Part shown: positions 1 through 64,000 of the stretch, in pieces
Layout of the letters: each line of letters begins with the position of its first letter
Position numbering within the stretch: the first letter of the stretch is position 1
Assembly: GCF_963676065.1 (NCBI RefSeq)
Contig: NZ_OY780933.1
Coordinates: 3,552,501 to 3,616,500 of the forward strand
Direction: 5' to 3'
Length of the DNA stretch: 64,000 bases
Source of the DNA: Maridesulfovibrio sp.
GTDB lineage: Bacteria > Desulfobacterota > Desulfovibrionia > Desulfovibrionales > Desulfovibrionaceae
The notes under the pieces: generated by a model
The model's input: only the letters and a program-made list of their open reading frames with translations
What the model was told of the DNA's origin: nothing
Database searches by the model: none
Program-made: the position numbers and the translations under genes

Positions 1-217
1 CCTGCTGGCGGAACTGATCTTTCTTGATTGTAATGATATGATCAGCATTACGGGGAAGCTCAACAGTACAGGGCGAAGTGCAGGAAACTTTACCATCTGC
101 AAAAACAGTTGCCCCCATGGGGTTTGTCGAAACCGGTATGGATTGAGTCTGAATGGCTGGAGTACACCCTGCCGTAGCAATAAGCCCACAAAAAATTGCA
201 ATAAATCTTTTTTTCAT
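1..217 (-). CDS. Small lipoprotein, 5' part only
   Basis: The gene runs off the left edge, so only about 72 N-terminal residues are visible. It begins MKKRFIAIFCGLIATAGC, a lysine-rich n-region, a hydrophobic stretch and a lipobox ending at Cys18, so the product should be a lipid-anchored envelope protein. The mature part (PMGATVFADGK, then CTSPCTVELPR) resembles a PEGA-type beta domain, in which a short variable loop holds two close cysteines. A good Shine-Dalgarno (GGAGGG on the minus strand) sits about 6 nt before the ATG. The panD terminator separates it from panD, so it is probably its own transcription unit. Function unknown. Confidence 0.7.
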   Translation of the reverse strand, partial: MKKRFIAIFCGLIATAGCTPAIQTQSIPVSTNPMGATVFADGKVSCTSPCTVELPRNADHIITIKKDQFRQQ

Positions 218-261
218 TAAACCCTCCCTTTCTCTGCTACATGTACATCATATCTAAAAAT

Positions 262-290
262 AAAAAAAGGCGCGGAAATCCGCGCCTTTA
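262..290 (-). terminator. Intrinsic terminator after panD
   Basis: GC-rich hairpin with arms at 267-275 and 280-288. On the minus strand it is followed by a run of T (A at 262-268 on the plus strand). It lies just beyond the panD stop codon. Confidence 0.85.
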
Positions 291-298
291 TAATTTAG

Positions 299-652
299 CT
301 ATTCAGCTTTTTTAATTTTGTTCCCGTCACCGAGCAGGACTACTTGTGGTTTATGAAGAGCTAGTTCATCTTCATCCAGCCACGCATAAGAACAAATAAT
401 GATCTTCTGCCCAACCTCACCCTTGTGTGCGGCTGCACCGTTTAAGCAAAACTCACCAGGACCGCCCTCTATGGCGTATGTAGTGAGTCTTTCCCCGTTA
501 TTGACATTTAATACGTCAACCCGCTCAAAGGGAAGGATACCGGCTTTTTCGAGCATATCCACATCAATTGAAATCGACCCTTCATAATCGACATTTGCGT
601 CGGTAATAGTCGCTCTGTGGATCTTTGATTTTAAAAGGCAACGACTGCCCAT
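299..652 (-). CDS. panD: Aspartate 1-decarboxylase precursor
   Basis: Converts L-aspartate to beta-alanine for pantothenate and coenzyme A synthesis; cytoplasmic tetramer. The 117-residue protein has the family hallmarks: KSKIHRA near the N-terminus, and YEGS with the Gly25-Ser26 self-cleavage site that yields the pyruvoyl cofactor. It also has Arg55 and the Thr58-Tyr59 pair needed for substrate binding and catalysis, and the NGAAAHK segment. Length is normal for PanD. The ATG is preceded by AAGGAGG. It is monocistronic or follows the MoaD-like gene after a 144-bp gap, and ends at a strong terminator. Confidence 0.95.
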   Translation of the reverse strand: MGSRCLLKSKIHRATITDANVDYEGSISIDVDMLEKAGILPFERVDVLNVNNGERLTTYAIEGGPGEFCLNGAAAHKGEVGQKIIICSYAWLDEDELALHKPQVVLLGDGNKIKKAE

Positions 653-796
653 AGCTTCCTCCTTCAGGACTTATATTTTCCTGACCGGATAAGCCGTTAG
701 CACGCAAAAAAGAGATTATCAATATAATAAATAATACTTTAATTTTTGGTCAAACAGTCAGAGAAGATAATAAACAGCTAAGATGATGTAATAATA

Positions 797-1024
797 TCAT
801 CCGCCACCAACAGCGGGAAAAACACCAACTCTATCACCGTCATTAAGTTTAGTGTCAAACTTACAGGAAACACCGTTTACAAAAACAATTTTGACCTCTT
901 CGATCGGAATCTCAACTTTCCGGAGAACATCTGAAACAGTATCTCCCTCGGCAATGGGATATGCATCAGAATTTTCTGGACATTTAACCGCAAAGGTGGC
1001 GTAGCAAAGCAGGGTAATTTTCAT
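797..1024 (-). CDS. MoaD/ThiS-family small sulfur-carrier protein
   Basis: A 75-residue beta-grasp (ubiquitin-like) protein ending in Gly-Gly-Gly. The diglycine tail is the site that an E1-like enzyme adenylates and thiocarboxylates so that sulfur can be delivered. The pattern GDRVGVFPAVGGG at the C-terminus is typical of MoaD/ThiS proteins. Whether it serves molybdopterin, thiamine, tungsten cofactor or another pathway cannot be told from sequence. No MoaE, ThiG or E1-like gene is adjacent, so the partner is elsewhere. It is minus strand, between ppaC and panD. Confidence 0.8.
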   Translation of the reverse strand: MKITLLCYATFAVKCPENSDAYPIAEGDTVSDVLRKVEIPIEEVKIVFVNGVSCKFDTKLNDGDRVGVFPAVGGG

Positions 1025-1133
1025 ACGTCCCCATTTGTATAAATTAAGAAGACAGGTTTCCTCGTAGAGTCACGGCTTTAAAATAAAAATGTAAAAAAAA
1101 ACTCCCCGTAGATCAACTCTATAATATTCAGCG

Positions 1134-1169
1134 AAAAAAAAGGTCCGGCAGAGAGACTCTGCCGGACCC
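1134..1169 (-). terminator. Intrinsic terminator after ppaC
   Basis: Strong hairpin with arms at 1142-1153 and 1157-1168 (GGTCCGGCAGAG pairing with CTCTGCCGGACC), followed on the minus strand by eight T. It lies 23 bp beyond the ppaC stop. Confidence 0.9.
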
Positions 1170-1191
1170 AAATAAGCATATTATACTTAAC

Positions 1192-2112
1192 TTATGCGGA
1201 GAATGCTTTCTCGAAGTTAGGTACAACCTGTTTTTTACGGGACATTACGCCTTCGAGGTATACTTTGGTACCTTCGGGAGCAACGCCGAATGCTTTTTCA
1301 ACAACGGAAGGATCATCGGAAACGATAAGCATTTCGGAACCTTCTTTCATGATGTCGGTAAGCAGCAGGAAACAGCTGTGACGGCCGTCAGCTTTAACTT
1401 TTTCAAGTTCAGCGTAGAGGTCATCTTTGATGTCGTTGAATACGGACAGATCAACAACTTCGAGCTGGCCGATGCCAACTTTTTTGCCGGACATATCGAA
1501 ATCTTTGTAGTCACGGAAGATCAGTTCGTTCATGGAAGCACCAGCAACAGCAGACTTCACGTTGAACATTTCCATTCCGAGAGCCATAACGTCTTCAACA
1601 CCAGCGATTTTAGCCAGTTCTGCAACAGCTTCTTTATCAGCTTCGGTGCAGGTTACGGACTTGAACATAACGGTGTCGGAAAGGATAGCACAGAGAAGTA
1701 CGCCAGCAATGTTTTTGGGGATTTCTACATTGTAGAATTTGTACATTGCATTGATAACGGTACCGGTACAACCTACGGGCCATACCCACATTTCGAGGGG
1801 GTTGGGGGTAGTAACATCACCGAGTTTGTGGTGATCAACTACTGCAACAACTTCACCTTTATCAAGGTTGTCCATGGACTGAGCGAGGTCAGAGTGGTCA
1901 ACGAGGATAACTTTCTGATCAGTAGCGTCAGTTACTACTTCGGGAGCTGCGCAACCGAATTTTTCCAGAACAAATGCGGTTTCAGGAGCGATTTCGCCCT
2001 GAGCAACAGCTTTGGTTTCTTCTTTAGCTTTGGACCAAAGGTCAGCAATTGCGATTGCGGATGCAATGGTATCGGTATCGGGGTTTTTGTGTCCTACTGC
2101 GATAATAGCCAT
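1192..2112 (-). CDS. ppaC: Manganese-dependent inorganic pyrophosphatase (family II)
   Basis: Hydrolyses pyrophosphate to phosphate in the cytoplasm. Sulfate reducers need this to pull sulfate activation by ATP sulfurylase forward. The 306-residue protein shows the DHH-family pyrophosphatase motifs in order: GHKNPDTDT near the N-terminus, VDHSD, VVDHH in the middle and SRKKQVVP near the C-terminus. The aspartates and histidines of the first three bind the Mn ions. Length matches family II enzymes without a CBS regulatory insert. A clean AGGAGG precedes the ATG. A strong terminator follows. Confidence 0.95.
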   Translation of the reverse strand: MAIIAVGHKNPDTDTIASAIAIADLWSKAKEETKAVAQGEIAPETAFVLEKFGCAAPEVVTDATDQKVILVDHSDLAQSMDNLDKGEVVAVVDHHKLGDVTTPNPLEMWVWPVGCTGTVINAMYKFYNVEIPKNIAGVLLCAILSDTVMFKSVTCTEADKEAVAELAKIAGVEDVMALGMEMFNVKSAVAGASMNELIFRDYKDFDMSGKKVGIGQLEVVDLSVFNDIKDDLYAELEKVKADGRHSCFLLLTDIMKEGSEMLIVSDDPSVVEKAFGVAPEGTKVYLEGVMSRKKQVVPNFEKAFSA

Positions 2113-2188
2113 AATAATTTCCTCCTAAGAAATATGGTAGCTTAATAGAGCTTGTGTCTTCTATCACAATCTTTTTTTAATGCCAACC

Positions 2189-2904
2189 CTACAGAATCCC
2201 GGCAATGAGAATAAAACCCACTATAACCACTCCGAAGACAAAAGTGGCGTAGGCCTTACGCAATCTAAGGGCCAGAAGCCCTCCGAGACTGGCAGCTATC
2301 CATAAAAAAGACCATTTCATATCCACTCCGGCGACCAGCGGCCCCCATTTGTGAAAAAATATACAAAGCATATAATGAAGGATGATGGTGCTTGTCCAGA
2401 AAAAAAGCCAAGAAGTGACAAAAGTTCTTAAGATTGACCGAAAAACCAGTTTTTGCGGTAGTTGATCACCTACTTTTCCCTTACGTGCCCAGCCGATCAA
2501 CTTATTGTGGCCGCGGTTATGCCATTGCCTGAGAGAATAATCCAACCATCCGCCGATGCGGGCAAGGGGCAGACAGGCCAACAAGATAACCATAACCTGA
2601 CGTGCTTCGGTAAAAGCAAATGAAGTGGTCAGGGCCAGTGCGGCAAATGTTGAAGCCAGGATATGGGGGGGGATATAGGTTCCTGCCGGGATATTATCCA
2701 GCCAGAAAAGCTCAAAAAATACTGCAATCTTGAGACTTGTGGTTACATCTCCGGTAACAGCGCCCCACAAGGCACCGACAACTAGGGGACGCTCAAGAAG
2801 GCCGGGATTTATAGTAAAACGGAAGAGCGAAAAAATCGCAAAAAAAAACCGACTAGCGCAACCCAGACAGGAAACGACAATGCCAATCCTTGAAACAGAC
2901 TCAT
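2189..2904 (-). CDS. PTS mannose/fructose/sorbose family IIC component, frame interrupted in a T9 run
   Basis: Polytopic membrane permease component of a mannose-family PTS. An open frame from about 2820 to 2189 encodes the bulk of IIC (NPGLLERPLVVG, then GDVTTSL, then several hydrophobic helices). The natural start is the ATG at 2902-2904, which overlaps the IIB stop as ATGA. From that ATG the frame reads MSLFQGLALSFPVWVALVGF and stops at TAA about 30 codons in. A run of nine T (plus-strand A at 2840-2848) lies in between. One extra T, or -1 slippage, joins the two pieces into a normal IIC N-terminus of about 240 residues. No IID gene follows. This could be a true mutation, slippage-dependent expression or a sequencing error. 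Confidence 0.75.
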
Positions 2905-3362
2905 GAAAACCTCACCTGAACAGGATCATTGGGAACGCAGCGAAAGTCGAGTTCAATACCCTGTCCTTTGAAATACTGGAGACAGGACTCATCATCAGAA
3001 CTCAAAGCCACACTGGGGGAAATCTGTTTTTTACCTGGTCCGTAATGAATATTGCCGATATTAACTGTGTTGAATCTAAATCCGGCATCAAGTGCCCTGC
3101 GTACATCGCCGCATGAAGAAAAGAGAATAATGGTGCTGCCGTTCCCTTCTGCCAAGCCTATAACTTTATTATTCAAATCCTCTACAGAGCAGAATGTGTA
3201 GTTGACCGAGTGCGGAATAGCGAGTGACATAATCTGCTGCTGCAAATCATCTCCGGCGACGGCATCATTGGCCACCACTATATTCTTGGCGTGGGTGTAC
3301 GGGAGCCATGTTTCGATTATCTGCCCGTGAACAAGTCGGTTATCAATTCTCACCCACATCAT
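2901..3362 (-). CDS. PTS mannose/fructose/sorbose family IIB component
   Basis: Cytoplasmic phosphocarrier that receives phosphate from IIA and passes it to sugar bound at IIC/IID. The 153-residue protein begins MMWVRIDNRLVHGQ; His12 in RLVHGQ is the phosphorylation site. The rest follows the sorbose-IIB fold, including VVANDAVA and NIGNIHYG. The gene lies 3 nt after IIA and overlaps the IIC start by 4 nt, so IIA-IIB-IIC are translationally coupled. AAAGGAT precedes the double ATG. In this lineage such PTS sets are often incomplete and may be regulatory rather than a major sugar uptake route. Confidence 0.9.
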   Translation of the reverse strand: MMWVRIDNRLVHGQIIETWLPYTHAKNIVVANDAVAGDDLQQQIMSLAIPHSVNYTFCSVEDLNNKVIGLAEGNGSTIILFSSCGDVRRALDAGFRFNTVNIGNIHYGPGKKQISPSVALSSDDESCLQYFKGQGIELDFRCVPNDPVQVRFS

Positions 3363-3365
3363 ATC

Positions 3366-3794
3366 CTATCCTTTAGAAGTTCGTTTTCGCAGCATTTCGC
3401 CAGCAATTACAATACCTTTGGCAGCGGCCTTACTGACTTCTTCAGCCATTTTCTGTAAAGACTCGTTACGCATCTGAAATGCCTTCAAGAGCATAGGCAG
3501 GCTGACCCCGGTAACAACCTCGATATGATCTCCCTGCAACAGGGACAGACTGAGATTTGTAGGAGTCCCGCCAAACATATCGGTAAGAATCAAAACACCG
3601 CTCCCGCTATTAACTTCGGCAATACTTTTTTTTAAAGTATCCACAGCGGCGTCAATACCTTTCTCGACATCAACAGAAAGGGATCTGACCCCTTCCTGCG
3701 GTCCTACAATTAATTCTCCCGCTTCTATAAGCGCCTGCCCAAAATTACCATGGGTAACGAGAACTATTCCGTTCTTGCTTGATTCTATGTCCAT
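3366..3794 (-). CDS. PTS mannose-family IIA component
   Basis: Accepts phosphate from HPr and hands it to IIB. Residues near the start (GIVLVTHGNFGQ) carry the phosphorylatable histidine (His15 counted from the chosen ATG). The segment LTDMFGGTPTNLS is the second conserved motif of the EIIA-Man fold. Length, 142 residues, is that of a single IIA domain. The ATG at 3792-3794 was preferred to an in-frame TTG just upstream; no strong Shine-Dalgarno separates the choices. It sits between rapZ and IIB in one operon. Confidence 0.9.
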   Translation of the reverse strand: MDIESSKNGIVLVTHGNFGQALIEAGELIVGPQEGVRSLSVDVEKGIDAAVDTLKKSIAEVNSGSGVLILTDMFGGTPTNLSLSLLQGDHIEVVTGVSLPMLLKAFQMRNESLQKMAEEVSKAAAKGIVIAGEMLRKRTSKG

Positions 3795-3823
3795 CAAAAT
3801 TCCCGATATATTCAGCTACAAAA

Positions 3824-4708
3824 CTATTTTAAATGGATATGCTTGTGTTCAAGGGAGACAGAGTAACCATTATCCTTGAGAGTTGCAAATATCCTCTCAG
3901 CAGTTGCAACGGACCGGTGTCTCCCCCCGGTACAGCCTACGGCAATGGTCAGCCGGTAGCGCCCTTCCGACTCGTAAAGGGGAAGCACATATTGCAGGAA
4001 ATCGAGATATTTCTCAATAAAAATTGAGCCCGGTTCTGAACCAAGTACGTAATCCGAGATAGCCCTATCCTGCCCGGACAGAGGACGAAGCTCTTCCTCA
4101 AAATAAGGATTGGGTAAAAAGCGAAGATCCATGACCATATCCGCGGCAGTAGGAACATCGTGCTTAAAGCCGAAAGACATGACGTGAACACGTAATCCGC
4201 GCGGCCTTTCACTCAATTCAGCCCACTTTTCCTGAATCCTGCGGCGCAGGTCGTGTATGGAATAGGTAGTGGTATCAATGACCAGATCAGCCTGGTTCCG
4301 AACAGCTTCAAGGATAGCTTTTTCCTGCTCCAACGCCTGCTCAAGCCCGAAATCTCTGGATTCAAGCGGATGAAGACGACGAGTAGTGGCATACCTGCGC
4401 ACCAATTCCGGTAAACGGGCTTCAAGAAAAAGAATGCTGGGACAGTATCCCATTTTGGTTAATTCTTCACGGGTACTTTCCCAGTCGCTGCTGAACTCCA
4501 GCTGACGGAGGTCCATGCCCAATACAATCCCCCGGTAGGCATTATCACGGGTATTAAAAAGCTCAACCAGACGTGAAAGCATTCCCGCCGGGAGTCCGTC
4601 CACACAGAAGAAACGCAAATCCTCAAAAACTTTTAAAACCGTAGATTTACCAGCACCGGACAACCCGGTAACAACAATCACTGGAAACGGATCATCAGCA
4701 GATACCAC
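3824..4708 (-). CDS. rapZ: RNase adapter protein RapZ (YvcJ family)
   Basis: Nucleotide-binding protein that in enterobacteria senses glucosamine-6-phosphate and directs RNase E to the small RNA GlmZ; in other phyla the target is unclear. The 294-residue protein has a Walker A P-loop (GLSGAGKST, residues 15-23) and the highly conserved C-terminal IAVGCTGGRHRSVATAERI segment. The start is GTG, with AAGGAGGA a few bases upstream. It lies between ptsN and PTS IIA, the usual rpoN-hpf-ptsN-rapZ neighbourhood that links nitrogen-PTS signalling with envelope precursor control. Confidence 0.93.
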   Translation of the reverse strand: MVSADDPFPVIVVTGLSGAGKSTVLKVFEDLRFFCVDGLPAGMLSRLVELFNTRDNAYRGIVLGMDLRQLEFSSDWESTREELTKMGYCPSILFLEARLPELVRRYATTRRLHPLESRDFGLEQALEQEKAILEAVRNQADLVIDTTTYSIHDLRRRIQEKWAELSERPRGLRVHVMSFGFKHDVPTAADMVMDLRFLPNPYFEEELRPLSGQDRAISDYVLGSEPGSIFIEKYLDFLQYVLPLYESEGRYRLTIAVGCTGGRHRSVATAERIFATLKDNGYSVSLEHKHIHLK

Positions 4709-4733
4709 TTTGTCCTCCTTAAATTGCAGCCTA

Positions 4734-4772
4734 CAAAAAAAATTAGCAATGACCTGAGTTCATTGCTAATGT
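4734..4772 (-). terminator. Intrinsic terminator between ptsN and rapZ
   Basis: Perfect 10-bp stem (4743-4752 with 4760-4769), followed on the minus strand by about nine T. It separates rpoN-hpf-ptsN from rapZ-PTS, either fully or as an attenuator. Confidence 0.8.
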
Positions 4773-4803
4773 GTATATTTTAAATTTTCAAATTGGTTCG
4801 GGC

Positions 4804-5253
4804 TTATGCTATGCCGAGGAGTCGGAGCAATTCCTCCTTATCCCCGGTTTCTATAAAAGCCTGCCGGAAGGCCTCATCTTTGAGCTGCCTTGAAATCTGC
4901 GCCAGTACCTTTAAATGGGTACCGGCCCCCTGCTCGGGGGCCAGCACCATAAAGAATATCTTACACGGCTGCATGTCCAGAGATTCAAAGTCAACCCCTG
5001 CGCTTGAGCGGCCGACGACAACAACAATCTCTTCAATGCTGTCCAATTTTCCGTGGGGGATGGCTATGCCATCCCCTATTCCTGTTGTTCCAAGTTTTTC
5101 ACGATCATTGAGGACCTTGAGCGAGTTCTCCACATCAATATCGAGACCTGCGTCCTTGAGTGTAGAAACCATCTCTTCCAGAACTCCACCCTTATCAGTG
5201 GCCTGCAGTTCATAGACAACAAGATCCTTCGCCAGATTATCAGATATATTCAT
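4804..5253 (-). CDS. ptsN: Nitrogen-PTS EIIA component
   Basis: Regulatory phosphocarrier of the fructose-type EIIA fold. It is phosphorylated through EI-Ntr/NPr and is known elsewhere to modulate K+ transport, sigma-54 genes and cell envelope synthesis. The 149-residue protein contains GDGIAIPHGK with the phosphorylatable His67, and the C-terminal HLKVLAQISRQL motif of PtsN. Its ATG begins three bases after the hpf stop, so it is translationally coupled to hpf and follows rpoN, the classical arrangement. Confidence 0.95.
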   Translation of the reverse strand: MNISDNLAKDLVVYELQATDKGGVLEEMVSTLKDAGLDIDVENSLKVLNDREKLGTTGIGDGIAIPHGKLDSIEEIVVVVGRSSAGVDFESLDMQPCKIFFMVLAPEQGAGTHLKVLAQISRQLKDEAFRQAFIETGDKEELLRLLGIA

Positions 5254-5256
5254 CAG

Positions 5257-5793
5257 TTAGTATCCCGGGTCAATTAAGCCGAAATCGCCGTTATTGCGAC
5301 GGTAAATTACATTTATAGCTTCGTTATCCGCATTACGGAAAACGAGGAATTCATGGTCAAGGGTCTGCAGCTGTTCTGCTGCTTCATCAATAGTCATAGG
5401 CTTCGGAACAAAGGAGTCAGACTCCACAATTACAGGTTCCCTATACTCAGCCTCACCATAACTGAGGATGTCCATACGGGCGGGAGCACTATCCTTACGC
5501 CTGTGACTCCTCGTCTTTTCATTCGCACGACGAAGCTGAGATTCAAGCTTGTCCAGAACCATATCCACGGTAGAATACATGTCTTCGGACACTTCGTAAG
5601 CAGATACATGCAAATGGTCGGAAGTCAAAACAACTTCCGCAACATGCCTGAACTTATCCACTGACAGCTTAACCTGCATGTCAGTATTGTCAGGGTTGCT
5701 TACATACTTTACCAACTTGGAGAAACGGCTGTTTGCATATTCCTTAAGATGTTCGGATGCGTCGAAATTCTTAAAAGTAAATGCTACGTTCAT
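5257..5793 (-). CDS. hpf: Ribosome hibernation promoting factor, long form
   Basis: Binds the 30S subunit in slow-growing cells and, in its long form, mediates 100S ribosome dimers. The 178-residue length and two-part structure identify the long type: an N-terminal S30AE domain (about residues 1-95, FKNFDASEHLKEYA onward) and a C-terminal dimerisation domain (about 125-178, KPMTIDEAAEQLQTLDHEFLVF... to the C-terminus). The ATG has an excellent AAGGAGG. The gene follows rpoN after 48 bp. Confidence 0.95.
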   Translation of the reverse strand: MNVAFTFKNFDASEHLKEYANSRFSKLVKYVSNPDNTDMQVKLSVDKFRHVAEVVLTSDHLHVSAYEVSEDMYSTVDMVLDKLESQLRRANEKTRSHRRKDSAPARMDILSYGEAEYREPVIVESDSFVPKPMTIDEAAEQLQTLDHEFLVFRNADNEAINVIYRRNNGDFGLIDPGY

Positions 5794-5841
5794 AGAGAGC
5801 CTCCTTAGTAAAGGGTGAATATGCTTTAATTTCTCCGACTG

Positions 5842-7257
5842 CTAGAATACTTTTTTCCTCTTGGACGAGGAGAGTATTCCCATTGCAGTCCTATACTTGG
5901 CCACGGTCCTTCTTGCGATATTGACTTCCAGCTTCTCTTTGAGAATCTCAGCGATCTTCTCGTCACTGAGTGGTTTCTTTCCGTCTTCTTCACTGATCAA
6001 TTTCTTGATCGTCGCCTTGACGGACTCGGAACCGACCTGAGATCCGTCATCCAGACCGAGAGCACTATTGAAAAAGAACTTTAGTTCATAAATTCCATGC
6101 GGAGTCGAAACATACTTATTTGTTGTGATCCGGCTCACAGTGGATTCATGCATTTCGATGTCTTCAGCCACCTCTTTAAGGATAAGCGGTTTAAGCTTGG
6201 TAACACCTTGAGCGAAAAACTCGCGCTGAAATCTCACTATGGATTCTAAAACCTTATACAAAGTACGCTGCCGCTGATACAGGCTCTTCATCAGCCATTG
6301 TGCGGAGCGCATCTTGTCTTGAAAATATTCCTTGTCGTCTCCCTTGGTTGATGCCAGCGTCTCCACATAAAATGCATTCATCTGCAGTTTGGGAAGACCA
6401 TCTTCATTAAGCACGATGACAAAATCACCGTCATATTCATAAACATAAGCATCCGGGCTGACATAGAAAGAGTCTCCGCTTGAAAAACTTGCTCCGGGCA
6501 GAGGATCAAGCGTCTGCATCAGGTCAAGATAACTCTTCAAATCCTCCATGCTGAGCTTGAATTTACGTGCCAGCGGCTTATAGCGCTTCTTTTCAAGATC
6601 ATCCAGATGATCCCGGACCAGTGAGACCAGAATAGGATCATCGTCAAGTTTCAAGGCCTCGAGCTGAATAAGCAGACATTCCTGCGGAGTCCGCGCAGCC
6701 ACACCGACCGGATCGAAACGCTGGATGCGGTGAAGAACCTTTTCTACGTCTTCGATTTCAGCGTAACATGTTTCGCAGACATCTTCCAAGTCAATCCGTA
6801 AAAAACCACCAGAGCTTAAATTGCCTATAAGACACTCGCCGACAACTCGTTCTTCAGCAGTAAAATCAGAAAGACTCATCTGCCAATGAAGGTGTCCTTC
6901 AAGAGAAGCAGCCTTGGTCAGACGGGCTTCAAAGGAAGTACCCTCTTCATAAGACTCCGACTCACGAGAAGCGGACTGTTTGGAGGTGCTGGAAAATTCT
7001 CCGAGATAATTCTCCCACTCGGCCTCCTTGGAAATCTGAGCCTCTTCCGCCGTAGCGGTTCCTGCTTCAGCGTCAGCGGCATCGGTTCTTTCCGCCGCTT
7101 CAGCTTCTTCAAGGATAGGATTCTCCATCAGTTCCTGATGAACGGTATCCATCAGCTCTAGACGGGAAAGCTGCAACAACTTGATCGCCTGCTGCAACTG
7201 GGGAGTCATCACCAGCTGTTGCGTAAGCTTTAATTGTTGTCTTAGTTCCAATCCCAT
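5842..7257 (-). CDS. rpoN: RNA polymerase sigma-54 factor
   Basis: Directs RNA polymerase to -24/-12 promoters and needs AAA+ activators. The 471-residue protein shows the glutamine-rich activator-interacting region I (LTQQLVMTPQLQQAIKLLQ), an acidic region II, the core-binding region, the helix-turn-helix and the diagnostic RpoN box ARRTVAKYR at about residues 448-456. The C-terminus is basic. Two good sigma-54 promoter candidates occur in this window, upstream of glnN and of the chemoreceptor gene. Confidence 0.97.
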   Translation of the reverse strand: MGLELRQQLKLTQQLVMTPQLQQAIKLLQLSRLELMDTVHQELMENPILEEAEAAERTDAADAEAGTATAEEAQISKEAEWENYLGEFSSTSKQSASRESESYEEGTSFEARLTKAASLEGHLHWQMSLSDFTAEERVVGECLIGNLSSGGFLRIDLEDVCETCYAEIEDVEKVLHRIQRFDPVGVAARTPQECLLIQLEALKLDDDPILVSLVRDHLDDLEKKRYKPLARKFKLSMEDLKSYLDLMQTLDPLPGASFSSGDSFYVSPDAYVYEYDGDFVIVLNEDGLPKLQMNAFYVETLASTKGDDKEYFQDKMRSAQWLMKSLYQRQRTLYKVLESIVRFQREFFAQGVTKLKPLILKEVAEDIEMHESTVSRITTNKYVSTPHGIYELKFFFNSALGLDDGSQVGSESVKATIKKLISEEDGKKPLSDEKIAEILKEKLEVNIARRTVAKYRTAMGILSSSKRKKVF

Positions 7258-7513
7258 ATATTCAGGCCACCTTGTAATATATTCTCAAATTCATTTCATT
7301 TCAGTCAGTTGCACACTGAAGCAATAAAAAAAATAATCTTTTATCCCCCAGCCTTGATTTAACTATGCCACATCCATTTGCAACATGCAACAAAGACCTC
7401 TGAATTATCTGATATTTATGGATTTTTTACACAAAATTTTTGCGCATGAAAAAAGTGTACCAATGTTCGGGCAGACTGTAAATCAACAAAGACTAAATTA
7501 ATCAAACTTTGAT
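7258..7513. other. Gap upstream of rpoN
   Basis: About 256 bp of AT-rich DNA between rpoN and the lptB terminator. It should hold the rpoN promoter, but I see no clear -35/-10 or -24/-12 match, RNA gene or ORF. Confidence 0.5.
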
Positions 7514-7547
7514 AAAAAAAGCCGGAATTCATAAAAGAATCCCGGCT
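7514..7547 (-). terminator. Intrinsic terminator after lptB
   Basis: Hairpin with outer arms AGCCGG and CCGGCT (7520-7525 and 7542-7547), followed on the minus strand by seven T. It ends the kds-lpt transcription unit before rpoN. Confidence 0.85.
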
Positions 7548-7574
7548 GATAAATCACATATTTCAGTAGCGCAG

Positions 7575-8297
7575 CTAAAGACTGAAACTGTCTCCAAGAT
7601 ATAATCTGCGCGCCTTGGTGTTTTTGACAATATTTTCCGGCGAGCCGTTAAGAATCACACGGCCTTCGTAGACAAGATAAGCCCGGTCACAGATTGATAA
7701 AGTTTCACGCACGTTATGATCCGAGATAAGAATTCCCAGCCCCATATCCTTCAGCGTGGAGATAATATCCTGAATATCAATGACTGCGATAGGATCGATC
7801 CCGGCAAAAGGCTCATCAAGCAGAATAAATTTAGGGTTGTTGATCATGGCCCGCGCAATTTCCAGACGACGCCGTTCACCACCGGAAAGATACATGGCCT
7901 TCTGGTCTGCCAAACGCAGAATCCCAAGCTGATCCAAGAGTTCATCCGCCCTCTTGGGCACTTCTTTACCTGACAGCCCGGTATGCTCGATGATGATCTC
8001 AAGGTTCTTGCGAACAGAAAGTTTTCTGAAAATTGAACTTTCCTGCGGCAGATAACTGAGCCCGAGACGAGCCCGCTCATGCAGAGGCAGACGGGTTATC
8101 TGCTGTTTATTGAAATAAACTTCCCCGGAAGTTGGCTTCACCACCCCCACAAGCATATAAAAAGTAGTGGTTTTACCTGCTCCATTAGGCCCGAGCAGCC
8201 CCACGACCTCGCCCTCGCGCACGGTCAAACCTATTCCGCGGACAACCTCTTTGGGCCCGTAATTCTTGACCAGTTTTTTGGCGATAATCGAAGACAT
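7575..8297 (-). CDS. lptB: Lipopolysaccharide export ABC ATPase LptB
   Basis: ATPase of the LptB2FG complex that extracts LPS from the inner membrane. The 240-residue protein has Walker A GPNGAGKT at residues 36-43, signature LSGGERRR, Walker B ILLDEPFAGID and the switch histidine in ISDHNVRE, all typical of LptB. It follows lptA after 42 bp and its ATG is preceded by AGGGAAA. Position next to lptC and lptA fixes the identity. A terminator follows. Confidence 0.97.
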   Translation of the reverse strand: MSSIIAKKLVKNYGPKEVVRGIGLTVREGEVVGLLGPNGAGKTTTFYMLVGVVKPTSGEVYFNKQQITRLPLHERARLGLSYLPQESSIFRKLSVRKNLEIIIEHTGLSGKEVPKRADELLDQLGILRLADQKAMYLSGGERRRLEIARAMINNPKFILLDEPFAGIDPIAVIDIQDIISTLKDMGLGILISDHNVRETLSICDRAYLVYEGRVILNGSPENIVKNTKARRLYLGDSFSL

Positions 8298-8339
8298 ATA
8301 TTTCCCTTTTGATGCGCGTCGCGCTTTTGATTGTATCGC

Positions 8340-9965
8340 CTACGGAGACACATTTTTCGGGGTATAGAAAATAGCCTCAATGGGCTTATTGCCGCCGACC
8401 ACCTCTGCCCGGTTATCCTTCAGGTAAAATTTAATCTCATCACCCTGAATATTATTAGGCCCGTCCTGCAACTCGGCATTACCATTCATATAAATGATAG
8501 AATCGCCAACTACGTAGGTAAGCTTATCGCACTTGCCATTACGTTTCTTCATTACAACCTTGACGTTACCCCCGGCCACAATCTTCTTGATCTTATCCTG
8601 GGTATCGGAGAGGGAATCACCGTCAGGACGAAGGTATGCTGTAAGGGTATCGGATGTGAGAGTCACATCAAGCCGGACAACCTTCACATTGCCGGCGAAA
8701 GTAATACGGTTGCGATTTTCGCTGAAAGTCATTTTAGTGGAGGTAATCTTGATGGGAACTTCATCCGGGCCGCCCGGAACACGTTTTTTGAGCGGCTTTT
8801 CCTTTTTGACAACCGGAGCGTCGGCTTTAAGGTAAGTACCGTAAACATAGCCCACACGTTTGAGCTTATCATCTTTTCCGGATTTGAAAACGGGATACCA
8901 TTTGCCCTCTTCCTGCCCTACAGTCACAGCTTCACCCAAATCCAGTTTATCAACAATAAGTGATTTGGCATTCGGCTCGGAGCGGACATTGAGCACCGCA
9001 GTGGAATACAGGACCTTGGTCTTTACCGGAGCAACCAAAATTTCATCCATGGCTTCTTCCATGGCGGCCAGATCATTGTCCCGCTTCAGTTTCTGCTGAT
9101 CCTTTCTTTCTTTTTCAGCCTTAATTTCGGCCTTGCGGGCATCAATCCCCGCCATCTGGGCCTTTTCCAGATTTTTAGGATAAGGCGCAAGAAACGGTCC
9201 CCATGCGTAACCCCAAACCGGTGTATCGTCCTTTACAATAGTATCGATACGGTAAAGCTCGTACATACCGCCCTTCTCCGCACCTACCTGAGCACGAAAA
9301 CCGGGATTAAGAATACCTACGGCCTTGGAAGTGGCTACAGGTTTTTCAATCACATTAATCCGGCGGACGGCATACCTTATCCGGGCGTTGTCATTAACTA
9401 TATCAATGGCGGATTGCTTTACATAACCGAGGGCATCAGCCTCACTGACAACTTTTGCATCTCCCTTGAAAACAGCATACCAGCCATCCCGGAGAAACCC
9501 GACCTTGATCTTATCCCCGGACTTAAGCATACCTGCGGTGGAAGATTTTACAGTACGTTCCAGATAAAATTTAAGATCTTTACCAACGTACCGCACATCC
9601 CCCCAATCAACGAAGGGGCCGTTTTCGGGGGCCGGTACAACTATTTTTCCGGAAACATAACCGACAGGACTCATATTTTTAGCATCTGAAACAGGATAAA
9701 CCGGATACCAGCTTCCCTGAACCTTGCCGACCATAAACTTTTCAGCCGGCGAAAGCACCCAGACCACCGGAGACTTCAAGTCAGGATTTGCACGGACATT
9801 GGCTATAGTCCGGGAAATTTTAACATCGGATTTATCATAGGCGAGAGCAGTGGTGCTGCCTGAAACAAAGGCCAGAAAAAACAGCACGCACAGAAAAACC
9901 GGAGAAAGAAAAACAAGTACGGACCTGCCGCGCAAAAATGAAATATTTTCAAATAATTTTATCAA
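8340..9965 (-). CDS. lptA: LptA-type LPS transport protein with four N-terminal SH3-like modules
   Basis: Periplasmic LPS-bridge protein, but unusually large at 541 residues where ordinary LptA is about 180. After an N-terminal membrane segment or signal peptide (about 15-42) come four bacterial SH3-like repeats at about 45-110, 118-187, 194-262 and 315-380, each with a variant of the GxWYPV/GWYAV core. A charged, lysine/glutamate-rich linker (about 270-305) separates the third and fourth. The OstA/LptA beta-jellyroll occupies about 400-535 (ITSTKMTFSENRNRITFAGN onward). The gene lies between lptC and lptB. The SH3 modules may anchor the bridge to peptidoglycan; this is inference. Confidence 0.88.
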   Translation of the reverse strand: MIKLFENISFLRGRSVLVFLSPVFLCVLFFLAFVSGSTTALAYDKSDVKISRTIANVRANPDLKSPVVWVLSPAEKFMVGKVQGSWYPVYPVSDAKNMSPVGYVSGKIVVPAPENGPFVDWGDVRYVGKDLKFYLERTVKSSTAGMLKSGDKIKVGFLRDGWYAVFKGDAKVVSEADALGYVKQSAIDIVNDNARIRYAVRRINVIEKPVATSKAVGILNPGFRAQVGAEKGGMYELYRIDTIVKDDTPVWGYAWGPFLAPYPKNLEKAQMAGIDARKAEIKAEKERKDQQKLKRDNDLAAMEEAMDEILVAPVKTKVLYSTAVLNVRSEPNAKSLIVDKLDLGEAVTVGQEEGKWYPVFKSGKDDKLKRVGYVYGTYLKADAPVVKKEKPLKKRVPGGPDEVPIKITSTKMTFSENRNRITFAGNVKVVRLDVTLTSDTLTAYLRPDGDSLSDTQDKIKKIVAGGNVKVVMKKRNGKCDKLTYVVGDSIIYMNGNAELQDGPNNIQGDEIKFYLKDNRAEVVGGNKPIEAIFYTPKNVSP

Positions 9966-9979
9966 ATGAATGCTCGCTT

Positions 9980-10570
9980 CTATTGAGGCATTACCACCAT
10001 GTCCGGTGAAATCAGGGCTTCCATTCCGTCTTCAATCATTATTTCACGAGTGATTAGATCTACCTTGACCCGATTGGAGGTAATATAAACAGACGGACTC
10101 TGTACCTTCACATTCCCTTCCAGAAAAAGCAGATTATCCTTGGGCTTAAAATCAAGACGATCAGCCACGAGGCCCATATCGCCATAATTTCCTTCCACAT
10201 GATCCCAGAGCTTAAGTCCATGACCTTTCTGGCTTACCTCACCGTGCAAGGCACTGACAAAAACTTCTTTACGGTCCCGTCCAAGATAGTATGTAACCCG
10301 GGGTTTATCAGCAATAACCAGACCTTTTTCCTGATCATAATCCGCGCTCCCCGCCCGGAGAACCCATTCGATATCTCCGCCTGTTCCCTGAATAAGCTCA
10401 ATTTCCTCAGCAGAAATATCGGACTGATTCTGGTTAGCCACCAGCGGACTCTCCACCACGCCACGGGCCATATGCGGAAAAGTTCCGTATTTTTTGCCCA
10501 GCAGGGTTCCGCTGCAAAGCCCTAAAAAAAGGGCCAGTATCAAATTTAAAATTAAGCCTAGACGGCCCAT
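9980..10570 (-). CDS. lptC: LPS export protein LptC
   Basis: Inner-membrane, periplasm-facing component that passes LPS from LptB2FG to LptA. The 196-residue protein has one N-terminal membrane helix (about 5-25) followed by an OstA-like beta domain (LEGNVKVQSPSVYITSNRV near the C-terminus). Length fits LptC. Its ATG directly abuts the kdsC stop codon (TAG-ATG), so the two are coupled. Assignment rests on fold pattern plus position. Confidence 0.88.
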   Translation of the reverse strand: MGRLGLILNLILALFLGLCSGTLLGKKYGTFPHMARGVVESPLVANQNQSDISAEEIELIQGTGGDIEWVLRAGSADYDQEKGLVIADKPRVTYYLGRDRKEVFVSALHGEVSQKGHGLKLWDHVEGNYGDMGLVADRLDFKPKDNLLFLEGNVKVQSPSVYITSNRVKVDLITREIMIEDGMEALISPDMVVMPQ

Positions 10571-11092
10571 CTAGTCTGCCCACTCTTTCCAGATTTCGCT
10601 TAACTTGCCCTGTGCGTCAAGGATAAACGAAACAGCTTCACGTACAGCGCCATGCCCGCCTTCACGGCTGGAAATCCACTTTGATATACCACAAATTTCA
10701 GGCTGAGCATTCTTCACCGCCATGGGCAATCCAACACGAAGCATTACCGGAGCGTCGATCCAGTCATCACCTATGTAGGCGACCTCGGCATCTTTTAGTC
10801 CCTTGTCCTTGAGCAGCTTTTCGTAAAAGGGCAATTTCTCACGCTGACCGGGATAGTAGTCGGTAATGCCCAGTTCGGAAACACGTTTTTCCACCGCGCC
10901 ATGGTTAAGTCCGGTAATTACAGCCAGTTCAATTCCGGCCTTCTGAGCGAACTTAATTCCCAGACCGTCCTGTACGTTGAACCGCTTCATGACATTACCT
11001 TCATGGTCATAATAAAGACCACCGTCGGTAAGCACTCCGTCAACATCGAGAATGAGTAATTTAATATTTTCCGCACGCTGCCTAGCAGACAT
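10571..11092 (-). CDS. kdsC: 3-deoxy-D-manno-octulosonate 8-phosphate phosphatase
   Basis: Removes phosphate from KDO-8-phosphate, the step after KdsA in KDO synthesis. A 173-residue C0-type HAD phosphatase: motif [11 protein letters not shown] with catalytic Asp16 and Asp18, motif [10 protein letters not shown], and motif [14 protein letters not shown]. It overlaps kdsA by 11 bp and abuts lptC. Confidence 0.95.
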
Positions 11093-11894
11093 AATCCACG
11101 CTCCATGCCGCCATAAGATCTTTGATCAGGTCTTCGGCGCGATCAAGAGGCCAGCTGTTGGGCCCGTCACAAAGAGCACAGTCCGGATCTGGATGGGTTT
11201 CCATGAAGACACCGGATGCCCCCGCAGCCACAGCCGCCCGGGATAATACGGGCACAAACTCACGCTGACCGCCGGACTTACCGTCCAGTCCTCCCGGCAG
11301 CTGCACGGAATGAGTGGCATCAAAAACAACCGGGCAGCCGAGATCTTTCATTATCGCCATAGACCGCATATCTACTACAAGATTATTATAGCCGAAAGAC
11401 GCCCCGCGTTCGGTAAGCCAGATACGTTCGTTTCCGGCCTCACGCAATTTACCAACAACATGACGCATGTCATGCGGAGCAAGAAACTGACCTTTTTTTA
11501 CATTGATAACCCGGCCGGTATTGGCGGCGGCGACCAAAAGATCGGTCTGGCGGCACAAAAATGCGGGAATCTGAATGACGTCGGCCACTTCACCGACAGC
11601 CGCGGCCTGATCAGGAGTATGAATGTCGGTAACAACGGGAAGTCCTGTTTCATCCTTCACCCGCTGCAACCATTTAAGCCCTTCCTCCATGCCCGGCCCC
11701 CTGAATGAGGTAATAGAGGTCCGATTAGCTTTGTCGAAAGAGCTTTTAAAAATAATCGTCAAATCAAGACGGGAAGCAATGTCAGCCAAGACTTCAGCGG
11801 ACTTAAGGGCGACATCTATGGTTTCCAGCGCACAAGGTCCCGCCAGTACAAACGGTCCCTGCAAACTTTTTTTATATAATTCATCGGGGGTCAA
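11082..11894 (-). CDS. kdsA: 2-dehydro-3-deoxyphosphooctonate aldolase (KDO-8-P synthase)
   Basis: Condenses phosphoenolpyruvate with arabinose-5-phosphate to KDO-8-phosphate for LPS. The 270-residue protein carries the family motifs [33 protein letters not shown] and [11 protein letters not shown]. The only possible start is TTG at 11892-11894: an in-frame TAG lies three codons upstream, and GGAGGG is 9 nt before the TTG. A rare start here may lower KdsA output relative to pyrG. It overlaps kdsC. Confidence 0.96.
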
Positions 11895-11919
11895 AATAAA
11901 CTACCCTCCAGATATGAGG

Positions 11920-11956
11920 TTGCCCGGAAATACTGCGTACCAGTACTTCCGGGCAA
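11920..11956 (-). other. Hairpin between pyrG and kdsA without a T tract
   Basis: Sixteen-base arms (11920-11935 and 11941-11956) pair with one mismatch. No U run follows on either strand, so it is unlikely to be a standard terminator. It may stabilise or process the pyrG mRNA end, or act as an attenuator before the KDO/Lpt genes. Confidence 0.5.
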
Positions 11957-11970
11957 TCAAGAGTTAATTT

Positions 11971-13650
<1,680 letters not shown>

Positions 13651-13891
13651 TTACATAAAACAAAATGGACAGCGAATAAAGTCGGTAATCAGGAAAAAAA
13701 CAAAAAAGGTCCCACCCCGCTAACAAACTATATTCAGGCGTATCCCACTTCGAAAAAATGTGTTAGCGGTACGTCCTGAGGAATATAGACTGTTGACGGG
13801 AAGCTGACCCGCAATTATGTTCCTCTCTTCTAAACAGGCATTAAATAGTCTTGGAATATTTCTATTGTCAACATCTGGAGGACAAAAATAT

Positions 13892-14701
13892 ATGGCCCTC
13901 GTTAAAGTTTTGGTCATTACCGGCTACGGAACCAACTGTGAACACGAGTCTGCTCATGCCGCTAAGAAAGCGGGCGCAGACCAAGTAGACATCACTTATT
14001 TTTCCGATCTTGCCGCTGGCAAAAAAACTCTGGAAGGATATAACTTCCTTATTTTTCCCGGCGGATTTCTGGACGGCGATGACCTCGGAGCGGCTCAGGC
14101 TGCTGCACTCCGCTGGAAACACGCTCAAACCGCAGACGGAACCCCGCTTGTGGATCAGATTAAGAAATTTTTCGAGGACGGCGGAATTATCCTCGGAATC
14201 TGCAACGGATTCCAGCTGCTGGTAAAACTCGGCCTGCTACCTGCTGTAGGCGGCGATTACTTTACCCGTCAGGTTTCACTGAGCTACAACGATTCCGCAA
14301 AATACGAAGACCGCTGGGTACACCTTAAGGCTAACCCCGACTCTCCTTGTGTTTTTACCAAGGAAATAGACACCTTAAACGTACCTGTCCGTCACGGCGA
14401 AGGAAAAATCATCCCCGCCAGCGATGAGATGCTGAATAAAATTGTTGAAAACAACCTGCACGCGGTACAGTACATCGACCCCGAATCCGGCGAAGTAACC
14501 ATGGACTACCCCGCCAACCCCAACGGATCTCCTCTTGGAATCGCCGGTTTGACCGATCCCACAGGACGAATCCTCGGACTTATGCCGCATCCTGAAGCAT
14601 TCAACCATCCCACCAACCATCCCAAATGGACTCGTGGAGACATCCCCACCCTCGGGCTGGCACTGCTTGAAGGCGGCGTTAATTACATTAAGTCTTTGTA
14701 A
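13892..14701 (+). CDS. purQ: PurQ-type glutamine amidotransferase of FGAM synthase
   Basis: Supplies ammonia for converting FGAR to FGAM in purine synthesis. The 270-residue class I glutaminase has a catalytic triad pattern: GICNGFQLL with the nucleophilic Cys and PHPEAF near the C-terminus. It starts at ATG 13892 behind GGAGG, although the frame is open for 25 more codons upstream. It resembles the PurL C-terminal amidotransferase domain more than small Gram-positive PurQ. No purL or purS gene is adjacent. It is divergent from pyrG, so 13606-13891 should hold both promoters. Confidence 0.9.
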   Translation: MALVKVLVITGYGTNCEHESAHAAKKAGADQVDITYFSDLAAGKKTLEGYNFLIFPGGFLDGDDLGAAQAAALRWKHAQTADGTPLVDQIKKFFEDGGIILGICNGFQLLVKLGLLPAVGGDYFTRQVSLSYNDSAKYEDRWVHLKANPDSPCVFTKEIDTLNVPVRHGEGKIIPASDEMLNKIVENNLHAVQYIDPESGEVTMDYPANPNGSPLGIAGLTDPTGRILGLMPHPEAFNHPTNHPKWTRGDIPTLGLALLEGGVNYIKSL

Positions 14702-14761
14702 ATTAAGAGTTGTAAGATGCCGCTATCAGGCCATGTTACCACCGAATAAAAATTACCAATC

Positions 14762-14795
14762 AGGAGGAGGGACCCAAATCCCTTCTCCTTTTTTA
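14762..14795 (+). terminator. Intrinsic terminator after purQ, abutting tadA
   Basis: Stem GGAGGAGGGA with TCCCTTCTCC followed by eight T. The tadA ATG starts only 3 nt beyond, and the purine-rich arm could mask or mimic its ribosome binding site. Confidence 0.8.
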
Positions 14796-14797
14796 TT

Positions 14798-15310
14798 ATG
14801 AATAGCAATAAAATTATTACCAGAGGGAATCCGCCGGCAGAACCACCGCAGGGCCAGACATGGCGCTCAATGATGGATGTCGCAATCAGGTCCGGATTCA
14901 AAGCCCGTCAAAACGATGAAGTCCCGATCGGGGCCGCGCTGTTTACTGCTGATGGTGAACTGCTCGCCACTGGAAAGAATTCCCCGGTGGCAGACAATGA
15001 CCCCACAGCTCATGCCGAAGTCAGATGCCTCCGCAACGCCTGCAAGGCGCTGGATAATTACAGATTACCACGCGGGACCATTTTAGTCGTAACTCTTGAA
15101 CCATGCATCATGTGTTTAGGGGCAATCATACATTCCAGAGTTGAGGGCGTTATTTTCGGAGCACCGGACCCTAAAGCCGGGGCCGTCGTCTCCAACCTTG
15201 AAGGCAGCGAACTCCCTTTCGCCAACCACAAATTCTGGACCATTGGCGGGGTTTGCGAAGACGAATGTAAAGCCATGCTGCAAAGTTTTTTCCAGCAACG
15301 CAGGAAATAG
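14798..15310 (+). CDS. tadA: tRNA-specific adenosine deaminase
   Basis: Deaminates A34 to inosine in tRNA-Arg(ACG). The 170-residue cytidine-deaminase-fold protein shows the zinc site: HAEV with the catalytic Glu, and LEPCIMCLGA with the two Cys ligands. The preceding block DEVPIGAALF is typical of TadA. About 20 extra residues precede the usual start of homology (TWRSMMDVA), so translation may begin later; no Shine-Dalgarno stands close to ATG 14798 because a terminator hairpin occupies that space. Confidence 0.9.
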   Translation: MNSNKIITRGNPPAEPPQGQTWRSMMDVAIRSGFKARQNDEVPIGAALFTADGELLATGKNSPVADNDPTAHAEVRCLRNACKALDNYRLPRGTILVVTLEPCIMCLGAIIHSRVEGVIFGAPDPKAGAVVSNLEGSELPFANHKFWTIGGVCEDECKAMLQSFFQQRRK

Positions 15311-15341
15311 ATGCCATAAACTTAAAAGCGATCACATTAAA

Positions 15342-16265
15342 ATGAAACAATATTTTTTTCTGACCGGACTCCCCAAAACAGGCTCAACATGGATTATGAA
15401 TATGCTGAATAGCGTTGAAGGAATCAGTTGTATGGGAGAGGGTCTCTTTTTTGCCTCCGGTTTAAAAAATACACCTTCACTCTATGATTCACTTTATTCA
15501 TCTATCTACAACTGGGGGGATTATGTTTCTGAAAGAAAAAACAACTGGCTTGAAACTCTGGTAGACATACAAACGATTGAAATGCGTAATTATGTTTCTG
15601 AAGACAACAAAGAACGAGTAATCACAACTCTAACGGAGCATGCGGTACGTGAAATTGTAAACAAATGTTTTTCACTGCGTAAAAAAGAAAGTTCAACCAT
15701 AGGAGATAAGACGACTTCGCTTTCGGTAGATGTCTTTTCTCGTATACAAAGAACATTTCCAGAATCTAAAATAATTTTCCTACACCGAAATTTGTATGAT
15801 TTTATGGCTTCCTACACGATGCATTTCTATCGCTCAACCAAAAATTCCAGAGCAGATGCGGCTACAACTATCTTTACAATAAATGACTTTTTGAAGATTG
15901 ACTCATACCAGCAGGACAGAGATGGCGATATTATAACATCCGAAACTATAAAAAAGCTTGTTCATGATTGGAAATACATGGACATGGAATTTGAAAGATA
16001 TAAATCAGACAAAACAACAGTTTTAACCGTTAGATACGAAGACATTAAATCTGATCCAGCAAAATATTTCACAAAAATTGCGCAATTCGTACATACTGAT
16101 TTTAACAATGAACAAGCTAAACGTATCGTAGACAAATGGGCTTTTGATTCAAAAATGATGTCGACCGGACCACTAAAAAAACACGTGAATTCCCGCACCA
16201 TAGGGTACGGCAAAAAACTTTTCAGCACGAATTTACAAAACATTGTGCAAGAAGAGCTATGCTGA
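15342..16265 (+). CDS. PAPS-dependent sulfotransferase family protein
   Basis: Probable transfer of sulfate from PAPS to a carbohydrate or other acceptor. The 307-residue protein starts MKQYFFLTGLPKTGSTW, the 5'-phosphosulfate-binding loop. KIIFLHRNLYDFMASY is the 3'-phosphate-binding motif, and TVRYEDIKSDPAKYF is typical of this superfamily. ATG 15342 was chosen because homology starts there; the frame is open further upstream inside tadA. Composition is clearly more AT-rich than tadA and pyrG. The acceptor is unknown. Confidence 0.82.
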   Translation: MKQYFFLTGLPKTGSTWIMNMLNSVEGISCMGEGLFFASGLKNTPSLYDSLYSSIYNWGDYVSERKNNWLETLVDIQTIEMRNYVSEDNKERVITTLTEHAVREIVNKCFSLRKKESSTIGDKTTSLSVDVFSRIQRTFPESKIIFLHRNLYDFMASYTMHFYRSTKNSRADAATTIFTINDFLKIDSYQQDRDGDIITSETIKKLVHDWKYMDMEFERYKSDKTTVLTVRYEDIKSDPAKYFTKIAQFVHTDFNNEQAKRIVDKWAFDSKMMSTGPLKKHVNSRTIGYGKKLFSTNLQNIVQEELC

Positions 16266-16287
16266 TTAAATAATCTTCCATTTGAAC

Positions 16288-16316
16288 TTGCGAAATAGCC
16301 TAAGAATCGCTATACA
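16288..16316 (+). promoter_or_regulatory. Sigma-70-type promoter for tRNA-Ser
   Basis: TTGCGA at 16288-16293 and TATACA at 16311-16316 with an ideal 17-bp spacer, about 45 bp before the tRNA. Confidence 0.65.
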
Positions 16317-16362
16317 AAATCCTCCATTAAGGCGGGAAGCTTAATTTCTGCCACGGTATGAT

Positions 16363-16453
16363 GGAGAGGTAGCGAAGTCCGGCCGTAACGCGCTCGACTC
16401 GAAATCGAGTTATGGGAAACCATACGTGGGTTCGAATCCCACCCTCTCCGCCA
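16363..16453 (+). tRNA. tRNA-Ser (anticodon CGA)
   Basis: Ninety-one nucleotides including an encoded CCA. The acceptor stem GGAGAGG pairs with CCTCTCC, followed by discriminator G and CCA. The anticodon stem CTCGA/TCGAG encloses loop CTCGAAA with CGA as anticodon. A long variable arm marks a class II (serine) tRNA. The T arm carries GTTCGAATC. Its last 17 bases (16437-16453) are repeated at 36581-36597, so it is the integration site of the island that follows. Confidence 0.97.
16437..16453 (+). repeat. Island attachment repeat, tRNA copy
   Basis: The 17 bases TCCCACCCTCTCCGCCA at the tRNA 3' end recur exactly at 36581-36597. This copy lies inside the intact tRNA gene. Confidence 0.9.
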
Positions 16454-16469
16454 AGTCATTAATATTATT

Positions 16470-16540
16470 GGACATTCTTCCTTTTTAGCCCATTTTGGGC
16501 TGTGGGTACACAATGCGGGTACACACAAGGAGGAATGTCC
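16470..16540 (+). promoter_or_regulatory. Inverted repeat that would sequester the integrase ribosome binding site
   Basis: Arms at 16470-16483 and 16527-16540 pair over 14 bp in RNA (13 Watson-Crick and one G-U). The right arm contains AAGGAGG, the integrase Shine-Dalgarno, and the TTG start begins 2 nt after it. Between the arms lie a small hairpin (16487-16501) and two GGGTACACA repeats. Confidence 0.6.
16504..16525 (+). repeat. Two GGGTACACA direct repeats, possible integrase arm sites
   Basis: Copies at 16504-16512 and 16517-16525. A third, GGGTACAC, lies at 36494-36501 near the other island end. Placement inside both ends and absence of another role suggest arm-type binding sites. Confidence 0.55.
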
Positions 16541-16541
16541 T

Positions 16542-18236
16542 TTGTCATTTTCAGCACCATCCTACCTCACCAAACACCGGAACGGCCTGTATTTCAGAAT
16601 CAGAATTCCGAGTGACCTTCAACCTATTGTCGGTTTCTTTGAAATCAAGAAATCTCTCAATACCAGATACTTGAAAGAAGCACGGCCTAAAGCTATAAAA
16701 CTGGCCTCTACCTCTCATGCTATATTTGATGAATTTCGAAGAAGGAGGGAAGACGTCATGTCAGGTAGACTTTCCCGTGACACAATAAAAAAACTTGCCC
16801 ACCAATGGCTTGATGAAGCCCTTGAAGAAGAACGAGGCTACAGACTCTCCCGCAAATGGGATCTTGAAGAACTGGATAAACGAAACGAACAGATGTCTAT
16901 GCTTGAAACAGATGCTCTGGAAGATCTGGAGTGCTGTAATTTCAAGCGCGTTGAAAAACGAGCTGATAGCCTATTAAAAACTGAACAAGTTGAATTCAGC
17001 AAGGACTCCAGAGAATACAAAGAATTCTGCGCCGCCCTTCTTGAAGTCGAAGCACGCTTCCTCGGCGCCATTCGTAAAACAGGGTTCATGCAAATCCTCA
17101 AAGAGGATAATACACCAGCTCAGACTCCTCAGGTCGAGCAGCAAGCCCCTTCGCTGACGATCGAGGAAGCTATTGAAAAATACATTCAATTCAAGACAGA
17201 AGGTCCTAACCCGTGGGGAGCTTCAAGCCGTAAAGACATACCGCCTCAACTGCGTCAATTCGCGGATATGATTCACCTTAAACACGGTAAAATTCATATC
17301 AACCAACTCACACGTGATCACATGCAAAGCTATTGGAAGAACCTCCAAAAGCTCCCCGGAACAAGGACGAAGCGCTATAAAGGGAAATCCTTAGCTCAGT
17401 TGCTGAAAATGAAAGTCCCTGAGCAGGATCTTTATAAACCTAAAACTCTGCAAACGCGATTTAACGCTGTCAGAACGTTTCTCAACTGGGCAGAACTCGA
17501 AGGTATGGTAGAGAAAGTCAGCCGCCTCAACAAAGTCCTTGAAGTTCCTAAAAGCAAGACAAAAACGAAATCACAACGCAGATCATTTACGGAAAAAGAA
17601 CTCAAACAGCTTTTCAGTCCAGAAGCATACTCAAAACGTTACATGCGTAAGGACTGGCATTACTGGACTCCCCTGCTCGCTCTTTTCAGTGGAGCTCGAA
17701 TCGAAGAAATCTGTCAGTTACGCCTTTCAGACATCAGAAAAGATTCAGGCGTTTGGTACTTCGATATTAACGATGAGGGTGAAGGTAAGAATGTAAAAAC
17801 AGAGGCTGGAAAGCGAGTCGTTCCCTTGCATCCGTATCTTATTAATGAACTGGGCTTTCTTGAGTTCCTCGGTAAACTGAAAAAACGTGGTTATAAAAAA
17901 CTATTTCCAGATTTATCGCCAGACGTAAAAGGAAAATACTCACACGCCGTATCCAAATGGTTCACCAGATTTCGCCGCAAGCAGAATGTAGGTGCACAGG
18001 AAGGAGTTAGTGATGTTACTTTCCATTCCTTCAGGCACACTTTCATAACCCGCGCTAAACTTCTGGATCTTCCTCGATACAAGGTCAAAGAAGTTGTAGG
18101 ACATGAGCAAGGTGAATTCAGTGATGTAACTGCGAACTACGAAGGCAATTATCCTGTTGATACGCTTCTAAATGATGTTGTTGCGAAGATCGACTTTCAT
18201 GAGATGCTGGATTTGAGTCATTTGTTGAAGAAATAA
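16542..18236 (+). CDS. Tyrosine recombinase (site-specific integrase)
   Basis: Catalyses insertion and excision of the island at tRNA-Ser. The 564-residue protein has an N-terminal segment that looks like DUF6538 (PSYLTKHRNGLYFRIRIP), a core-binding SAM-like domain and a C-terminal catalytic domain. The catalytic residues are Arg386 (SGARIEE), His495 and Arg498 (HSFRH), and the nucleophile Tyr533 (TANYEG). The start is TTG 16542 behind AAGGAGGA; the nearby ATG is out of frame. The gene is co-oriented with the tRNA, whose transcripts could read into it. Confidence 0.95.
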   Translation: MSFSAPSYLTKHRNGLYFRIRIPSDLQPIVGFFEIKKSLNTRYLKEARPKAIKLASTSHAIFDEFRRRREDVMSGRLSRDTIKKLAHQWLDEALEEERGYRLSRKWDLEELDKRNEQMSMLETDALEDLECCNFKRVEKRADSLLKTEQVEFSKDSREYKEFCAALLEVEARFLGAIRKTGFMQILKEDNTPAQTPQVEQQAPSLTIEEAIEKYIQFKTEGPNPWGASSRKDIPPQLRQFADMIHLKHGKIHINQLTRDHMQSYWKNLQKLPGTRTKRYKGKSLAQLLKMKVPEQDLYKPKTLQTRFNAVRTFLNWAELEGMVEKVSRLNKVLEVPKSKTKTKSQRRSFTEKELKQLFSPEAYSKRYMRKDWHYWTPLLALFSGARIEEICQLRLSDIRKDSGVWYFDINDEGEGKNVKTEAGKRVVPLHPYLINELGFLEFLGKLKKRGYKKLFPDLSPDVKGKYSHAVSKWFTRFRRKQNVGAQEGVSDVTFHSFRHTFITRAKLLDLPRYKVKEVVGHEQGEFSDVTANYEGNYPVDTLLNDVVAKIDFHEMLDLSHLLKK

Positions 18237-18273
18237 ATTCCATCTAAATACACAAATTAGACTGTGACACCTT

Positions 18274-18456
18274 ATGAGAAAAATATCGAACACAAAGCAA
18301 AAAGCAAATGCTGCTGAATTATCACTGAACGAAGTTCTTATAGAATGTGTAGATGGTCTTAGACATACCTGTTGGGATATCAATATTGGCAGTCTTCACA
18401 TTGATATTCTGACACAGGCAATTGCTAAACTGAATACAACGTCTCAATTATACTGA
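18274..18456 (+). CDS. Small unknown protein abutting the ART-like gene
   Basis: Sixty residues with no recognised domain. Its TGA directly abuts the next ATG (TGAATG), which suggests a coupled pair. It lacks a strong Shine-Dalgarno. The size and position would suit an antitoxin or regulator, but this rests on arrangement only. Confidence 0.4.
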   Translation: MRKISNTKQKANAAELSLNEVLIECVDGLRHTCWDINIGSLHIDILTQAIAKLNTTSQLY

Positions 18457-18954
18457 ATGTTAATATCAGCTGTATCTGTATTCAAAAAAGGAAGTAATTC
18501 ATTTGAACCTTCAACAGGACAAAGACTTGCCACACGACTGGAATCATGGATGGAGGTAAATGGATACACACGTTACGTCTATCATGGGACGGAGTTCAGC
18601 AACCTGAAAAATATTCGAATTGAGGGGCTTCGTAATGACTTGAACAGCAACTGGGAAGAGCAATATGTATCAGCAGGGCATTGCAATAGCGCTGTCTTTT
18701 TCGATATTTCTTGGCGAAGTGCATTGGGATGGGCAGAACAAGCATGTTTAAAATCGGACGAAGACTCTCCAATTCCGGTTGCTATTCGAATCCCAATAAA
18801 AGATTTGGATCTCCAAAAAGACACGCAAGCCACCAGCAATGGAGCTATGATGGTGAAAGGTTCAATAAAGCCAGAAAATTATTGTGCTACAATTGGAAGA
18901 GATACAGGCTTCCCCAACTGGCGACCACTGGATGAAATCCTTTCAGAATCCTAA
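18457..18954 (+). CDS. Putative ADP-ribosyltransferase-fold protein
   Basis: A 165-residue protein. The segment YVYHGTEFSNLKNIRIEGL matches the first beta strand and His-Gly-Thr motif of ART-fold enzymes, and AVFFDISWRSALGWAEQA looks like the second conserved block. No exact family can be named and the third catalytic residue (Glu/Gln) is not obvious. It could be a toxin, an RNA 2'-phosphotransferase-like enzyme or a phage-defence effector. It lies between the integrase and the restriction locus. Confidence 0.5.
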   Translation: MLISAVSVFKKGSNSFEPSTGQRLATRLESWMEVNGYTRYVYHGTEFSNLKNIRIEGLRNDLNSNWEEQYVSAGHCNSAVFFDISWRSALGWAEQACLKSDEDSPIPVAIRIPIKDLDLQKDTQATSNGAMMVKGSIKPENYCATIGRDTGFPNWRPLDEILSES

Positions 18955-19031
18955 CTCCCTGCACTTTCAGTAAAACACTGTTGGCTCCGGTTATTAGCTC
19001 GGGGCCTCAGCTGATTCCAACACATTTTTCT

Positions 19032-19054
19032 AATTATAACTCACTTACTCTCAT
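19032..19054 (+). promoter_or_regulatory. Weak-support phage-type promoter motif before the RM locus
   Basis: AATTA, 3 nt, then CTCACT (19040-19045), the same layout as the right-half motifs and as the T3 promoter as I recall it. It lies 44 bp before the half-HsdS gene. A single copy at this site could be chance. Confidence 0.35.
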
Positions 19055-19097
19055 TTCGGCTTGACCTCTTCTTTAAATTCATCCAATCTTCATCATT

Positions 19098-19703
19098 GTG
19101 AATGGAGTAAAAGTTTTAAAATTATCTGATGTCATTGACATCCATCCTGCCCACCCATTTCGTGGGAGTATAAAAGGGATTCATAACGGTTCGGCCCGTG
19201 CTGTCCAGATGAAGGACGTCATGGACGACTGTTCTATTCAATGGGATTCACTCATCAGAACAGAATTGACTGGAAGACGGCAACCAAACTGGCTTCAACA
19301 AGATGACATTTTATTCTTAATACGAGGCAGTAGAAACATCGCAGTATTTCTTGAGGATGTCCCTTTTAACTGTGTTATTTCTCCGCATTTTCTCTTATTA
19401 CGTACCAAACCTGATGCCAAAATCTTACCTGCATTTGCAGCTTGGCAGATGAATCAGATTCCAGCACAGCGCTATTTCGGCATTTCAGCGGAAGGCTCTG
19501 CACAACGCAGTATTCGCAAAGGCGTACTGTCAGACCTTCCCATTGTGATTCCTTCAATGGCAGAACAGAAGGCCGTCATCAATCTTGCTCTCGCAGCAAG
19601 AAAAGAAGCGGCAATCTACAGTAAATTAATAGCTAACCGTGAGCAGGAAATCCGCTCTGTGGCTTCAAGAATACTCAATACGAATAAAGACTTTAAGAGG
19701 TAA
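19098..19703 (+). CDS. Half-size HsdS-like specificity protein (one target-recognition domain)
   Basis: The 201-residue protein has one TRD-like region followed by a conserved helical region. SVRIP-like features such as LSDVIDIHPAHPFRGSI, QRSIRKGVLSDLPIVIPSMAEQKAVINL and the terminal helix are typical of HsdS halves. A normal HsdS has two such units. It precedes hsdM by 4 nt, while a full two-TRD HsdS lies downstream at 22562. It may dimerise to give a second specificity, or act as an accessory subunit. The start is GTG 19098, weakly supported. Confidence 0.7.
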   Translation: MNGVKVLKLSDVIDIHPAHPFRGSIKGIHNGSARAVQMKDVMDDCSIQWDSLIRTELTGRRQPNWLQQDDILFLIRGSRNIAVFLEDVPFNCVISPHFLLLRTKPDAKILPAFAAWQMNQIPAQRYFGISAEGSAQRSIRKGVLSDLPIVIPSMAEQKAVINLALAARKEAAIYSKLIANREQEIRSVASRILNTNKDFKR

Positions 19704-19707
19704 TTAA

Positions 19708-21222
19708 GTGACTTCACGCATAAGCCAGAAAGAAGTTAACGATGCAGTCTGGAACGCATGTGATACGTTCCGGGGCGTTGTGGATGCCAGTGCTTACAAA
19801 GATTACGTACTGACCATGCTCTTCCTGAAATATATCAGCGATGTCTGGCAGGACAATTACGACACCTATAAAGATGAATATGGCGACGCTCCAGAACTCA
19901 TTGAAGAAATGATGAAAAACGAGCGGTTTGTACTGCCTAAAGAAGCAAGTTTCTACTCACTGCATGAACGCCGTTTTGAAGCAGGCAACGGAGAACGTAT
20001 CGACAAAGCACTGCACGCCATTGAAGAAGCTAACATGGGCAAGCTGAATGACGTCTTTCAGGACATCAGCTTCAACTCCACCAAGCTCGGTGACGATAAG
20101 CAGAAGAACGATATCCTGCGACACATGCTGGAGGATTTCAACAAGCCGGAATTGAACCTGCGCCCTTCCCGCATCGGCAATCTGGATATCATCGGCAACG
20201 CTTATGAATTTCTCATCAAGCACTTTGCTGCCACATCCGGCAAAAAAGCCGGAGAATTCTATACGCCGCCGGAAGTATCTCAGCTCATAGCTGAACTGGT
20301 TAACCCGCAGGAAGGTGATGAGATATGTGACCCCGCCTGCGGATCAGCATCTCTTTTGATGAAATGCGCAAGGCTGATCAAGGAACGCTTCAACAACCGC
20401 AAGTATGCCCTCTACGGTCAGGAGGCAATCGGTTCCACATGGGCACTCGCCAAGATGAACATGTTTCTTCATGCAGAAGACAACCATCGCATCGAATGGG
20501 GCGATACTCTGCGCAATCCGCTGCTCCTTGATGGTGACGACCAGCTCAAGCATTTTGATATCGTTGTCGCAAATCCGCCATTTTCTCTTGCCAAATGGGG
20601 ACAGGAAGCAGCTGAAGGAGATAAATTCAGCAGGTTTCGCCGTGGTGTACCACCCAAGACCAAAGGCGATTACGCATTCATCCTGCACATGATTGAAACC
20701 CTGAAACCGGGCACAGGACGCATGGGAGTTGTTGTTCCACACGGTGTGCTTTTCCGGGCTTCGTCAGAAGGTAAAATCCGCAGGCAGTTGATTGAAGAGA
20801 ACCTGCTGGACATCGTAATAGGTCTGCCGGAAAAACTCTTCTATGGTACAGGAATACCAGCAGCTATTCTCGTATTCCGTAAGAATAAGAAGGACAATAA
20901 CGTCTTATTTATTGATGCTTCAAGAGAGTATCAGGATGGTAAGAACCAGAATTTCCTTCGTGACGAAAATATCCAGAAAATTCTGGACACCGTCAAGCAA
21001 CGCGAAAGCGTAGACAAATACGCTTACCTCGCCAGCTTTGACGAGATCAAGGAAAACGACTTCAACCTGAACATTCCCCGCTACGTGGACACCTTTGAGG
21101 AAGAAGCGGAAATAGACCTCGAAGCGGTCTTAAAAGAGCGCAAGGAACTAAAGGCTGAGCTTGCCGAGCTTGAGGTTGAGATGGAAGGATATTTAAAAGA
21201 GCTGGGGTACGACTTACCCTAA
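19708..21222 (+). CDS. hsdM: Type I restriction-modification N6-adenine methyltransferase HsdM
   Basis: Methylates adenine in the recognition site as HsdM2S and forms the restriction complex with HsdR. The 504-residue protein has the N-terminal helical HsdM domain (VLTMLFLKYISDVW), the SAM-binding motif CDPACGSASLL, the catalytic motif NPPF (VVANPPFSLAKW) and GDYAFILHMI. It starts with GTG just after the half-HsdS gene. The C-terminus ends in a coiled helix (ELEVEMEGYLKELGYDLP), part of which recurs just before hsdS. Confidence 0.95.
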   Translation: MTSRISQKEVNDAVWNACDTFRGVVDASAYKDYVLTMLFLKYISDVWQDNYDTYKDEYGDAPELIEEMMKNERFVLPKEASFYSLHERRFEAGNGERIDKALHAIEEANMGKLNDVFQDISFNSTKLGDDKQKNDILRHMLEDFNKPELNLRPSRIGNLDIIGNAYEFLIKHFAATSGKKAGEFYTPPEVSQLIAELVNPQEGDEICDPACGSASLLMKCARLIKERFNNRKYALYGQEAIGSTWALAKMNMFLHAEDNHRIEWGDTLRNPLLLDGDDQLKHFDIVVANPPFSLAKWGQEAAEGDKFSRFRRGVPPKTKGDYAFILHMIETLKPGTGRMGVVVPHGVLFRASSEGKIRRQLIEENLLDIVIGLPEKLFYGTGIPAAILVFRKNKKDNNVLFIDASREYQDGKNQNFLRDENIQKILDTVKQRESVDKYAYLASFDEIKENDFNLNIPRYVDTFEEEAEIDLEAVLKERKELKAELAELEVEMEGYLKELGYDLP

Positions 21223-21266
21223 ATCATAGATAAACACCGGACCGCAACCCTGAACAAGGAGGAGAC

Positions 21267-21470
21267 ATGATACGGCATACAGTTTCATCACGGGCAATCA
21301 GCAGCATAGGATATGACAAAAATTCCATGCAGATGGAAATTGTCTTCACCTCTTCCGGCAGGGCTTACACATTCTGCGGTGTCCCGCTACAGGTGTTCCA
21401 AAGCTTTCTTAATGCTTCATCTAAAGGAAGCTTTTACCATCAGAATATAAAAGATCGTTATCAATGCTAA
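21267..21470 (+). CDS. KTSC-domain protein
   Basis: A 67-residue protein covering essentially one KTSC domain: VSSRAISSIGYD, then a strand, YTFCGVPLQVFQSFLNA and SKGSFYHQNIKDRY. The domain is small and of unknown biochemical function. It is often encoded next to restriction or nucleic-acid genes. AAGGAGGA stands before the ATG. It lies, with rhuM, between hsdM and hsdS. Confidence 0.8.
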   Translation: MIRHTVSSRAISSIGYDKNSMQMEIVFTSSGRAYTFCGVPLQVFQSFLNASSKGSFYHQNIKDRYQC

Positions 21471-21500
21471 CGATCAAAGATATTACCACTGAGGACAATA

Positions 21501-22532
21501 ATGGTTGATGAGACAAATTTTCCTTCCACGATCCATGAATCTGAATTTCTGCTTTATACCGCTCCGAGCGGTAAGGTTAAGGTAGAATGTTTTTTTCATG
21601 GTGAAACTATCTGGCTACCGCTGACAAGGATAGCAGTACTTTTCGGCGTGGATAAATCTGGCATTAGCCGCCACCTGAAAAACATCTATGATTCAGGAGA
21701 ATTGGAGAGAGAAGCAACTGTTGTAAAAATTGCAACGGTTCAGCAGGAAGGAAAACGCAAGGTATCGAGAGACATCGAATATTACAACCTCGATGCCATC
21801 ATATCCGTAGGATACCGGGTGAACTCTTCCCGTGCCACCCAGTTCCGAATCTGGGCAACCCAGAGGCTTAAGGAATTCATCATCAAGGGCTTTGTGATGG
21901 ATGATGAGCGATTAAAGAACGGGCAGAACTTCGGCAAGGATTTCTTTCACGAACTACTGGAACGTGTCCGCTCCATACGGGCCAGTGAACGCCGTATTTA
22001 TCAGCAGATTACGGATATTTTCGCTGAATGCAGTATCGACTACGATCCACAGTCTGAAACCACACGCAGGTTCTACGCTCACGTTCAGGATAAATTCCAC
22101 GTTGCGATCACAGGACAGACCTCTGCGGAAATCATTCACCAGCGAGCTGATGCAAGCAAGCCGCAGATGGGATTGACCACCTACAAGAACGCTCCTAACG
22201 ACAGAGTGCTTAAATCCGATGTAGTAATTGGCAAGAACTACCTGAATGAGAAAGAGATAAAACGCTTGGAGCGAACTGTTTCATCTTTCTTTGATTACAT
22301 TGAAAACATCATCGAGAACCGCTCAAGCTTCACAATGGAGTCATTTGCAGACAGTGTGAATCGTTTTCTGGAATTCAATGAATACCGTGTTCTTGAGGGG
22401 TACGGTTCTGTTTCCCGCAAGCAGGCTGAAGCCAAGGCGTACGCCGAATACGAAAAATTTAATCGCACGCAGAAGATTGAGTCGGACTTCGATAAGCAGG
22501 TTAAGCAGTTAAGCGGTAAGAAGGGGCGGTAA
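21501..22532 (+). CDS. RhuM-family protein
   Basis: The 343-residue protein matches the RhuM family (named from a Salmonella pathogenicity island), which is common inside type I restriction loci. Recognisable segments are WLPLTRIAVLFGVDKSGISRHLKNI, which looks like a DNA-binding helix-turn-helix, and YYNLDAIISVGYRVNSSRATQFRIWAT, typical of BRO/KilA-like proteins. The C-terminal half is helical. Its molecular role is not established. Confidence 0.85.
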   Translation: MVDETNFPSTIHESEFLLYTAPSGKVKVECFFHGETIWLPLTRIAVLFGVDKSGISRHLKNIYDSGELEREATVVKIATVQQEGKRKVSRDIEYYNLDAIISVGYRVNSSRATQFRIWATQRLKEFIIKGFVMDDERLKNGQNFGKDFFHELLERVRSIRASERRIYQQITDIFAECSIDYDPQSETTRRFYAHVQDKFHVAITGQTSAEIIHQRADASKPQMGLTTYKNAPNDRVLKSDVVIGKNYLNEKEIKRLERTVSSFFDYIENIIENRSSFTMESFADSVNRFLEFNEYRVLEGYGSVSRKQAEAKAYAEYEKFNRTQKIESDFDKQVKQLSGKKGR

Positions 22533-22533
22533 G

Positions 22534-22572
22534 ATGGAAGGTTATCTAAAGGAGATTGGTTATGGTGCCTGA
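22534..22572 (+). pseudogene. Echo of the hsdM 3' end
   Basis: An in-frame relic reads MEGYLKEIGYGA and then stops. The true hsdM C-terminus reads MEGYLKELGYDLP (21181-21222). Nearly all base differences are at third positions. It lies directly before hsdS and supplies its AAAGGAGA ribosome binding site. Confidence 0.7.
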
Positions 22573-23815
22573 TGGGTGGACTCTTGGAAATCTCGGAGAT
22601 CTTGCAGAAACGCAAATGGGTTTTGCCTTCAAAAGCACGGACTTTGTTGAGCAAGGAGTTCCCTTGATCAGAATGGGGAATCTCTACCAAAACAATTTTG
22701 ATCTTTCTCGCAACCCAGTATTTCTTCCCGATACCTTTCTGGACGAATACGAAAGGTTCATATTGAAGTCTGGTGACTTGATTATGTCGCTCACAGGAAC
22801 GATTGGAAAACAGGACTATGGATTCACTATACAAATTCCGAATGAATCCCCAAGTTGCCTTTTAAACCAACGAGTAATGAAACTAATTCCTAAAGATGCA
22901 ACTGATAAGGCTTTCTTGTTGCATTTGTTAAAATCTCAAGTGGTTTTGTCCAAGTTATATTCTTTTCCAGGTGGAACCAAGCAAGCGAATCTGTCAGCAG
23001 CTCAAGTAAAGGGAATAATGATCGGTATCCCCCCTCTCCCCGAACAAAAGAAAATCGCCCGCATCCTGTCCACATGGGACAAAGCGATTGAGAAAGTGGA
23101 TAAACTGATAGAAAACAGCAAGCAGCAGAAAAAGGCTCTTATGCAGCAACTACTTACCGGGAAAAAACGGTTGCCGGGGTTCTCATCAACCTATGATTAT
23201 TGCCAAACCAAATACGGTCTCATTCCAACAGATTGGGATTTTGTAGAATTGAATAGACTTGCCAAAGAAACTGGCATGAAAAACATAAAAAATGAAAATC
23301 TTCCAGTGCTTTCATGCTCAAAGCATGAAGGCTTTGTCGACTCGCTCAAGTACTTCAAGAAAAAAGTCTACAGCGACAATCTTTCAACATATAAGTTAAT
23401 ATCACGAGGAGAACTTGGTTTCCCTTCAAATCACATTGAAGAGGGATCAATTGGACTACAAAACCTATATGAAAAAGGACTTGTAAGCCCAATATACACA
23501 GTTTTTAAACCTACTGAAAATTTATCGCGTGACTACATCTACCTTTTATTAAAAACTGAACATTATCGTCAAATATTTGCAGCACAAACTAATGCATCAG
23601 TAGATAGGCGTGGAAGTTTGAGATGGAAAGAATTTGGAAAAATTAAAGTTCCACGCCCATCAATTGCAGAGCAAAAAGCTATTTCTAAAATGATCATACG
23701 GGCAGAGACAAGGACTAAAGCACTATCAAACCATTTAGACAACCTTAAACAACAAAAACAAGCCCTCATGCAACAACTCCTAACAGGTAAACGCCGGGTA
23801 AAAATCACGGAGTAA
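22562..23815 (+). CDS. hsdS: Type I restriction-modification specificity subunit HsdS
   Basis: Recognises the bipartite target for HsdM/HsdR. The 417-residue protein has two TRDs, each followed by a conserved helix: TRD1 about 1-155 with IPPLPEQKKIARILSTWDKAIEKVDKLI after it, and TRD2 about 200-370 with IAEQKAISKMIIRAETRTKALSNHL after it. Both repeats end in KQQKQALMQQLLTGK-like sequence, a typical internal duplication. ATG 22562 was chosen for its Shine-Dalgarno; an in-frame TTG lies two codons upstream. Confidence 0.94.
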   Translation: MVPDGWTLGNLGDLAETQMGFAFKSTDFVEQGVPLIRMGNLYQNNFDLSRNPVFLPDTFLDEYERFILKSGDLIMSLTGTIGKQDYGFTIQIPNESPSCLLNQRVMKLIPKDATDKAFLLHLLKSQVVLSKLYSFPGGTKQANLSAAQVKGIMIGIPPLPEQKKIARILSTWDKAIEKVDKLIENSKQQKKALMQQLLTGKKRLPGFSSTYDYCQTKYGLIPTDWDFVELNRLAKETGMKNIKNENLPVLSCSKHEGFVDSLKYFKKKVYSDNLSTYKLISRGELGFPSNHIEEGSIGLQNLYEKGLVSPIYTVFKPTENLSRDYIYLLLKTEHYRQIFAAQTNASVDRRGSLRWKEFGKIKVPRPSIAEQKAISKMIIRAETRTKALSNHLDNLKQQKQALMQQLLTGKRRVKITE

Positions 23816-23820
23816 ATCGT

Positions 23821-24522
23821 ATGGATTTTGAAGTCTATTGTGACGAAAACTTCCCGGACCTCTTTACCAGTACCAGCCCAAAGGCTCGGTATATGATGAT
23901 TGGAGGTCTGTGGATTCCGAGCGGATTACGCTCTCATGTGAAAGAGAGCGTCTCCAATCTAAGGGAAAGGCATCAGGCGTGGGGCGAAATCAAGTGGACC
24001 AAGGTTTCACCTTCCAAGATTGATTTTTACCTCGACCTGATTGATCTCTTCTTTTCATATCAGGAGAGTATGAGGTTCCGCTGCATCGCTATCGACAGAG
24101 AAGTTTATGATGGTGCAATAAATAATGGTGACAACGAGCTTGGTTTTTACAAGTTTTACTATCAACTTATTCATCACTGGGTAGCAGACCACAACACATA
24201 TAAAATTTTCTGCGACACAAAGACAAGCAGAGATAAGACAAGATTAAGCGTATTGCATCGCTGTCTTTGTAACTCAAACCACCTTTCGCAGATCCAATCA
24301 ATTCAGGCATTGCCTTCAAAACAGGTGGTTCTGATACAACTCTGCGATCTTCTACTAGGTGCGGCAAGCAGCCGTATAAACGAGACTCTCACAGAAGGCT
24401 CTGCCAAAAGTATGCTCGTCCAACGCATCGAGAACAGGTTGGGAATCTATAAACTTGCCCCCACTTATCGCGATGCCATTAAATTTAATATCTTCAAAAT
24501 AAATCTTCAAGGAGGATGGTAA
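23821..24522 (+). CDS. DUF3800-domain protein
   Basis: The 233-residue protein starts MDFEVYCDENFPD and continues with GGLWIP and EIKWTKVS, then IFCDTKTSRDKTR and VVLIQLCDLLLGAASS. This is the conserved acidic pattern of DUF3800, which is predicted to have an RNase H-like fold with Asp/Glu metal ligands. Such proteins occur in defence and mobile loci; the activity is unproven. It follows hsdS by 5 nt and abuts the next gene. Confidence 0.78.
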   Translation: MDFEVYCDENFPDLFTSTSPKARYMMIGGLWIPSGLRSHVKESVSNLRERHQAWGEIKWTKVSPSKIDFYLDLIDLFFSYQESMRFRCIAIDREVYDGAINNGDNELGFYKFYYQLIHHWVADHNTYKIFCDTKTSRDKTRLSVLHRCLCNSNHLSQIQSIQALPSKQVVLIQLCDLLLGAASSRINETLTEGSAKSMLVQRIENRLGIYKLAPTYRDAIKFNIFKINLQGGW

Positions 24523-24984
24523 GTGCCTCCTGCCCTGCTCCATTTGGCTTCGGAGGCCGAATATAAAGCACATTTCGAAGAAAAGTATTGTGCTGGACCA
24601 TTAATCACCTTTGATGGGATTCCAGTATATTTCTCTAAGACTAAATTTTCACACGCCTTTTTCGAATGCACTCGCAGGGATGGGAATAAAAACGCGTTTT
24701 CATCTGCTCGGGCCCAAAGAATGGACTGGATCGAAACGGCCTTGAAAGATAGCACGGCCAATAGATATCAGGGCTGGGATGGTAAGAAAAGGCAGTATGA
24801 TCCAACACGGCGTGTTGCTGTCGTGATTCAAGATTTTGTTGTTGTAATCAGGATTAAAGCAAAACGTGACGGCTCTCTGAAAGCAGAATTTATCACATGC
24901 TACAAGGCCGACAACAGCATCGAGAAAATTTGCCGTTCACCTGCTTGGGATGAACAAACATGCAGAGCTGCACTTGGAGTTTGA
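24523..24984 (+). CDS. Small protein resembling PBECR-type (BECR-fold) nucleases
   Basis: A 153-residue protein whose GTG start directly abuts the DUF3800 stop codon. Conserved-looking segments are GPLITFDGIPVYFSKTKFSHAFFEC, RAQRMDWIETALKDS, YQGWDGKKRQYDPTRRVAVV and FITCYKADNSIEKI. I recognise these as similar to phage Barnase/EndoU/colicin/RelE-like proteins, but this is recollection. A paired function with DUF3800 is likely from the zero spacing. Confidence 0.55.
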   Translation: MPPALLHLASEAEYKAHFEEKYCAGPLITFDGIPVYFSKTKFSHAFFECTRRDGNKNAFSSARAQRMDWIETALKDSTANRYQGWDGKKRQYDPTRRVAVVIQDFVVVIRIKAKRDGSLKAEFITCYKADNSIEKICRSPAWDEQTCRAALGV

Positions 24985-24995
24985 GCAAAAAGAAA

Positions 24996-25063
24996 GGACG
25001 CTGATTTGCCACGCGGGTTCAGCGTCCGAGACCTCGATAGATTCAGTGCCGATTGGCATTGAA
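24996..25063 (+). other. Two hairpins before hsdR
   Basis: First stem GGACGCTGA (24996-25004) with TCAGCGTCC (25019-25027). Second stem TTCAGTGCC (25042-25050) with GGCATTGAA (25055-25063). Neither is followed by a U run, so attenuation or mRNA processing before hsdR is more likely than termination. Confidence 0.5.
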
Positions 25064-25118
25064 TTCAACTATTAAATAACTATGGCTATGACCAAGGTCA
25101 AGGGGAATATGAACTAAA

Positions 25119-28100
25119 ATGAACCAGACACCGGAAACCAAAGAAGAATACAGCGCAAAAATCCCGGCCCTACAGGTCCTTGCAAACCTCGGCTGGACAT
25201 ATATCTCCCCTTCTCAATGCATTGAAAAAAGAGGCTCTAACCGCGAAGTTCTGCTAAAGGACGAACTGATCCGTTCTCTCCAGGCACGGCGCTTTGAATG
25301 GGACGGCAAAGAGCACGCTCTTTCTCCCAATGCCATTGAGCACATTGTGCGCGACCTATCTTCACCGGGACTGCATGAAGGTTTACTCACAGCGAATGAA
25401 CGCATTTACGACAAGCTCACCCTTGGCATAACTGTAAAAGAATTCATAGACGGCAAGCCCGTTCAGCCGACCATCCCCATAATCGATTGGGAAAATCCTG
25501 AAAACAACCTGTTCCACGTCACCGAAGAAATGGACGTGCTTTCCTCGGCTGGCACGCATAGACGCATCCCTGATATAGTGTGCTTTGTTAACGGTATTCC
25601 CTTTGTGGTCATTGAGGCTAAACGCCCAGAATCCGGTAATCCGAATAAATCCATGCTGGATGAGGGTATAAGTCAGTCAATCCGCAACCAGAAGAACGAT
25701 GAGATTCCTCAGCTATTCTGCTACGCCCAGATACTCATGGCAATCAGCAATACAGATGGCCGCTACGGAACCACAAAGACAGATAAAAAATTCTGGGCCA
25801 CATGGCGCGAAGAAATCCTCGATGAATCAACCTTCCACACAATAAAGAACACACCATTATCCACAACAGCCAAAGACTCCATATTTCTAAATCGGCCTAA
25901 AGGCATGAGAAGCTATTTTGAATCACTCTGGTCGAAAGATGTGCTCCCTACGCAGCAGGATAAACTGCTCATCAGTCTGCTGAGTAAAGAACGCCTGCTC
26001 AAGATGATTCAATATTACATTATTTTCGATAAACGAGTCGGCAAAATTGTTGCCCGTTATCAGCAGGCCTTCGGAATCAAAGCCATGCTTGATCGCGTAA
26101 AGAAAACAGACAAGAACGGAAGTCGTGAGGGCGGTGTCATCTGGCACACCACAGGTTCCGGCAAGTCTTTTACTATGGTCTTCCTAAGCAAGGCATTGCT
26201 TCTTGATCCTGAGCTCAGAGACTGCCGTATTTTCATCGTTACAGATCGTCTGGACCTTGAAAAACAGCTTTCCAGAGTATTTCTGACCGGAGGTGCCTTC
26301 GGCTCAGCGGTTGCGACCAAAAAAGAAGGCGAACGGGCAAAGGTTCGTTCTGGACGGGATCTTGCCCAGCGCATTGGTAAAGGTGATGACCGCATCATAT
26401 TTTCAATCATTGATAAATTCAATACCGCTTCAAAATTGCCGGAGTGCTATAACCCAAGTGATAAAATTATCGTTCTGGTAGATGAAGGACACCGTAGCCA
26501 CGGAGGGGAAACCCATGAACGTATGCGCAAGGCTCTGCCAAACGCATCATACATAGCTTTCACCGGAACGCCCCTGCTCAAAAAAGACAAGACGCAGAAT
26601 AAATTCGGTCCTATCATTCATGCTTACACAATGCAGCGTGCAGTTGAAGACGGAACAGTGACTCCCCTGCTCTATGAGGAACGCCGCCCGGAACTGGATG
26701 TGAACGAAAAAGCCATCGACAAATGGTTCGACAGAATTACACTTCGCCTAAAAGATAAACAGAAGACTGACCTCAAAAAGAAATTCGCCAATAAAGGAGC
26801 TGTGTATGGTTCCGAGAACCGTATTGAACTTATTGCGTGGGATATAGCAACGCATTTCGCGGATAATATCAAATCGCTAGGCATGGGCCTCAAAGGACAG
26901 TTGGCTACAGACTCCAAGCTTTCAGCAATCCGTTATAAAAAATATCTGGATGAGACAGGACTGGTCACAAGCGCGGTGATAATATCCCCACCGGATACAC
27001 GGGAAGGACACTCCTCTGTTGATGAATCGGCCCTTCCAGAAGTACAGAAATGGTTTAAGAAGGCTGTCGGCAACAGCGCAAATGCTGAACAATATGAACG
27101 AGATGTAATTGAAAGTTTTGGAACTGATGATGGAGTGGATATCCTTATCGTGGTGGACAAACTCCTCACAGGATTTGATGAGCCAAGAAACACCGTTCTT
27201 TATATTGATAAGCCATTGAAAGAGCATAACCTGCTACAGGCTATCGCCCGAGTTAACAGACTGCATGAAGCCAAAGATTACGGTCTGTTAATTGATTACC
27301 GTGGAATACTGAAAGAACTGGATACTACCTTGAAACAGTATCAGGACCTTCAGGAACGAACACAAAGCGGCTTTGATATGGACGATATCGAAGGCTTGTA
27401 TCATCAGGTGGATACGGAATACAAAAAGCTCCCTGACCTTCATAAAAGACTTTGGAGAATATTCAGCGAAGTTGAAAACAGGAAAGATCTTGAGCAATAC
27501 CGTCAGGTGCTCATGCCTCAATATACTGAGGACGAAGATGGCAGCAGCTTGGATCTTCGTCAGAAGGTGCGAGAAGATTTCTATCAGGCTCTAACGCAAT
27601 TTGGACTTTGCCTCAAAATAGCACTGTCGTCGCGTTCTTTCTTTGAAGACGGCAGTTTCAGCGAAAAGGATATCGCCAGATACAAAAGTGACCTCAAATT
27701 CTTCACCAATCTTCGCAAAATTGCCCGGCAGGATGCACAAGAAACAGTTGACTACAGTGCATACGAAGAGCAGATAAGACGGCTCGTTGATAAACATGTT
27801 GTTGGTGAATCGATAGCTGAACCGGAAGGAATTGTCCTCATCAATGAATTAGGAACGGAAGATCCTTCGGAGTGGACTAAGGAAAAGACCCGCAACGAAA
27901 CAGATATCATCCGAACCAGAGTAAGAAAGACAATCGAACAGGAACTGAATAACGATCCTTACGCCCAGAAAGTCTTTTCAGAACTTCTGAAGGACGCAAT
28001 CTCACAGGCCGAGAAAATGTTCGAGCATCCCTTTAAGCAATACACCCTATTCAAAGATTTCGAAGAACAGCTAAATAGCCGAGCAATGGCGGGAATTCCT

Positions 28101-28409
28101 AAGGAACTCAATGAAAGTGAAACAGCAAAAGCATACTACGGTACTTTCAGACTTGTTTTAGGTGAAGACCATTTCAAAGCCATCAAGCCGGAAGAAGAAA
28201 AGCAACTCATTGATGAAGCGATTGCCATCGACTCCATTGTAGGAACCGCTGTAGTAGAACACTCTCTGAGTCCGCAGGCAATGGAATCAACAATACATAA
28301 AGGACTGCTACCGCGCCTTTTCAAAATCATCGGACTTGATAAAGCCAAAGACGTCATTGAACACATTATACAGATAACCAGAGTGCGTCTGACTCATGGG
28401 AAAAAATAG
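25119..28409 (+). CDS. hsdR: Type I restriction endonuclease subunit HsdR
   Basis: Motor and nuclease subunit that translocates unmodified DNA and cuts at a distance. The 1096-residue protein has an N-terminal PD-(D/E)XK nuclease (IPDIVCFVNGIPFVVIEAKRP) and SF2 helicase motifs: I TGSGKSFTMVF (about 344), II VDEGHRSHGG, III FTGTPLL, and V-VI GFDEPRN and QAIARVNR. A helical C-terminus follows. Length is normal and no disruption is visible. It completes an intact R-M-S set. Confidence 0.96.
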   Translation: MNQTPETKEEYSAKIPALQVLANLGWTYISPSQCIEKRGSNREVLLKDELIRSLQARRFEWDGKEHALSPNAIEHIVRDLSSPGLHEGLLTANERIYDKLTLGITVKEFIDGKPVQPTIPIIDWENPENNLFHVTEEMDVLSSAGTHRRIPDIVCFVNGIPFVVIEAKRPESGNPNKSMLDEGISQSIRNQKNDEIPQLFCYAQILMAISNTDGRYGTTKTDKKFWATWREEILDESTFHTIKNTPLSTTAKDSIFLNRPKGMRSYFESLWSKDVLPTQQDKLLISLLSKERLLKMIQYYIIFDKRVGKIVARYQQAFGIKAMLDRVKKTDKNGSREGGVIWHTTGSGKSFTMVFLSKALLLDPELRDCRIFIVTDRLDLEKQLSRVFLTGGAFGSAVATKKEGERAKVRSGRDLAQRIGKGDDRIIFSIIDKFNTASKLPECYNPSDKIIVLVDEGHRSHGGETHERMRKALPNASYIAFTGTPLLKKDKTQNKFGPIIHAYTMQRAVEDGTVTPLLYEERRPELDVNEKAIDKWFDRITLRLKDKQKTDLKKKFANKGAVYGSENRIELIAWDIATHFADNIKSLGMGLKGQLATDSKLSAIRYKKYLDETGLVTSAVIISPPDTREGHSSVDESALPEVQKWFKKAVGNSANAEQYERDVIESFGTDDGVDILIVVDKLLTGFDEPRNTVLYIDKPLKEHNLLQAIARVNRLHEAKDYGLLIDYRGILKELDTTLKQYQDLQERTQSGFDMDDIEGLYHQVDTEYKKLPDLHKRLWRIFSEVENRKDLEQYRQVLMPQYTEDEDGSSLDLRQKVREDFYQALTQFGLCLKIALSSRSFFEDGSFSEKDIARYKSDLKFFTNLRKIARQDAQETVDYSAYEEQIRRLVDKHVVGESIAEPEGIVLINELGTEDPSEWTKEKTRNETDIIRTRVRKTIEQELNNDPYAQKVFSELLKDAISQAEKMFEHPFKQYTLFKDFEEQLNSRAMAGIPKELNESETAKAYYGTFRLVLGEDHFKAIKPEEEKQLIDEAIAIDSIVGTAVVEHSLSPQAMESTIHKGLLPRLFKIIGLDKAKDVIEHIIQITRVRLTHGKK

Positions 28410-29139
28410 AACGATTATGCAAACACTTACATATGGTGACGAAAAGATACGTTACCAAGTTTGCCACGTGCCCGGCAAAAAAACTAAAGTAGCGATCCAC
28501 GTTCACCCAGATGGATCTGTTCAAGTTGATGCTCCATTAAACGCTGAAATTACACAGATCAAGGAAGCAGTCCAAAAACGGGCAAGATGGGTAATGGAAC
28601 ATCTCATCCGAAACCGTGAAATACGAGCAAATGTTCTTCCAAGGGAATATATCAGTGGAGAAAGCTACTTCTACCAAGGCCGCAGACATCAACTTAAGGT
28701 AATTAAAAATCAAGAACAAAAATCCCAAGTGCGCCTTTATAGAGGACAATTACAAGTTACGACAGAAAATGCTTCTCCAGAACGAGTAAAGAAACTCCTG
28801 CAACGCTGGTATAAGGATCGAGCTAAAGCTTATTTTGAAAAGCGTTTACTCGATATAGTTTCAAAAACTCCCTGGCAAAGTGATGTCCCGCAATGGCGAC
28901 TGCTGACAATGAAAAAACAATGGGGAAGCTGCTCTCCCAAAGGTACGCTTTCTCTAAATCCGCATCTTGTCAAAGCTCCAAGAGAATGCATTGATTATGT
29001 TCTTACTCATGAATTGTGCCACCTTCAGGAGCACAACCACAGTCCCAGATTCTATCGCCTTCTTACAGAGCGCATACCTGAATGGAAATCAGTCAAAGCA
29101 AAGCTGGATGGTATGTCTGAAATGTTACTAAATGAATAA
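28396..29139 (+). CDS. YgjP-like (DUF45) metallopeptidase
   Basis: A 247-residue protein with a zinc-binding HELCHL motif (THELCHLQEHNHSPRF) and the upstream MKKQWGSCSPKG, both typical of the YgjP/DUF45 family related to SprT. It overlaps the hsdR 3' end by 14 nt, so it belongs to the restriction operon; M48/YgjP-like proteases are frequent hsdR companions. Possibly it trims HsdR or relieves restriction, by inference. A second ATG at 28417 is possible. Confidence 0.87.
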   Translation: MGKNRTIMQTLTYGDEKIRYQVCHVPGKKTKVAIHVHPDGSVQVDAPLNAEITQIKEAVQKRARWVMEHLIRNREIRANVLPREYISGESYFYQGRRHQLKVIKNQEQKSQVRLYRGQLQVTTENASPERVKKLLQRWYKDRAKAYFEKRLLDIVSKTPWQSDVPQWRLLTMKKQWGSCSPKGTLSLNPHLVKAPRECIDYVLTHELCHLQEHNHSPRFYRLLTERIPEWKSVKAKLDGMSEMLLNE

Positions 29140-29165
29140 AAATAAATAGTTGTATTTACCATAAC

Positions 29166-29202
29166 AGGCTGGTTGAGGAATTGTCCTTAGCCAGCCTTTT
29201 TT
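29166..29202 (+). terminator. Intrinsic terminator ending the restriction operon
   Basis: Stem AGGCTGGTTGAGGA with TCCTTAGCCAGCCT (a few G-U pairs), followed by six T. Confidence 0.88.
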
Positions 29203-29360
29203 ATGCCCATCAAATCAGCAGATCCCCCTTTGTCCATCCCGCTCTCACCTCATAAATCACACCACAAAAAAAGATAAAAATCTGTAATATATAGCAATAC
29301 TCTAAATATCTGAGCAGAGCCCGAAACATAAAATTAAATTAAATCATATCAGCATATTAC

Positions 29361-29383
29361 ATTTAACCCTCACTACAAAGTAA
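29361..29383 (+). promoter_or_regulatory. T3-like promoter motif P0
   Basis: ATTTA, ACC, CTCACT: 13 of 14 bases match the upstream part of the phage T3 promoter as I recall it. The initiation region (ACAAAG) lacks the GGG of T3. Confidence 0.5.
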
Positions 29384-29429
29384 GAACACGGAAAATTACA
29401 GAGCATTTAATAAGTGAAATCCAAAATTT

Positions 29430-29452
29430 AATTAGGGCGCACTTAATAAGCA
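29430..29452 (+). promoter_or_regulatory. K11-like promoter motif P1
   Basis: AATTA, GGG, CGCACT, then TAATAAGC. It differs from the recalled Klebsiella phage K11 promoter by one base in the first 14. Confidence 0.6.
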
Positions 29453-29466
29453 AGCCATCAATCCCA

Positions 29467-29489
29467 AATTAAGACGCACTGGTAAGCAA
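29467..29489 (+). promoter_or_regulatory. Phage-type promoter motif P2
   Basis: AATTA, AGA, CGCACT, then GGTAAGCAAG. Same spacing as P1, 18 bp before the polymerase fragment ATG. Confidence 0.6.
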
Positions 29490-29506
29490 GTACACGGTCA
29501 GGCTCT

Positions 29507-29926
29507 ATGCCAGCCCTTAAGCGTCTCGTGGAAGACGTAAAGGCAGCCGCAAAGAAACGAGGGTATCTCCGTGGACTCGACGGCAGACGTCTTCATGTAC
29601 GCTCTGAACACTCTGCACTCAATACACTCCTCCAGTCGGCTGGTGCGCTCATCATGAAGGAAGCCACGGTAATCCTGTGGCGTGACCTACATGAGCGTGG
29701 AGACCTTGTGATGCCTAAGTTTCCGGCACACGAGCCTACCGAAGTGGACCTATGGCAAGCCGCTCATGTCCATGACGAATACCAGTTGATTGTGAAGGAA
29801 GACCTTGCTGACGAGATCGGGCCTCTGGCTGTCAATGCAATCGTCAAGGCTGGTCAGTCGTTTAACTTCCGGTGTCCTCTCGACGGCGAATATCAAGTCG
29901 GCAGGAACTGGGCAGAAACCCATTAG
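29507..29926 (+). pseudogene. C-terminal fragment of a T7-like family A DNA polymerase
   Basis: The 139 residues align with the end of T7 gp5: GYLRGLDGRRLHVRS, HSALNTLLQSAGALIMK, HVHDEYQLIV (motif C with its catalytic Asp) and FNFRCPLDGEYQVGRNWA. Motifs A and B, the exonuclease domain and most of the palm are missing, and an in-frame stop lies 8 codons upstream, so polymerase activity is excluded. The open frame itself is intact and begins right after two promoter motifs. It may be a relic, or a retained peptide with another use. Confidence 0.88.
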
Positions 29927-29937
29927 GAGAAACAAAG

Positions 29938-30204
29938 ATGGAAGCATCATACAAATATATCGAAGAAAAGAAATTCAGACCCGTCACCCTTACCGTTGAA
30001 ATCAAGAACGAAGAGGAGCTTCTCGACCTCTATCACAGGCTCGAAGCGCGTGACGTTATCGACGTGCAGCTTATGGATGGACGTGAGTTCTCTCTCCCGA
30101 AAAATCATTCATATCCTTTGAGACGCAAGCTTCGCAAAATCATTTTCGAAAGCGGCCTCCAGGAAACCACACCAGTAAACTACGAAGACCCTATCGGATG
30201 GTAA
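29938..30204 (+). CDS. Unknown 88-residue protein
   Basis: Starts at ATG 29938 behind TTAGGAGA, directly after the polymerase fragment. Acidic/basic mixed sequence (YKYIEEKKFRPVTLTVEIKN) with no recognised domain. In T7-like genomes small genes numbered 5.x stand in this place; the equivalence is positional only. Confidence 0.65.
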   Translation: MEASYKYIEEKKFRPVTLTVEIKNEEELLDLYHRLEARDVIDVQLMDGREFSLPKNHSYPLRRKLRKIIFESGLQETTPVNYEDPIGW

Positions 30205-30216
30205 GGAGTGAACGTC

Positions 30217-30441
30217 ATGCTTAAACTTAAGAAGAAAACCGGAGAAGAACTCCTGACAGAAGCTACTGCCTTCGTTGAGAAAACCATAGATCAACTCGAC
30301 GCAGCCGCAGAGAAACTCAATGAGGAAGCTGATGAAGTCGAACGTCAGATCATTGAGCTTCAAGATAAGAGCGACAAGCTCAACGGTCAGTATCTGCAAG
30401 CAGCAAGAATGAAAGAAAAGTTCGAGCAGCTTCTGTATTAA
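30217..30441 (+). CDS. Short coiled-coil protein
   Basis: Seventy-four residues, almost wholly heptad-like and charged (VEKTIDQLDAAAEKLNEEAD...). ATG 30217 was chosen because TAAGGAG lies 8 nt before it; an in-frame GTG at 30208 would add three residues. Unknown function. Confidence 0.65.
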   Translation: MLKLKKKTGEELLTEATAFVEKTIDQLDAAAEKLNEEADEVERQIIELQDKSDKLNGQYLQAARMKEKFEQLLY

Positions 30442-30455
30442 AATCAGCGTCTTAG

Positions 30456-30478
30456 AATTGGGGCGCACTATGTAACCA
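30456..30478 (+). promoter_or_regulatory. Phage-type promoter motif P3
   Basis: AATTG, GGG, CGCACT, then ATGTAACC. Same spacing as P1. A 5-bp hairpin (CAGCC/GGCTG) and a terminator follow within 75 bp. Confidence 0.6.
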
Positions 30479-30509
30479 GCCCGACGGCTGACGAAAGATA
30501 GGCAATGAG

Positions 30510-30550
30510 AAAGAGGTGGATCACTCCAAGTGGTCTGCCTCTTTTCTTTT
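30510..30550 (+). terminator. Terminator-like hairpin between P3 and the antirepressor gene
   Basis: Arms 30510-30524 and 30530-30543 (AAAGAGG outer pairing) are followed by a T-rich tract. It lies upstream, not downstream, of the nearest ORF, so P3 transcripts would be short or attenuated. Confidence 0.65.
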
Positions 30551-30605
30551 GGTCAACCAATCAACCACCAACAGAATTTCAAAAGAAAAAGAAAGGAGAA
30601 AAATT

Positions 30606-31721
30606 ATGAGCACCAACATTTCTAAAATCAACATCAACGCTTGTGAGTCCGTACAGTACGAAATCGACAACTGGGCAATCATCCGTGGTCTCTCCAGTAA
30701 AGAACATGGAAAGCTCTATCTCTGTGAGGACATCAACAATGTGTTTGAAGAACCTGCACACGCTACTCACTCTGGTGAGAGCAATGGTAATGTTCTCTTC
30801 TTCTACGATGAACAGACTGTCCGTAAGATGCTGATGGATTCCGGTAAGGAAGAGTTCATGGATTACCTCGACATTGAAGAAGATGTGAAACCCGCAGCAC
30901 TGACTCCGGTTCGCCATGAGGAAGTTGAAGTGTGTGGCGCAACAGTCCTTGCAGCGGTGACTGAGGACGGTAAAGCGTATTTCTCTCCGAGGCATTTGTG
31001 TGAAGCGTTGGGTATTGCATGGCCTCGTCAGTTCACCAAGATCAAGTCTGATCCGGTCCTCGGAAGTTCTGTTACCGAAATGGTAACGGAAGTGAACCGT
31101 GCTGACACAGGGAATAAAACCACACGCAAAACAACAATGCTCCCCATCGAGTTTGCTAGTGGCTGGCTGTTCACCATCAAGAAGGTACGTCCCGAAGTAC
31201 AGCACAAGCTGAATATGTTCCGTGCCGAAGCGTTCCACGTTCTCGACCTCTGGTTCCGTCAGGGGTTCAAGAAGAACAAAATGGTACAGGCCGCTCTCGA
31301 CCTCCCCGACTTCAACGATCCGGTAGCCGCAGCACGAGCATGGGCTGACCAAGTGGAAAAGCGTCAGGCTCTCGAAGCTAAGAACAAGAAGCTTGCTCCG
31401 AAAGCAAAAGTCTACGACGCAACCTTCGCAAAGAAACTGTCTCCTCTCCAGGTCGTCGTTCGGAAACTCCGTGGTGTAAACACCATGAAGATCAAGAGTG
31501 ACCTTCTGGACGCTGGATACCTTTATAAAAGAGGTGGCGTTTACCGTGTTTACTCCCAGTACCGCGATAAGGCGTTCGTTGAGAAGTTTGATCCCCGGTA
31601 CAACCGCACTGAAATCTACGCGCTCGATAAGGGCAAACAGAAGATCGTCGAACTGTACCGTGCTGGGCGTCTGTCCATGAAGAATGGTTGCGAGAACGCT
31701 TACCGTAACTTCAAGGGGTAG
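30606..31721 (+). CDS. Phage antirepressor (P22_AR_N-like with C-terminal KilAC-like domain)
   Basis: The 371-residue protein has a central antirepressor domain (about 100-220): GATVLAAVTEDGKAYFSPRHLCEALGI, MLPIEFASGWLFTIKK, then VRPEVQHKLNMFRAEAFHVL. A C-terminal domain (about 290-350, LSPLQVVVRKLRG to VYRVYSQY) looks like an ANT/KilAC helix-turn-helix. Such proteins bind and inactivate phage repressors. The first 100 residues are unfamiliar. The start is ATG 30606 behind AAAGGAGA. Confidence 0.83.
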   Translation: MSTNISKININACESVQYEIDNWAIIRGLSSKEHGKLYLCEDINNVFEEPAHATHSGESNGNVLFFYDEQTVRKMLMDSGKEEFMDYLDIEEDVKPAALTPVRHEEVEVCGATVLAAVTEDGKAYFSPRHLCEALGIAWPRQFTKIKSDPVLGSSVTEMVTEVNRADTGNKTTRKTTMLPIEFASGWLFTIKKVRPEVQHKLNMFRAEAFHVLDLWFRQGFKKNKMVQAALDLPDFNDPVAAARAWADQVEKRQALEAKNKKLAPKAKVYDATFAKKLSPLQVVVRKLRGVNTMKIKSDLLDAGYLYKRGGVYRVYSQYRDKAFVEKFDPRYNRTEIYALDKGKQKIVELYRAGRLSMKNGCENAYRNFKG

Positions 31722-31724
31722 CTC

Positions 31725-31868
31725 ATGGAAACTCTACTCGAACTCATAGCGTGGTTCTTTGCAGGATGGCTCACAGCCCTTGCCATATCAGGCTTAGTGG
31801 GAGTGGGCATACTCACTGCCTGTCTCTACAAGGAACTTAAAAAATGGCGAGGTAAGCGTAATGGATAA
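31725..31868 (+). CDS. 47-residue single-span membrane protein
   Basis: ATG 31725 to TAA 31868 encodes METLLELIAWFFAGW, a hydrophobic stretch to about residue 34, then the basic tail YKELKKWRGKRNG. It starts 3 nt after the antirepressor stop and its end overlaps the exonuclease start by 8 nt, which supports real translation. Unknown role. Confidence 0.65.
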   Translation: METLLELIAWFFAGWLTALAISGLVGVGILTACLYKELKKWRGKRNG

Positions 31869-32652
31869 CCGTGTCGCAATCATCGACGGTGACATCCTTG
31901 CCTACCAGATAGCATCCAGAGAGGAGAAACCGATCAACTGGGGTGACGGCTTCTGGACCCTTCATGCAGAACAAGGGCCAGCCGAAGTTGCTCTGGAGGA
32001 TCGCGTTCTCCAACTCCAGGAAACCCTTAAGTCAGACAGGGTAATCATTGCTCTGTCTGACGACGACTACAACTTCCGAAAGGACGTCTATCCGAAATAC
32101 AAAAGTAACCGGAAGGAGAAGCGCAAGCCAATGATCCTTCCGGTTCTCAAAGAGTTCCTTATGGAAACCTTTGAAACCTTTCGGCGTCCTGGGCTTGAAG
32201 GTGACGACATTCAGGGAATACTGGCTACCTCCAAGGTGATCCTTAAGGCAAAGGAAAAGATCATCGTATCACTGGATAAGGACATGAAGACCATCCCCGG
32301 TCTTTTCTACAACTTCGGGAAACCTGAACTGGGTGTCATGGAGATCACTGAGGACGAAGCAGATTACTGGCACCTCCTCCAGACACTGACCGGAGATACC
32401 ACAGATGGTTATCCCGGTTGTCCCGGTGTTGGCCCGAAGAAAGCCGAGAAGCTTCTCGCTGAACATTTCACTGAGACTGACGACGGGATTGTCCTTGAGA
32501 CGTCTATGGATGAAGTGTGGGCAGACGTGGTTGCTGCCTTCGAGAAAGCCAAGCTCGGTGAAGAAGAGGCTCTGACTCAGGCGCGTGTGGCGAGAATCCT
32601 TCGTGCCTCTGATTATGACTTTAAGAAATATCAACATAAACCACTAAAATAA
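31861..32652 (+). CDS. T7 gp6-like 5'-3' exonuclease
   Basis: The 263-residue protein parallels T7 gene 6 exonuclease along its length: an early DGDILAYQ, RKDVYPKYKSNRK, GLEGDDIQGILA, VSLDKDMKTIPG, DYWHLLQTLTGDTTDGYPG with the helix-hairpin-helix GVGPKKAEKLL, and terminal RILRASDYDF. The acidic metal-binding residues are present. In T7 this enzyme degrades host DNA, removes RNA primers and promotes recombination. It lies downstream of the polymerase fragment, as gene 6 follows gene 5. Confidence 0.9.
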   Translation: MDNRVAIIDGDILAYQIASREEKPINWGDGFWTLHAEQGPAEVALEDRVLQLQETLKSDRVIIALSDDDYNFRKDVYPKYKSNRKEKRKPMILPVLKEFLMETFETFRRPGLEGDDIQGILATSKVILKAKEKIIVSLDKDMKTIPGLFYNFGKPELGVMEITEDEADYWHLLQTLTGDTTDGYPGCPGVGPKKAEKLLAEHFTETDDGIVLETSMDEVWADVVAAFEKAKLGEEEALTQARVARILRASDYDFKKYQHKPLK

Positions 32653-32674
32653 AACATCATTATCAAAAAAAAAG

Positions 32675-32697
32675 AATTACCACGCACTGAATAAGAA
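32675..32697 (+). promoter_or_regulatory. Phage-type promoter motif P4
   Basis: AATTA, CCA, CGCACT, then GAATAAGA. It lies 23 bp after the exonuclease gene, the place where T7 carries promoter phi6.5. Confidence 0.6.
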
Positions 32698-32811
32698 TAT
32701 ACCAAAAAGACTACAACCTGAGCAGGCCACGCAATCAATGTGGTCAATCTCAGTTTACATACACCCCCTTTGGCATGGGCAGGATTGCACTTAAGCGTCC
32801 TGCCCTTTTTC
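32698..32811 (+). ncRNA. Candidate short structured RNA ending in a terminator
   Basis: Downstream of P4 lies a nested hairpin (CTGAG 32718-32722 with CTCAG 32749-32753, GGCCAC 32725-32730 with GTGG 32740-32743). It is followed by a strong intrinsic terminator (GGGCAGGA 32777-32784 with TCCTGCCC 32798-32805 and five T). No ORF precedes the terminator. It could be an independent RNA or an attenuating leader of the ATPase gene. Confidence 0.45.
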
Positions 32812-32933
32812 TATTTCAACGGCCTAACGCCACAAAAAACATGGAGAAATTCAATGCGAATGACCTCAACCAATCGTCAAGTGCCCTGTACGAATCGACC
32901 CTCAAACCAAACTTCAAAAAGATGGAGGTAGCC

Positions 32934-33965
32934 ATGAGCGATGAATTAAGAGCCCCTTCATTGAATACTCTGCTGAACATGGAATTCCCGCCACGAGAAC
33001 ACCTTTTAAAACCTTGGCTCCGGGATGGAGAAAGTGCAATGATTTACGCTTCACCGGGAGTAGGTAAATCAATGCTGACTCTGACCCTGGCTCTTGTCAT
33101 AGCTGGAGGCGGTGAATTTATGGGATGGAAAGCTCCAAAGCCCCGCAAAGTCTTATTCGTAGATGGTGAGATGCATATTCAGGACATCATTGACCGAGCC
33201 ACTCTACTCCTGTCTGGACTCGATATTGATATTGAAGTCGCAACCCAGAATATGACTATCCTTGCTCGGCAATATCAGCTGCCGGAAGCAGAATTCCCCG
33301 ATCTTGCGTTCGAAGAAGGACGAGACTGGATGCTGGATTTCGCTACAATGGGTGACAGTGATGATCAGTACGATGCAGAGAAATATGATCTTGTTATTCT
33401 CGACAACCTTTCAACTCTGGCATCCATCAAAGACGAGAACGACGCAGGAGACTTCAACGAGGTTCTCCAGTTCCTGATGAAACTTAAACAGGCAAAGGTA
33501 GCTTGTATTCTCGTTCATCATTCAAATAAGAACGCAAACAACTATCGTGGTTCTTCGAAGCTTGCCACGACCTTTGAGGTTATCCTCGGTCTCAAAGCGG
33601 TTGAATCGATCCAATCAAACGGGACGTCCTTCAAATTGTGCTGGGATAAGTTCCGTTGTCCGCGAGACGAGACTATTCAAGAGCGGGAGGTATGGCTGGA
33701 GCCAAACGAAGAACTTGGCGCTATCTGGAAGTCACAACAGTCCAAGGACGACCAGATCCAGACCATAATCAATATGCTCAAGACTCTGGAGTATCCGACA
33801 CAGGATGCCCTCTGCAAAGCATTGCCGTTTAAATGCAATAAAGGGACACTGTCCAAGTTGAAAAAGCGGGCCATTGCTAATGACTACATCAGTAAAAAAG
33901 ACTGGGATGAATTGCTTTCTATGGCAGCAGACAATCAGAAGCAGGGTGAAGATGAAGAACAGTAG
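32934..33965 (+). CDS. RepA-like AAA (RecA-fold) ATPase
   Basis: The 343-residue protein has Walker A ASPGVGKSMLT (about residues 40-50), a FVDGEM strand, Walker B YDLVILDNLS, LVHHSNKNA and YRGSSKLATTFE, the pattern of the AAA_25/RepA hexameric helicase-like family. The C-terminus carries a winged-helix-like segment (LCKALPFKCNKGTLSKLKKRA). It probably acts in island or phage DNA replication. ATG 32934 was chosen for its GGAGGT; in-frame ATGs lie upstream at 32922 and about 32841. Confidence 0.85.
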   Translation: MSDELRAPSLNTLLNMEFPPREHLLKPWLRDGESAMIYASPGVGKSMLTLTLALVIAGGGEFMGWKAPKPRKVLFVDGEMHIQDIIDRATLLLSGLDIDIEVATQNMTILARQYQLPEAEFPDLAFEEGRDWMLDFATMGDSDDQYDAEKYDLVILDNLSTLASIKDENDAGDFNEVLQFLMKLKQAKVACILVHHSNKNANNYRGSSKLATTFEVILGLKAVESIQSNGTSFKLCWDKFRCPRDETIQEREVWLEPNEELGAIWKSQQSKDDQIQTIINMLKTLEYPTQDALCKALPFKCNKGTLSKLKKRAIANDYISKKDWDELLSMAADNQKQGEDEEQ

Positions 33966-33970
33966 TTGCG

Positions 33971-34059
33971 ACTCAGCGAGTAAGAGTAACTCGCTGACCG
34001 CATCTATTCTTCCTACCCTCTCTTAGTTTCCAGTTTCTTTACCCTTATAGGCTGGAAAC
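33971..34059 (+). other. Two inverted repeats after the ATPase gene
   Basis: CAGCGAGT/ACTCGCTG is perfect, just after the stop. GTTTCCAG (34026-34033) with CTGGAAAC (34052-34059) follows. Neither has a clear U tract. One may stabilise or end the ATPase mRNA. Confidence 0.4.
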
Positions 34060-34133
34060 CGGAAACCACTCTCCACTGTCTACCACTCATATCATAACCG
34101 CCTGACCTACAGGCTCAAATTCAAGGAGGTTCT

Positions 34134-34823
34134 ATGTCAACACCTTCAAGGATTCGTCTCGCCCAATGCAGAACATCAAGAAGAACATGTGATGTCCCCG
34201 GTTGTTACAATCCCAGTCAGAAATGGGGACGCTACTGTGAAATACATGATGACCGTTGCCAGCGCACAGGCCATCCTCAAGGTCATACTGTAGGGAAAAG
34301 AGAGCTCTCACCTTACTTGTCCTCGGTCAATAGGTTCATTGAAGAGCACGAACATCATCCAGCCATAGAAGGAGCATGTAACGTGCTTCAACGTCTTCTG
34401 GACTCAGCTCGCCCCAAACGAGTCAGGTCAGGAGAGATGGCTCCATGGCAGAGAACAAATAACTGGTTAGTTCATCTAAGGGAAAATAAAGTCACTCCCC
34501 AAGAAATGCTGGCAACCATCGTCGCCATGTTCCTCTATCAGGAATTGGACCCAGCAAACTTCAGGAGTGACAGACACTTCAGGCATCAATTGGTTGTCAG
34601 GCTTTTACGCCTGGCTCCAACAAAAAGAGATCATACAACTCATTTCAGGCAAGATCGCATCACGGTAGGCGTTCGGGATTTTCTTTCCGAGCGCCTTTGC
34701 CATTCCAAGCTCGGCGCACTGGCGCTGAGGATCGCTAAACATATCGCGCAGGATGAAAACAAGAAGCACGACTTCCTGCGCTGCGATATTGACGGATACC
34801 ACGTGCCCTTTAGCCACAACTAA
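34134..34823 (+). CDS. Unknown protein with an N-terminal Cys/His cluster
   Basis: The 229-residue protein has four Cys and a His arranged as C-x6-C-x4-C...C-x2-H within residues 12-35 (CDVPGCYN, YCEIHDDRC). This resembles the zinc-binding knuckle found ahead of phage HNH nucleases and some DNA-binding proteins. No HNH motif follows. The rest is helical and basic. AAGGAGG precedes the ATG. Possible nucleic-acid-binding protein. Confidence 0.7.
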   Translation: MSTPSRIRLAQCRTSRRTCDVPGCYNPSQKWGRYCEIHDDRCQRTGHPQGHTVGKRELSPYLSSVNRFIEEHEHHPAIEGACNVLQRLLDSARPKRVRSGEMAPWQRTNNWLVHLRENKVTPQEMLATIVAMFLYQELDPANFRSDRHFRHQLVVRLLRLAPTKRDHTTHFRQDRITVGVRDFLSERLCHSKLGALALRIAKHIAQDENKKHDFLRCDIDGYHVPFSHN

Positions 34824-34843
34824 AAATATAAGGAGTTAAACCT

Positions 34844-35473
34844 ATGAATAAAAACATTACCTTTGCCAACGACTGCGAACTGACAGACATCCTGATTGCT
34901 ACTCTGGAAAATGAGTATGAAGACTATGACTGCAAAATGGAAAAACTCTTGGACTGGTGCGAGCAAGAAACCGGACTCCAGCTTCAGTGTATTACTGAAT
35001 ATGCAGAAGCGATCGTCAAATCGACTATGGAATCTCGCCGTGAATTGGGCGAACGGATGAATGAATTCATGCCTAAGATTCAGTTACTGGATGACCTTCG
35101 TGCAGCCTACAGGAAGGAAGTGGAACGCCTGAAAGGTGAACTGGACTTCTCCGACTTTGATGAGGTCGTTTCAGTCTTAACAGCGCTGGAATATGTCAAA
35201 CAGACTGATTCTGAATTGGCGGCTGAGGCTTTTGGCGCGTTCTGCTCAATGGCACCTGGAGAAATCAAAGAAATGATCGACGACAAATTAGCAGAGATGT
35301 TCCCTGGAATTCAGCTTACCCATCACGATTCCCAAGGCAATGTGTTTTACTCACTTGGCAATATAACCAATGAGCTGAACGTCTCAGTCGAAGAGATCAA
35401 TACGATGATTAACAAAGGTGAGATCGAGATGATCGACGGCAGAAAGCTATCTTCAATCTCAACAAACAACTAA
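34844..35473 (+). CDS. Unknown acidic helical protein
   Basis: A 209-residue, strongly acidic, Leu/Glu-rich protein with no recognised domain. The C-terminal part (NITNELNVSVEEINTMINKGEIEMIDGRKL) looks like a small helix-turn-helix. AAGGAG precedes the ATG. It follows the Cys-cluster gene by 20 bp, so it is probably in the same transcription unit. Confidence 0.65.
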   Translation: MNKNITFANDCELTDILIATLENEYEDYDCKMEKLLDWCEQETGLQLQCITEYAEAIVKSTMESRRELGERMNEFMPKIQLLDDLRAAYRKEVERLKGELDFSDFDEVVSVLTALEYVKQTDSELAAEAFGAFCSMAPGEIKEMIDDKLAEMFPGIQLTHHDSQGNVFYSLGNITNELNVSVEEINTMINKGEIEMIDGRKLSSISTNN

Positions 35474-35746
35474 ATCCAAAGTGGGGCGAGGGCCGTTGCG
35501 TCCTCCCCCTTGATAATACCTCAGCATATTTTACTACAAAAATCTGAGCGCCTTTCTGATATTATCCTTTCCAAGTTTCCCCCCTACCCGGCCCTTCAAA
35601 ATTATATAAGTTAGCTGCTTGTAAATTTATTAAATTATGGCCTGACCATGCTTACTAATCGTGCCCAAAGACTATTGACACATTATTATTTTTTCTGTTT
35701 ATCAAATTGCCAAACGAACGTTATGCAAATTGAAAAGGAGTTAATC

Positions 35747-36424
35747 GTGGACGGAAAATTCGTATCCTACCTTCGTGTGAGCACAGAAAAACAGGGACGA
35801 AGTGGTCTTGGCATCGAGGCCCAACGCAAGGCAGTCGAAGACTATCTCAATGGCGGTCAGCTGGAACTTCTTGAAGAATACGTCGAAGTTGAGAGCGGAA
35901 AGAATGATGACCGTCCTGAACTGAAGCAAGCTCTTGAGTATTGTGATTTGACTGGAGCCACACTCCTTATCGCAAAGCTCGACCGTCTGTCTCGTGACGC
36001 ATACTTTTTGCTCGGTCTTCAACGTTCTGGTGTCCGCTTTGTATGTGCCGATATGCCTGAAGCCAACGAGCTTACAGTAGGTATTATGGCGTTAATGGCA
36101 CAGGAAGAGCGTAAACGTATTTCAGAGCGAACAAAAGCTGCTCTGGCTGCTGCAAAATCCCGAGGTGTTAAGCTAGGTAATCCTAAAGGAGCTGAACATC
36201 TCCGAGGACTTGGAAACGGTCCTGCTGTCAAAAAGATCAAGGCCAATGCAAATCATAATGCAGAACGCCTTCGTGGTCAGATTACCAAACTGCTCGAACA
36301 AGGGATCACCAGCGCCAATGGGATTGCGACGGAGCTCAATAGAAACAGCATCAGAACTCTTCGTGGAGGTAAATGGTATGCTGCCAGCGTTCAACGATTA
36401 CTGAAACGTCTTGAGCTGGCTTAA
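35747..36424 (+). CDS. Small serine recombinase (resolvase/invertase family)
   Basis: Catalyses strand exchange through a serine nucleophile. The 225-residue protein begins VDGKFVSYLRVSTEKQ with Ser12 as likely nucleophile. It continues through KLDRLSRDAYFLLGL and LMAQEERKRISERTKAALAAAKSRG to a C-terminal helix-turn-helix (ITSANGIATELNRNSIRTLRGGKWYAASVQRLL). GTG 35747 was chosen because AAAAGGAG lies 6 nt before it. It sits just inside the right island end, while a tyrosine integrase sits at the left. Confidence 0.93.
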   Translation: MDGKFVSYLRVSTEKQGRSGLGIEAQRKAVEDYLNGGQLELLEEYVEVESGKNDDRPELKQALEYCDLTGATLLIAKLDRLSRDAYFLLGLQRSGVRFVCADMPEANELTVGIMALMAQEERKRISERTKAALAAAKSRGVKLGNPKGAEHLRGLGNGPAVKKIKANANHNAERLRGQITKLLEQGITSANGIATELNRNSIRTLRGGKWYAASVQRLLKRLELA

Positions 36425-36493
36425 ATTGAATATTTCTCTTTTTTCACGTGTCTATCTTAGAACGACCCGTGCTTGACAGCAGTCTCACGATAT

Positions 36494-36501
36494 GGGTACA
36501 C
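36494..36501 (+). repeat. GGGTACAC repeat near the right island end
   Basis: Matches the two GGGTACACA repeats beside the integrase, 80 bp inside the right attachment repeat. Possible arm-type integrase site. Confidence 0.45.
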
Positions 36502-36580
36502 GGACAGAGAGTTAACGACCCCGCATTTACGGATTAATGTTCAATAAAGTGGAGACCTTACAGAAAGGGCATCAATCTTT

Positions 36581-36597
36581 TCCCACCCTCTCCGCCA
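36581..36597 (+). repeat. Island attachment repeat, right copy
   Basis: Exact 17-bp copy of the tRNA-Ser 3' end, including CCA, without the rest of a tRNA. Confidence 0.9.
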
Positions 36598-36607
36598 CAA
36601 TAAAAAC

Positions 36608-36640
36608 AAGGGCTTAGGATTAATTTCCTAAACCCTTTTC
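36608..36640 (+). terminator. Intrinsic terminator just outside the island
   Basis: Stem AAGGGCTTAGGA with TCCTAAACCCTT and a short T tract. It is probably the original tRNA-Ser terminator, displaced by the island, and may also serve the convergent kinase gene. Confidence 0.7.
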
Positions 36641-36673
36641 TATTGCAAAAAAACAGCAATAGGTGATTTATTC

Positions 36674-38926
36674 TTACAACGGCAGCCGGATCGTAAAACG
36701 GGTCCACTTTCCCGGTTCGGAATCCACCTTAAGCATTCCGTTATGGTGCTCAGCAATTATGAAATAAGAAACGGATAAACCAAGTCCGGTACCCTGACCA
36801 ACCTGTTTAGTGGTGTAAAAAGGATCAAAAATGCGCTTAAGGGTTTCTTTGTTCATTCCGGGGCCATTATCCTCTATCTGGATAACCGCGAACGAATCAT
36901 CACGCTTAACCCTGCATATAAAACGAGCCCGACCATCACTGTAGTCTTTCTCCGCCATCGCTTCAGCGCCATTTTTAAAGATATTCAAAAAGACCTGCAA
37001 CAATTCGTTCTTTTCACACATAACTGGTGGAACACAGTGGTCATAATCACGCACAACATCAATGGCCTTGAAATCATACTGTTTTTTTAAATCATAATCA
37101 CTAGCTGCCAGTTCCAGAGTTTTTTCCAGAAGCTCTATAAGGTCATGCTTTTGAAAATCCATTTCACTTTTTCTACTGAAACTTAGCATGTTATGGACAA
37201 TATTCGCGGCACGGGTTCCTGATTCCTGAATACCATCAAGCATACGGGGAATTTCCCTTTCCCGGAGGTAATTCCTTACATTATCCAAAGAAATCCTACA
37301 CCCCTCAGCTACCTGCCCGTTTGCCTTAATATCACTGAAAATTCTCTTTTTAATATTACTGACGGCTCCCAGTATTCCGGCCAGCGGATTATTGATCTCA
37401 TGAGCCATTCCCGCTGCCAGACCACCGACTGATAACATCTTTTCAGATTGAATCATCATTTTTTCCATGTTGATACGCTCAGTAATATCATCAACACGAA
37501 GCACTGCTCCTTCCACTCCATCAGCGACTAATGGATAAGCGGTAACATTTTCATATTTAACGCTGCCCCCCTTCTGACTTGTTTCCAGAGAAAAGGAACT
37601 GGGAGTTTTGGATACTATCGCGGCATCAACAGACTGGCTTCTTGTTTTTATGCGCGGTAGAACTTCATACAATGATCGCCCTAGAGCCTCCTGAACAGAA
37701 AAACCGGTCGTCCTTTGTGCTTCAGCGTTCCATTGCGTAACTTTGCAGTTCACATCCACACCGATGAGCAGAGAAGGCATGGAATCAATGATACTTGAAA
37801 GATAATTACGAGTATCATTCAGCTTACTTTCTGTTACTGTCAGATCATGGATAAAACGTGCCTGTCGGATATTTTGGTATGCTATATCTGAAAGCTGACT
37901 TGCAAGCGTGTAAAGTACCCGCGATATCTGACGAAATTTCTTATGTGACATGGAGGGAGTGCTGTGAAAAGCTACCGCCACTAATTCTTCATCGGCCCCT
38001 ACTTCACGGGCATAGGCACGAATATCTTCTTCAGTATGATTTTCATCACGCACCTGCCCGATAAGCCAATTAGCGACATGTGTTCCACCTACAGTAATCG
38101 CCGCACCAGCATCCCACAATCCTCCGCTCAAGCATAAATGAATAGTGGGCCCGCCCCTTTTGGGCCGTCCCAAGGCAGCATCAGACTTTCGACAATTTTC
38201 ATTTCCTTTGACGGTCTCGCGGATAATCGAACATAACTGGCAAAAACAACTTGGTTTCGTAATAGGATTCCCTGTCGTATCACAGATAAGAGAAGCAACT
38301 CCGGTCGCATCTGAAAATTCATCCTGCAGGCGCTGTATATCATTGATATCGAATAAATCTGCAAACTCTATTTCTGCCGATTCTCCTGATGGTTGCGTCA
38401 GCAGCTTCAACTGCTTTTTAAGTCCGTCTTCAGTTAATTTTCGGTCCGTAATATCTCTTGCAACCCCAAGAATACCTATTACATTGCCGGCATCATTTTC
38501 TACGGGAGTCTTTATTGTTTCAACCAGCGTCCTCTTTCCTGTAGCTGCAATTGTAATCCATTCTTCATTAATACTGGGCCGACCGCTTTTCATGGCTTTT
38601 TTATCATTCATGCGGAAAAAATCGGCTAATTTTTTATCAACAAAATCGTAGTCGGTTTTACCTACTATTTTCGACTCAGCGGCCCCGAAAAAGAGTTCAA
38701 AAGCTTCATTGCACGCCAAATACACTCCCTGAAGATCCTTTACCCAGACCAAATCAGGGATTGTATCTATTAACGTACGGAAAAATTCATTGTTTTCACT
38801 GCAATACGTACACTCGGTTCCAATGCGATCTTCAGCGCATAAGCCTAATTCAGCCTCAATCTCTTCAGCACGGCCCCGAATCGTCTTCAGTTCATTCAAT
38901 AAGCTAGCTCTTTCATTCTCGTCCAT
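36674..38926 (-). CDS. PAS/PocR sensor histidine kinase
   Basis: A 750-residue, apparently soluble kinase with no transmembrane segment. Order: a short N-terminal helix, PAS (about 45-165), a PocR ligand-binding domain (about 190-350, FCQLCSIIRETVKGNENCRKSD with conserved Cys), a second PAS (about 370-490), HisKA with AAGMAHEINNPLAGI (phosphorylatable His), and HATPase_c with the N box (FLNIFKNGAEAM), DNGPGM and GTGLGLSVSYFI. The partner regulator is not in the window. PocR domains bind small hydrocarbon or diol ligands elsewhere; here the signal is unknown. It is divergent from the helicase gene. Confidence 0.93.
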   Translation of the reverse strand: MDENERASLLNELKTIRGRAEEIEAELGLCAEDRIGTECTYCSENNEFFRTLIDTIPDLVWVKDLQGVYLACNEAFELFFGAAESKIVGKTDYDFVDKKLADFFRMNDKKAMKSGRPSINEEWITIAATGKRTLVETIKTPVENDAGNVIGILGVARDITDRKLTEDGLKKQLKLLTQPSGESAEIEFADLFDINDIQRLQDEFSDATGVASLICDTTGNPITKPSCFCQLCSIIRETVKGNENCRKSDAALGRPKRGGPTIHLCLSGGLWDAGAAITVGGTHVANWLIGQVRDENHTEEDIRAYAREVGADEELVAVAFHSTPSMSHKKFRQISRVLYTLASQLSDIAYQNIRQARFIHDLTVTESKLNDTRNYLSSIIDSMPSLLIGVDVNCKVTQWNAEAQRTTGFSVQEALGRSLYEVLPRIKTRSQSVDAAIVSKTPSSFSLETSQKGGSVKYENVTAYPLVADGVEGAVLRVDDITERINMEKMMIQSEKMLSVGGLAAGMAHEINNPLAGILGAVSNIKKRIFSDIKANGQVAEGCRISLDNVRNYLREREIPRMLDGIQESGTRAANIVHNMLSFSRKSEMDFQKHDLIELLEKTLELAASDYDLKKQYDFKAIDVVRDYDHCVPPVMCEKNELLQVFLNIFKNGAEAMAEKDYSDGRARFICRVKRDDSFAVIQIEDNGPGMNKETLKRIFDPFYTTKQVGQGTGLGLSVSYFIIAEHHNGMLKVDSEPGKWTRFTIRLPL

Positions 38927-39108
38927 TGCTGCGTTTCAATCCTGAGTTTTAAATTTTAAAAATACATTAACTTAAAAAGGAAAAAACGCAAAACAATTCA
39001 TACTGTAAAAGAGACGGCTTGCCTAAAACAGGCAAAAAGAACTTTCCCGGATATTCATGGTCGACTTGTTCTGCGCCATAAGATAGACCGGCAGCAACAG
39101 GAGTATTT

Positions 39109-40458
39109 ATGCTGATCGAAATATCAAAAGACCTGATCATAACCGACGCGCCGGAAGAACTCGTAGACGAAATCAAGGAAGCTCTTACCTTGATGAATCC
39201 AGATTATATCAATGCAATCAAGTATCGAGGCCGGGTTGGAAAGCGCATTCCCAAATATATTAAAATGTGGTCCGGCGACCGAAAAAAACGCCTGCACTGC
39301 CCGCGCGGATTTGGCATTGAACTCCATCAGATTGCCAAGGCTGCCGACATTGAGCCTAGTTATGAAGATAAAAGGTTGGAGCTTGAGCCTGTTGATTTTT
39401 CTTTCACTGGAGAGCTGCGCCCCTATCAACAGATCGCCCTTAAAGCCTTTTCCAATCAGACTCAGGGGTTGCTGGAGGCAGGTACAGGAGCCGGAAAAAC
39501 AGTCATGGCCTTAGCTCTCATCGCGGAACGCAAACAGCCCTGCCTGATAATAGTGCATACCAAGGAACTGCTCTTGCAGTGGATAGATAGGATCCACCAG
39601 TTTCTCGGGATTGAAGCAGGACAGATCGGAGGCGGTAAGTTTAATGTAAAACCTCTGACAGTAGCGACCATTCAGACTGCCCGTAATCGTTTAAAAGATT
39701 TGAAAAAGACTTTTGGACACATCGTGGTGGATGAGTGCCATCGCACCCCGGCCAGCACTTTTCAGAAAGTGGTAAAGAATTTCGACGCAAAATACCTGAC
39801 AGGCCTTTCCGCCACTCCCTACCGTGCGGATGGACTGGACAGGATGATCAATCTCACTCTCGGACCGGTAGTACACAGGGTCAACCCGGATCTGCTGCGC
39901 AATACAGGAGCAATCCTCAAACCGGAAATTTTTACAGTGGAAACCGCTTTCAGATTCGCCGGAAACCCCTCTGATGAATACTCTCTGATGATGACAGCCA
40001 TTGCCGAAGACTACCCCCGCAACAAAATAATCGCCTCCTGCGTAGCCAAAGAGCTGGAGCAGAATCAGGGGACCCTGCTGCTGGTGGCGGACCGCACCGC
40101 CCATTTGGACGCTCTTTCTGATCTTCTATTTGATCAGGGCATAGAAGTTGCTGTTTTAACGGGCAAAACCCCCACCGGAGAACGTGAAGAAATTATTAAC
40201 GACCTCAATGCCGGAAAAATAAAAGTACTGGCCAGCACCGCCTCGCTCATTGGGGAAGGTTTTGATTGTCAGGGATTATCCACCCTTTTCCTCTGCTCGC
40301 CCATCAAGTCGAAAGGCAGACTTGTCCAGATTATCGGGAGAATTCTTCGTCCGGCTGACGGCAAACGTCCCCGGCTATATGATTTTGTAGATATTGAAGT
40401 AGGCGTTTTAAAACACAGTGCCGGCCTGCGGCAGAAAATTTATGAAGAAATTATTTAA
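39109..40458 (+). CDS. SF2 DEAH-box helicase (XPB-like)
   Basis: The 449-residue protein has an N-terminal domain of about 100 residues, then motifs Q/I (LRPYQQIALKAF, GAGKTVMALAL), Ia, II (VVDECHRTP), III (LSATPYRADG), V (LIGEGFDCQGLS) and VI (QIIGRILRP). This is the compact SSL2/XPB-type architecture seen in phage and bacterial DNA repair helicases. The native role is unclear. SD: AACAGGAG before the ATG. Confidence 0.92.
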   Translation: MLIEISKDLIITDAPEELVDEIKEALTLMNPDYINAIKYRGRVGKRIPKYIKMWSGDRKKRLHCPRGFGIELHQIAKAADIEPSYEDKRLELEPVDFSFTGELRPYQQIALKAFSNQTQGLLEAGTGAGKTVMALALIAERKQPCLIIVHTKELLLQWIDRIHQFLGIEAGQIGGGKFNVKPLTVATIQTARNRLKDLKKTFGHIVVDECHRTPASTFQKVVKNFDAKYLTGLSATPYRADGLDRMINLTLGPVVHRVNPDLLRNTGAILKPEIFTVETAFRFAGNPSDEYSLMMTAIAEDYPRNKIIASCVAKELEQNQGTLLLVADRTAHLDALSDLLFDQGIEVAVLTGKTPTGEREEIINDLNAGKIKVLASTASLIGEGFDCQGLSTLFLCSPIKSKGRLVQIIGRILRPADGKRPRLYDFVDIEVGVLKHSAGLRQKIYEEII

Positions 40459-40691
40459 ATCTGAAGAACCCCATTAATTCATACGGTTTATATCTCAAAC
40501 ACGCCATATGCAGTCACTTAATCCACTTTAAACAGTGACTTTTTAAACTATTACAATTATTAATACTCAAAGACAGGCCCAAAAAACACGCCTTTCGCGC
40601 AAAAAAAGACTATTACTCGGCAGTTAGGCGTTCGCTACGAATATCATTAATCTTTTTAGCATTTTAATACCATCAAAAAGCAGGAGTAGAT

Positions 40692-41864
40692 ATGCTCAAT
40701 TTTTCTTTTTACAATCCTACCAACATAATTTTCGGTGAAGGCCAGCTTCAGGAATTGGATAACCTTATCCCCAAAGAGGCAAAAGTTCTTATTACCTACG
40801 GCGGCGGCAGTGCCAAAAAGACCGGACTACTTGACCGTGTTAAGGCTGAACTTACCAAAAACGGAAGAACCGTTAATGAATTTGGTGGTATCCCGGCGAA
40901 TCCCAGATTTGAAGTGCTTATGGAAGCAATCAAGATCGTCCGTGCCGAAAAAATTGACTTCCTCCTTGCAGTGGGCGGAGGGTCCGTTATTGACGGCACA
41001 AAATTCATTGCGCTGGCTGCTCCGGCAAAAGAATATGAAGGAAGAGAACGGGAACTGATGGCTTTCGGTTTTACCCCTGTTCCTGTTGATTACGCTATAC
41101 CTTTCGGCACGGTACTCACCCTTCCCGCTACCGGCTCAGAAATGAATAACGGAGCCGTTATCAGCGACGGCGAAGATAAACTACCGGTTTTCTCCACCCA
41201 TACTTTCCCGAAATTTTCCATACTTGATCCGAAAATTACTTTCACACTGCCTAAAACTCAGGTGGCAAACGGTGTTGTAGATACATTCATCCATACGATT
41301 GAACAGTACTTGACCTATCCAGTGGATGCCCGCTTTCAGGACCGCACTGCGGAAGGCATTTTGCAGACACTGATAGAAATAGGTGAAACTACCGTCAATG
41401 AACCTGAGAATTATGATGCCCGGGCCAACCTCGTATGGTGCTCCACCATGGCCTTAAACGGCCTTATCGGATCAGGAGTTCCCCAGGACTGGGCCACCCA
41501 TATGATCGGTCATGAACTCACCGCACTGACAGGACTTGATCACGCCAAAACCCTGGCTGTAATGCAGCTCGCCAACTGGAAAATACGCCGCACTGAAAAA
41601 AGGGAAAAACTTATTCAGTACGCAGAACGAGTCTGGGATATTCGCGAAGGCGATGATGATACACGCATTGATCAGGCCATCTCCAAGACCGAAGCATTCT
41701 TTAACAGCATCGGCATGGCAACCAGACTTTCCGCATACGATATTGGTCCCGATATCATTGACCGGGTTATCGCCAATCTCGAAAAACACGGCATGACCCA
41801 GCTCTCTGAACGGGGAGATGTCACCCTTGAAGTTTCTCGCAAAATGCTTGAGACGGCACTCTAA
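40692..41864 (+). CDS. Iron-containing alcohol dehydrogenase (YqhD/BDH type)
   Basis: NAD(P)H-dependent aldehyde/alcohol oxidoreductase. The 390-residue protein has the nucleotide-binding GGGSVIDGTKF, LPATGSEMNNGAVIS, and the metal ligands in VVDTFIHTIEQYL, HMIGHELTALTGLDHAKTLAV. It resembles butanol dehydrogenase/YqhD by the long N-terminal YNPTNIIFGEGQL. SD GGAG before the ATG. A 230-bp gap upstream should hold the promoter. Confidence 0.93.
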   Translation: MLNFSFYNPTNIIFGEGQLQELDNLIPKEAKVLITYGGGSAKKTGLLDRVKAELTKNGRTVNEFGGIPANPRFEVLMEAIKIVRAEKIDFLLAVGGGSVIDGTKFIALAAPAKEYEGRERELMAFGFTPVPVDYAIPFGTVLTLPATGSEMNNGAVISDGEDKLPVFSTHTFPKFSILDPKITFTLPKTQVANGVVDTFIHTIEQYLTYPVDARFQDRTAEGILQTLIEIGETTVNEPENYDARANLVWCSTMALNGLIGSGVPQDWATHMIGHELTALTGLDHAKTLAVMQLANWKIRRTEKREKLIQYAERVWDIREGDDDTRIDQAISKTEAFFNSIGMATRLSAYDIGPDIIDRVIANLEKHGMTQLSERGDVTLEVSRKMLETAL

Positions 41865-41898
41865 AAAAATGGGCCGTAGCGTTTGCTACGGCCCAATT
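41865..41898 (-). terminator. Bidirectional terminator between two convergent genes
   Basis: Stem GGGCCGTAGC with GCTACGGCCC. The minus strand gives a run of T beyond the hairpin, and the plus strand has a weaker TTTA. Confidence 0.85.
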
Positions 41899-41923
41899 TA
41901 CAAAAACCAAATCTTACTCGAAA

Positions 41924-43618
41924 TTACATTTCTACCTTGAACGGCCAAGCCATAATCCCGCCTTCCATAACTTTTACGTTAGTCCAGCCGCATGCTTCCA
42001 GCACCCGTTGAGCTTCGTAACCGCGCATGGATATTTTGCAGAAAGTTATAATTTCCGTTTCCTTGTCTTGCGGCAGTTGATCAAGGGAATTACGTAATTT
42101 GCCAAGAGGGATAAGATTCTCACCAATGTTGAGACGCATCTCTTCAAATTCCTTGGGCGAGCGCACATCCAGAATGAAAGGCTTCTCGCCTGCATCCATC
42201 TTTTCCTTAACCTGAGCGTTACTGATCCCGGTCATTTGTCCGGCAATTTTATTATCCAGAATATGCGCGGTGGTAATAAAATGGTCAATGGCCAGTGAAA
42301 ACGGAGGCGCGTAAGGCAGATCAGCCATACCGATTTCATAGATAGTATTGCCGTTCATCACAGCCATAGCTGCCTCTGCAAGCTGACGGTTGACTTCGCC
42401 CGGACCTACGCATTGGAAACCGAGGATACGTCCGGTATCGGCATCGGCAACCATTTTAGAGACCAGCAGTTTGGCTCCCATGAATCCTGGCTTATCAGGA
42501 CTGGCATTGGTGGCGGTGACAACATTGAACCCTTCAGCCTTAGCCCGCTGCTCGGAGAGCCCCGTTGCCCCGGCGCTGAGATCAAAAACCTTGCAGATAC
42601 CGCTATTAACAGTTCCGGGGAATTTATGTTTATTACCACGGGCGATGTTGTCCGCAACCACGCGAGCCTCGAGATTAGCGAGGTCACCATAAGGTGCAAA
42701 AGTTTTTTTGCCGGTAATTCGATGGTTGATTTCAACGCAATCCCCGGCCGCGTAAATATCAGGATCGGAAGTACGCATAAAATCATCGACAGCTATGCCG
42801 CCGAAACCGCCGAGTTCAATCCCGGCTTCGTCGGCCAGCTTAGTATTGGGAACCACTCCGATAGCGACAACAGCCAGTTCGCAAGGAACAACAGATCCGT
42901 CATTGAGCTTAACACCGGTCAACTTGCCGTTTTCGCCTATAAATTCAGACACGCCGTTATCTGTGTGTACGGTAACACCTTTGGAAGCGACATGTTTTTC
43001 CACCAGCTTGGCTATTTCCCAGTCGAGGAACATCAGCAGTTGCGAAAGCATTTCAACAACATTCACATTCATGCCCGAATTGGAAAGAGCCTCACAAACC
43101 TCGATGCCAATCAATCCACCGCCAACAATAACCGCATCCTTGACCTTACCGGAATCAACCAACTCACGCAGTTTGTCAGCATCGCGCATTTCGGAAAGAG
43201 ACCGCACTCCTTCAAGATCGATTCCGGGAATGGGCGGACGACGCGGAGTTGCTCCGGTGCAAAGTACCAGTTTATCATATTCTACAGTTGATTTTTCCCC
43301 GGTGATCACATCGATGCATGCAAGAGTCTTATTCCGGCGGTCAATGGCGGTGACTTCAGTATTTACTCTGGCATTCACGTCTTTGGCTGCGGCAAAAAAT
43401 CCTTCATCACGAACCACTCCGGTAGGGGTGGCAAGAAGAGCGTCACGCTCATCAAAATTACCGCCGATGTAATACGGATAACCGCAGGAGGCCATGGAAA
43501 GTTCCGGTGCTTTCTGCAGCAAAGTTACTTCAGCCCCCTCATCAAGGCGTTTAGAACGGGCTGCGGCCTTTGGTCCGGCAGCGGAACCTCCGACAACTAC
43601 TATCTTTCTCGAACTCAT
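41924..43618 (-). CDS. FAD-dependent persulfide/CoA-disulfide reductase with C-terminal rhodanese domain
   Basis: The 564-residue protein couples a pyridine nucleotide-disulfide oxidoreductase of the NADH oxidase/CoA-disulfide reductase type to a rhodanese domain. Visible are an N-terminal FAD motif (GGSAAGPKAA), the single redox Cys in SMASCGYPYY, the NAD motif (VIVGGGLIGIE), YAAGDCVE, then a rhodanese (about 455-560) with ITFCKISMRG carrying the active-site Cys. This is the architecture of NADH-dependent persulfide reductase (Npsr). Likely substrates are CoA persulfide or sulfane sulfur. SD AAGGAGA. Confidence 0.9.
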   Translation of the reverse strand: MSSRKIVVVGGSAAGPKAAARSKRLDEGAEVTLLQKAPELSMASCGYPYYIGGNFDERDALLATPTGVVRDEGFFAAAKDVNARVNTEVTAIDRRNKTLACIDVITGEKSTVEYDKLVLCTGATPRRPPIPGIDLEGVRSLSEMRDADKLRELVDSGKVKDAVIVGGGLIGIEVCEALSNSGMNVNVVEMLSQLLMFLDWEIAKLVEKHVASKGVTVHTDNGVSEFIGENGKLTGVKLNDGSVVPCELAVVAIGVVPNTKLADEAGIELGGFGGIAVDDFMRTSDPDIYAAGDCVEINHRITGKKTFAPYGDLANLEARVVADNIARGNKHKFPGTVNSGICKVFDLSAGATGLSEQRAKAEGFNVVTATNASPDKPGFMGAKLLVSKMVADADTGRILGFQCVGPGEVNRQLAEAAMAVMNGNTIYEIGMADLPYAPPFSLAIDHFITTAHILDNKIAGQMTGISNAQVKEKMDAGEKPFILDVRSPKEFEEMRLNIGENLIPLGKLRNSLDQLPQDKETEIITFCKISMRGYEAQRVLEACGWTNVKVMEGGIMAWPFKVEM

Positions 43619-43729
43619 ATGTATCTCCTTTTATAAGCTGTTGAATCTCTATACCCCAATCCATGATAAAAACCATTGATCGAGATCAACATAAATACTT
43701 TTAGTTCTGAAAAAAACAACTATCTGCAT

Positions 43730-43774
43730 AAAAAAACAGAACGGGCACATACTTAAAAGTATATGCCCGTTCTG
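43730..43774 (-). terminator. Intrinsic terminator after the FTR-like gene
   Basis: Long stem AACGGGCACATACTT with AAGTATATGCCCGTT. Both strands have a T-rich tract after the stem; the minus strand one (seven T) serves the FTR-like gene. Confidence 0.85.
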
Positions 43775-43796
43775 TTTTAAATAAAATCGGTGCTTT

Positions 43797-44180
43797 TTAA
43801 TTCGGCAACTTGCGATGCATTTTTTCCGGGGCCGGATCGGCGATTTCACCGTATGTTTCGCGTCCGTCATGCCCTTCCGGAAGATGCTCGGTTACAGGCA
43901 TACCGTCTTTATTAACAAAAAGCATACAGTGACAATACTTGTATTCCTTCATATCCGAACAGGGACAAAGCCATTCACGCTCTGCAACCGCCTGCTGTTT
44001 GTCCGGGTAGAACCTACAGGGACAAAGAGGACGTTTAAGTTCATCAAGATGCATGGCCAGTCCGGTAGTCACTGCTTCTGAGACATCCTTCATGGGATGA
44101 AGGTTGAGTCCGGTACGTTTGCAGTATTTATCCACATAAGTGGAAACCAGTTTTACACTTTTTTCTGTAGGCTTAGACAA
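43797..44180 (-). CDS. Ferredoxin-thioredoxin reductase catalytic beta-subunit-like protein
   Basis: A 127-residue protein with the exact FTR-beta cysteine pattern: CPC at 53-55, CPC at 72-74 and CHC at 83-85. These hold the 4Fe-4S cluster and the active disulfide that passes electrons from ferredoxin to thioredoxin. The C-terminal 25 residues, rich in charged residues, extend beyond the plant protein core. No variable (alpha) subunit gene is adjacent. It stands next to a sulfane-sulfur reductase, which suggests a thiol/sulfur redox context. Confidence 0.93.
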   Translation of the reverse strand: MSKPTEKSVKLVSTYVDKYCKRTGLNLHPMKDVSEAVTTGLAMHLDELKRPLCPCRFYPDKQQAVAEREWLCPCSDMKEYKYCHCMLFVNKDGMPVTEHLPEGHDGRETYGEIADPAPEKMHRKLPN

Positions 44181-44333
44181 TGCTTTTACCTTGTTTATTG
44201 ATAGTTATCGCAGAAACTACGCACTAAAAAAACCAATGCATTCCCTCATGCGTAGACAGCGATGTATTAACATTCATTCCAACAGATGGAAAGGGTGAAG
44301 CAACGAATAAAAATGCTCAATATATTCCTTTAA

Positions 44334-45038
44334 TTACGAAACGGATAATAAAGGAAGGAGTTCGCAGGCACTGCCAAGCTCGACATACTTATGACCGCAA
44401 AGATCGTCTTCACAAACGACTTCATGCACCCAAGTTGTGTGAAATGGAATATGCACGGCACAACCGCCGATCCCAACAACCGGCAGAATATCGGACTTCA
44501 CAGAATTACCGACCATGAGAAATTCATCATGGTTAATGCTGTATTTGCTGAGAATCCCTCTATATGCGGCTTCATCTTTCTCGCTAAGTATTTCGATATG
44601 ATCAAAATATGAAGACATTCCGGAAAGGCTGATCTTGCGCTGCTGCTCAGCCACATCGCCTTTGGTGATCATCAGGAGTTTGTAATCACCGCCGAGGACA
44701 CGCAGAACTTCCTCGACCCCCTCAATGGGTTCCACGGGATTAGTCATCATACTCCTGCCGAGTTCAATAATCTGCTCGATTTCCAGACCTTTTATTTTAC
44801 CGCTGGTAACGGCATTGGCAGTCTCGATCATGGAAATAACAAAACATTTCACCCCATATCCAAACACCGCGATATTTCGGGACTGGGTCTGCTCAAGAAC
44901 CTTGGTAAATTTTTCGGGAGAAACATATCCGGACATCATTTCCGCTACATCAGCCTTGACCCGGGCAAAAAAAGGTTCGTTAATCCACAAGGTATCGTCT
45001 GCGTCAAATGCTACGGCCTTTACTTTTCCATGAAACAT
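44334..45038 (-). CDS. HAD-family hydrolase
   Basis: A 234-residue phosphatase-like protein with motif I FDADDTLW, motif II LMITKGD and motif IV MVGNSVKSDILP. Cap segments lie between. Resembles YfnB/phosphoglycolate-phosphatase-like HADs. ATG 45038 behind AAGGAGAG was chosen over a longer in-frame start. The substrate cannot be predicted. It is 68 bp downstream of, and co-oriented with, the AraC gene. Confidence 0.88.
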   Translation of the reverse strand: MFHGKVKAVAFDADDTLWINEPFFARVKADVAEMMSGYVSPEKFTKVLEQTQSRNIAVFGYGVKCFVISMIETANAVTSGKIKGLEIEQIIELGRSMMTNPVEPIEGVEEVLRVLGGDYKLLMITKGDVAEQQRKISLSGMSSYFDHIEILSEKDEAAYRGILSKYSINHDEFLMVGNSVKSDILPVVGIGGCAVHIPFHTTWVHEVVCEDDLCGHKYVELGSACELLPLLSVS

Positions 45039-45106
45039 TGAACTCTCCTTTAGCAAAAACTTAACCACCCGCTCCGACAAGTCAAATATAAAACTAAAGG
45101 ACAACA

Positions 45107-45997
45107 TTATTTTAGTTGATGATATTTTCCTCTAATGTGTTCACGAAATACAGAAGGAGTAAATCCTGTTTCCCGTTTAAAAAATCTCCCGAAATACGAG
45201 GGGTCTTCAAATTTTAAGCTATAACATATTTCTGAAACATTAAGATCGGAATTGGCCAGCATGCGCTTAGCGGAATTCACCAGTTCATTACGCACTATCT
45301 GACCCGGCGTGAGGCTGGTGGCTTCTTTAATTACCGCGCTGAGCCTGCTCACGCTGATATTCATCATTTCAGCGTAATCCTGAACGCGCAGCAGGGAACC
45401 GTGCTCCGAAATAACAAGTTTCTTGAATTCACGCACAATACGATTTTCAGTTCTGCCCCCGGGACTCTGAGACATGTTTGCGAAAAGACGTTTCAAATTA
45501 ACCATAAGAATATGAAAATAAGATCGCACCACGATTTCAAACCCCGGCTTCCTTAAACTATATTCCCGGCATAAACTCGCCATAACCACCGCCAATTCCT
45601 CTTTCTGCCCTGTTGCAAGCATAAGCATGGGCGAGTTGACGACACTGTTGAAAAAAACCAGCTCAAAAATATTATGCACCGGCCCTTCAGGAAAATTCAA
45701 AAACTCGGCACTGAAAACCATCACAAACCCTTCGATTCCGTCTTCCGGGTTCCACAGATGCAGCTGCCCAGGTGACACAAAGTACAAAGATCCGGAAATA
45801 ATGTCGTATGTCTCGAAATCAATTACGCAGTTGCCATGACCGGACACAACATAATGCACAACATAAAAATCATGCAGGTGCGGTTCCTGAATATCGCTTA
45901 TCGGACACCCGGTGCCGTCAGTAAAGGGATATATTTTAAAATCGGGTTCAAAATCAAACATGTTTTCAGCGTTATCTGGAGTGATTGTTTCCTGCAT
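45107..45997 (-). CDS. AraC-family transcriptional regulator with cupin sensor domain
   Basis: The 296-residue protein has an N-terminal cupin-like domain (EPHLHDFYVVHYVVSGHGNCVIDFE) and a C-terminal AraC domain with two helix-turn-helices (VQDYAEMMNISVSRLSAVIKE and VSEICYSLKFEDPSYFGRFFKRETGFTPSVFRE). A possible longer start at TTG 46027 exists; neither has a good Shine-Dalgarno. It probably regulates the neighbouring genes in response to a small ligand. Confidence 0.87.
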   Translation of the reverse strand: MQETITPDNAENMFDFEPDFKIYPFTDGTGCPISDIQEPHLHDFYVVHYVVSGHGNCVIDFETYDIISGSLYFVSPGQLHLWNPEDGIEGFVMVFSAEFLNFPEGPVHNIFELVFFNSVVNSPMLMLATGQKEELAVVMASLCREYSLRKPGFEIVVRSYFHILMVNLKRLFANMSQSPGGRTENRIVREFKKLVISEHGSLLRVQDYAEMMNISVSRLSAVIKEATSLTPGQIVRNELVNSAKRMLANSDLNVSEICYSLKFEDPSYFGRFFKRETGFTPSVFREHIRGKYHQLK

Positions 45998-46286
45998 GGC
46001 GGTATTTTTAACACTGTAAGTGAACAATCATCAAGAATTATAAAAGCAACTTTTCCATCCGTCATTGAACAATAATAAGATAGTTCATAGTGACTGAAAA
46101 AAACAAATCAGCTAAGATTACTTCATTATGAATTTTGACCGCTGTTTTACAAAAATATGCCTTTCCTTTTCGGCGCGGTATTATTAATGAATTGCGGGTT
46201 TAAGGATTCAAACTTTATCGGCGAAAATATTTTCAATAATTATTTTATCTTACGAACAATAATCATATTAAACAAATGGAGTAATC

Positions 46287-46664
46287 ATGGGAATTCTTGA
46301 CGGATTAATGGGCAATGCATCAGAAATAACCGTTGAAGACGTAGAAGAAGAGCTTTCCCCTATAATGGGCGACAGCGAAAAGGTCGAACGGGCTTTCAAG
46401 GTTATCCGGGATATGTACGTTTTTACTTCCGGCAGACTTATCCTCATAGATAAACAGGGCCTGACCGGGAAAAAGGTAGAGTACCTTTCTATCCCCTACA
46501 AATCCATTTCCACTTTTTGTGTGGAAACAGCGGGACATTTCGACATGGATTCTGAACTTAAAATGTGGGTATCCGGTCGTCATGAACCCATCACCAAAGA
46601 GTTGAAAAGAGGAAGCGATGTGGTAGGCATCCAGAAACTGCTCGCAAATAAGGTTTTAAAGTAA
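46287..46664 (+). CDS. Bacterial PH-domain protein
   Basis: A 125-residue protein almost entirely one bPH_1 domain: YVFTSGRLILIDKQGLTGKKVEYLSIPYKSIST then VETAGHFDMDSELKMWVSG. The GLTGKK and Ser-rich turn are typical. Probably peripheral, with unknown ligand. SD GGAG before the ATG. The gap 45998-46286 should hold its promoter and that of araC. Confidence 0.87.
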   Translation: MGILDGLMGNASEITVEDVEEELSPIMGDSEKVERAFKVIRDMYVFTSGRLILIDKQGLTGKKVEYLSIPYKSISTFCVETAGHFDMDSELKMWVSGRHEPITKELKRGSDVVGIQKLLANKVLK

Positions 46665-46690
46665 TTAAAAACACATTTGTCATACAAAAG

Positions 46691-46717
46691 CCTGCCCTTA
46701 TACCGGCAGGTTTTTTT
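46691..46717 (+). terminator. Intrinsic terminator after the PH-domain gene
   Basis: Stem CCTGCC (46691-46696) with GGCAGG (46705-46710), followed by seven T. Confidence 0.9.
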
Positions 46718-46798
46718 ATGGCTTATAAAACTTGCCTACCGCTTCCTGAATACATACACTCTCCCGCACGAACATAACAACAAAACAAGGTAAATATA

Positions 46799-48637
46799 AT
46801 GGGATACAAAAACACAAAAGAATGCCTTGATGCACTGGAAGCCAAAGGTGATCTGCTACGCATAGACCAGGAGATTGACCCTGAAATTGAAGCCGGAGTC
46901 ATTCAGCGCCGCGTCTTTCAGGCAGGCGGTCCGGCCCTGCTCTTTACCAATGTAAAGGGATGTAAATTCCCCATGGCGGCAAATATTTTCGGGACAAAAG
47001 AACGACTGCACTTCATCTTTCGCGACACGATTCAAACCGTTGAACGACTCATGAAGCTTAAACTAAACCCGATGGAAGCGATGAAATGCCCGTGGAAATA
47101 TCTCGGCGCGCCGAGAACAGCTTATCACACACTGCCGCGTAAACTTTCCAGCGGACCGGTAACAGCCAACGAAACCAGCCTTAGCCAATTGCCACAGCTT
47201 AAATCATGGCCAATGGACGGCGGAGCATTTATCACCCTGCCGCAGGTCTATACCGAGAACCCCAGTAATCCAGGATTCGCGGGATCAAACATGGGAATGT
47301 ACCGGGTGCAGATTTCCGGCAACGATTACACCAACACCGAAGTCGGATTGCATTACCAGATCCACCGCAGCATCGGGCATCATCATGCTCAGGCCCTTAA
47401 AAATGGAAAACGGCTAAAGGTCAATATTGCGGTAGGCGGTGCACCGGCGATGAGCATAGCTGCGGTAATGCCCCTGCCTGAAGGTATTGCGGAAATTTTC
47501 TTTGCCGGGGCTTTAGGCGGACACCGTATCCCTATGGTTATGCGCCCCAATGGACTGCCTGTTCCGGCTGAAGCTGATTTCTGCATCTGCGGCACAATCA
47601 GCAATGAGCAAAAGCCCGAAGGACCTTTTGGAGACCACATCGGCTACTACAGCCTGACCCATGACTTTCCGGTTCTCAAGGTAGATAAGGTTTACCACCG
47701 CAGCGACGCGATATGGCCTTTCACTTCTGTAGGCCGTCCTCCGCAGGAAGATACAATGTTCGGTGATTTCATCCATGAGCTAACCTCCGAACTGGTGCCG
47801 TCCGTCTTCACCGGAGTCCATGAAGTACACGCTGTGGATGTGGCCGGAGTACATCCGCTATTGCTGGCTGTCGGCAGCGAGCGTTATGTCCCCTACGCGG
47901 AGGAACGCCAACCGCAAGAACTGTTGACCAACGCCATGGCCCTGCTGGGAAATACCCAGACCGCACTGGCAAAATACCTTTTCATAGGTGCGAAGGAAGA
48001 CATGCAACGTGGCGAGAACTGCCATAATATTCCCATTTTTTTCAAGCACATGCTGGAACGTGCCGACCTCAGAAGGGATCTGCACTTTATCACCCGTACG
48101 ACCATTGATACCCTTGACTACTCCGGCGCAGGATTCAATGAAGGATCAAAACTTATATTTGCCGCTGCCGGATCAAAGAAACGTGAACTTGCCACAGAAT
48201 TACCGGAACTGCCCAACCTGCCCGAAGGTTTTGGGGAAGCAAAGATATTCGCCCCCGGCATCATGATTATCAAAGGTCGCAAAAGCGAATCAGAACGCGG
48301 AGAACAGGATCGGCAAGTGGAGAAGCTTGGGGAAATCCTTAACCATACCCGTGAAATCGAAGGGTTCCCCATGATTGTCGTGGTAGACGATAGCGACTTC
48401 ACAGCCAAAAATTGGGAAAACTTCCTTTGGGTAACCTTCACCCGCTCCGACCCGGCAACAGATATCTACGGGGCCGGAGCTTTCACTGACGCGAAACACT
48501 GGGGAGCTGAAAAATCACTTATCATCGATGCCAGAATGAAAAATCATCAAGCACCGCCACTTGATCCCGACCCGGAAGTAGAAAAGCGGGTGGATGCGCT
48601 GGCAGCGTCCGGTGGACCTCTTTATGGATTAATTTAA
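46799..48637 (+). CDS. UbiD-family decarboxylase
   Basis: A 612-residue prenylated-FMN-dependent (de)carboxylase: LRIDQEIDPEIEAG at the N-terminus, NIFGTKERL, GMYRVQISGNDYTN and HYQIHRSIGHHHAQA in the prFMN/metal-binding core, EGPFGDHIGYYS, and C-terminal VVVDDSDFTAKNWENFLWVTFTRSDPATD. The length is that of the larger UbiD homologues annotated as menaquinone-biosynthesis (futalosine pathway) decarboxylases in Desulfovibrio, but aromatic or phenolic substrates are also possible. No UbiX-like partner is adjacent. Confidence 0.9.
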   Translation: MGYKNTKECLDALEAKGDLLRIDQEIDPEIEAGVIQRRVFQAGGPALLFTNVKGCKFPMAANIFGTKERLHFIFRDTIQTVERLMKLKLNPMEAMKCPWKYLGAPRTAYHTLPRKLSSGPVTANETSLSQLPQLKSWPMDGGAFITLPQVYTENPSNPGFAGSNMGMYRVQISGNDYTNTEVGLHYQIHRSIGHHHAQALKNGKRLKVNIAVGGAPAMSIAAVMPLPEGIAEIFFAGALGGHRIPMVMRPNGLPVPAEADFCICGTISNEQKPEGPFGDHIGYYSLTHDFPVLKVDKVYHRSDAIWPFTSVGRPPQEDTMFGDFIHELTSELVPSVFTGVHEVHAVDVAGVHPLLLAVGSERYVPYAEERQPQELLTNAMALLGNTQTALAKYLFIGAKEDMQRGENCHNIPIFFKHMLERADLRRDLHFITRTTIDTLDYSGAGFNEGSKLIFAAAGSKKRELATELPELPNLPEGFGEAKIFAPGIMIIKGRKSESERGEQDRQVEKLGEILNHTREIEGFPMIVVVDDSDFTAKNWENFLWVTFTRSDPATDIYGAGAFTDAKHWGAEKSLIIDARMKNHQAPPLDPDPEVEKRVDALAASGGPLYGLI

Positions 48638-48721
48638 TTAACTATATGAGCAAAAACACAATCACTATAGAACCGTCAGGTTAATATACTTTAATCAGAT
48701 CAAAGAATAAAATATAGCAAT

Positions 48722-48757
48722 AAGCCCCCGTTTAGATTAAAATGGGGGCTTTTTTCT
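48722..48757 (+). terminator. Intrinsic terminator after the UbiD gene
   Basis: Stem AAGCCCCCGTTT with AAATGGGGGCTT, then six T. Confidence 0.9.
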
Positions 48758-48848
48758 CTATCAACACAGCACTATCTCTGGTATAATCCGTGCATTAAAT
48801 AGAATAACACAAAAAAAGGGTCAAAAGTTGCCTCATAGGAGGCAGAAC

Positions 48849-50123
48849 ATGGTTAAAGAGCATAAAAACAACTTATTTAATAGCTGTAATTTAAGTATTA
48901 TTCTTGAGAATATATACAACAGCATTATGCCGCAGGTTGAAGCTATACCGGAAAAGGAATTTCTTGCCACTTCCGATACTGACCTTGTTGCTAAACTGGT
49001 TCAGCTCAACACAGTTGAGCAAATCACTTTTGACGAAGAAAATATTCGGATGCACACCATTTCAACTTGCAAGATGACCCCGTCAGGCAAGCCTTATTTC
49101 CCGGTTGAAGGAGAAAATCCACCAGATTTACAAGAAGGGATAGTAGTTCAGGTAGAAGTTCCATATTCAGGTGACAAAAGACTTCTGGTAAGCAGGCCGA
49201 GCATGAATTACAAACACGGCGGTCCCAGCTTTACTATTAAGGGAGACCGCATCGTAAAAGATTATGTAGGTCCTCTTTATTCCGATCCCGCATCGTTTAA
49301 AGCCCACTTCAAAAGCAATTTCACAAAGATAAAAAAATACCTTTCATGGCAGGCTCAGGACATAGCCATGTTTGAGAAAAGACTCCGCAACAAGATAGTA
49401 GAATCTATCGCGGAAAGACGCGATCGACCTGATATAGTGGAACTTTGCTTCACCTCGAGAGAAGGAGCCACAGACTTTTTCCCAGACAATATTCTCAACG
49501 ACTATACAAATTCGGACTCCACACCAACAACTCTGAAAAATCCTGTAATTTCAGAAGATGCTTTCAGCAGAATAATCAGAGTCTTACGCCATACAGGCAA
49601 AACCTTTGAACGAACACCTGCAATCTACAGCGTGCACAATGATCTGGATCTGCGTAATATTTTAGTATCTAACCTTAATACCCATTTCGTCGGCAAGAAT
49701 AATAAGGATATTTTCTATCGCTCCGGCAAAACAGGTTTCAATGTACCTATATACAGCAAAGCTACCTTCAAAGGTAAATGCCTTAGCTGGCAGTGCGAAG
49801 AAGGATTCACTTATACCCTGAGCCGCATGCTGGATAATAACCATTGGCATTCATGCAAAATGGTACTTATCGTTTTCAACAGAACGGAAGCAGACTTTAA
49901 GGAACTACTGAAAATCATAACTCAAAACTTCAGCAGCCATCCTTACCAGGTACAGCTGAAACAGCTATCAACTGCAAATGAATGCCATGCGCTGATGCAC
50001 ACCGCAAACGACCATAACCGCAGGCATGAAGTGTACATGATGGTTTTCAACCTATATTTCGGAAAAGATTTCGATTCCCCTTACCTGAATGATGCTGAAC
50101 GTAAATTCTTCGTGCAAAATTAA
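48849..50123 (+). CDS. Unknown protein with a decayed PD-(D/E)XK nuclease-like C-terminal domain
   Basis: A 424-residue cytoplasmic protein. Residues about 255-400 (NDLDLRNILVSNLNTHFVG, SGKTGFNVPIYSK, FKGKCLSWQ, KMVLIVFNRTEADFKELL) follow a known restriction-endonuclease-like domain in which the consensus reads GKTD and then AECKFW. Here the catalytic Asp is Gly, the Glu is Lys and the Lys is Leu, so nuclease activity should be lost. The N-terminal part is unfamiliar. ATG 48849 was chosen for its TAGGAGG. An upstream TTG is in frame. Confidence 0.6.
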   Translation: MVKEHKNNLFNSCNLSIILENIYNSIMPQVEAIPEKEFLATSDTDLVAKLVQLNTVEQITFDEENIRMHTISTCKMTPSGKPYFPVEGENPPDLQEGIVVQVEVPYSGDKRLLVSRPSMNYKHGGPSFTIKGDRIVKDYVGPLYSDPASFKAHFKSNFTKIKKYLSWQAQDIAMFEKRLRNKIVESIAERRDRPDIVELCFTSREGATDFFPDNILNDYTNSDSTPTTLKNPVISEDAFSRIIRVLRHTGKTFERTPAIYSVHNDLDLRNILVSNLNTHFVGKNNKDIFYRSGKTGFNVPIYSKATFKGKCLSWQCEEGFTYTLSRMLDNNHWHSCKMVLIVFNRTEADFKELLKIITQNFSSHPYQVQLKQLSTANECHALMHTANDHNRRHEVYMMVFNLYFGKDFDSPYLNDAERKFFVQN

Positions 50124-50228
50124 TCAGCCTAAAGTTCTGAAAATCAGCTTCTGAGCCCCCGCATTAACCCCAGAGCTTTGATTACTTTAATCAGGCCTAC
50201 TTCATGAGAGGATTGTTTTACCAATGGC

Positions 50229-50262
50229 AAAAAAAAGCACGGACCTGAGTCCGTGCTTTTCA
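50229..50262. terminator. Bidirectional terminator between convergent genes
   Basis: Stem AGCACGGAC with GTCCGTGCT, with A and T runs on the two sides. It serves both the gene ending at 50123 and the one ending at 50286. Confidence 0.85.
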
Positions 50263-50285
50263 CAATTAAAATCAACCGGGATTAT

Positions 50286-50861
50286 TTACTGATTTTTTTT
50301 CCACTCTTCCCATTCATCTTTACTTAACTTACCGTCCTTATTCGCATCTGCTTCACGCATAATCCGCTCAACATTCATAGGGTAAACCTTAACAATTTCG
50401 GAACGAATTATAGTTTTGCTACCATCTTTATCAATATCCACAAACGCGCGGGCGAAGTGGACTCTCTTCATATTGTAATAGATAACCTTTGCCTTGCGTC
50501 CATTCTCGAGATAATAAAGAGACATACTTTCCTTTCCAGTCAAAGAACCGAAAGTGTATCCATCCTCATGCTCAGCAAAATAAAGACTCACACCATCTAC
50601 GCCAACAATACCGCTAAAACCTTCGGTAATGAGATTCTCCTTATTCGCTGCGAACCACGCTTTTTCACCGGTAAAGAGGTTTCCGTCCTGTTTTCTGATT
50701 ACGAAAACAGCTTTATTTTCCTTTACCGTGCCATCTTTGGCAATCATTTTAACAGTACCTACCCATGTTCCACGCAGTTCAGGGCATCCGTCAGCGAAAA
50801 CGAAAGAACTCATCAGGACAAATGCAAGAGCGACAATGCTGCAACTAAGAAATTTCTTCAT
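50286..50861 (-). CDS. Exported EF-hand protein
   Basis: A 191-residue protein with a Sec signal peptide (MKKFLSCSIVALAFVLMSSFVFA, cleavage after FA) and a C-terminal EF-hand-like loop DANKDGKLSKDEW that could bind calcium. The central part (ELRGTWVGTVKMIAKDGTV) looks like a small beta-rich domain. GGGAGG precedes the ATG of the lysine-rich start; a longer start is in frame but unlikely. Function unknown. Confidence 0.8.
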   Translation of the reverse strand: MKKFLSCSIVALAFVLMSSFVFADGCPELRGTWVGTVKMIAKDGTVKENKAVFVIRKQDGNLFTGEKAWFAANKENLITEGFSGIVGVDGVSLYFAEHEDGYTFGSLTGKESMSLYYLENGRKAKVIYYNMKRVHFARAFVDIDKDGSKTIIRSEIVKVYPMNVERIMREADANKDGKLSKDEWEEWKKNQ

Positions 50862-50952
50862 CAAATAGCCTCCCATATTTTATATTTTGAGATACTACAC
50901 TTATTTAGCAAAGAAACAAATACGTCAACCCATTCAACAAAAACAAATGACA

Positions 50953-50979
50953 AAAAAAAGGCAGTCCCAAAAGACTGCC
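50953..50979 (-). terminator. Intrinsic terminator ending the ABC transporter operon
   Basis: Stem GGCAGTC with GACTGCC. The minus strand then has eight T. Confidence 0.88.
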
Positions 50980-51004
50980 CTAAAAATCGATACATAATGT
51001 TTCC

Positions 51005-51736
51005 CTAAAGATGGGAAACAACTTTTCCGAGAAAATCTTTTAATCTAGGATTCTTCGGGTTGGCGAAAACCTCTGTGGGGTCGCCTTCTTCCTGTATGAT
51101 TCCTTCATCAATAAAGATCAGACGGTCAGCAACTTCCTTGGCAAAACCCATTTCGTGAGTAACAACAATCATGGTCATGCCTTCTTTGGCCAGCTTTTGC
51201 ATTACTTCAAGCACCTCCCCCACAAGCTCGGGATCAAGGGCGGAAGTCGGCTCGTCGAAAAGGATAACCTTAGGCTGCAAAGCCAAAGAGCGAGCAATAG
51301 CGACCCGTTGTTTCTGGCCACCGGAAAGCTGCTCAGGATAGTTGTGAGCCTTATCTTTAAGCCCGACCTTATCCAACAACTTCAGGCCCAGTTCATTTGC
51401 ATCGCTTTTACCCATTTTACGGACCTTAACAGGTCCCAAAGTCACATTCTCAAGAATGGTCATGTGAGGAAAAAGGTTAAATTGCTGAAAAACCATACCG
51501 GCTTCTGTACGCACTTCATTAATATTGGTCGATGAAGACATAATATCATGACCGTCTACGATAATCGTGCCGGAAGTGGGTTCTTCAAGCTTATTGATGC
51601 AGCGAAGAACAGTGGATTTGCCGGACCCGGAAGGCCCGATAATACAGACAACTTCACCGGACTCAACCTTGAGGTCGATCCCTTTGATAACTTCAAGTTT
51701 CCCGAAGCACTTATGAAGGTTCTTAATCTCAATCAT
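51005..51736 (-). CDS. Polar amino-acid ABC transporter ATPase (GlnQ type)
   Basis: The 243-residue ATPase has Walker [10 protein letters not shown], the signature [15 protein letters not shown], Walker [15 protein letters not shown] and the switch His in [15 protein letters not shown], typical of the GlnQ/HisP group. ATG 51736 is preceded by CGGAGG. It is four bases downstream of the permease stop, and forms an operon with the permease and, beyond an attenuator, the binding protein. Confidence 0.95.
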
Positions 51737-51740
51737 TTCA

Positions 51741-52409
51741 TTACCTCCGGGAAATATTAAGCTTTTTTTCAATGCGACGCATTACGAACGCTATGGAAAG
51801 GGTCATAACAAGATAAACACAGGCAACCGCGAGGTAAACTTCAAAGGCACGGAAGTTCACGGATGTGATTTCCTGTCCGGTTCTCATCAGCTCACCTACA
51901 CCGATAACCATAAGCAGCGAGGTATCTTTAAGACTGATTATAAACTGGTTGCCAAGTGGCGGTATCATGCGTTTGAGAGCCTGCGGCCAAACAACATAGC
52001 GCATAGTCTGCGCGCTGGTAAGTCCGATGGACCTTCCCGCTTCGACCTGCCCCAAATTGATGGACTGAACAGCACCACGAACAATCTCGGCGATATAAGC
52101 ACCTGAATTAACGGCAATAATGACAATACCGGCGGTCATAGGGGGAATACGCATCCCAATAGCCATGGGAACCCCGTAATAAAGAAACATCGCCTGTACC
52201 AGCATTGGAGTTCCCCTGATGGTCTCGACGTAAACTCCTGCAATTTTCCGGGTAAAAAAATTACGGGAAAGCTTCATCAGACCAGCTGCGCTTCCAAGCA
52301 GAAAACCAAAAAAAAGACCACCGACAGTGATCTCAACAGTAAGTTTGAGACCACGCATGAGCATGGGAAAAGTGTCCCAGAAAACTGAAGTGTCAAATGC
52401 AAATGCCAT
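51741..52409 (-). CDS. Polar amino-acid ABC transporter permease
   Basis: The 222-residue membrane protein shows four to five hydrophobic helices and the EAA-loop [36 protein letters not shown] that contacts the ATPase. The HEQ-type fold and [20 protein letters not shown] segment are those of GlnP/HisM permeases. Normal length. Between the ATPase and the binding protein genes. Confidence 0.94.
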
Positions 52410-52432
52410 TACGACCCCTGTTTAAAAAAGAA

Positions 52433-52461
52433 TTAGGGGCGACACTCAGGCCGCCCCTTTG
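52433..52461 (-). terminator. Attenuating hairpin between binding protein and permease
   Basis: Stem AGGGGCG with CCGCCCCTT, then a T-rich tract on the minus strand (CTAATTCTTTTTT). Position implies partial termination, which keeps the binding protein in excess over the membrane components. Confidence 0.7.
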
Positions 52462-52484
52462 AACATATAGAATAGTTGTATTTA

Positions 52485-53228
52485 TTATTTAGGCTCAGTA
52501 CCAAACCATTTTACATACAGTTCACGATAAGTACCGTCTTTACGCAGGTCTTTCAGTGCTGCGTTAACTTTGGCTACAAGATCGCTTCCTTTGGGGAAAG
52601 CGATTCCGTACTTCTGGCCGTTGTAAAGAGGACCTACAACCTTGACCTGACCTTTACCGGCCTTACGCATGAAATCAGCGATTACCGGAGAATCAAAAAT
52701 AACAGCATCAGCGCCACCGGTCATGAGCTCCATGAACATAGCGTCATTGTTGGGGTAAAGCTTTACTTCTTTTGCGTTTGCGCTCTTAGCGAAGTCAGCG
52801 GAAGAAGTGCTGAGTTTGGTAGCAATAATTTTACCTTTGAGGTCAGCAATGTCCTTAACGGAATTGTTGTCCTTCTTAACAAGGATAAGCAGACCGGAAT
52901 TATAATAACCATCAGAAAAATCAACAACTTTAGCACGTTCAGGCTTGATGGTGATACCTGCGATACCTACATCCAACTGGTTGGACTGCAGACCGGGAAT
53001 GATTCCGTTGAAATCCATGGGCTGCAGGTCATATTCAGCACCGATTTTTTTGGCAATGGCATCCCAGAGTTCAACATCAAAACCAGTATGAGTTCCGGTA
53101 GCGGGATCTTTAAACTCAAAAGGAGGGAAGCTGGTGTCACAAGCAACGGTAAGTTTACCCGCAAAAGCAGTTCCGACAATGGTGGCTGTGATCATAGCAG
53201 CAGCCATGAGTGTAAACAGTTTTTTCAT
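52485..53228 (-). CDS. Periplasmic amino-acid-binding protein
   Basis: A 247-residue family 3 solute-binding protein. It has an N-terminal signal peptide (MKKLFTLMAAAMITATIVGTAFA), then KLTVACDTSFPPFEF, GFDVELWDAIAKKIG and DFNGIIPGLQSNQLDVGIAGITIKPERAK, the ligand-cleft motifs of glutamine/arginine-type binding proteins. The ATG follows TTGGAGGA. First gene of the transporter operon. Confidence 0.94.
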   Translation of the reverse strand: MKKLFTLMAAAMITATIVGTAFAGKLTVACDTSFPPFEFKDPATGTHTGFDVELWDAIAKKIGAEYDLQPMDFNGIIPGLQSNQLDVGIAGITIKPERAKVVDFSDGYYNSGLLILVKKDNNSVKDIADLKGKIIATKLSTSSADFAKSANAKEVKLYPNNDAMFMELMTGGADAVIFDSPVIADFMRKAGKGQVKVVGPLYNGQKYGIAFPKGSDLVAKVNAALKDLRKDGTYRELYVKWFGTEPK

Positions 53229-53599
53229 TAATCCTCCAAGACTGAAAATCATTTTAAAAAAATCTTCATCAGAAAAATGAAGATAGACCGAACAACAGGA
53301 ACATAATCAGTACATTATTTGCCGAACTAAATAAATTTAGCACTTTCCTCTACTAAATTCAAGTTATTGGCAGCATATTACGCGATTAGAAATTTAATCA
53401 AAACACAAAACAAAGCCAACAGATTATGATTACGCGCATTTTATACGGATTTTTTTTACAATTAACTAATATAAGACACAGATTAATATCCAAATAACTG
53501 CAACCACACGCATTATTTATAACAAATATATCGCCTCACTTTTTCACGCGAAATGAACTCATAATCAATCGTTTTCGGTCGACGAATTAACCCCAAACG
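53229..53599. other. AT-rich gap upstream of the binding protein gene
   Basis: About 370 bp with no convincing ORF. It should hold the promoter of the ABC operon and, if the terminator at 53600-53649 is real, an upstream plus-strand RNA. Confidence 0.5.
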
Positions 53600-53649
53600 C
53601 AGATAAGCATTCTTGAGCTCAATTCGCTTATCTGTTTTTATGCTCAATT
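53600..53649 (+). terminator. Orphan intrinsic terminator on the plus strand
   Basis: CAGATAAGC (53600-53608) pairs exactly with GCTTATCTG (53636-53644), with an inner TTGAGCTCAA palindrome, and is followed by TTTTTA. No plus-strand gene precedes it. Confidence 0.65.
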
Positions 53650-53725
53650 ATTGCTATGAGCAGAGCTTAGATGAATGCACTAAATAATATTGGTTACAGC
53701 AAAACGGGCTAAAAACACCCAAAAC

Positions 53726-53741
53726 TTCTCCGAACGGAGAA
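53726..53741 (+). promoter_or_regulatory. Leader hairpin TTCTCCGAACGGAGAA
   Basis: A six to seven-bp stem directly preceded by CACCCAAAAC, 97 bp before the Cys-rich gene. A related block (CCCAAATTCTTCGCCGAGCGGAGA) precedes glnN. Confidence 0.45.
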
Positions 53742-53837
53742 AATATATGAAGGATTATATAGATAAACTCTAATTGTTACTTAACAAAAAGGAGCCAATG
53801 CTATACAAAACAATATATCAAAATCTGGAGAGACAAG

Positions 53838-54164
53838 ATGAATCACATTCTAAGACACTTAAATAACATTTATATTGCCATATTGCTTAGAATTCGAATT
53901 TTTTATGGAAAAGTTCGTCGTCAATTCATTATTTTTTTCATGCATGACTATATAGAACGCCAAAAGACACGAAGATCAGGCTCATGCCGCCAGTGCGCCA
54001 TATGTTGTAACCTTGCATACAGATGCCCTCTTTTGGCTCGTCACAACTTTTGTAGAATATACAGCATAGGCCGTCCTCGCGTATGCTCACTCTTTCCCAT
54101 CAACCAGAACGACATCGATGACATTAAAGCCCTCGGCGGAGAGTGCGGCTATAAATTTAATTAG
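53838..54164 (+). CDS. Small Cys-rich protein (YkgJ-like cluster)
   Basis: A 108-residue protein. The segment CRQCAICCNLAYRCPLLA, then FCRIY and VCSLFP, and a late CGYKF, gives eight Cys in a pattern like the YkgJ/UPF0153 zinc or iron-sulfur family. The N-terminal 45 residues are hydrophobic and basic and may associate with the membrane. TGGAGAG precedes the ATG. Function unknown. Confidence 0.7.
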   Translation: MNHILRHLNNIYIAILLRIRIFYGKVRRQFIIFFMHDYIERQKTRRSGSCRQCAICCNLAYRCPLLARHNFCRIYSIGRPRVCSLFPINQNDIDDIKALGGECGYKFN

Positions 54165-54785
54165 CATTATCTTTTAGATATATCTGCCCCTACAGTTAAG
54201 ACAGGTAACGTGTTGACAAAAAGTAATAACCTTTCAGACAGGCCATAAAAAACACTGGAAATTCAAAAAATACATGCTTGAAGTTTCCTGAAATAAACAC
54301 ATAACCGCACCTGACAAGAATCCAATCAATCAATTTAATTAGATCAATTGGGAATATATTTTAGAATTGTTTCAAATAGGGGAGGCAGGAAGCTACGCGG
54401 TCCTCGGAAAATATCTTTATTTAAAAAGGCAAAATAAACTTTCGGTTTCAAATTCGCACTATACTATTTTTACAAATTAGCAGCTGACAACACATATATA
54501 TTAATGTAGGTATGTTAATAAAAAAAACGCATAATGTACTTTCCTTCCCAAACACATTGTTTACGAAATGCAGCTGATTCCTACTAAATACCCCACTAAG
54601 CTATTTGACAATATACAATTTTGTTATCAAAATCACGCAGAACCAGAGACTCACAAATACCAATTACATTTTTGTAACAAACTTTTGTTTTCAGATTGGA
54701 GCATTCTACATTTTTGTAAGTTAATAGGCTGCTCAGCCTCTCCTCTACCGAGCCAAGACATTAAAAATAATGAATAAAATATTTC
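54165..54785. other. AT-rich gap upstream of glnN
   Basis: Over 600 bp with no convincing gene; a 69-codon frame at 54568 lacks a ribosome binding site. A purine-rich patch (AGGGGAGGCAGGAAGC, about 54378) stands out but I cannot assign it. It may hold activator sites for the sigma-54 promoter. Confidence 0.5.
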
Positions 54786-54801
54786 TGGCATGCCTACTGC
54801 T
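54786..54801 (+). promoter_or_regulatory. Sigma-54 promoter upstream of glnN
   Basis: TGGCATGCCTACTGCT keeps GG and GC at the exact -24/-12 spacing and matches the consensus at all but two conserved positions. The start codon is about 85 bp downstream. Confidence 0.72.
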
Positions 54802-54825
54802 TACATCGAATAAGATTTGATGAAA

Positions 54826-54852
54826 GCCCAAATTCTTCGCCGAGCGGAGATC
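54826..54852 (+). promoter_or_regulatory. glnN leader motif, second copy
   Basis: GCCCAAATTCTTCGCCGAG with CGGAGATCACC shares the CCCAAA...TTC.CCGA.CGGAGA pattern of the hairpin at 53720-53741. It lies inside the predicted mRNA leader. Confidence 0.4.
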
Positions 54853-54884
54853 ACCAATAAAAATTATTCAAGGAGTTTTTTCAA

Positions 54885-57071
54885 ATGAGTTCAAACACCT
54901 CTCGTCAGGGTGCGATCACTGCAGTGACCAATTACTCTACCCCCGAAGCGTCCTTCAGCTTTGCCGATTCTAAACCCACCGAACTCTTCGGCTGCAACGT
55001 CTTCAACGACAACGTAATGAAGGAAAGACTTCCCAATAAGGTCTATAAATCCCTGAAAAATACTATTGAAGAAGGCGCTGCCATCGATCCTTCCATCGCC
55101 GATACCGTTGCAAACGCAATGAAAGAATGGGCTCTGGAAAAAGGCGCAACTCACTACACACACGTATTCTACCCCCTGACCGGCCTGACAGCAGAAAAGC
55201 ACGACAGCTTCATCTCTCCCGACGGTAAAGGTAACTGCATTGCCGAATTTGAAGGTAAACTTCTCATTCAGGGTGAGCCCGATGCTTCCAGCTTTCCTAA
55301 CGGTGGTCTGCGCGCAACATTTGAAGCACGCGGCTACACAGCATGGGACGTAACCAGCCCGGCCTACATCCTTGAAAACCCCAATGGAACTTTCCTGTGC
55401 ATCCCCACCGCATTCATTTCCTGGACCGGTGAAGCACTCGATAAAAAGACACCTCTGCTCAAGGCAACTCAGGTCGTCAACAAATCAGCACAGCGTATCC
55501 TGAAAATTTTCGGCGACGATTCCGGTAACCGCGTAGTTTCCAACGCCGGCCCCGAACAGGAATACTTCCTTATTGATCGCAACTTCTACTTTGCCCGTCC
55601 TGACCTCATGATGTCCGGCAGAACCCTTTTCGGTGCTAAGCCCGCAAAAGGACAGGAACTTGATGACCACTACTTCGGCGCAGTTCCCCGTCGTGTGCTT
55701 TCTTTCATGATGGACGTTGAGCATGAACTCTACAAACTTGGTGTACCGGTTAAAACCCGTCACAACGAAGTTGCTCCCGGCCAGTTTGAGATTGCTCCTG
55801 TTTATGAACAGGCCAACATTGCCACCGACCACAACCAGATGGTCATGACCACACTCAAGAGTGTCGCCAAAAGACATGGAATGGCCTGCCTGCTCCATGA
55901 AAAACCTTTTGCAGGAATCAACGGTTCCGGTAAACACCTTAACTACTCCCTCAGCTGCAACGGTCACGGCTCCCTGTTTGATCCAGGCGAAAACCCCACT
56001 GAAAACGCTCAGTTCCTCATCTTCTGCGCCGCTGTAATCCGCGCTGTACACAAAAACAGCAAACTCCTGCGCGCAGTAGTCGCCAGTGCATCAAACGACC
56101 ATCGTCTTGGTGCAAACGAAGCTCCGCCGGCAATCATGTCCATTTTCCTCGGTGATCAGCTTTCCGAAATCCTTAACAAGATTCAGGAAGGAAATTCCCC
56201 GACCCCCACTTCCACTGGCTTCCTGAAAGCCGGCGTAGACACTCTGCCTCCGCTTCCCAGAGATGCAGGTGACCGTAACCGCACCAGCCCGTTTGCATTC
56301 ACCGGTAACCGTTTTGAGTTCCGTGCAGTAGGTTCCAACCTCTCCATCGCCGGCCCTCAGGTTGCCCTGAACACCATGCTCGCTGAATCTCTTGATTTCA
56401 TCGCTGATGAAATGGAAAAGATCATGGGCGGTGACGAGTCCAAACTGAACGACGCTGTAAACAAAGTGATCAAAGACATCATGGATAACCATGGTCAGAT
56501 TGTTTTCAACGGCGACGGCTACTCTGAAGAATGGCACAAGGAAGCAGTCGAAGAACGCGGCCTTCCCAACCTTCGTACCTCCACTGACGCAATTCCTGAG
56601 ATCTCTTCTCCTGAATCAGTGGCCCTGTTCACAAAATACGGTGTATTCACTGAACAAGAACTTGAAAGCCGTACTGAAATCTACCTTGAACAGTACAGCC
56701 AGGCTATTGTTACCGAAGCTGCACTGGTATCCAAACTCGCCAAGACTCACATTCTTCCCGGCGCTGTTCGCTACCAGAAAGAGCTGGCTGAAACCTGCGC
56801 TGCTATGAAAGCAATCAACGTAGAATTCACCACCGGTACTCTTGAAGACCTGACTGCAAAGCTTCGCGGAATGCAGACTGCTACCATCGAACTTGACAAA
56901 GTAATGGAAGCAAAACCAGAGGATGATGTTTTGGGAGAAGCTAAATACCTCTGCAGCTCTGCTCTTCCCGCAATGCTCGAAGTTCGCAAGTACGCTGATC
57001 AGCTCGAAGACATCGTCGCAGACGACCTCTGGTGCCTGCCCAGCTACTCCGAAATGCTCTTCATCAAATAA
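54885..57071 (+). CDS. glnN: Glutamine synthetase type III
   Basis: Makes glutamine from glutamate, ammonia and ATP. The 728-residue length and sequence are those of GSIII (GlnN), not the 450-residue GSI. Visible segments are [32 protein letters not shown] (metal-binding Glu), [13 protein letters not shown] and [13 protein letters not shown] (ammonia-site and ATP residues), [20 protein letters not shown], and a long helical C-terminus. AAGGAG precedes the ATG. The sigma-54 promoter upstream implies nitrogen control. Confidence 0.96.
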
Positions 57072-57105
57072 ACATCAATTACTGCCACCATATCCTTAAG
57101 CCTAG

Positions 57106-57148
57106 GAAGGTCCCCGTTTCAAAAGAAATGGGGACCTTTCATTTTTTG
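57106..57148 (+). terminator. Intrinsic terminator after glnN
   Basis: Stem AAGGTCCCCGTTTC with GAAATGGGGACCTT, then CATTTTTT. Confidence 0.9.
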
Positions 57149-57213
57149 CTACTATTTCCATAATATTTAATTTATATTCCTCTGTAATTATCACCATTTT
57201 TTCTGGAGTAAAA

Positions 57214-57756
57214 ATGCTTAAAAAAACACTTGCGCTATTAATACTGAGTTGCCTTTGTGTATTCACAGCCAATGCCGCTGCTCCTTTGACAGGAGATCAA
57301 GTAGAAAGGGTAGTTAAAACACTTGAGCAACTTGATCCCCTCATGGATCAGATGGAAGAGGAAATAGAGCAATCCGGTGAAATGGATACAGAAAGCTTTG
57401 ATCCTGAAATACTGAACAAAGAATTCGCAATGCTCTATAATTATACACCTCAAGCAGCAAAAGTAATTGAGGAAAACGGCTTTACAGAAAAAACATGGCC
57501 GGAAATGGCCGGGCGAGTCGTAAAAGCTTTTGCAAGCATAGCTATGGAAGAAGAAGGAAATGTCAGCATGAAAGAAATGGAAGCAGTACTGAACCAGTTG
57601 GAGGCAGATCCCAACCTGCCCCCGGAACAGAAAAAAATGATGAAAGAACAAATGCTTTCAGCCATGAAGACAGCCAAAGACATGATGAACGCACCGGCTG
57701 AAGATGTGGAAGTAGTTCGCCCCTATTTTGATAAATTATCTAGCACAATGGAATAG
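57214..57756 (+). CDS. Small exported helical protein
   Basis: A 180-residue protein with a signal peptide (MLKKTLALLILSCLCVFTANAA). The mature part is acidic and Met-rich, helical, with no recognised domain. SD TGGAG before the ATG. Probably periplasmic; function unknown. Confidence 0.7.
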   Translation: MLKKTLALLILSCLCVFTANAAAPLTGDQVERVVKTLEQLDPLMDQMEEEIEQSGEMDTESFDPEILNKEFAMLYNYTPQAAKVIEENGFTEKTWPEMAGRVVKAFASIAMEEEGNVSMKEMEAVLNQLEADPNLPPEQKKMMKEQMLSAMKTAKDMMNAPAEDVEVVRPYFDKLSSTME

Positions 57757-57769
57757 ATAATATATAAAT

Positions 57770-57813
57770 ACAACATTGAGAATGAGGCTTAAAGGCTTCT
57801 TTCTCAATGTTGT
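57770..57813 (+). terminator. Hairpin terminator
   Basis: Stem ACAACATTGAGAA with TTCTCAATGTTGT, a 17-nt interior and a T-rich tail. Confidence 0.75.
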
Positions 57814-57966
57814 ATCTTTATGACACAACATATCATGCTAAAATAAATAGACAATAATTAGTATGCAAAACAGATGTAACAAGAATGTAGCATTTCGACT
57901 CATTTTAAACCTTTAAAATAACACAAATAAAGTTCGGTATCTTATTAACGGTTCACAGCAAACACA

Positions 57967-57982
57967 TGGCACTGAATATGCT
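57967..57982 (+). promoter_or_regulatory. Sigma-54 promoter upstream of the chemoreceptor gene
   Basis: TGGCACTGAATATGCT has GG/GC at exact -24/-12 spacing and the full TGGCAC block. The gene starts about 40 bp downstream. Confidence 0.75.
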
Positions 57983-58020
57983 AACATGTTTAGCATAAAC
58001 TTTGACTAAGGGGAGAGGAT

Positions 58021-59559
58021 ATGACCGGACGTCTTTTTGCAAGTATTGCGGCAATTATTTTTCTACTCTGCACTGGCTTATTATTTGCTCAAAGCCAAAT
58101 CGTAATGATTATCATAGTTATTTCGATTACGTTAATGCTGAGCTTTGGTATAATCATACAACGTCACCTAATTCTTCCCATAAAAACACTCACAACTGAA
58201 ATACAAAGACTCTCAAACAGAGACTACAGCCCCATACCCCATCACAATTACATAGCAGAACTGGGAAATCTTGCCTTTGAAATAGAAGGCCTAAACAACA
58301 CGCTAAACGAAACAGTCGGCATGAGCGAATCAATGCTTGAAAACATCATGACTCCCATGGTTGTGGTGGGCCCGGACGGGAATATCCGCTGGCTGAATGA
58401 AAGCATTATAAGACTGATCGAAGAAGACGGTAAGACCGAAGATTTTATCGGGCAGGACTTTTCCATCTTTTTTTATGGCTCAAAGCAGGAAACCGTTTCC
58501 GAAAAATGCATGCAGGAGAAAAAGCAACTCTTTGTCAAAGGCCAGGTTGACGGCCGCAAAGGAACAACAAAATATATTTCGGTTGCTTCTTCACCTATCT
58601 TCGATTTCAGGGGAAACCTTCTTGGCGGATTCACAACCATCATGGACTTCACTAACATCAAACTGAAAGAGGACTTCATCACTGCGCAAAACTCAAAAAT
58701 ATCAAAGGGCGTAGCAGATGCGAGCAAGGTTTCCGAGCAACTAGCCAATACATCCGAGGAAATCAGCTCCGAAGTTCAAAATTCAAGCCGCGGAATCCAT
58801 GAGCAACGAGCCAGAACCGAAGAGGTTGCTACTTCTATGGAGCAGATGAATGCCTCCATCCTTGAAGTTTCCAGAAACTCCAGTGATGCAGCTAGCATGG
58901 CCCTTCAGACTCAGGAGACCGCAAATAACGGCTCCGGGCTTGTAGAAAATGTCATCGGAGTTATGGATGAAGTAAATATGAAGGCCAGCCACCTCAAGCA
59001 AGAAATGGGCACACTAGAAACTCACAGTAACGGCATAAACACGATCATGCAGGTCATTTCGGACATTGCAGACCAGACGAACCTGCTGGCTCTCAACGCC
59101 GCTATCGAAGCTGCCCGGGCAGGTGAAGCCGGACGCGGTTTTTCCGTTGTGGCTGACGAAATCAGAAAACTGGCCGAAAAAACAATGCTTGCCACCAAAG
59201 AAGTCGAAAATTACATTGATGCCATTCAGGGCAGTTCCAAAAAAAGTACCGCGGCAACAGAAGATACCCTGCTAAGCATCCAACAAGCCACAGAATTATG
59301 CACCAAAGCTGATGCGGCTCTTAAGCAAATATTAGAATTCTCACGGACGACAGCTGGTCAGGTCGCAGGAATAGCTACCGCGGCTGAAGAACAGTCCGCA
59401 GCCAGTGAAGAAGTCACAAGTGCGATTGAAGATGTAAACAGTATAGCAACTCAAACGACGGATTCAATGAATCTGGTTTCCGAGGCTGTAAGAGAACTGG
59501 CCTCACTTGCAACGGATCTTGATGATTTCATGACCAAAATGCAAATTGAGGAAGCCTAA
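58021..59559 (+). CDS. Methyl-accepting chemotaxis protein with PAS domain
   Basis: A 512-residue chemoreceptor. Two N-terminal transmembrane helices (about 5-20 and 27-45) leave almost no periplasmic loop, so the signal is probably sensed in the cytoplasm. A short HAMP-like segment ([16 protein letters not shown]) is followed by a PAS domain (about 100-215) and a signalling coiled coil with the hairpin tip [27 protein letters not shown]. No CheR/CheB pentapeptide tail is evident. SD GGGAGAGG. A sigma-54 promoter precedes it. Confidence 0.93.
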
Positions 59560-59564
59560 TTTTA

Positions 59565-59597
59565 TGGACAAGCCGGGTGCAACATCCGGCTTGTCCA
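59565..59597. terminator. Hairpin between convergent genes
   Basis: Perfect 12-bp stem TGGACAAGCCGG with CCGGCTTGTCCA, but only a weak T tract. Confidence 0.55.
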
Positions 59598-59615
59598 ATA
59601 TTTACCCGAAAAAGA

Positions 59616-59843
59616 CTAATCGTTATTTTCTTCTATCTGCCGTACGTCTTCGCGCTTGATTATAGTCTGCTGTCCATCAAGATTTTCGTAAGTATATGTG
59701 TTGGAGTCCTTATTGAATTGGGGAGCACCCGCACTTACCGCCGTGGACCCGTCTGTCATGGTAATTGTGTGATGATCAGCTCCGCATCCGGCAAAGACCA
59801 GAAGTCCTGCGCACAATAAAGCAGCGATAAAGATTTTCTTCAT
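59616..59843 (-). CDS. YgdI/YgdR-family lipoprotein
   Basis: A 75-residue small outer-membrane-type lipoprotein: signal peptide with lipobox FAGC, then HTITMTDGSTAVS and ENLDGQQTIIKREDVRQIEE, the conserved YgdR domain (SH3-like). ATG 59843 follows CAAGGAG. A longer frame upstream lacks a ribosome binding site. Unknown role. Confidence 0.85.
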   Translation of the reverse strand: MKKIFIAALLCAGLLVFAGCGADHHTITMTDGSTAVSAGAPQFNKDSNTYTYENLDGQQTIIKREDVRQIEENND

Positions 59844-59915
59844 ATCCAACTCCTTGTATAATTTTTCAAAAAGACTATCAGACAATGTTAGATACAACAA
59901 CACTTGTACAAATTA

Positions 59916-61565
59916 CTACAGACTCTTCATTACATTGCCTACTTTTAGCGATTTCTCCGTGAAATCATCTTCAAGCCGACCAATGTCCCTCTCAATAATT
60001 TCAGAAACATTCCGTGCTTCATACTTTGATTCCAGCTTTAGGACATTTCCTGCACCGCTTCCTCTGGCTGCACGGCTTACCGTCGTAACTGAACCGGACT
60101 GACGCTTATGCAAAACTTTCAATTTTCCTTGATAGACAGCGGTTTTGCCAATATCAGCAAGCATCAAATCATGATCCAGATCATCGAATTGCGTGGGTGA
60201 ATAACGCAAATCAAAATCACCACTCTGCCCCAGCACCTCCTGCCTGAAAAGATGAAAACATCCGGTAACCGAAACACATGGGCGGCAGTAATCAAACTGC
60301 CCGTAATCCAGATCCTGATTATAAGGATCAAGATAAGCAAACTCAAAATTACGGACCCTATCCTCAAATTCCGCCGGAGTCTCACGCAGATGCAGGTCGG
60401 CATGTTGAATAACTTCCTGCTGATCTTCGTTGACGACCTTGCATCCCCAGACCCCCGCATCAGGATAGGATTCAACTGCTGCGCTGAAATGATTCTGCCA
60501 GTCAGGCGGAACAGACGCATCGTCATCGAGATAGGCAACATAATCATAGAGCTTAATTTCATGCATATTTTTCAACCAGTTACGCGCCGCAGGAGCTCCC
60601 ACATTAACCGGAAGGTCTATGCGGCTGAACCTTTCCCCTAGCTTTTCTTTCCAACTGGTCATAACTTCGGAAGTATGGTCGGAACTACCGTTATCAAGAG
60701 CAAAAATATGGACGTTATCTAAAGGGGACTCCGCCAGTGAAGTCATGGTCTCATTAAAATCATCCGCTTTGTTGAATGTGTACAGACAAACGGCAACCTG
60801 ACCGTCCAGTTTATTGGAGCCGTCAACACCGAGCAACCGGTCATGGACTTTGAACCATGTATTTACCTGCCATGGACGAGCCGTCATGCGATCCCGCCAG
60901 AGAATCAAAGCTTCTTCCCGCCTGCCCATCCTGTCGACACTTTCAGCCAGCCGCAGCAGGTTTTCCCCTAAGATCAACGCACCTTCAGAAGTATCGGAAT
61001 AAATGGCTTCAGCCTGCTCATAATCACCGGAGCAAAAAGCTATATCACCGGAATATTTATTCAGCACCATATTCATAGATGAAGGCCAATCCCGCGCTAA
61101 AGCAGCACTCGCAACCTCATGCCGCCCCAAAAAAAAGGCCAGATCAAGCAGGTGTGACAACCAGAAAAGGTTTTCCGGTTCCCGCTCAGTCTGCGCCGCA
61201 AGATAACCAAGCAGCTTATCTTTATCGTCCTTGGCTAAAAGACGCTGCAGATAATTCAGATTTTCAGGAACAATACTGTTTGCGGCAATTAAAGACATGG
61301 TTTCCACTAATGGTGCAGGCAAAAACTTAAGCTGCTTATTAATAGCCAAAAGATTGGATGCGAGCTGCCCGTCCAGAGGGCTGGATTCCCATGCGGCGAG
61401 GAACATATCCACGCCAAGATCAATTAGTGTGCTTTTCTCCCGGCTGTTATCCGCGCTATTGATAATAAGATTGGCGGTCTCCATCAGATGAGGTTTGCCG
61501 TGACCGGACACAAGAAGCCTGTAGCGAGAAGCTGTATCCACAAACCCCCAGAATTTACCTGACAT
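59916..61565 (-). CDS. Glycosyltransferase family 2 protein with N-terminal helical domain
   Basis: The 549-residue protein has an N-terminal helical (TPR-like) region of about 260 residues and a GT-A domain (about 265-500): VAVCLYTFNKADDFNETMTSL, ALDNGSSDHT, NVGAPAARN, and the metal-binding YLDDDASVPPDW. It starts about 10 bp after the preceding glycosyltransferase gene. Probably glycosylates a surface polymer or protein; the target is unknown. Confidence 0.87.
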   Translation of the reverse strand: MSGKFWGFVDTASRYRLLVSGHGKPHLMETANLIINSADNSREKSTLIDLGVDMFLAAWESSPLDGQLASNLLAINKQLKFLPAPLVETMSLIAANSIVPENLNYLQRLLAKDDKDKLLGYLAAQTEREPENLFWLSHLLDLAFFLGRHEVASAALARDWPSSMNMVLNKYSGDIAFCSGDYEQAEAIYSDTSEGALILGENLLRLAESVDRMGRREEALILWRDRMTARPWQVNTWFKVHDRLLGVDGSNKLDGQVAVCLYTFNKADDFNETMTSLAESPLDNVHIFALDNGSSDHTSEVMTSWKEKLGERFSRIDLPVNVGAPAARNWLKNMHEIKLYDYVAYLDDDASVPPDWQNHFSAAVESYPDAGVWGCKVVNEDQQEVIQHADLHLRETPAEFEDRVRNFEFAYLDPYNQDLDYGQFDYCRPCVSVTGCFHLFRQEVLGQSGDFDLRYSPTQFDDLDHDLMLADIGKTAVYQGKLKVLHKRQSGSVTTVSRAARGSGAGNVLKLESKYEARNVSEIIERDIGRLEDDFTEKSLKVGNVMKSL

Positions 61566-61575
61566 AATTTACCCC

Positions 61576-63267
61576 TTATCCGAATGTTTGACGCATTTTT
61601 TCCAGCAAAACAGTGAGCCTGTGCTCATAAGTGTGCTCAGCCATTATCCGTTTACGGGCGGCAGCAGTTATTTTCTCCCGTCCCGCATCATCCGTTAACC
61701 ATCTTTTCAACTTCGGACCGATTTCCGACCTGCTTTTATAAAAAACAATTTCGCTGTCAGGTTCAAAGAGAGCTTCCATTTGTTCACGATAATCGGTCAG
61801 GACGAAGCCTCCGCAAGCCGGGACATCAAAAACCCGCTGATTCACCGCACCTTTCATCTGTCTGCTGGTACAATTGAAAGCAACTCTGGACATAGGATAA
61901 AAAGCGGGCAGGTCCTTATAATAATCGAGGGACGGCAGGTAACGCCAGTCTCCTTTCCCTAAAAGTTCATGCCAGCCTTCATCTCCTACTATAAGCGGGC
62001 GAAACGGCAGCAATTCCCGCACACAGGAAAGGCGATAACTCCGGGTTGATACCCATGTGATCAAGGCTTCAAAAGAAAGCTTATGCTCATCTGTAGAAAA
62101 ATCTTCCATCCTTTTAAGCAGTTCAGGATGAAGATTACGTAAAAATTCCTCTACGGAAAGTTCAGCCCGATTACCGAATTCTTCAGCCAAATTCGGAACC
62201 CTTTTCTGTAAGTCCTCATCCAACTCACTGAGCTTCAAGTATTTATCAACAGCATGAACCATAGAATCGCCAAGAAATGAGACATCCGCCTGCCATTCAG
62301 CCGGCCCTGTGAAACCGGGCTTAAAACGATTCACATCCGTTGCCAGAGGGAGGTAGAAAATATTATCAAACCCCTTGCCGCGCATGATCTCAAGATTGCC
62401 GGCATCATAAGTAAATATGGCGGTTAAATCCGGTAAGACATCAGTGTAGCGATAAAGGATGAGATGCGGATTATCTACAAACCATGAAGCCAGAGGGAGC
62501 TTCATTTTAAGCAGCAGATCGGTCAGTTTACCTTCCCGGTCAACACCGAAATGATTCACTGTGAGAGCGAAATCTGGTTTGAATTCGGCTACGGTTCGCA
62601 GCAGATCTTCAACGAATCCCTCACGTACAGTATCGCCCATACCAATATCAACACTGCGGAATTCTATACCCAATCTTTCAAGGGCTGAGGTTATTTCAGC
62701 GGTCAAAAAATATGGACGGTGGAAAAAAAGTACTCTGGGCTTTGCATTACGGAATTTGGGATATGCCATCTCGTCCCAGAAATTTACGGGCGCGGAATCT
62801 TTTTCATCCGCAATTGTATTTGCAAGGGAGGTATACCATTCACGATCCAGCCGTAGATATAAAGGAATCTTCACCAGCTCAAGGGGAACATTGCCATTAG
62901 CTGCACGCCAATCACGTACCTGCTCCAGAACACGCGCCGGTTCGCCACTCAGCCAAGTTACCTGCGGATGATTACGAAATCTATCGGCACCGGAAACTTC
63001 CGCTATCAACGGGTCATTATCCAACACCGCAACCGGCCCTGATTTCAGCAATTCATCGAGGCAAACACCAAGGCCCGCACCGATTAGAACCGGTAGCCTT
63101 CCTGTCGTTGTGGATTGTGCAAGACCGCGTTCCCGCTCGGCTCCTTTGCGCCCCCAGAGATGCCATTTCTTGCCCTCAATGTGGATACGTACATCAGCAA
63201 CACGATCCTGATCCATCACAGGCTCAACAGTATAAGATCTTTTTGACATATTAATTATGTATGTCAT
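61576..63267 (-). CDS. CgeB-like glycosyltransferase (DUF3880 plus GT1-like C-terminus)
   Basis: A 563-residue protein. The N-terminal part includes [19 protein letters not shown], a Rossmann-like SAM or nucleotide fold. The middle ([46 protein letters not shown]) is DUF3880-like. The C-terminal part ([33 protein letters not shown]) is a GT-B donor-binding domain. Its start is uncertain among TTG 63285, ATG 63267 and ATG 63249. With its downstream neighbour it forms a two-gene glycosylation operon. Confidence 0.82.
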
Positions 63268-63403
63268 TACAGCCTGCTGTGACAATGCCTGAACGGGATT
63301 TTTTTGAATCCGCGTTGAACAGTTTGCAGCCCACCCGTTCTTTGGTTATAGCTGCCCCAGACACTTTGAAACAAAATCTTAATTTTTATATATAAGAGCC
63401 TAA

Positions 63404-64000
63404 TATGAAAGATAAAAATATAACAACTGAAAGCAAAATAACATTTCTGGACATGGAAAAATGGGAACGGGCCGAACATTTTAATTTCTTCCAGTCCATG
63501 CGCAACAGTCAATACGGCTTCACCGTGCAGCAGGATGTAACTGAACTGCTTGCCTACCGTAAGAATCAAAATACGACATCAGACAAGCTGCGTTTCTCGG
63601 ATATGCTCTATTATCTGGCTACCCTTGCGGGAAATAAAATACCAGAACTGCGTACCCGCATCGTCGATGGTAAACCCGCCATTTATGATGTGATCCACCC
63701 TGCTTTCACCTATATTCCAAAAGGAAGAAACCTGCATGCCAACTGCCTGTGCAGGTTAGGGCGCGACTTTAAAGAGACCTCGGCAAATATCGATAGCGCC
63801 CGTCAATCTGCGGACGAAAATCCTTCGCTCACCCCTGCGGGTGGAGAACAACCGAACCTGTTCTATTTCAGCGTGGTAAACGGGATATCTTTCACTTCCG
63901 CCAGCAATCCATGGGGCGATTGCAATGTGGATTCAGTACCTAGAATTCTTTTCGGACATATCACAGAAAACGAATCCGGCAGAAAATTTATGCCCGTAAC
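63404..64000 (+). CDS. Chloramphenicol acetyltransferase-like protein, 3' end missing
   Basis: The gene runs off the right edge; about 199 residues are visible. FLDMEKWERAEHFNFFQSMR, YGFTVQQDVTELLAYRKN, KLRFSDMLYYLATLAGNKIPELRTRIVDGKPAIYDVIHPAFTYIP and ISFTSASNPWGDCNVDSVPRI follow the CAT fold. The active-site HHxxxDG lies beyond the window. Resistance should not be assumed; many chromosomal CAT-like proteins acetylate other substrates. No good Shine-Dalgarno is seen. Confidence 0.82.

Follow-up and report, generated by a model that had tools for sequence, protein, structure and literature searches.

The window (the whole stretch of 64,000 nucleotides that was analysed) holds a discrete integrative element of 20.1 kb, 16437-36597, delimited by att repeats. 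The 17-nt sequence of attL, at the 3' end of a tRNA-Ser gene, is repeated exactly and in direct orientation at 36581. A discrete integrated unit with its own integrase and att repeats, as is required of a phage satellite, is therefore present. In Rfam, the tRNA alone scored above the gathering score between 16000 and 37000. The boundaries, recombination genes and cargo are as follows.

16363-16453, +, tRNA-Ser(CGA) (ARAGORN); its 3' end, 16437-16453, is attL, TCCCACCCTCTCCGCCA
16542-18236, +, tyrosine integrase (Pfam: DUF6538, 8.6e-16; Phage_integrase, 2.7e-11)
19098-28409, +, type I restriction-modification (RM) cargo region (Pfam; PADLOC REase_I and MTase_I), with the six genes below (all Pfam)
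19098-19703, +, hsdS-like
19708-21222, +, hsdM
21501-22532, +, RhuM
22556-23815, +, hsdS
23821-24522, +, DUF3800
25119-28409, +, hsdR
28396-29139, +, YgjP-like metallopeptidase, cargo (Pfam, 4.2e-61)
35747-36424, +, serine recombinase (resolvase; domain search), with 94-95% identity to those of the three sister islands described below
36581-36597, +, attR, exact 17-nt direct repeat of attL

Between cargo and recombinase lie phage-derived genes, a row of promoter-like sites (called from the sequence) and an operon headed by an AAA_25 gene.

29361-29384, +, T7-class promoter-like site with what we take to be a T3-like core, ATTTAACCCTCACTACAAAGTAAG
29394-29414, +, degenerate promoter copy, AATTACAGAGCATTTAATAAG
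29430-29451, +, T7-class promoter, AATTAGGGCGCACTTAATAAGC
29467-29487, +, T7-class promoter, AATTAAGACGCACTGGTAAGC
29507-29926, +, C-terminal fragment of a T7-like DNA polymerase (gp5), 139 aa (PF00476, 2e-10; phrog_17, 1.7e-30)
29938-30204 and 30217-30441, +, two small ORFs (ORF calls)
30456-30477, +, T7-class promoter, AATTGGGGCGCACTATGTAACC, then a terminator-like hairpin, 30509-30545
30606-31721, +, phage antirepressor, P22_AR_N + ANT (Pfam, 1.3e-26 for P22_AR_N; phrog_63, 2e-13)
31861-32652, +, gp6-type 5'-3' exonuclease, full-length, 263 aa (phrog_107, 1.5e-64)
32675-32696, +, T7-class promoter, AATTACCACGCACTGAATAAGA, 5' of AAA_25
32702-32810, +, structured leader between promoter and AAA_25, with a GC-rich hairpin (32777-32805) and a T run at its end
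32937-33965, +, AAA_25 RepA-like helicase, start inferred (Pfam, 5.9e-29)
34134-34823, +, ORF1, Cys/His-rich N terminus, 74-77% identical in the sister islands
34844-35473, +, ORF2, 99% identical in G308 and 87% identical in G324, with no match in G071

The phage-derived segment

The sequence-only reading recognised a piece of T7-like genome here, and the gp5 fragment, the antirepressor and the full-length gp6-type exonuclease do stand in T7 order. The polymerase fragment is the C-terminus of a family-A polymerase, covering profile positions 251-381 of 381 in PF00476. The antirepressor, whose P22_AR_N match lies above the Pfam cut-off and whose ANT match (0.0022) lies below it, had been taken for a flanking gene. 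This placement has to be given up: in G305 and G239, both prophages, homologues lie between polymerase and exonuclease, in G179 and G221 just 5' of the polymerase, and the gene thus appears to belong to the phage segment. The two small ORFs (29938-30441) had no tblastn match at E <= 1e-3 in the compared phage and sister-island loci; one of them (about 30208-30441) is coiled-coil-like, with weak matches to head or tail PHROGs (E 0.05-0.08). In PH, a T7-like viral contig of 37,935 bp (loci L020, L050 and L051), the gene order is polymerase, promoter, another gene, exonuclease. DNA identity between window and PH is 76.5% over the polymerase fragment and 77.3% over the exonuclease, the latter being 82% identical as protein.

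Is the rest of the phage present? As the earlier reading had it, the surroundings carry no structural genes: no structural or terminase family exceeded the Pfam cut-off in 19 element ORFs (PHROGs covered 10 of those, and some ORFs of 60-70 aa were outside the scan), the weak Phage_TAC_3 match at 34844-35473 (E 0.04) being under it. A T7-like capsid gene gave no tblastn match in the window or in the sister-island loci (G071, G324 and G308), nor did T7 RNA polymerase (RNAP) in those three loci. The RNAP was also without a match in the host genome (G000), with a query that, at E <= 1e-30, had matches in 6 of 288 genomes of the family; an earlier search of G000 had no matching control genome, and the repeat had these positives. 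Thus the single-subunit RNAP and structural genes that define a T7-like prophage or its remnant were not found, and the related islands gave no sign of the complete T7-like prophages that the earlier reading had named as the outcome counting against a satellite.

Promoter sites and their distribution

A promoter after the exonuclease had been noticed before and is there (32675), as one of six promoter-like copies rather than a single one (29361, 29394, 29430, 29467, 30456 and 32675). The motif AATTNNNNCGCACT occurs in four exact copies in the 64 kb, all on the + strand and within 29430-32688, and two of these four 14-mers are identical to copies in PH. The 29430 promoter with its flanks (29427-29455) equals PH 7977-8005 in 28 of 29 positions. 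Immediately 5' of the gene 5 fragment stand two promoters; PH has none at that place. One of the two resembles, flanks included, a promoter located after the PH RNAP gene. PH has five such promoters on its sense strand and prophage G305 also has five; in both, one lies just 5' of the RNAP gene and two just 3'. An AATT-N6-CACT frame, on the same strand and intergenic, is common to the window sites and these RNAP-encoding phages, and it agrees with what we take to be the T7/T3/SP6-type consensus. By these features the window motifs are T7-class promoters, for which transcription by a cognate RNAP is predicted.

How specific is the pattern? The motif ATTN6CACTN3-4AAG, which was picked for density counts after the sites had been seen, has 3+4+3+4=14 exact copies upstream of AAA_25 in the four islands (10.9 kb), with none on the opposite strand of those regions, none in the other cellular sequence compared (579,064 strand-bases) and a mean of at most 0.017 per region in shuffled sequence. 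With one mismatch the counts are 24 in the island regions (0 antisense) versus 27 in the other 579 kb. A strict pattern matched 28 times in 288 genomes; the four islands account for 7 of these and prophage G305 for 4, and the other 17 are each solitary in the surrounding stretch. Its backwards control gave 4 matches; because the 17 isolated ones exceed this, the strict pattern by itself is not clean and clustering alone is.

Sister islands, arrays and operon

The three sister islands (G071, G324 and G308) reside in two other genera and have in common with the window the att repeat, the integrase, AAA_25 and the recombinase. The 17-nt repeat flanks all three; their integrases adjoin tRNA-Ser and share 70-71% protein identity with that of the window, and AAA_25 is 82% identical. 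Cargo in each differs from the window's, and across these unlike cargoes element size is 20.1-23.5 kb. PADLOC found RM or BREX genes in three of the four islands; in G324, neither of the 2 scanned large cargo ORFs (4 are present) is a defence gene. The suggested look for islands elsewhere with the same gene set and flanks thus recovers the backbone, but not the cargo, and the T7 genes are mostly cut or lost: in all three sister islands the exonuclease is truncated, with about 144 or 42 residues left, and the polymerase fragment has 139 residues in G324, 92 in G071 and no tblastn match in the G308 locus. Since most sister islands have them shortened or missing, the fragment being as long as the window's in G324 alone, polymerase fragment and exonuclease were rejected as conserved working parts. 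Their history also seems to be mixed. The G071 exonuclease is 91.5% identical in DNA to that of phage G305 versus 79.6% to that of the window, which points to phage segments acquired or refreshed more than once and disfavours a single ancient capture; transfer from an island to the phage lineage would fit these identities as well.

The promoters behave differently. Each sister island has 5-7 promoter-like copies 5' of AAA_25, on a single strand and with several specificity cores; spacing within islands is irregular, and G308 packs as many as 7 copies into about 1.2 kb. Each compared phage has one core class and each island several, as if listening for many viruses. Among the core classes in the arrays are CG, CC, TTG and T3-like CCT, with an SP6-like GA in a distant relative. 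For the alternative cores, phages were scarce. Scanning for GGCCCACT yielded 102 stretches in which the matches were isolated, with no repeated core and no RNAP there, and scanning for A-RVVCV-CACTAGTAAG yielded no match; GTTGCACT matched at least 120 stretches, and among the matches listed was a single T7-like phage, L211, which carries the sequence twice and has an RNAP.

The same 8 AAA_25 carriers were recovered in an order-wide search (348 genomes) and in the family search. In the more distant G047 locus (AAA_25 44% identical), three same-strand copies of another class (AGCGGA, AGGGGA or GGGTGA, with CACT) lie 5' of AAA_25 and none matches the density-count motif; they fall within a unit of about 150 bp that is repeated and are therefore partly duplications, not independent captures. 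An array is absent from the 1.8 kb upstream in three of the eight genomes with close relatives, G077, G028 and G277 (AAA_25 45-47%); G028 has one isolated TT-N6-CACT there. E. coli genomes gave no match, nor did phage records for a 93-bp element. A search for the empty site with the right-flank kinase gene matched many paralogues and was hence uninformative.

Downstream of the last promoter, the leader folds with a minimum energy of -34.5 kcal/mol, and the three sister islands have similar leaders. A simple terminator scan did not list its hairpin (32777-32805), and terminator-like sites in 29100-33000 (6 versus 4.5 by chance) are not above chance. ORF1 had no PDB sequence match under E 0.1 and no fold match (best E 1.5), and the structure models of ORF1 and ORF2 are of low confidence (mean pLDDT 57.8 and 42.6).

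A proposed response to infection, its rivals and known systems

What would such a promoter row do in a genome without a detected cognate polymerase? The row matches the promoters of T7-type viruses, and an infecting virus would therefore probably activate the island with its own RNA polymerase. The islands are best read as a family of phage satellites, or of defence islands, in which an infecting T7-like phage transcribes the replication operon directly with its RNAP. That the window holds the satellite form, a tRNA-Ser mobile element with its core operon behind T7-like promoters, transcribed by the helper and packaged in helper particles, we regard as likely. We also lean, with somewhat less assurance, towards mobile islands of a new family, which detects infection through transcription by the intruder's single-subunit RNAP, its array drawn from several phage specificities. 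The sequence-only reading of an element with RM genes aboard that exploits or reacts to an infecting T7-like phage gains from the promoter identity, the lack of an RNAP match in the host and the three sister islands; the weight it put on genes 5 and 6 is misplaced, as the T7 genes look like baggage and the promoter array like the working part.

Boundaries, the identity of the promoters with those of phages, their orientation and clustering, the missing polymerase match and the recurrence of islands with diversified cores are observed; the transcription, induction, replication, excision and packaging that we infer would run as follows. As long as the cell is uninfected, the core operon behind the single-subunit RNAP promoters (AAA_25 helicase, ORF1, ORF2 and serine recombinase) would be silent, and the terminator-like hairpin may protect AAA_25 from host read-through. 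Upon entry of a T7-like phage, or induction of a prophage, the phage polymerase would transcribe the element from whichever promoter fits, so that mixed cores would let one island answer several phages. Replication and excision would follow, then transfer in helper particles; the promoters may also prime DNA synthesis, like T7 origins. Meanwhile, RM- or BREX-type cargo would protect the host and the element's niche.

A defence island triggered by phage, in which the promoters activate AAA_25 and perhaps other genes and abort or hinder infection without particle transfer, would account for the RM or BREX genes, for the lack of a capsid-related gene above the cut-off in the scanned ORFs and for the absence of AAA_25 relatives in a close-relative scan of viral contigs, where a match would have been a hint of packaging. 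Yet the promoters lie 3' of the cargo and 5' of the phage-derived genes and AAA_25, not 5' of the RM genes, and integrase, att sites, the near-identical recombinase and an ORF2 conserved at 99% across genera point to mobility; we hold this reading to be unlikely. Phage DNA without a present role, either as a decayed prophage of T7-like type (the alternative already raised from the sequence) or as a passive insertion, is improbable. This reading fits the fragmentary polymerase, the exonuclease truncated in three of four islands and the differing left ends of the polymerase fragment. However, the four islands share a non-T7 backbone (prophage G305, in the 35 kb read, lacks the integrase, AAA_25 and recombinase), promoters persist and diversify while T7 genes decay, two stand where PH has none, and each island has several core classes against one per phage; a deletion remnant of one prophage was rejected as the main reading on the shared backbone and the several classes. 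Same-strand repeats 5' of a RepA-like gene could also be iterons to which replication proteins of the element itself bind, and not promoters. This is rejected as very improbable because phages without a match to this AAA_25 use the same sequences, at promoter positions; unlike cores in one island, irregular spacing and the presumed T7/T3/SP6-type frame also speak against it. That the array is a decoy titrating phage RNAP and slowing the phage is hardly credible, even with the dense copies of G308, as 5-7 chromosomal sites would be few against replicating phage genomes and the conserved leader and downstream coding operon suggest productive transcription.

How does the proposed satellite compare with known systems? 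PH and G305 share its promoters and, together with LUZ100, a phage with temperate features, its polymerase-regulator-exonuclease segment, but these phages carry RNAP and capsid genes, neither of which was found in the island. Tycheposons and VEIMEs, marine integrative elements proposed to be phage satellites, resemble it in integration, tyrosine recombinase and variable cargo; we know of no T7-type promoter arrays in either. To our knowledge, known satellites sense their helpers via repressors or activators. SaPI/PICI and PLE are integrated and helper-induced, with an integrase, a replication gene and accessory cargo, and the island is like them in all of these, helper induction being proposed here. 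SaPIs are de-repressed once phage proteins bind Stl, according to PMC6695447, whereas the island would be transcribed directly by the helper polymerase. No Stl or AlpA regulator family appeared among the scanned ORFs, in a search not aimed at these and with the smallest ORFs outside it. The available portion of PMC10803314 describes PICMI, of Vibrionaceae and virulent phages, as helper-activated, without capsid remodelling genes and packaged as concatemers in full-size particles. Judged from sequence, the island would be alike in the first two respects; PICMI, however, is a minimal int-alpA-prim element of about 6 kb (about 1/8 of the genome of its helper, phi115) in that portion, which has no mention of helper-polymerase promoters, and the 20.1-kb island with its other gene set does not belong there. 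Tycheposons and VEIMEs are named as satellites in PMC11389934. In open-access full texts (most subscription papers and preprints being outside this scope) no published match for the mechanism was found.

Direct wiring to the helper polymerase, if true, would differ from known modes of induction and be simple in its logic; phage escape would be hard, as the polymerase and all its promoters must change together. Mixed arrays make testable how one element tracks several helper phages, a long-standing question. They offer a sequence signature for finding satellites of T7-like phages, naturally diversified promoters for orthogonal polymerases and, if the reading is true, an evolutionary record of the T7-like phages a lineage met. 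The islands would then parallel, in bacteria, the virophages that use helper promoters.

An integrative element around the phage segment

The source genome (G000) is one contig of 4.23 Mb, on which the window occupies positions 3552501-3616500. The T7 gene 5 to gene 6 segment recognised in the sequence-only reading is borne out, with a gene-5 C-terminus, an antirepressor and a full-length gp6-type exonuclease all found.

29507-29926: C-terminus of T7 gene 5 (pol fragment)
30606-31721: antirepressor
31861-32652: gp6-type exonuclease, full-length
34134-35473: ORF1 and ORF2, conserved proteins

What carries this segment? It is enclosed in an integrative element of 20.1 kb, whose ends are marked by a 17-nt repeat of the tRNA-Ser(CGA) 3' end (16437 and 36581). 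The element runs from tRNA-Ser through a tyrosine integrase, a type I restriction-modification (RM) system with RhuM and DUF3800, a YgjP-like metallopeptidase, the phage segment with its promoters, an AAA_25 helicase, ORF1, ORF2 and a serine recombinase to attR, past which lie a histidine kinase and metabolic genes. Among the element ORFs searched (19 with Pfam, 10 with PHROGs), none matched a structural or terminase family above the Pfam cut-off, and weak structural-type matches were limited to two small proteins. ORF1 and ORF2 have no Pfam match over the cut-off, and a search for a solved structure matching ORF1 found none; the two likely provide core functions of the element.

The element also holds a 93-bp non-coding sequence with hairpins (24993-25085, sense on the - strand; z-score of a 116-nt fold, -4.2). 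PH, a T7-like phage contig, has a counterpart ahead of its capsid gene with 92.5% identity, whereas coding genes are far less alike (77%). The 93-bp sequence recurs in G028, another genome carrying AAA_25, where 71 bp at 94% identity precede an hsdR-like gene with a DUF3800-like neighbour (names read from translations); it therefore seems to be part of the RM cassette.

T7-class promoters and their phages

There are exactly four copies of AATTNNNNCGCACT in the window, all of them on the + strand and inside 29430-32688. Judged by sequence, these motifs are T7-class promoters. Which polymerase could read them? The window's genome has no match to the single-subunit, T7-type RNA polymerase (RNAP), although the search was positive for 6 of the 288 genomes from the family (E <= 1e-30). 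By exonuclease, the nearest viral contig is the 37.9-kb PH (82% protein identity), which encodes such an RNAP. PH carries the motif at five places on its sense strand: one just before the RNAP gene, two just after it, one after the polymerase gene and one ahead of the connector and scaffold genes (our reading), with a Gp10A-like capsid gene beyond; the other strand has one. Together with its flanks, one window site (29427-29455) matches PH 7977-8005 at 28 of 29 bases. G305, a prophage in another family genome, has RNAP, polymerase, exonuclease (83%) and capsid genes and again five sense-strand copies. Were phage RNAP to transcribe the island promoters, it would trigger the element as a satellite, and this trigger-plus-mobility reading is the one we favour as probable.

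Several side observations concern these phages. Translations of PH show a putative tyrosine-integrase-like gene ahead of RNAP, a DNA polymerase gene in two parts with an HNH-like ORF between (L050/L051), and a LAGLIDADG-like ORF after the capsid gene; the last two arrangements point to probable introns with homing endonucleases. T7-like RNAP, polymerase and exonuclease genes also occur in G179 (L085), G221 (L086/L087/L324) and G239 (L084) of the same family; G221 is a single-contig genome with promoter copies AATTAGGTTGCACTAAGTGGAAG and GATTAGGTTGCACTAAGCGGAAG. A further family member, the 5.3-Mb genome G333 (L339), encodes a divergent T7-type RNAP (30% identity, residues 384-854), and the promoter patterns tried had no match in the 20 kb read there.

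The six bases before CACT distinguish T7, T3, SP6 and K11 promoters. This core is uniform in the phages compared and mixed in the islands.

Cores before CACT in phages and islands (G071, G324 and G308 are sister islands)
PH and G305: AAGACG/AGGGCG, 5/5 sense-strand copies in each
L211: AGGTTG, 2/2
G221: AGGTTG, both sense-strand exact copies
Window: AACCCT, AGGGCG, AAGACG, GGGGCG, ACCACG, plus one degenerate copy
G071: AAGTTG (two), AAGGCC, ACCCCC, GGGGCC, AACCCT
G324: AACACC, ATGGCC, AAGTTG, AGGGCC, AACCCT
G308: AAGACC, AAGGCC (two), AACCCT (two), AACCCA, TGTCCC

AACCCT is the T3 core. The pattern used caught the RNAPs of four out of nine sources (PH, G305, L211 and G239); ahead of the PNFVHS motif, their loop is nearly the same in PH and G305 and different in L211, which would be expected if each core is matched to its polymerase.

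Sister islands and the persistence of promoters

Of the 288 family genomes, 8 carry close AAA_25 relatives (at least 44% identity, E <= 1e-40), and an order-wide search of 348 returned the same eight; weaker homologues are frequent (E <= 0.001 in 41 of 148 relatives). Three of the eight, from two other genera, are sister islands that share the window element's tRNA-Ser site and its repeat, and their integrase (70-71%), AAA_25 (82%) and recombinase (94-95%) resemble those of the window. ORF2, not found in the G071 island, is 99% identical between window and G308, which suggests recent exchange between genera.

Cargo of the four islands
G000: type I RM
G071 (21.0 kb): type III-like methylase with ResIII protein; OLD-like ATPase
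G324 (20.2 kb): antiporter and hybrid histidine kinase (two of four large cargo ORFs scanned); the other two resemble signalling proteins
G308 (23.5 kb): BREX genes BrxA, BrxB, BrxC, PglX fragment, PglZ

In G308 (L317) PglX is in pieces, with ORFs that we read as transposase-like nearby on the opposite strand. That such islands serve defence only is the main rival to the triggered satellite, though an unlikely one. Of the four remaining carriers (G077, G028, G047 and G277), three, G077, G028 and G277, have no promoter array within 1.8 kb of AAA_25, which counts against generality. The more distant G047 locus (44%) has three same-strand copies upstream of AAA_25, with AGCGGA, AGGGGA and GGGTGA before CACT in an SP6-like frame; they fail the motif ATT-N6-CACT-N3/4-AAG and, lying in a repeated unit of ~150 bp, arose at least in part by duplication.

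Across the islands T7 genes decay while the predicted promoters stay. The exonuclease is reduced to its first 144-145 residues in G071 and G324 and to a 42-residue scrap in G308; the pol fragment keeps 139 residues in G324 and 92 in G071 and was not found in the G308 island. G308 nevertheless has seven promoter-like copies (six in ~340 bp before the antirepressor, one before AAA_25). G071 carries six and G324 five; in both, a single copy follows the pol fragment and the others lie between exonuclease remnant and AAA_25. A decayed prophage fits less well than a satellite triggered by phage RNAP, and we hold it improbable.

The motif ATT-N6-CACT-N3/4-AAG, defined after examples were seen, has 14 exact copies in the 10.9 kb from the four islands, every one on the sense strand; the other cellular sequence compared, 579,064 strand-bases, contains none. 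Allowing one mismatch raises the counts to 24 and 27, respectively. A stricter pattern matched 28 times in the 288 genomes: the four islands account for 7 matches, the G305 prophage for 4, and 17 lie elsewhere, each of these solitary within the sequence covered around it (up to 1.5 kb each side). The backwards control, with 4 matches, stayed below these 17, and the argument therefore rests on clustering and not on single matches. Iterons, very improbable, and a decoy, the least credible reading, also fit less well than the triggered satellite.

Origin, transcription and known systems

Where do the phage segments come from? The G071 exonuclease (codons to about 144) shares 91.5% DNA identity with phage G305 and 79.6% with the window, although AAA_25 of window and G071 are 78% identical, and a single old capture therefore fits poorly. 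Island segments were probably acquired, or renewed, from T7-like phages in circulation; transfer of the exonuclease segment from island to phage is possible. The window has promoters directly ahead of the gene-5 fragment, one resembling a PH promoter that follows the RNAP gene, and PH has none there, so this region looks assembled piecewise.

Each of the four islands has the same arrangement downstream of its promoter closest to AAA_25: a structured leader and a GC-rich hairpin with a T run come before the coding region. In PH and G305, a strong hairpin with a T run separates the post-pol promoter from the next gene. Within 29100-33000, a simple terminator scan detected the hairpin at 30509 and missed the one before AAA_25; terminator-like sites (6 against 4.5 by chance) are not above chance and sigma-70-like sites (2 against 4.1) are below it. 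Phage RNAP tolerates many such terminators. We infer that host transcription would be excluded and that phage RNAP would pass the hairpins.

As for mobility, T7 reportedly packages plasmids bearing a T7 origin and a concatemer junction (Chung and Hinkle 1990). No AAA_25 relative turned up when viral contigs were scanned for close relatives, which counts against packaging. Among the open-access full texts searched, no satellite induced via helper-polymerase promoters appeared; one may exist in print elsewhere. The PICMI paper (PMC10803314) describes a different system, and the review of hitchhiking elements (PMC11389934) covers different systems.
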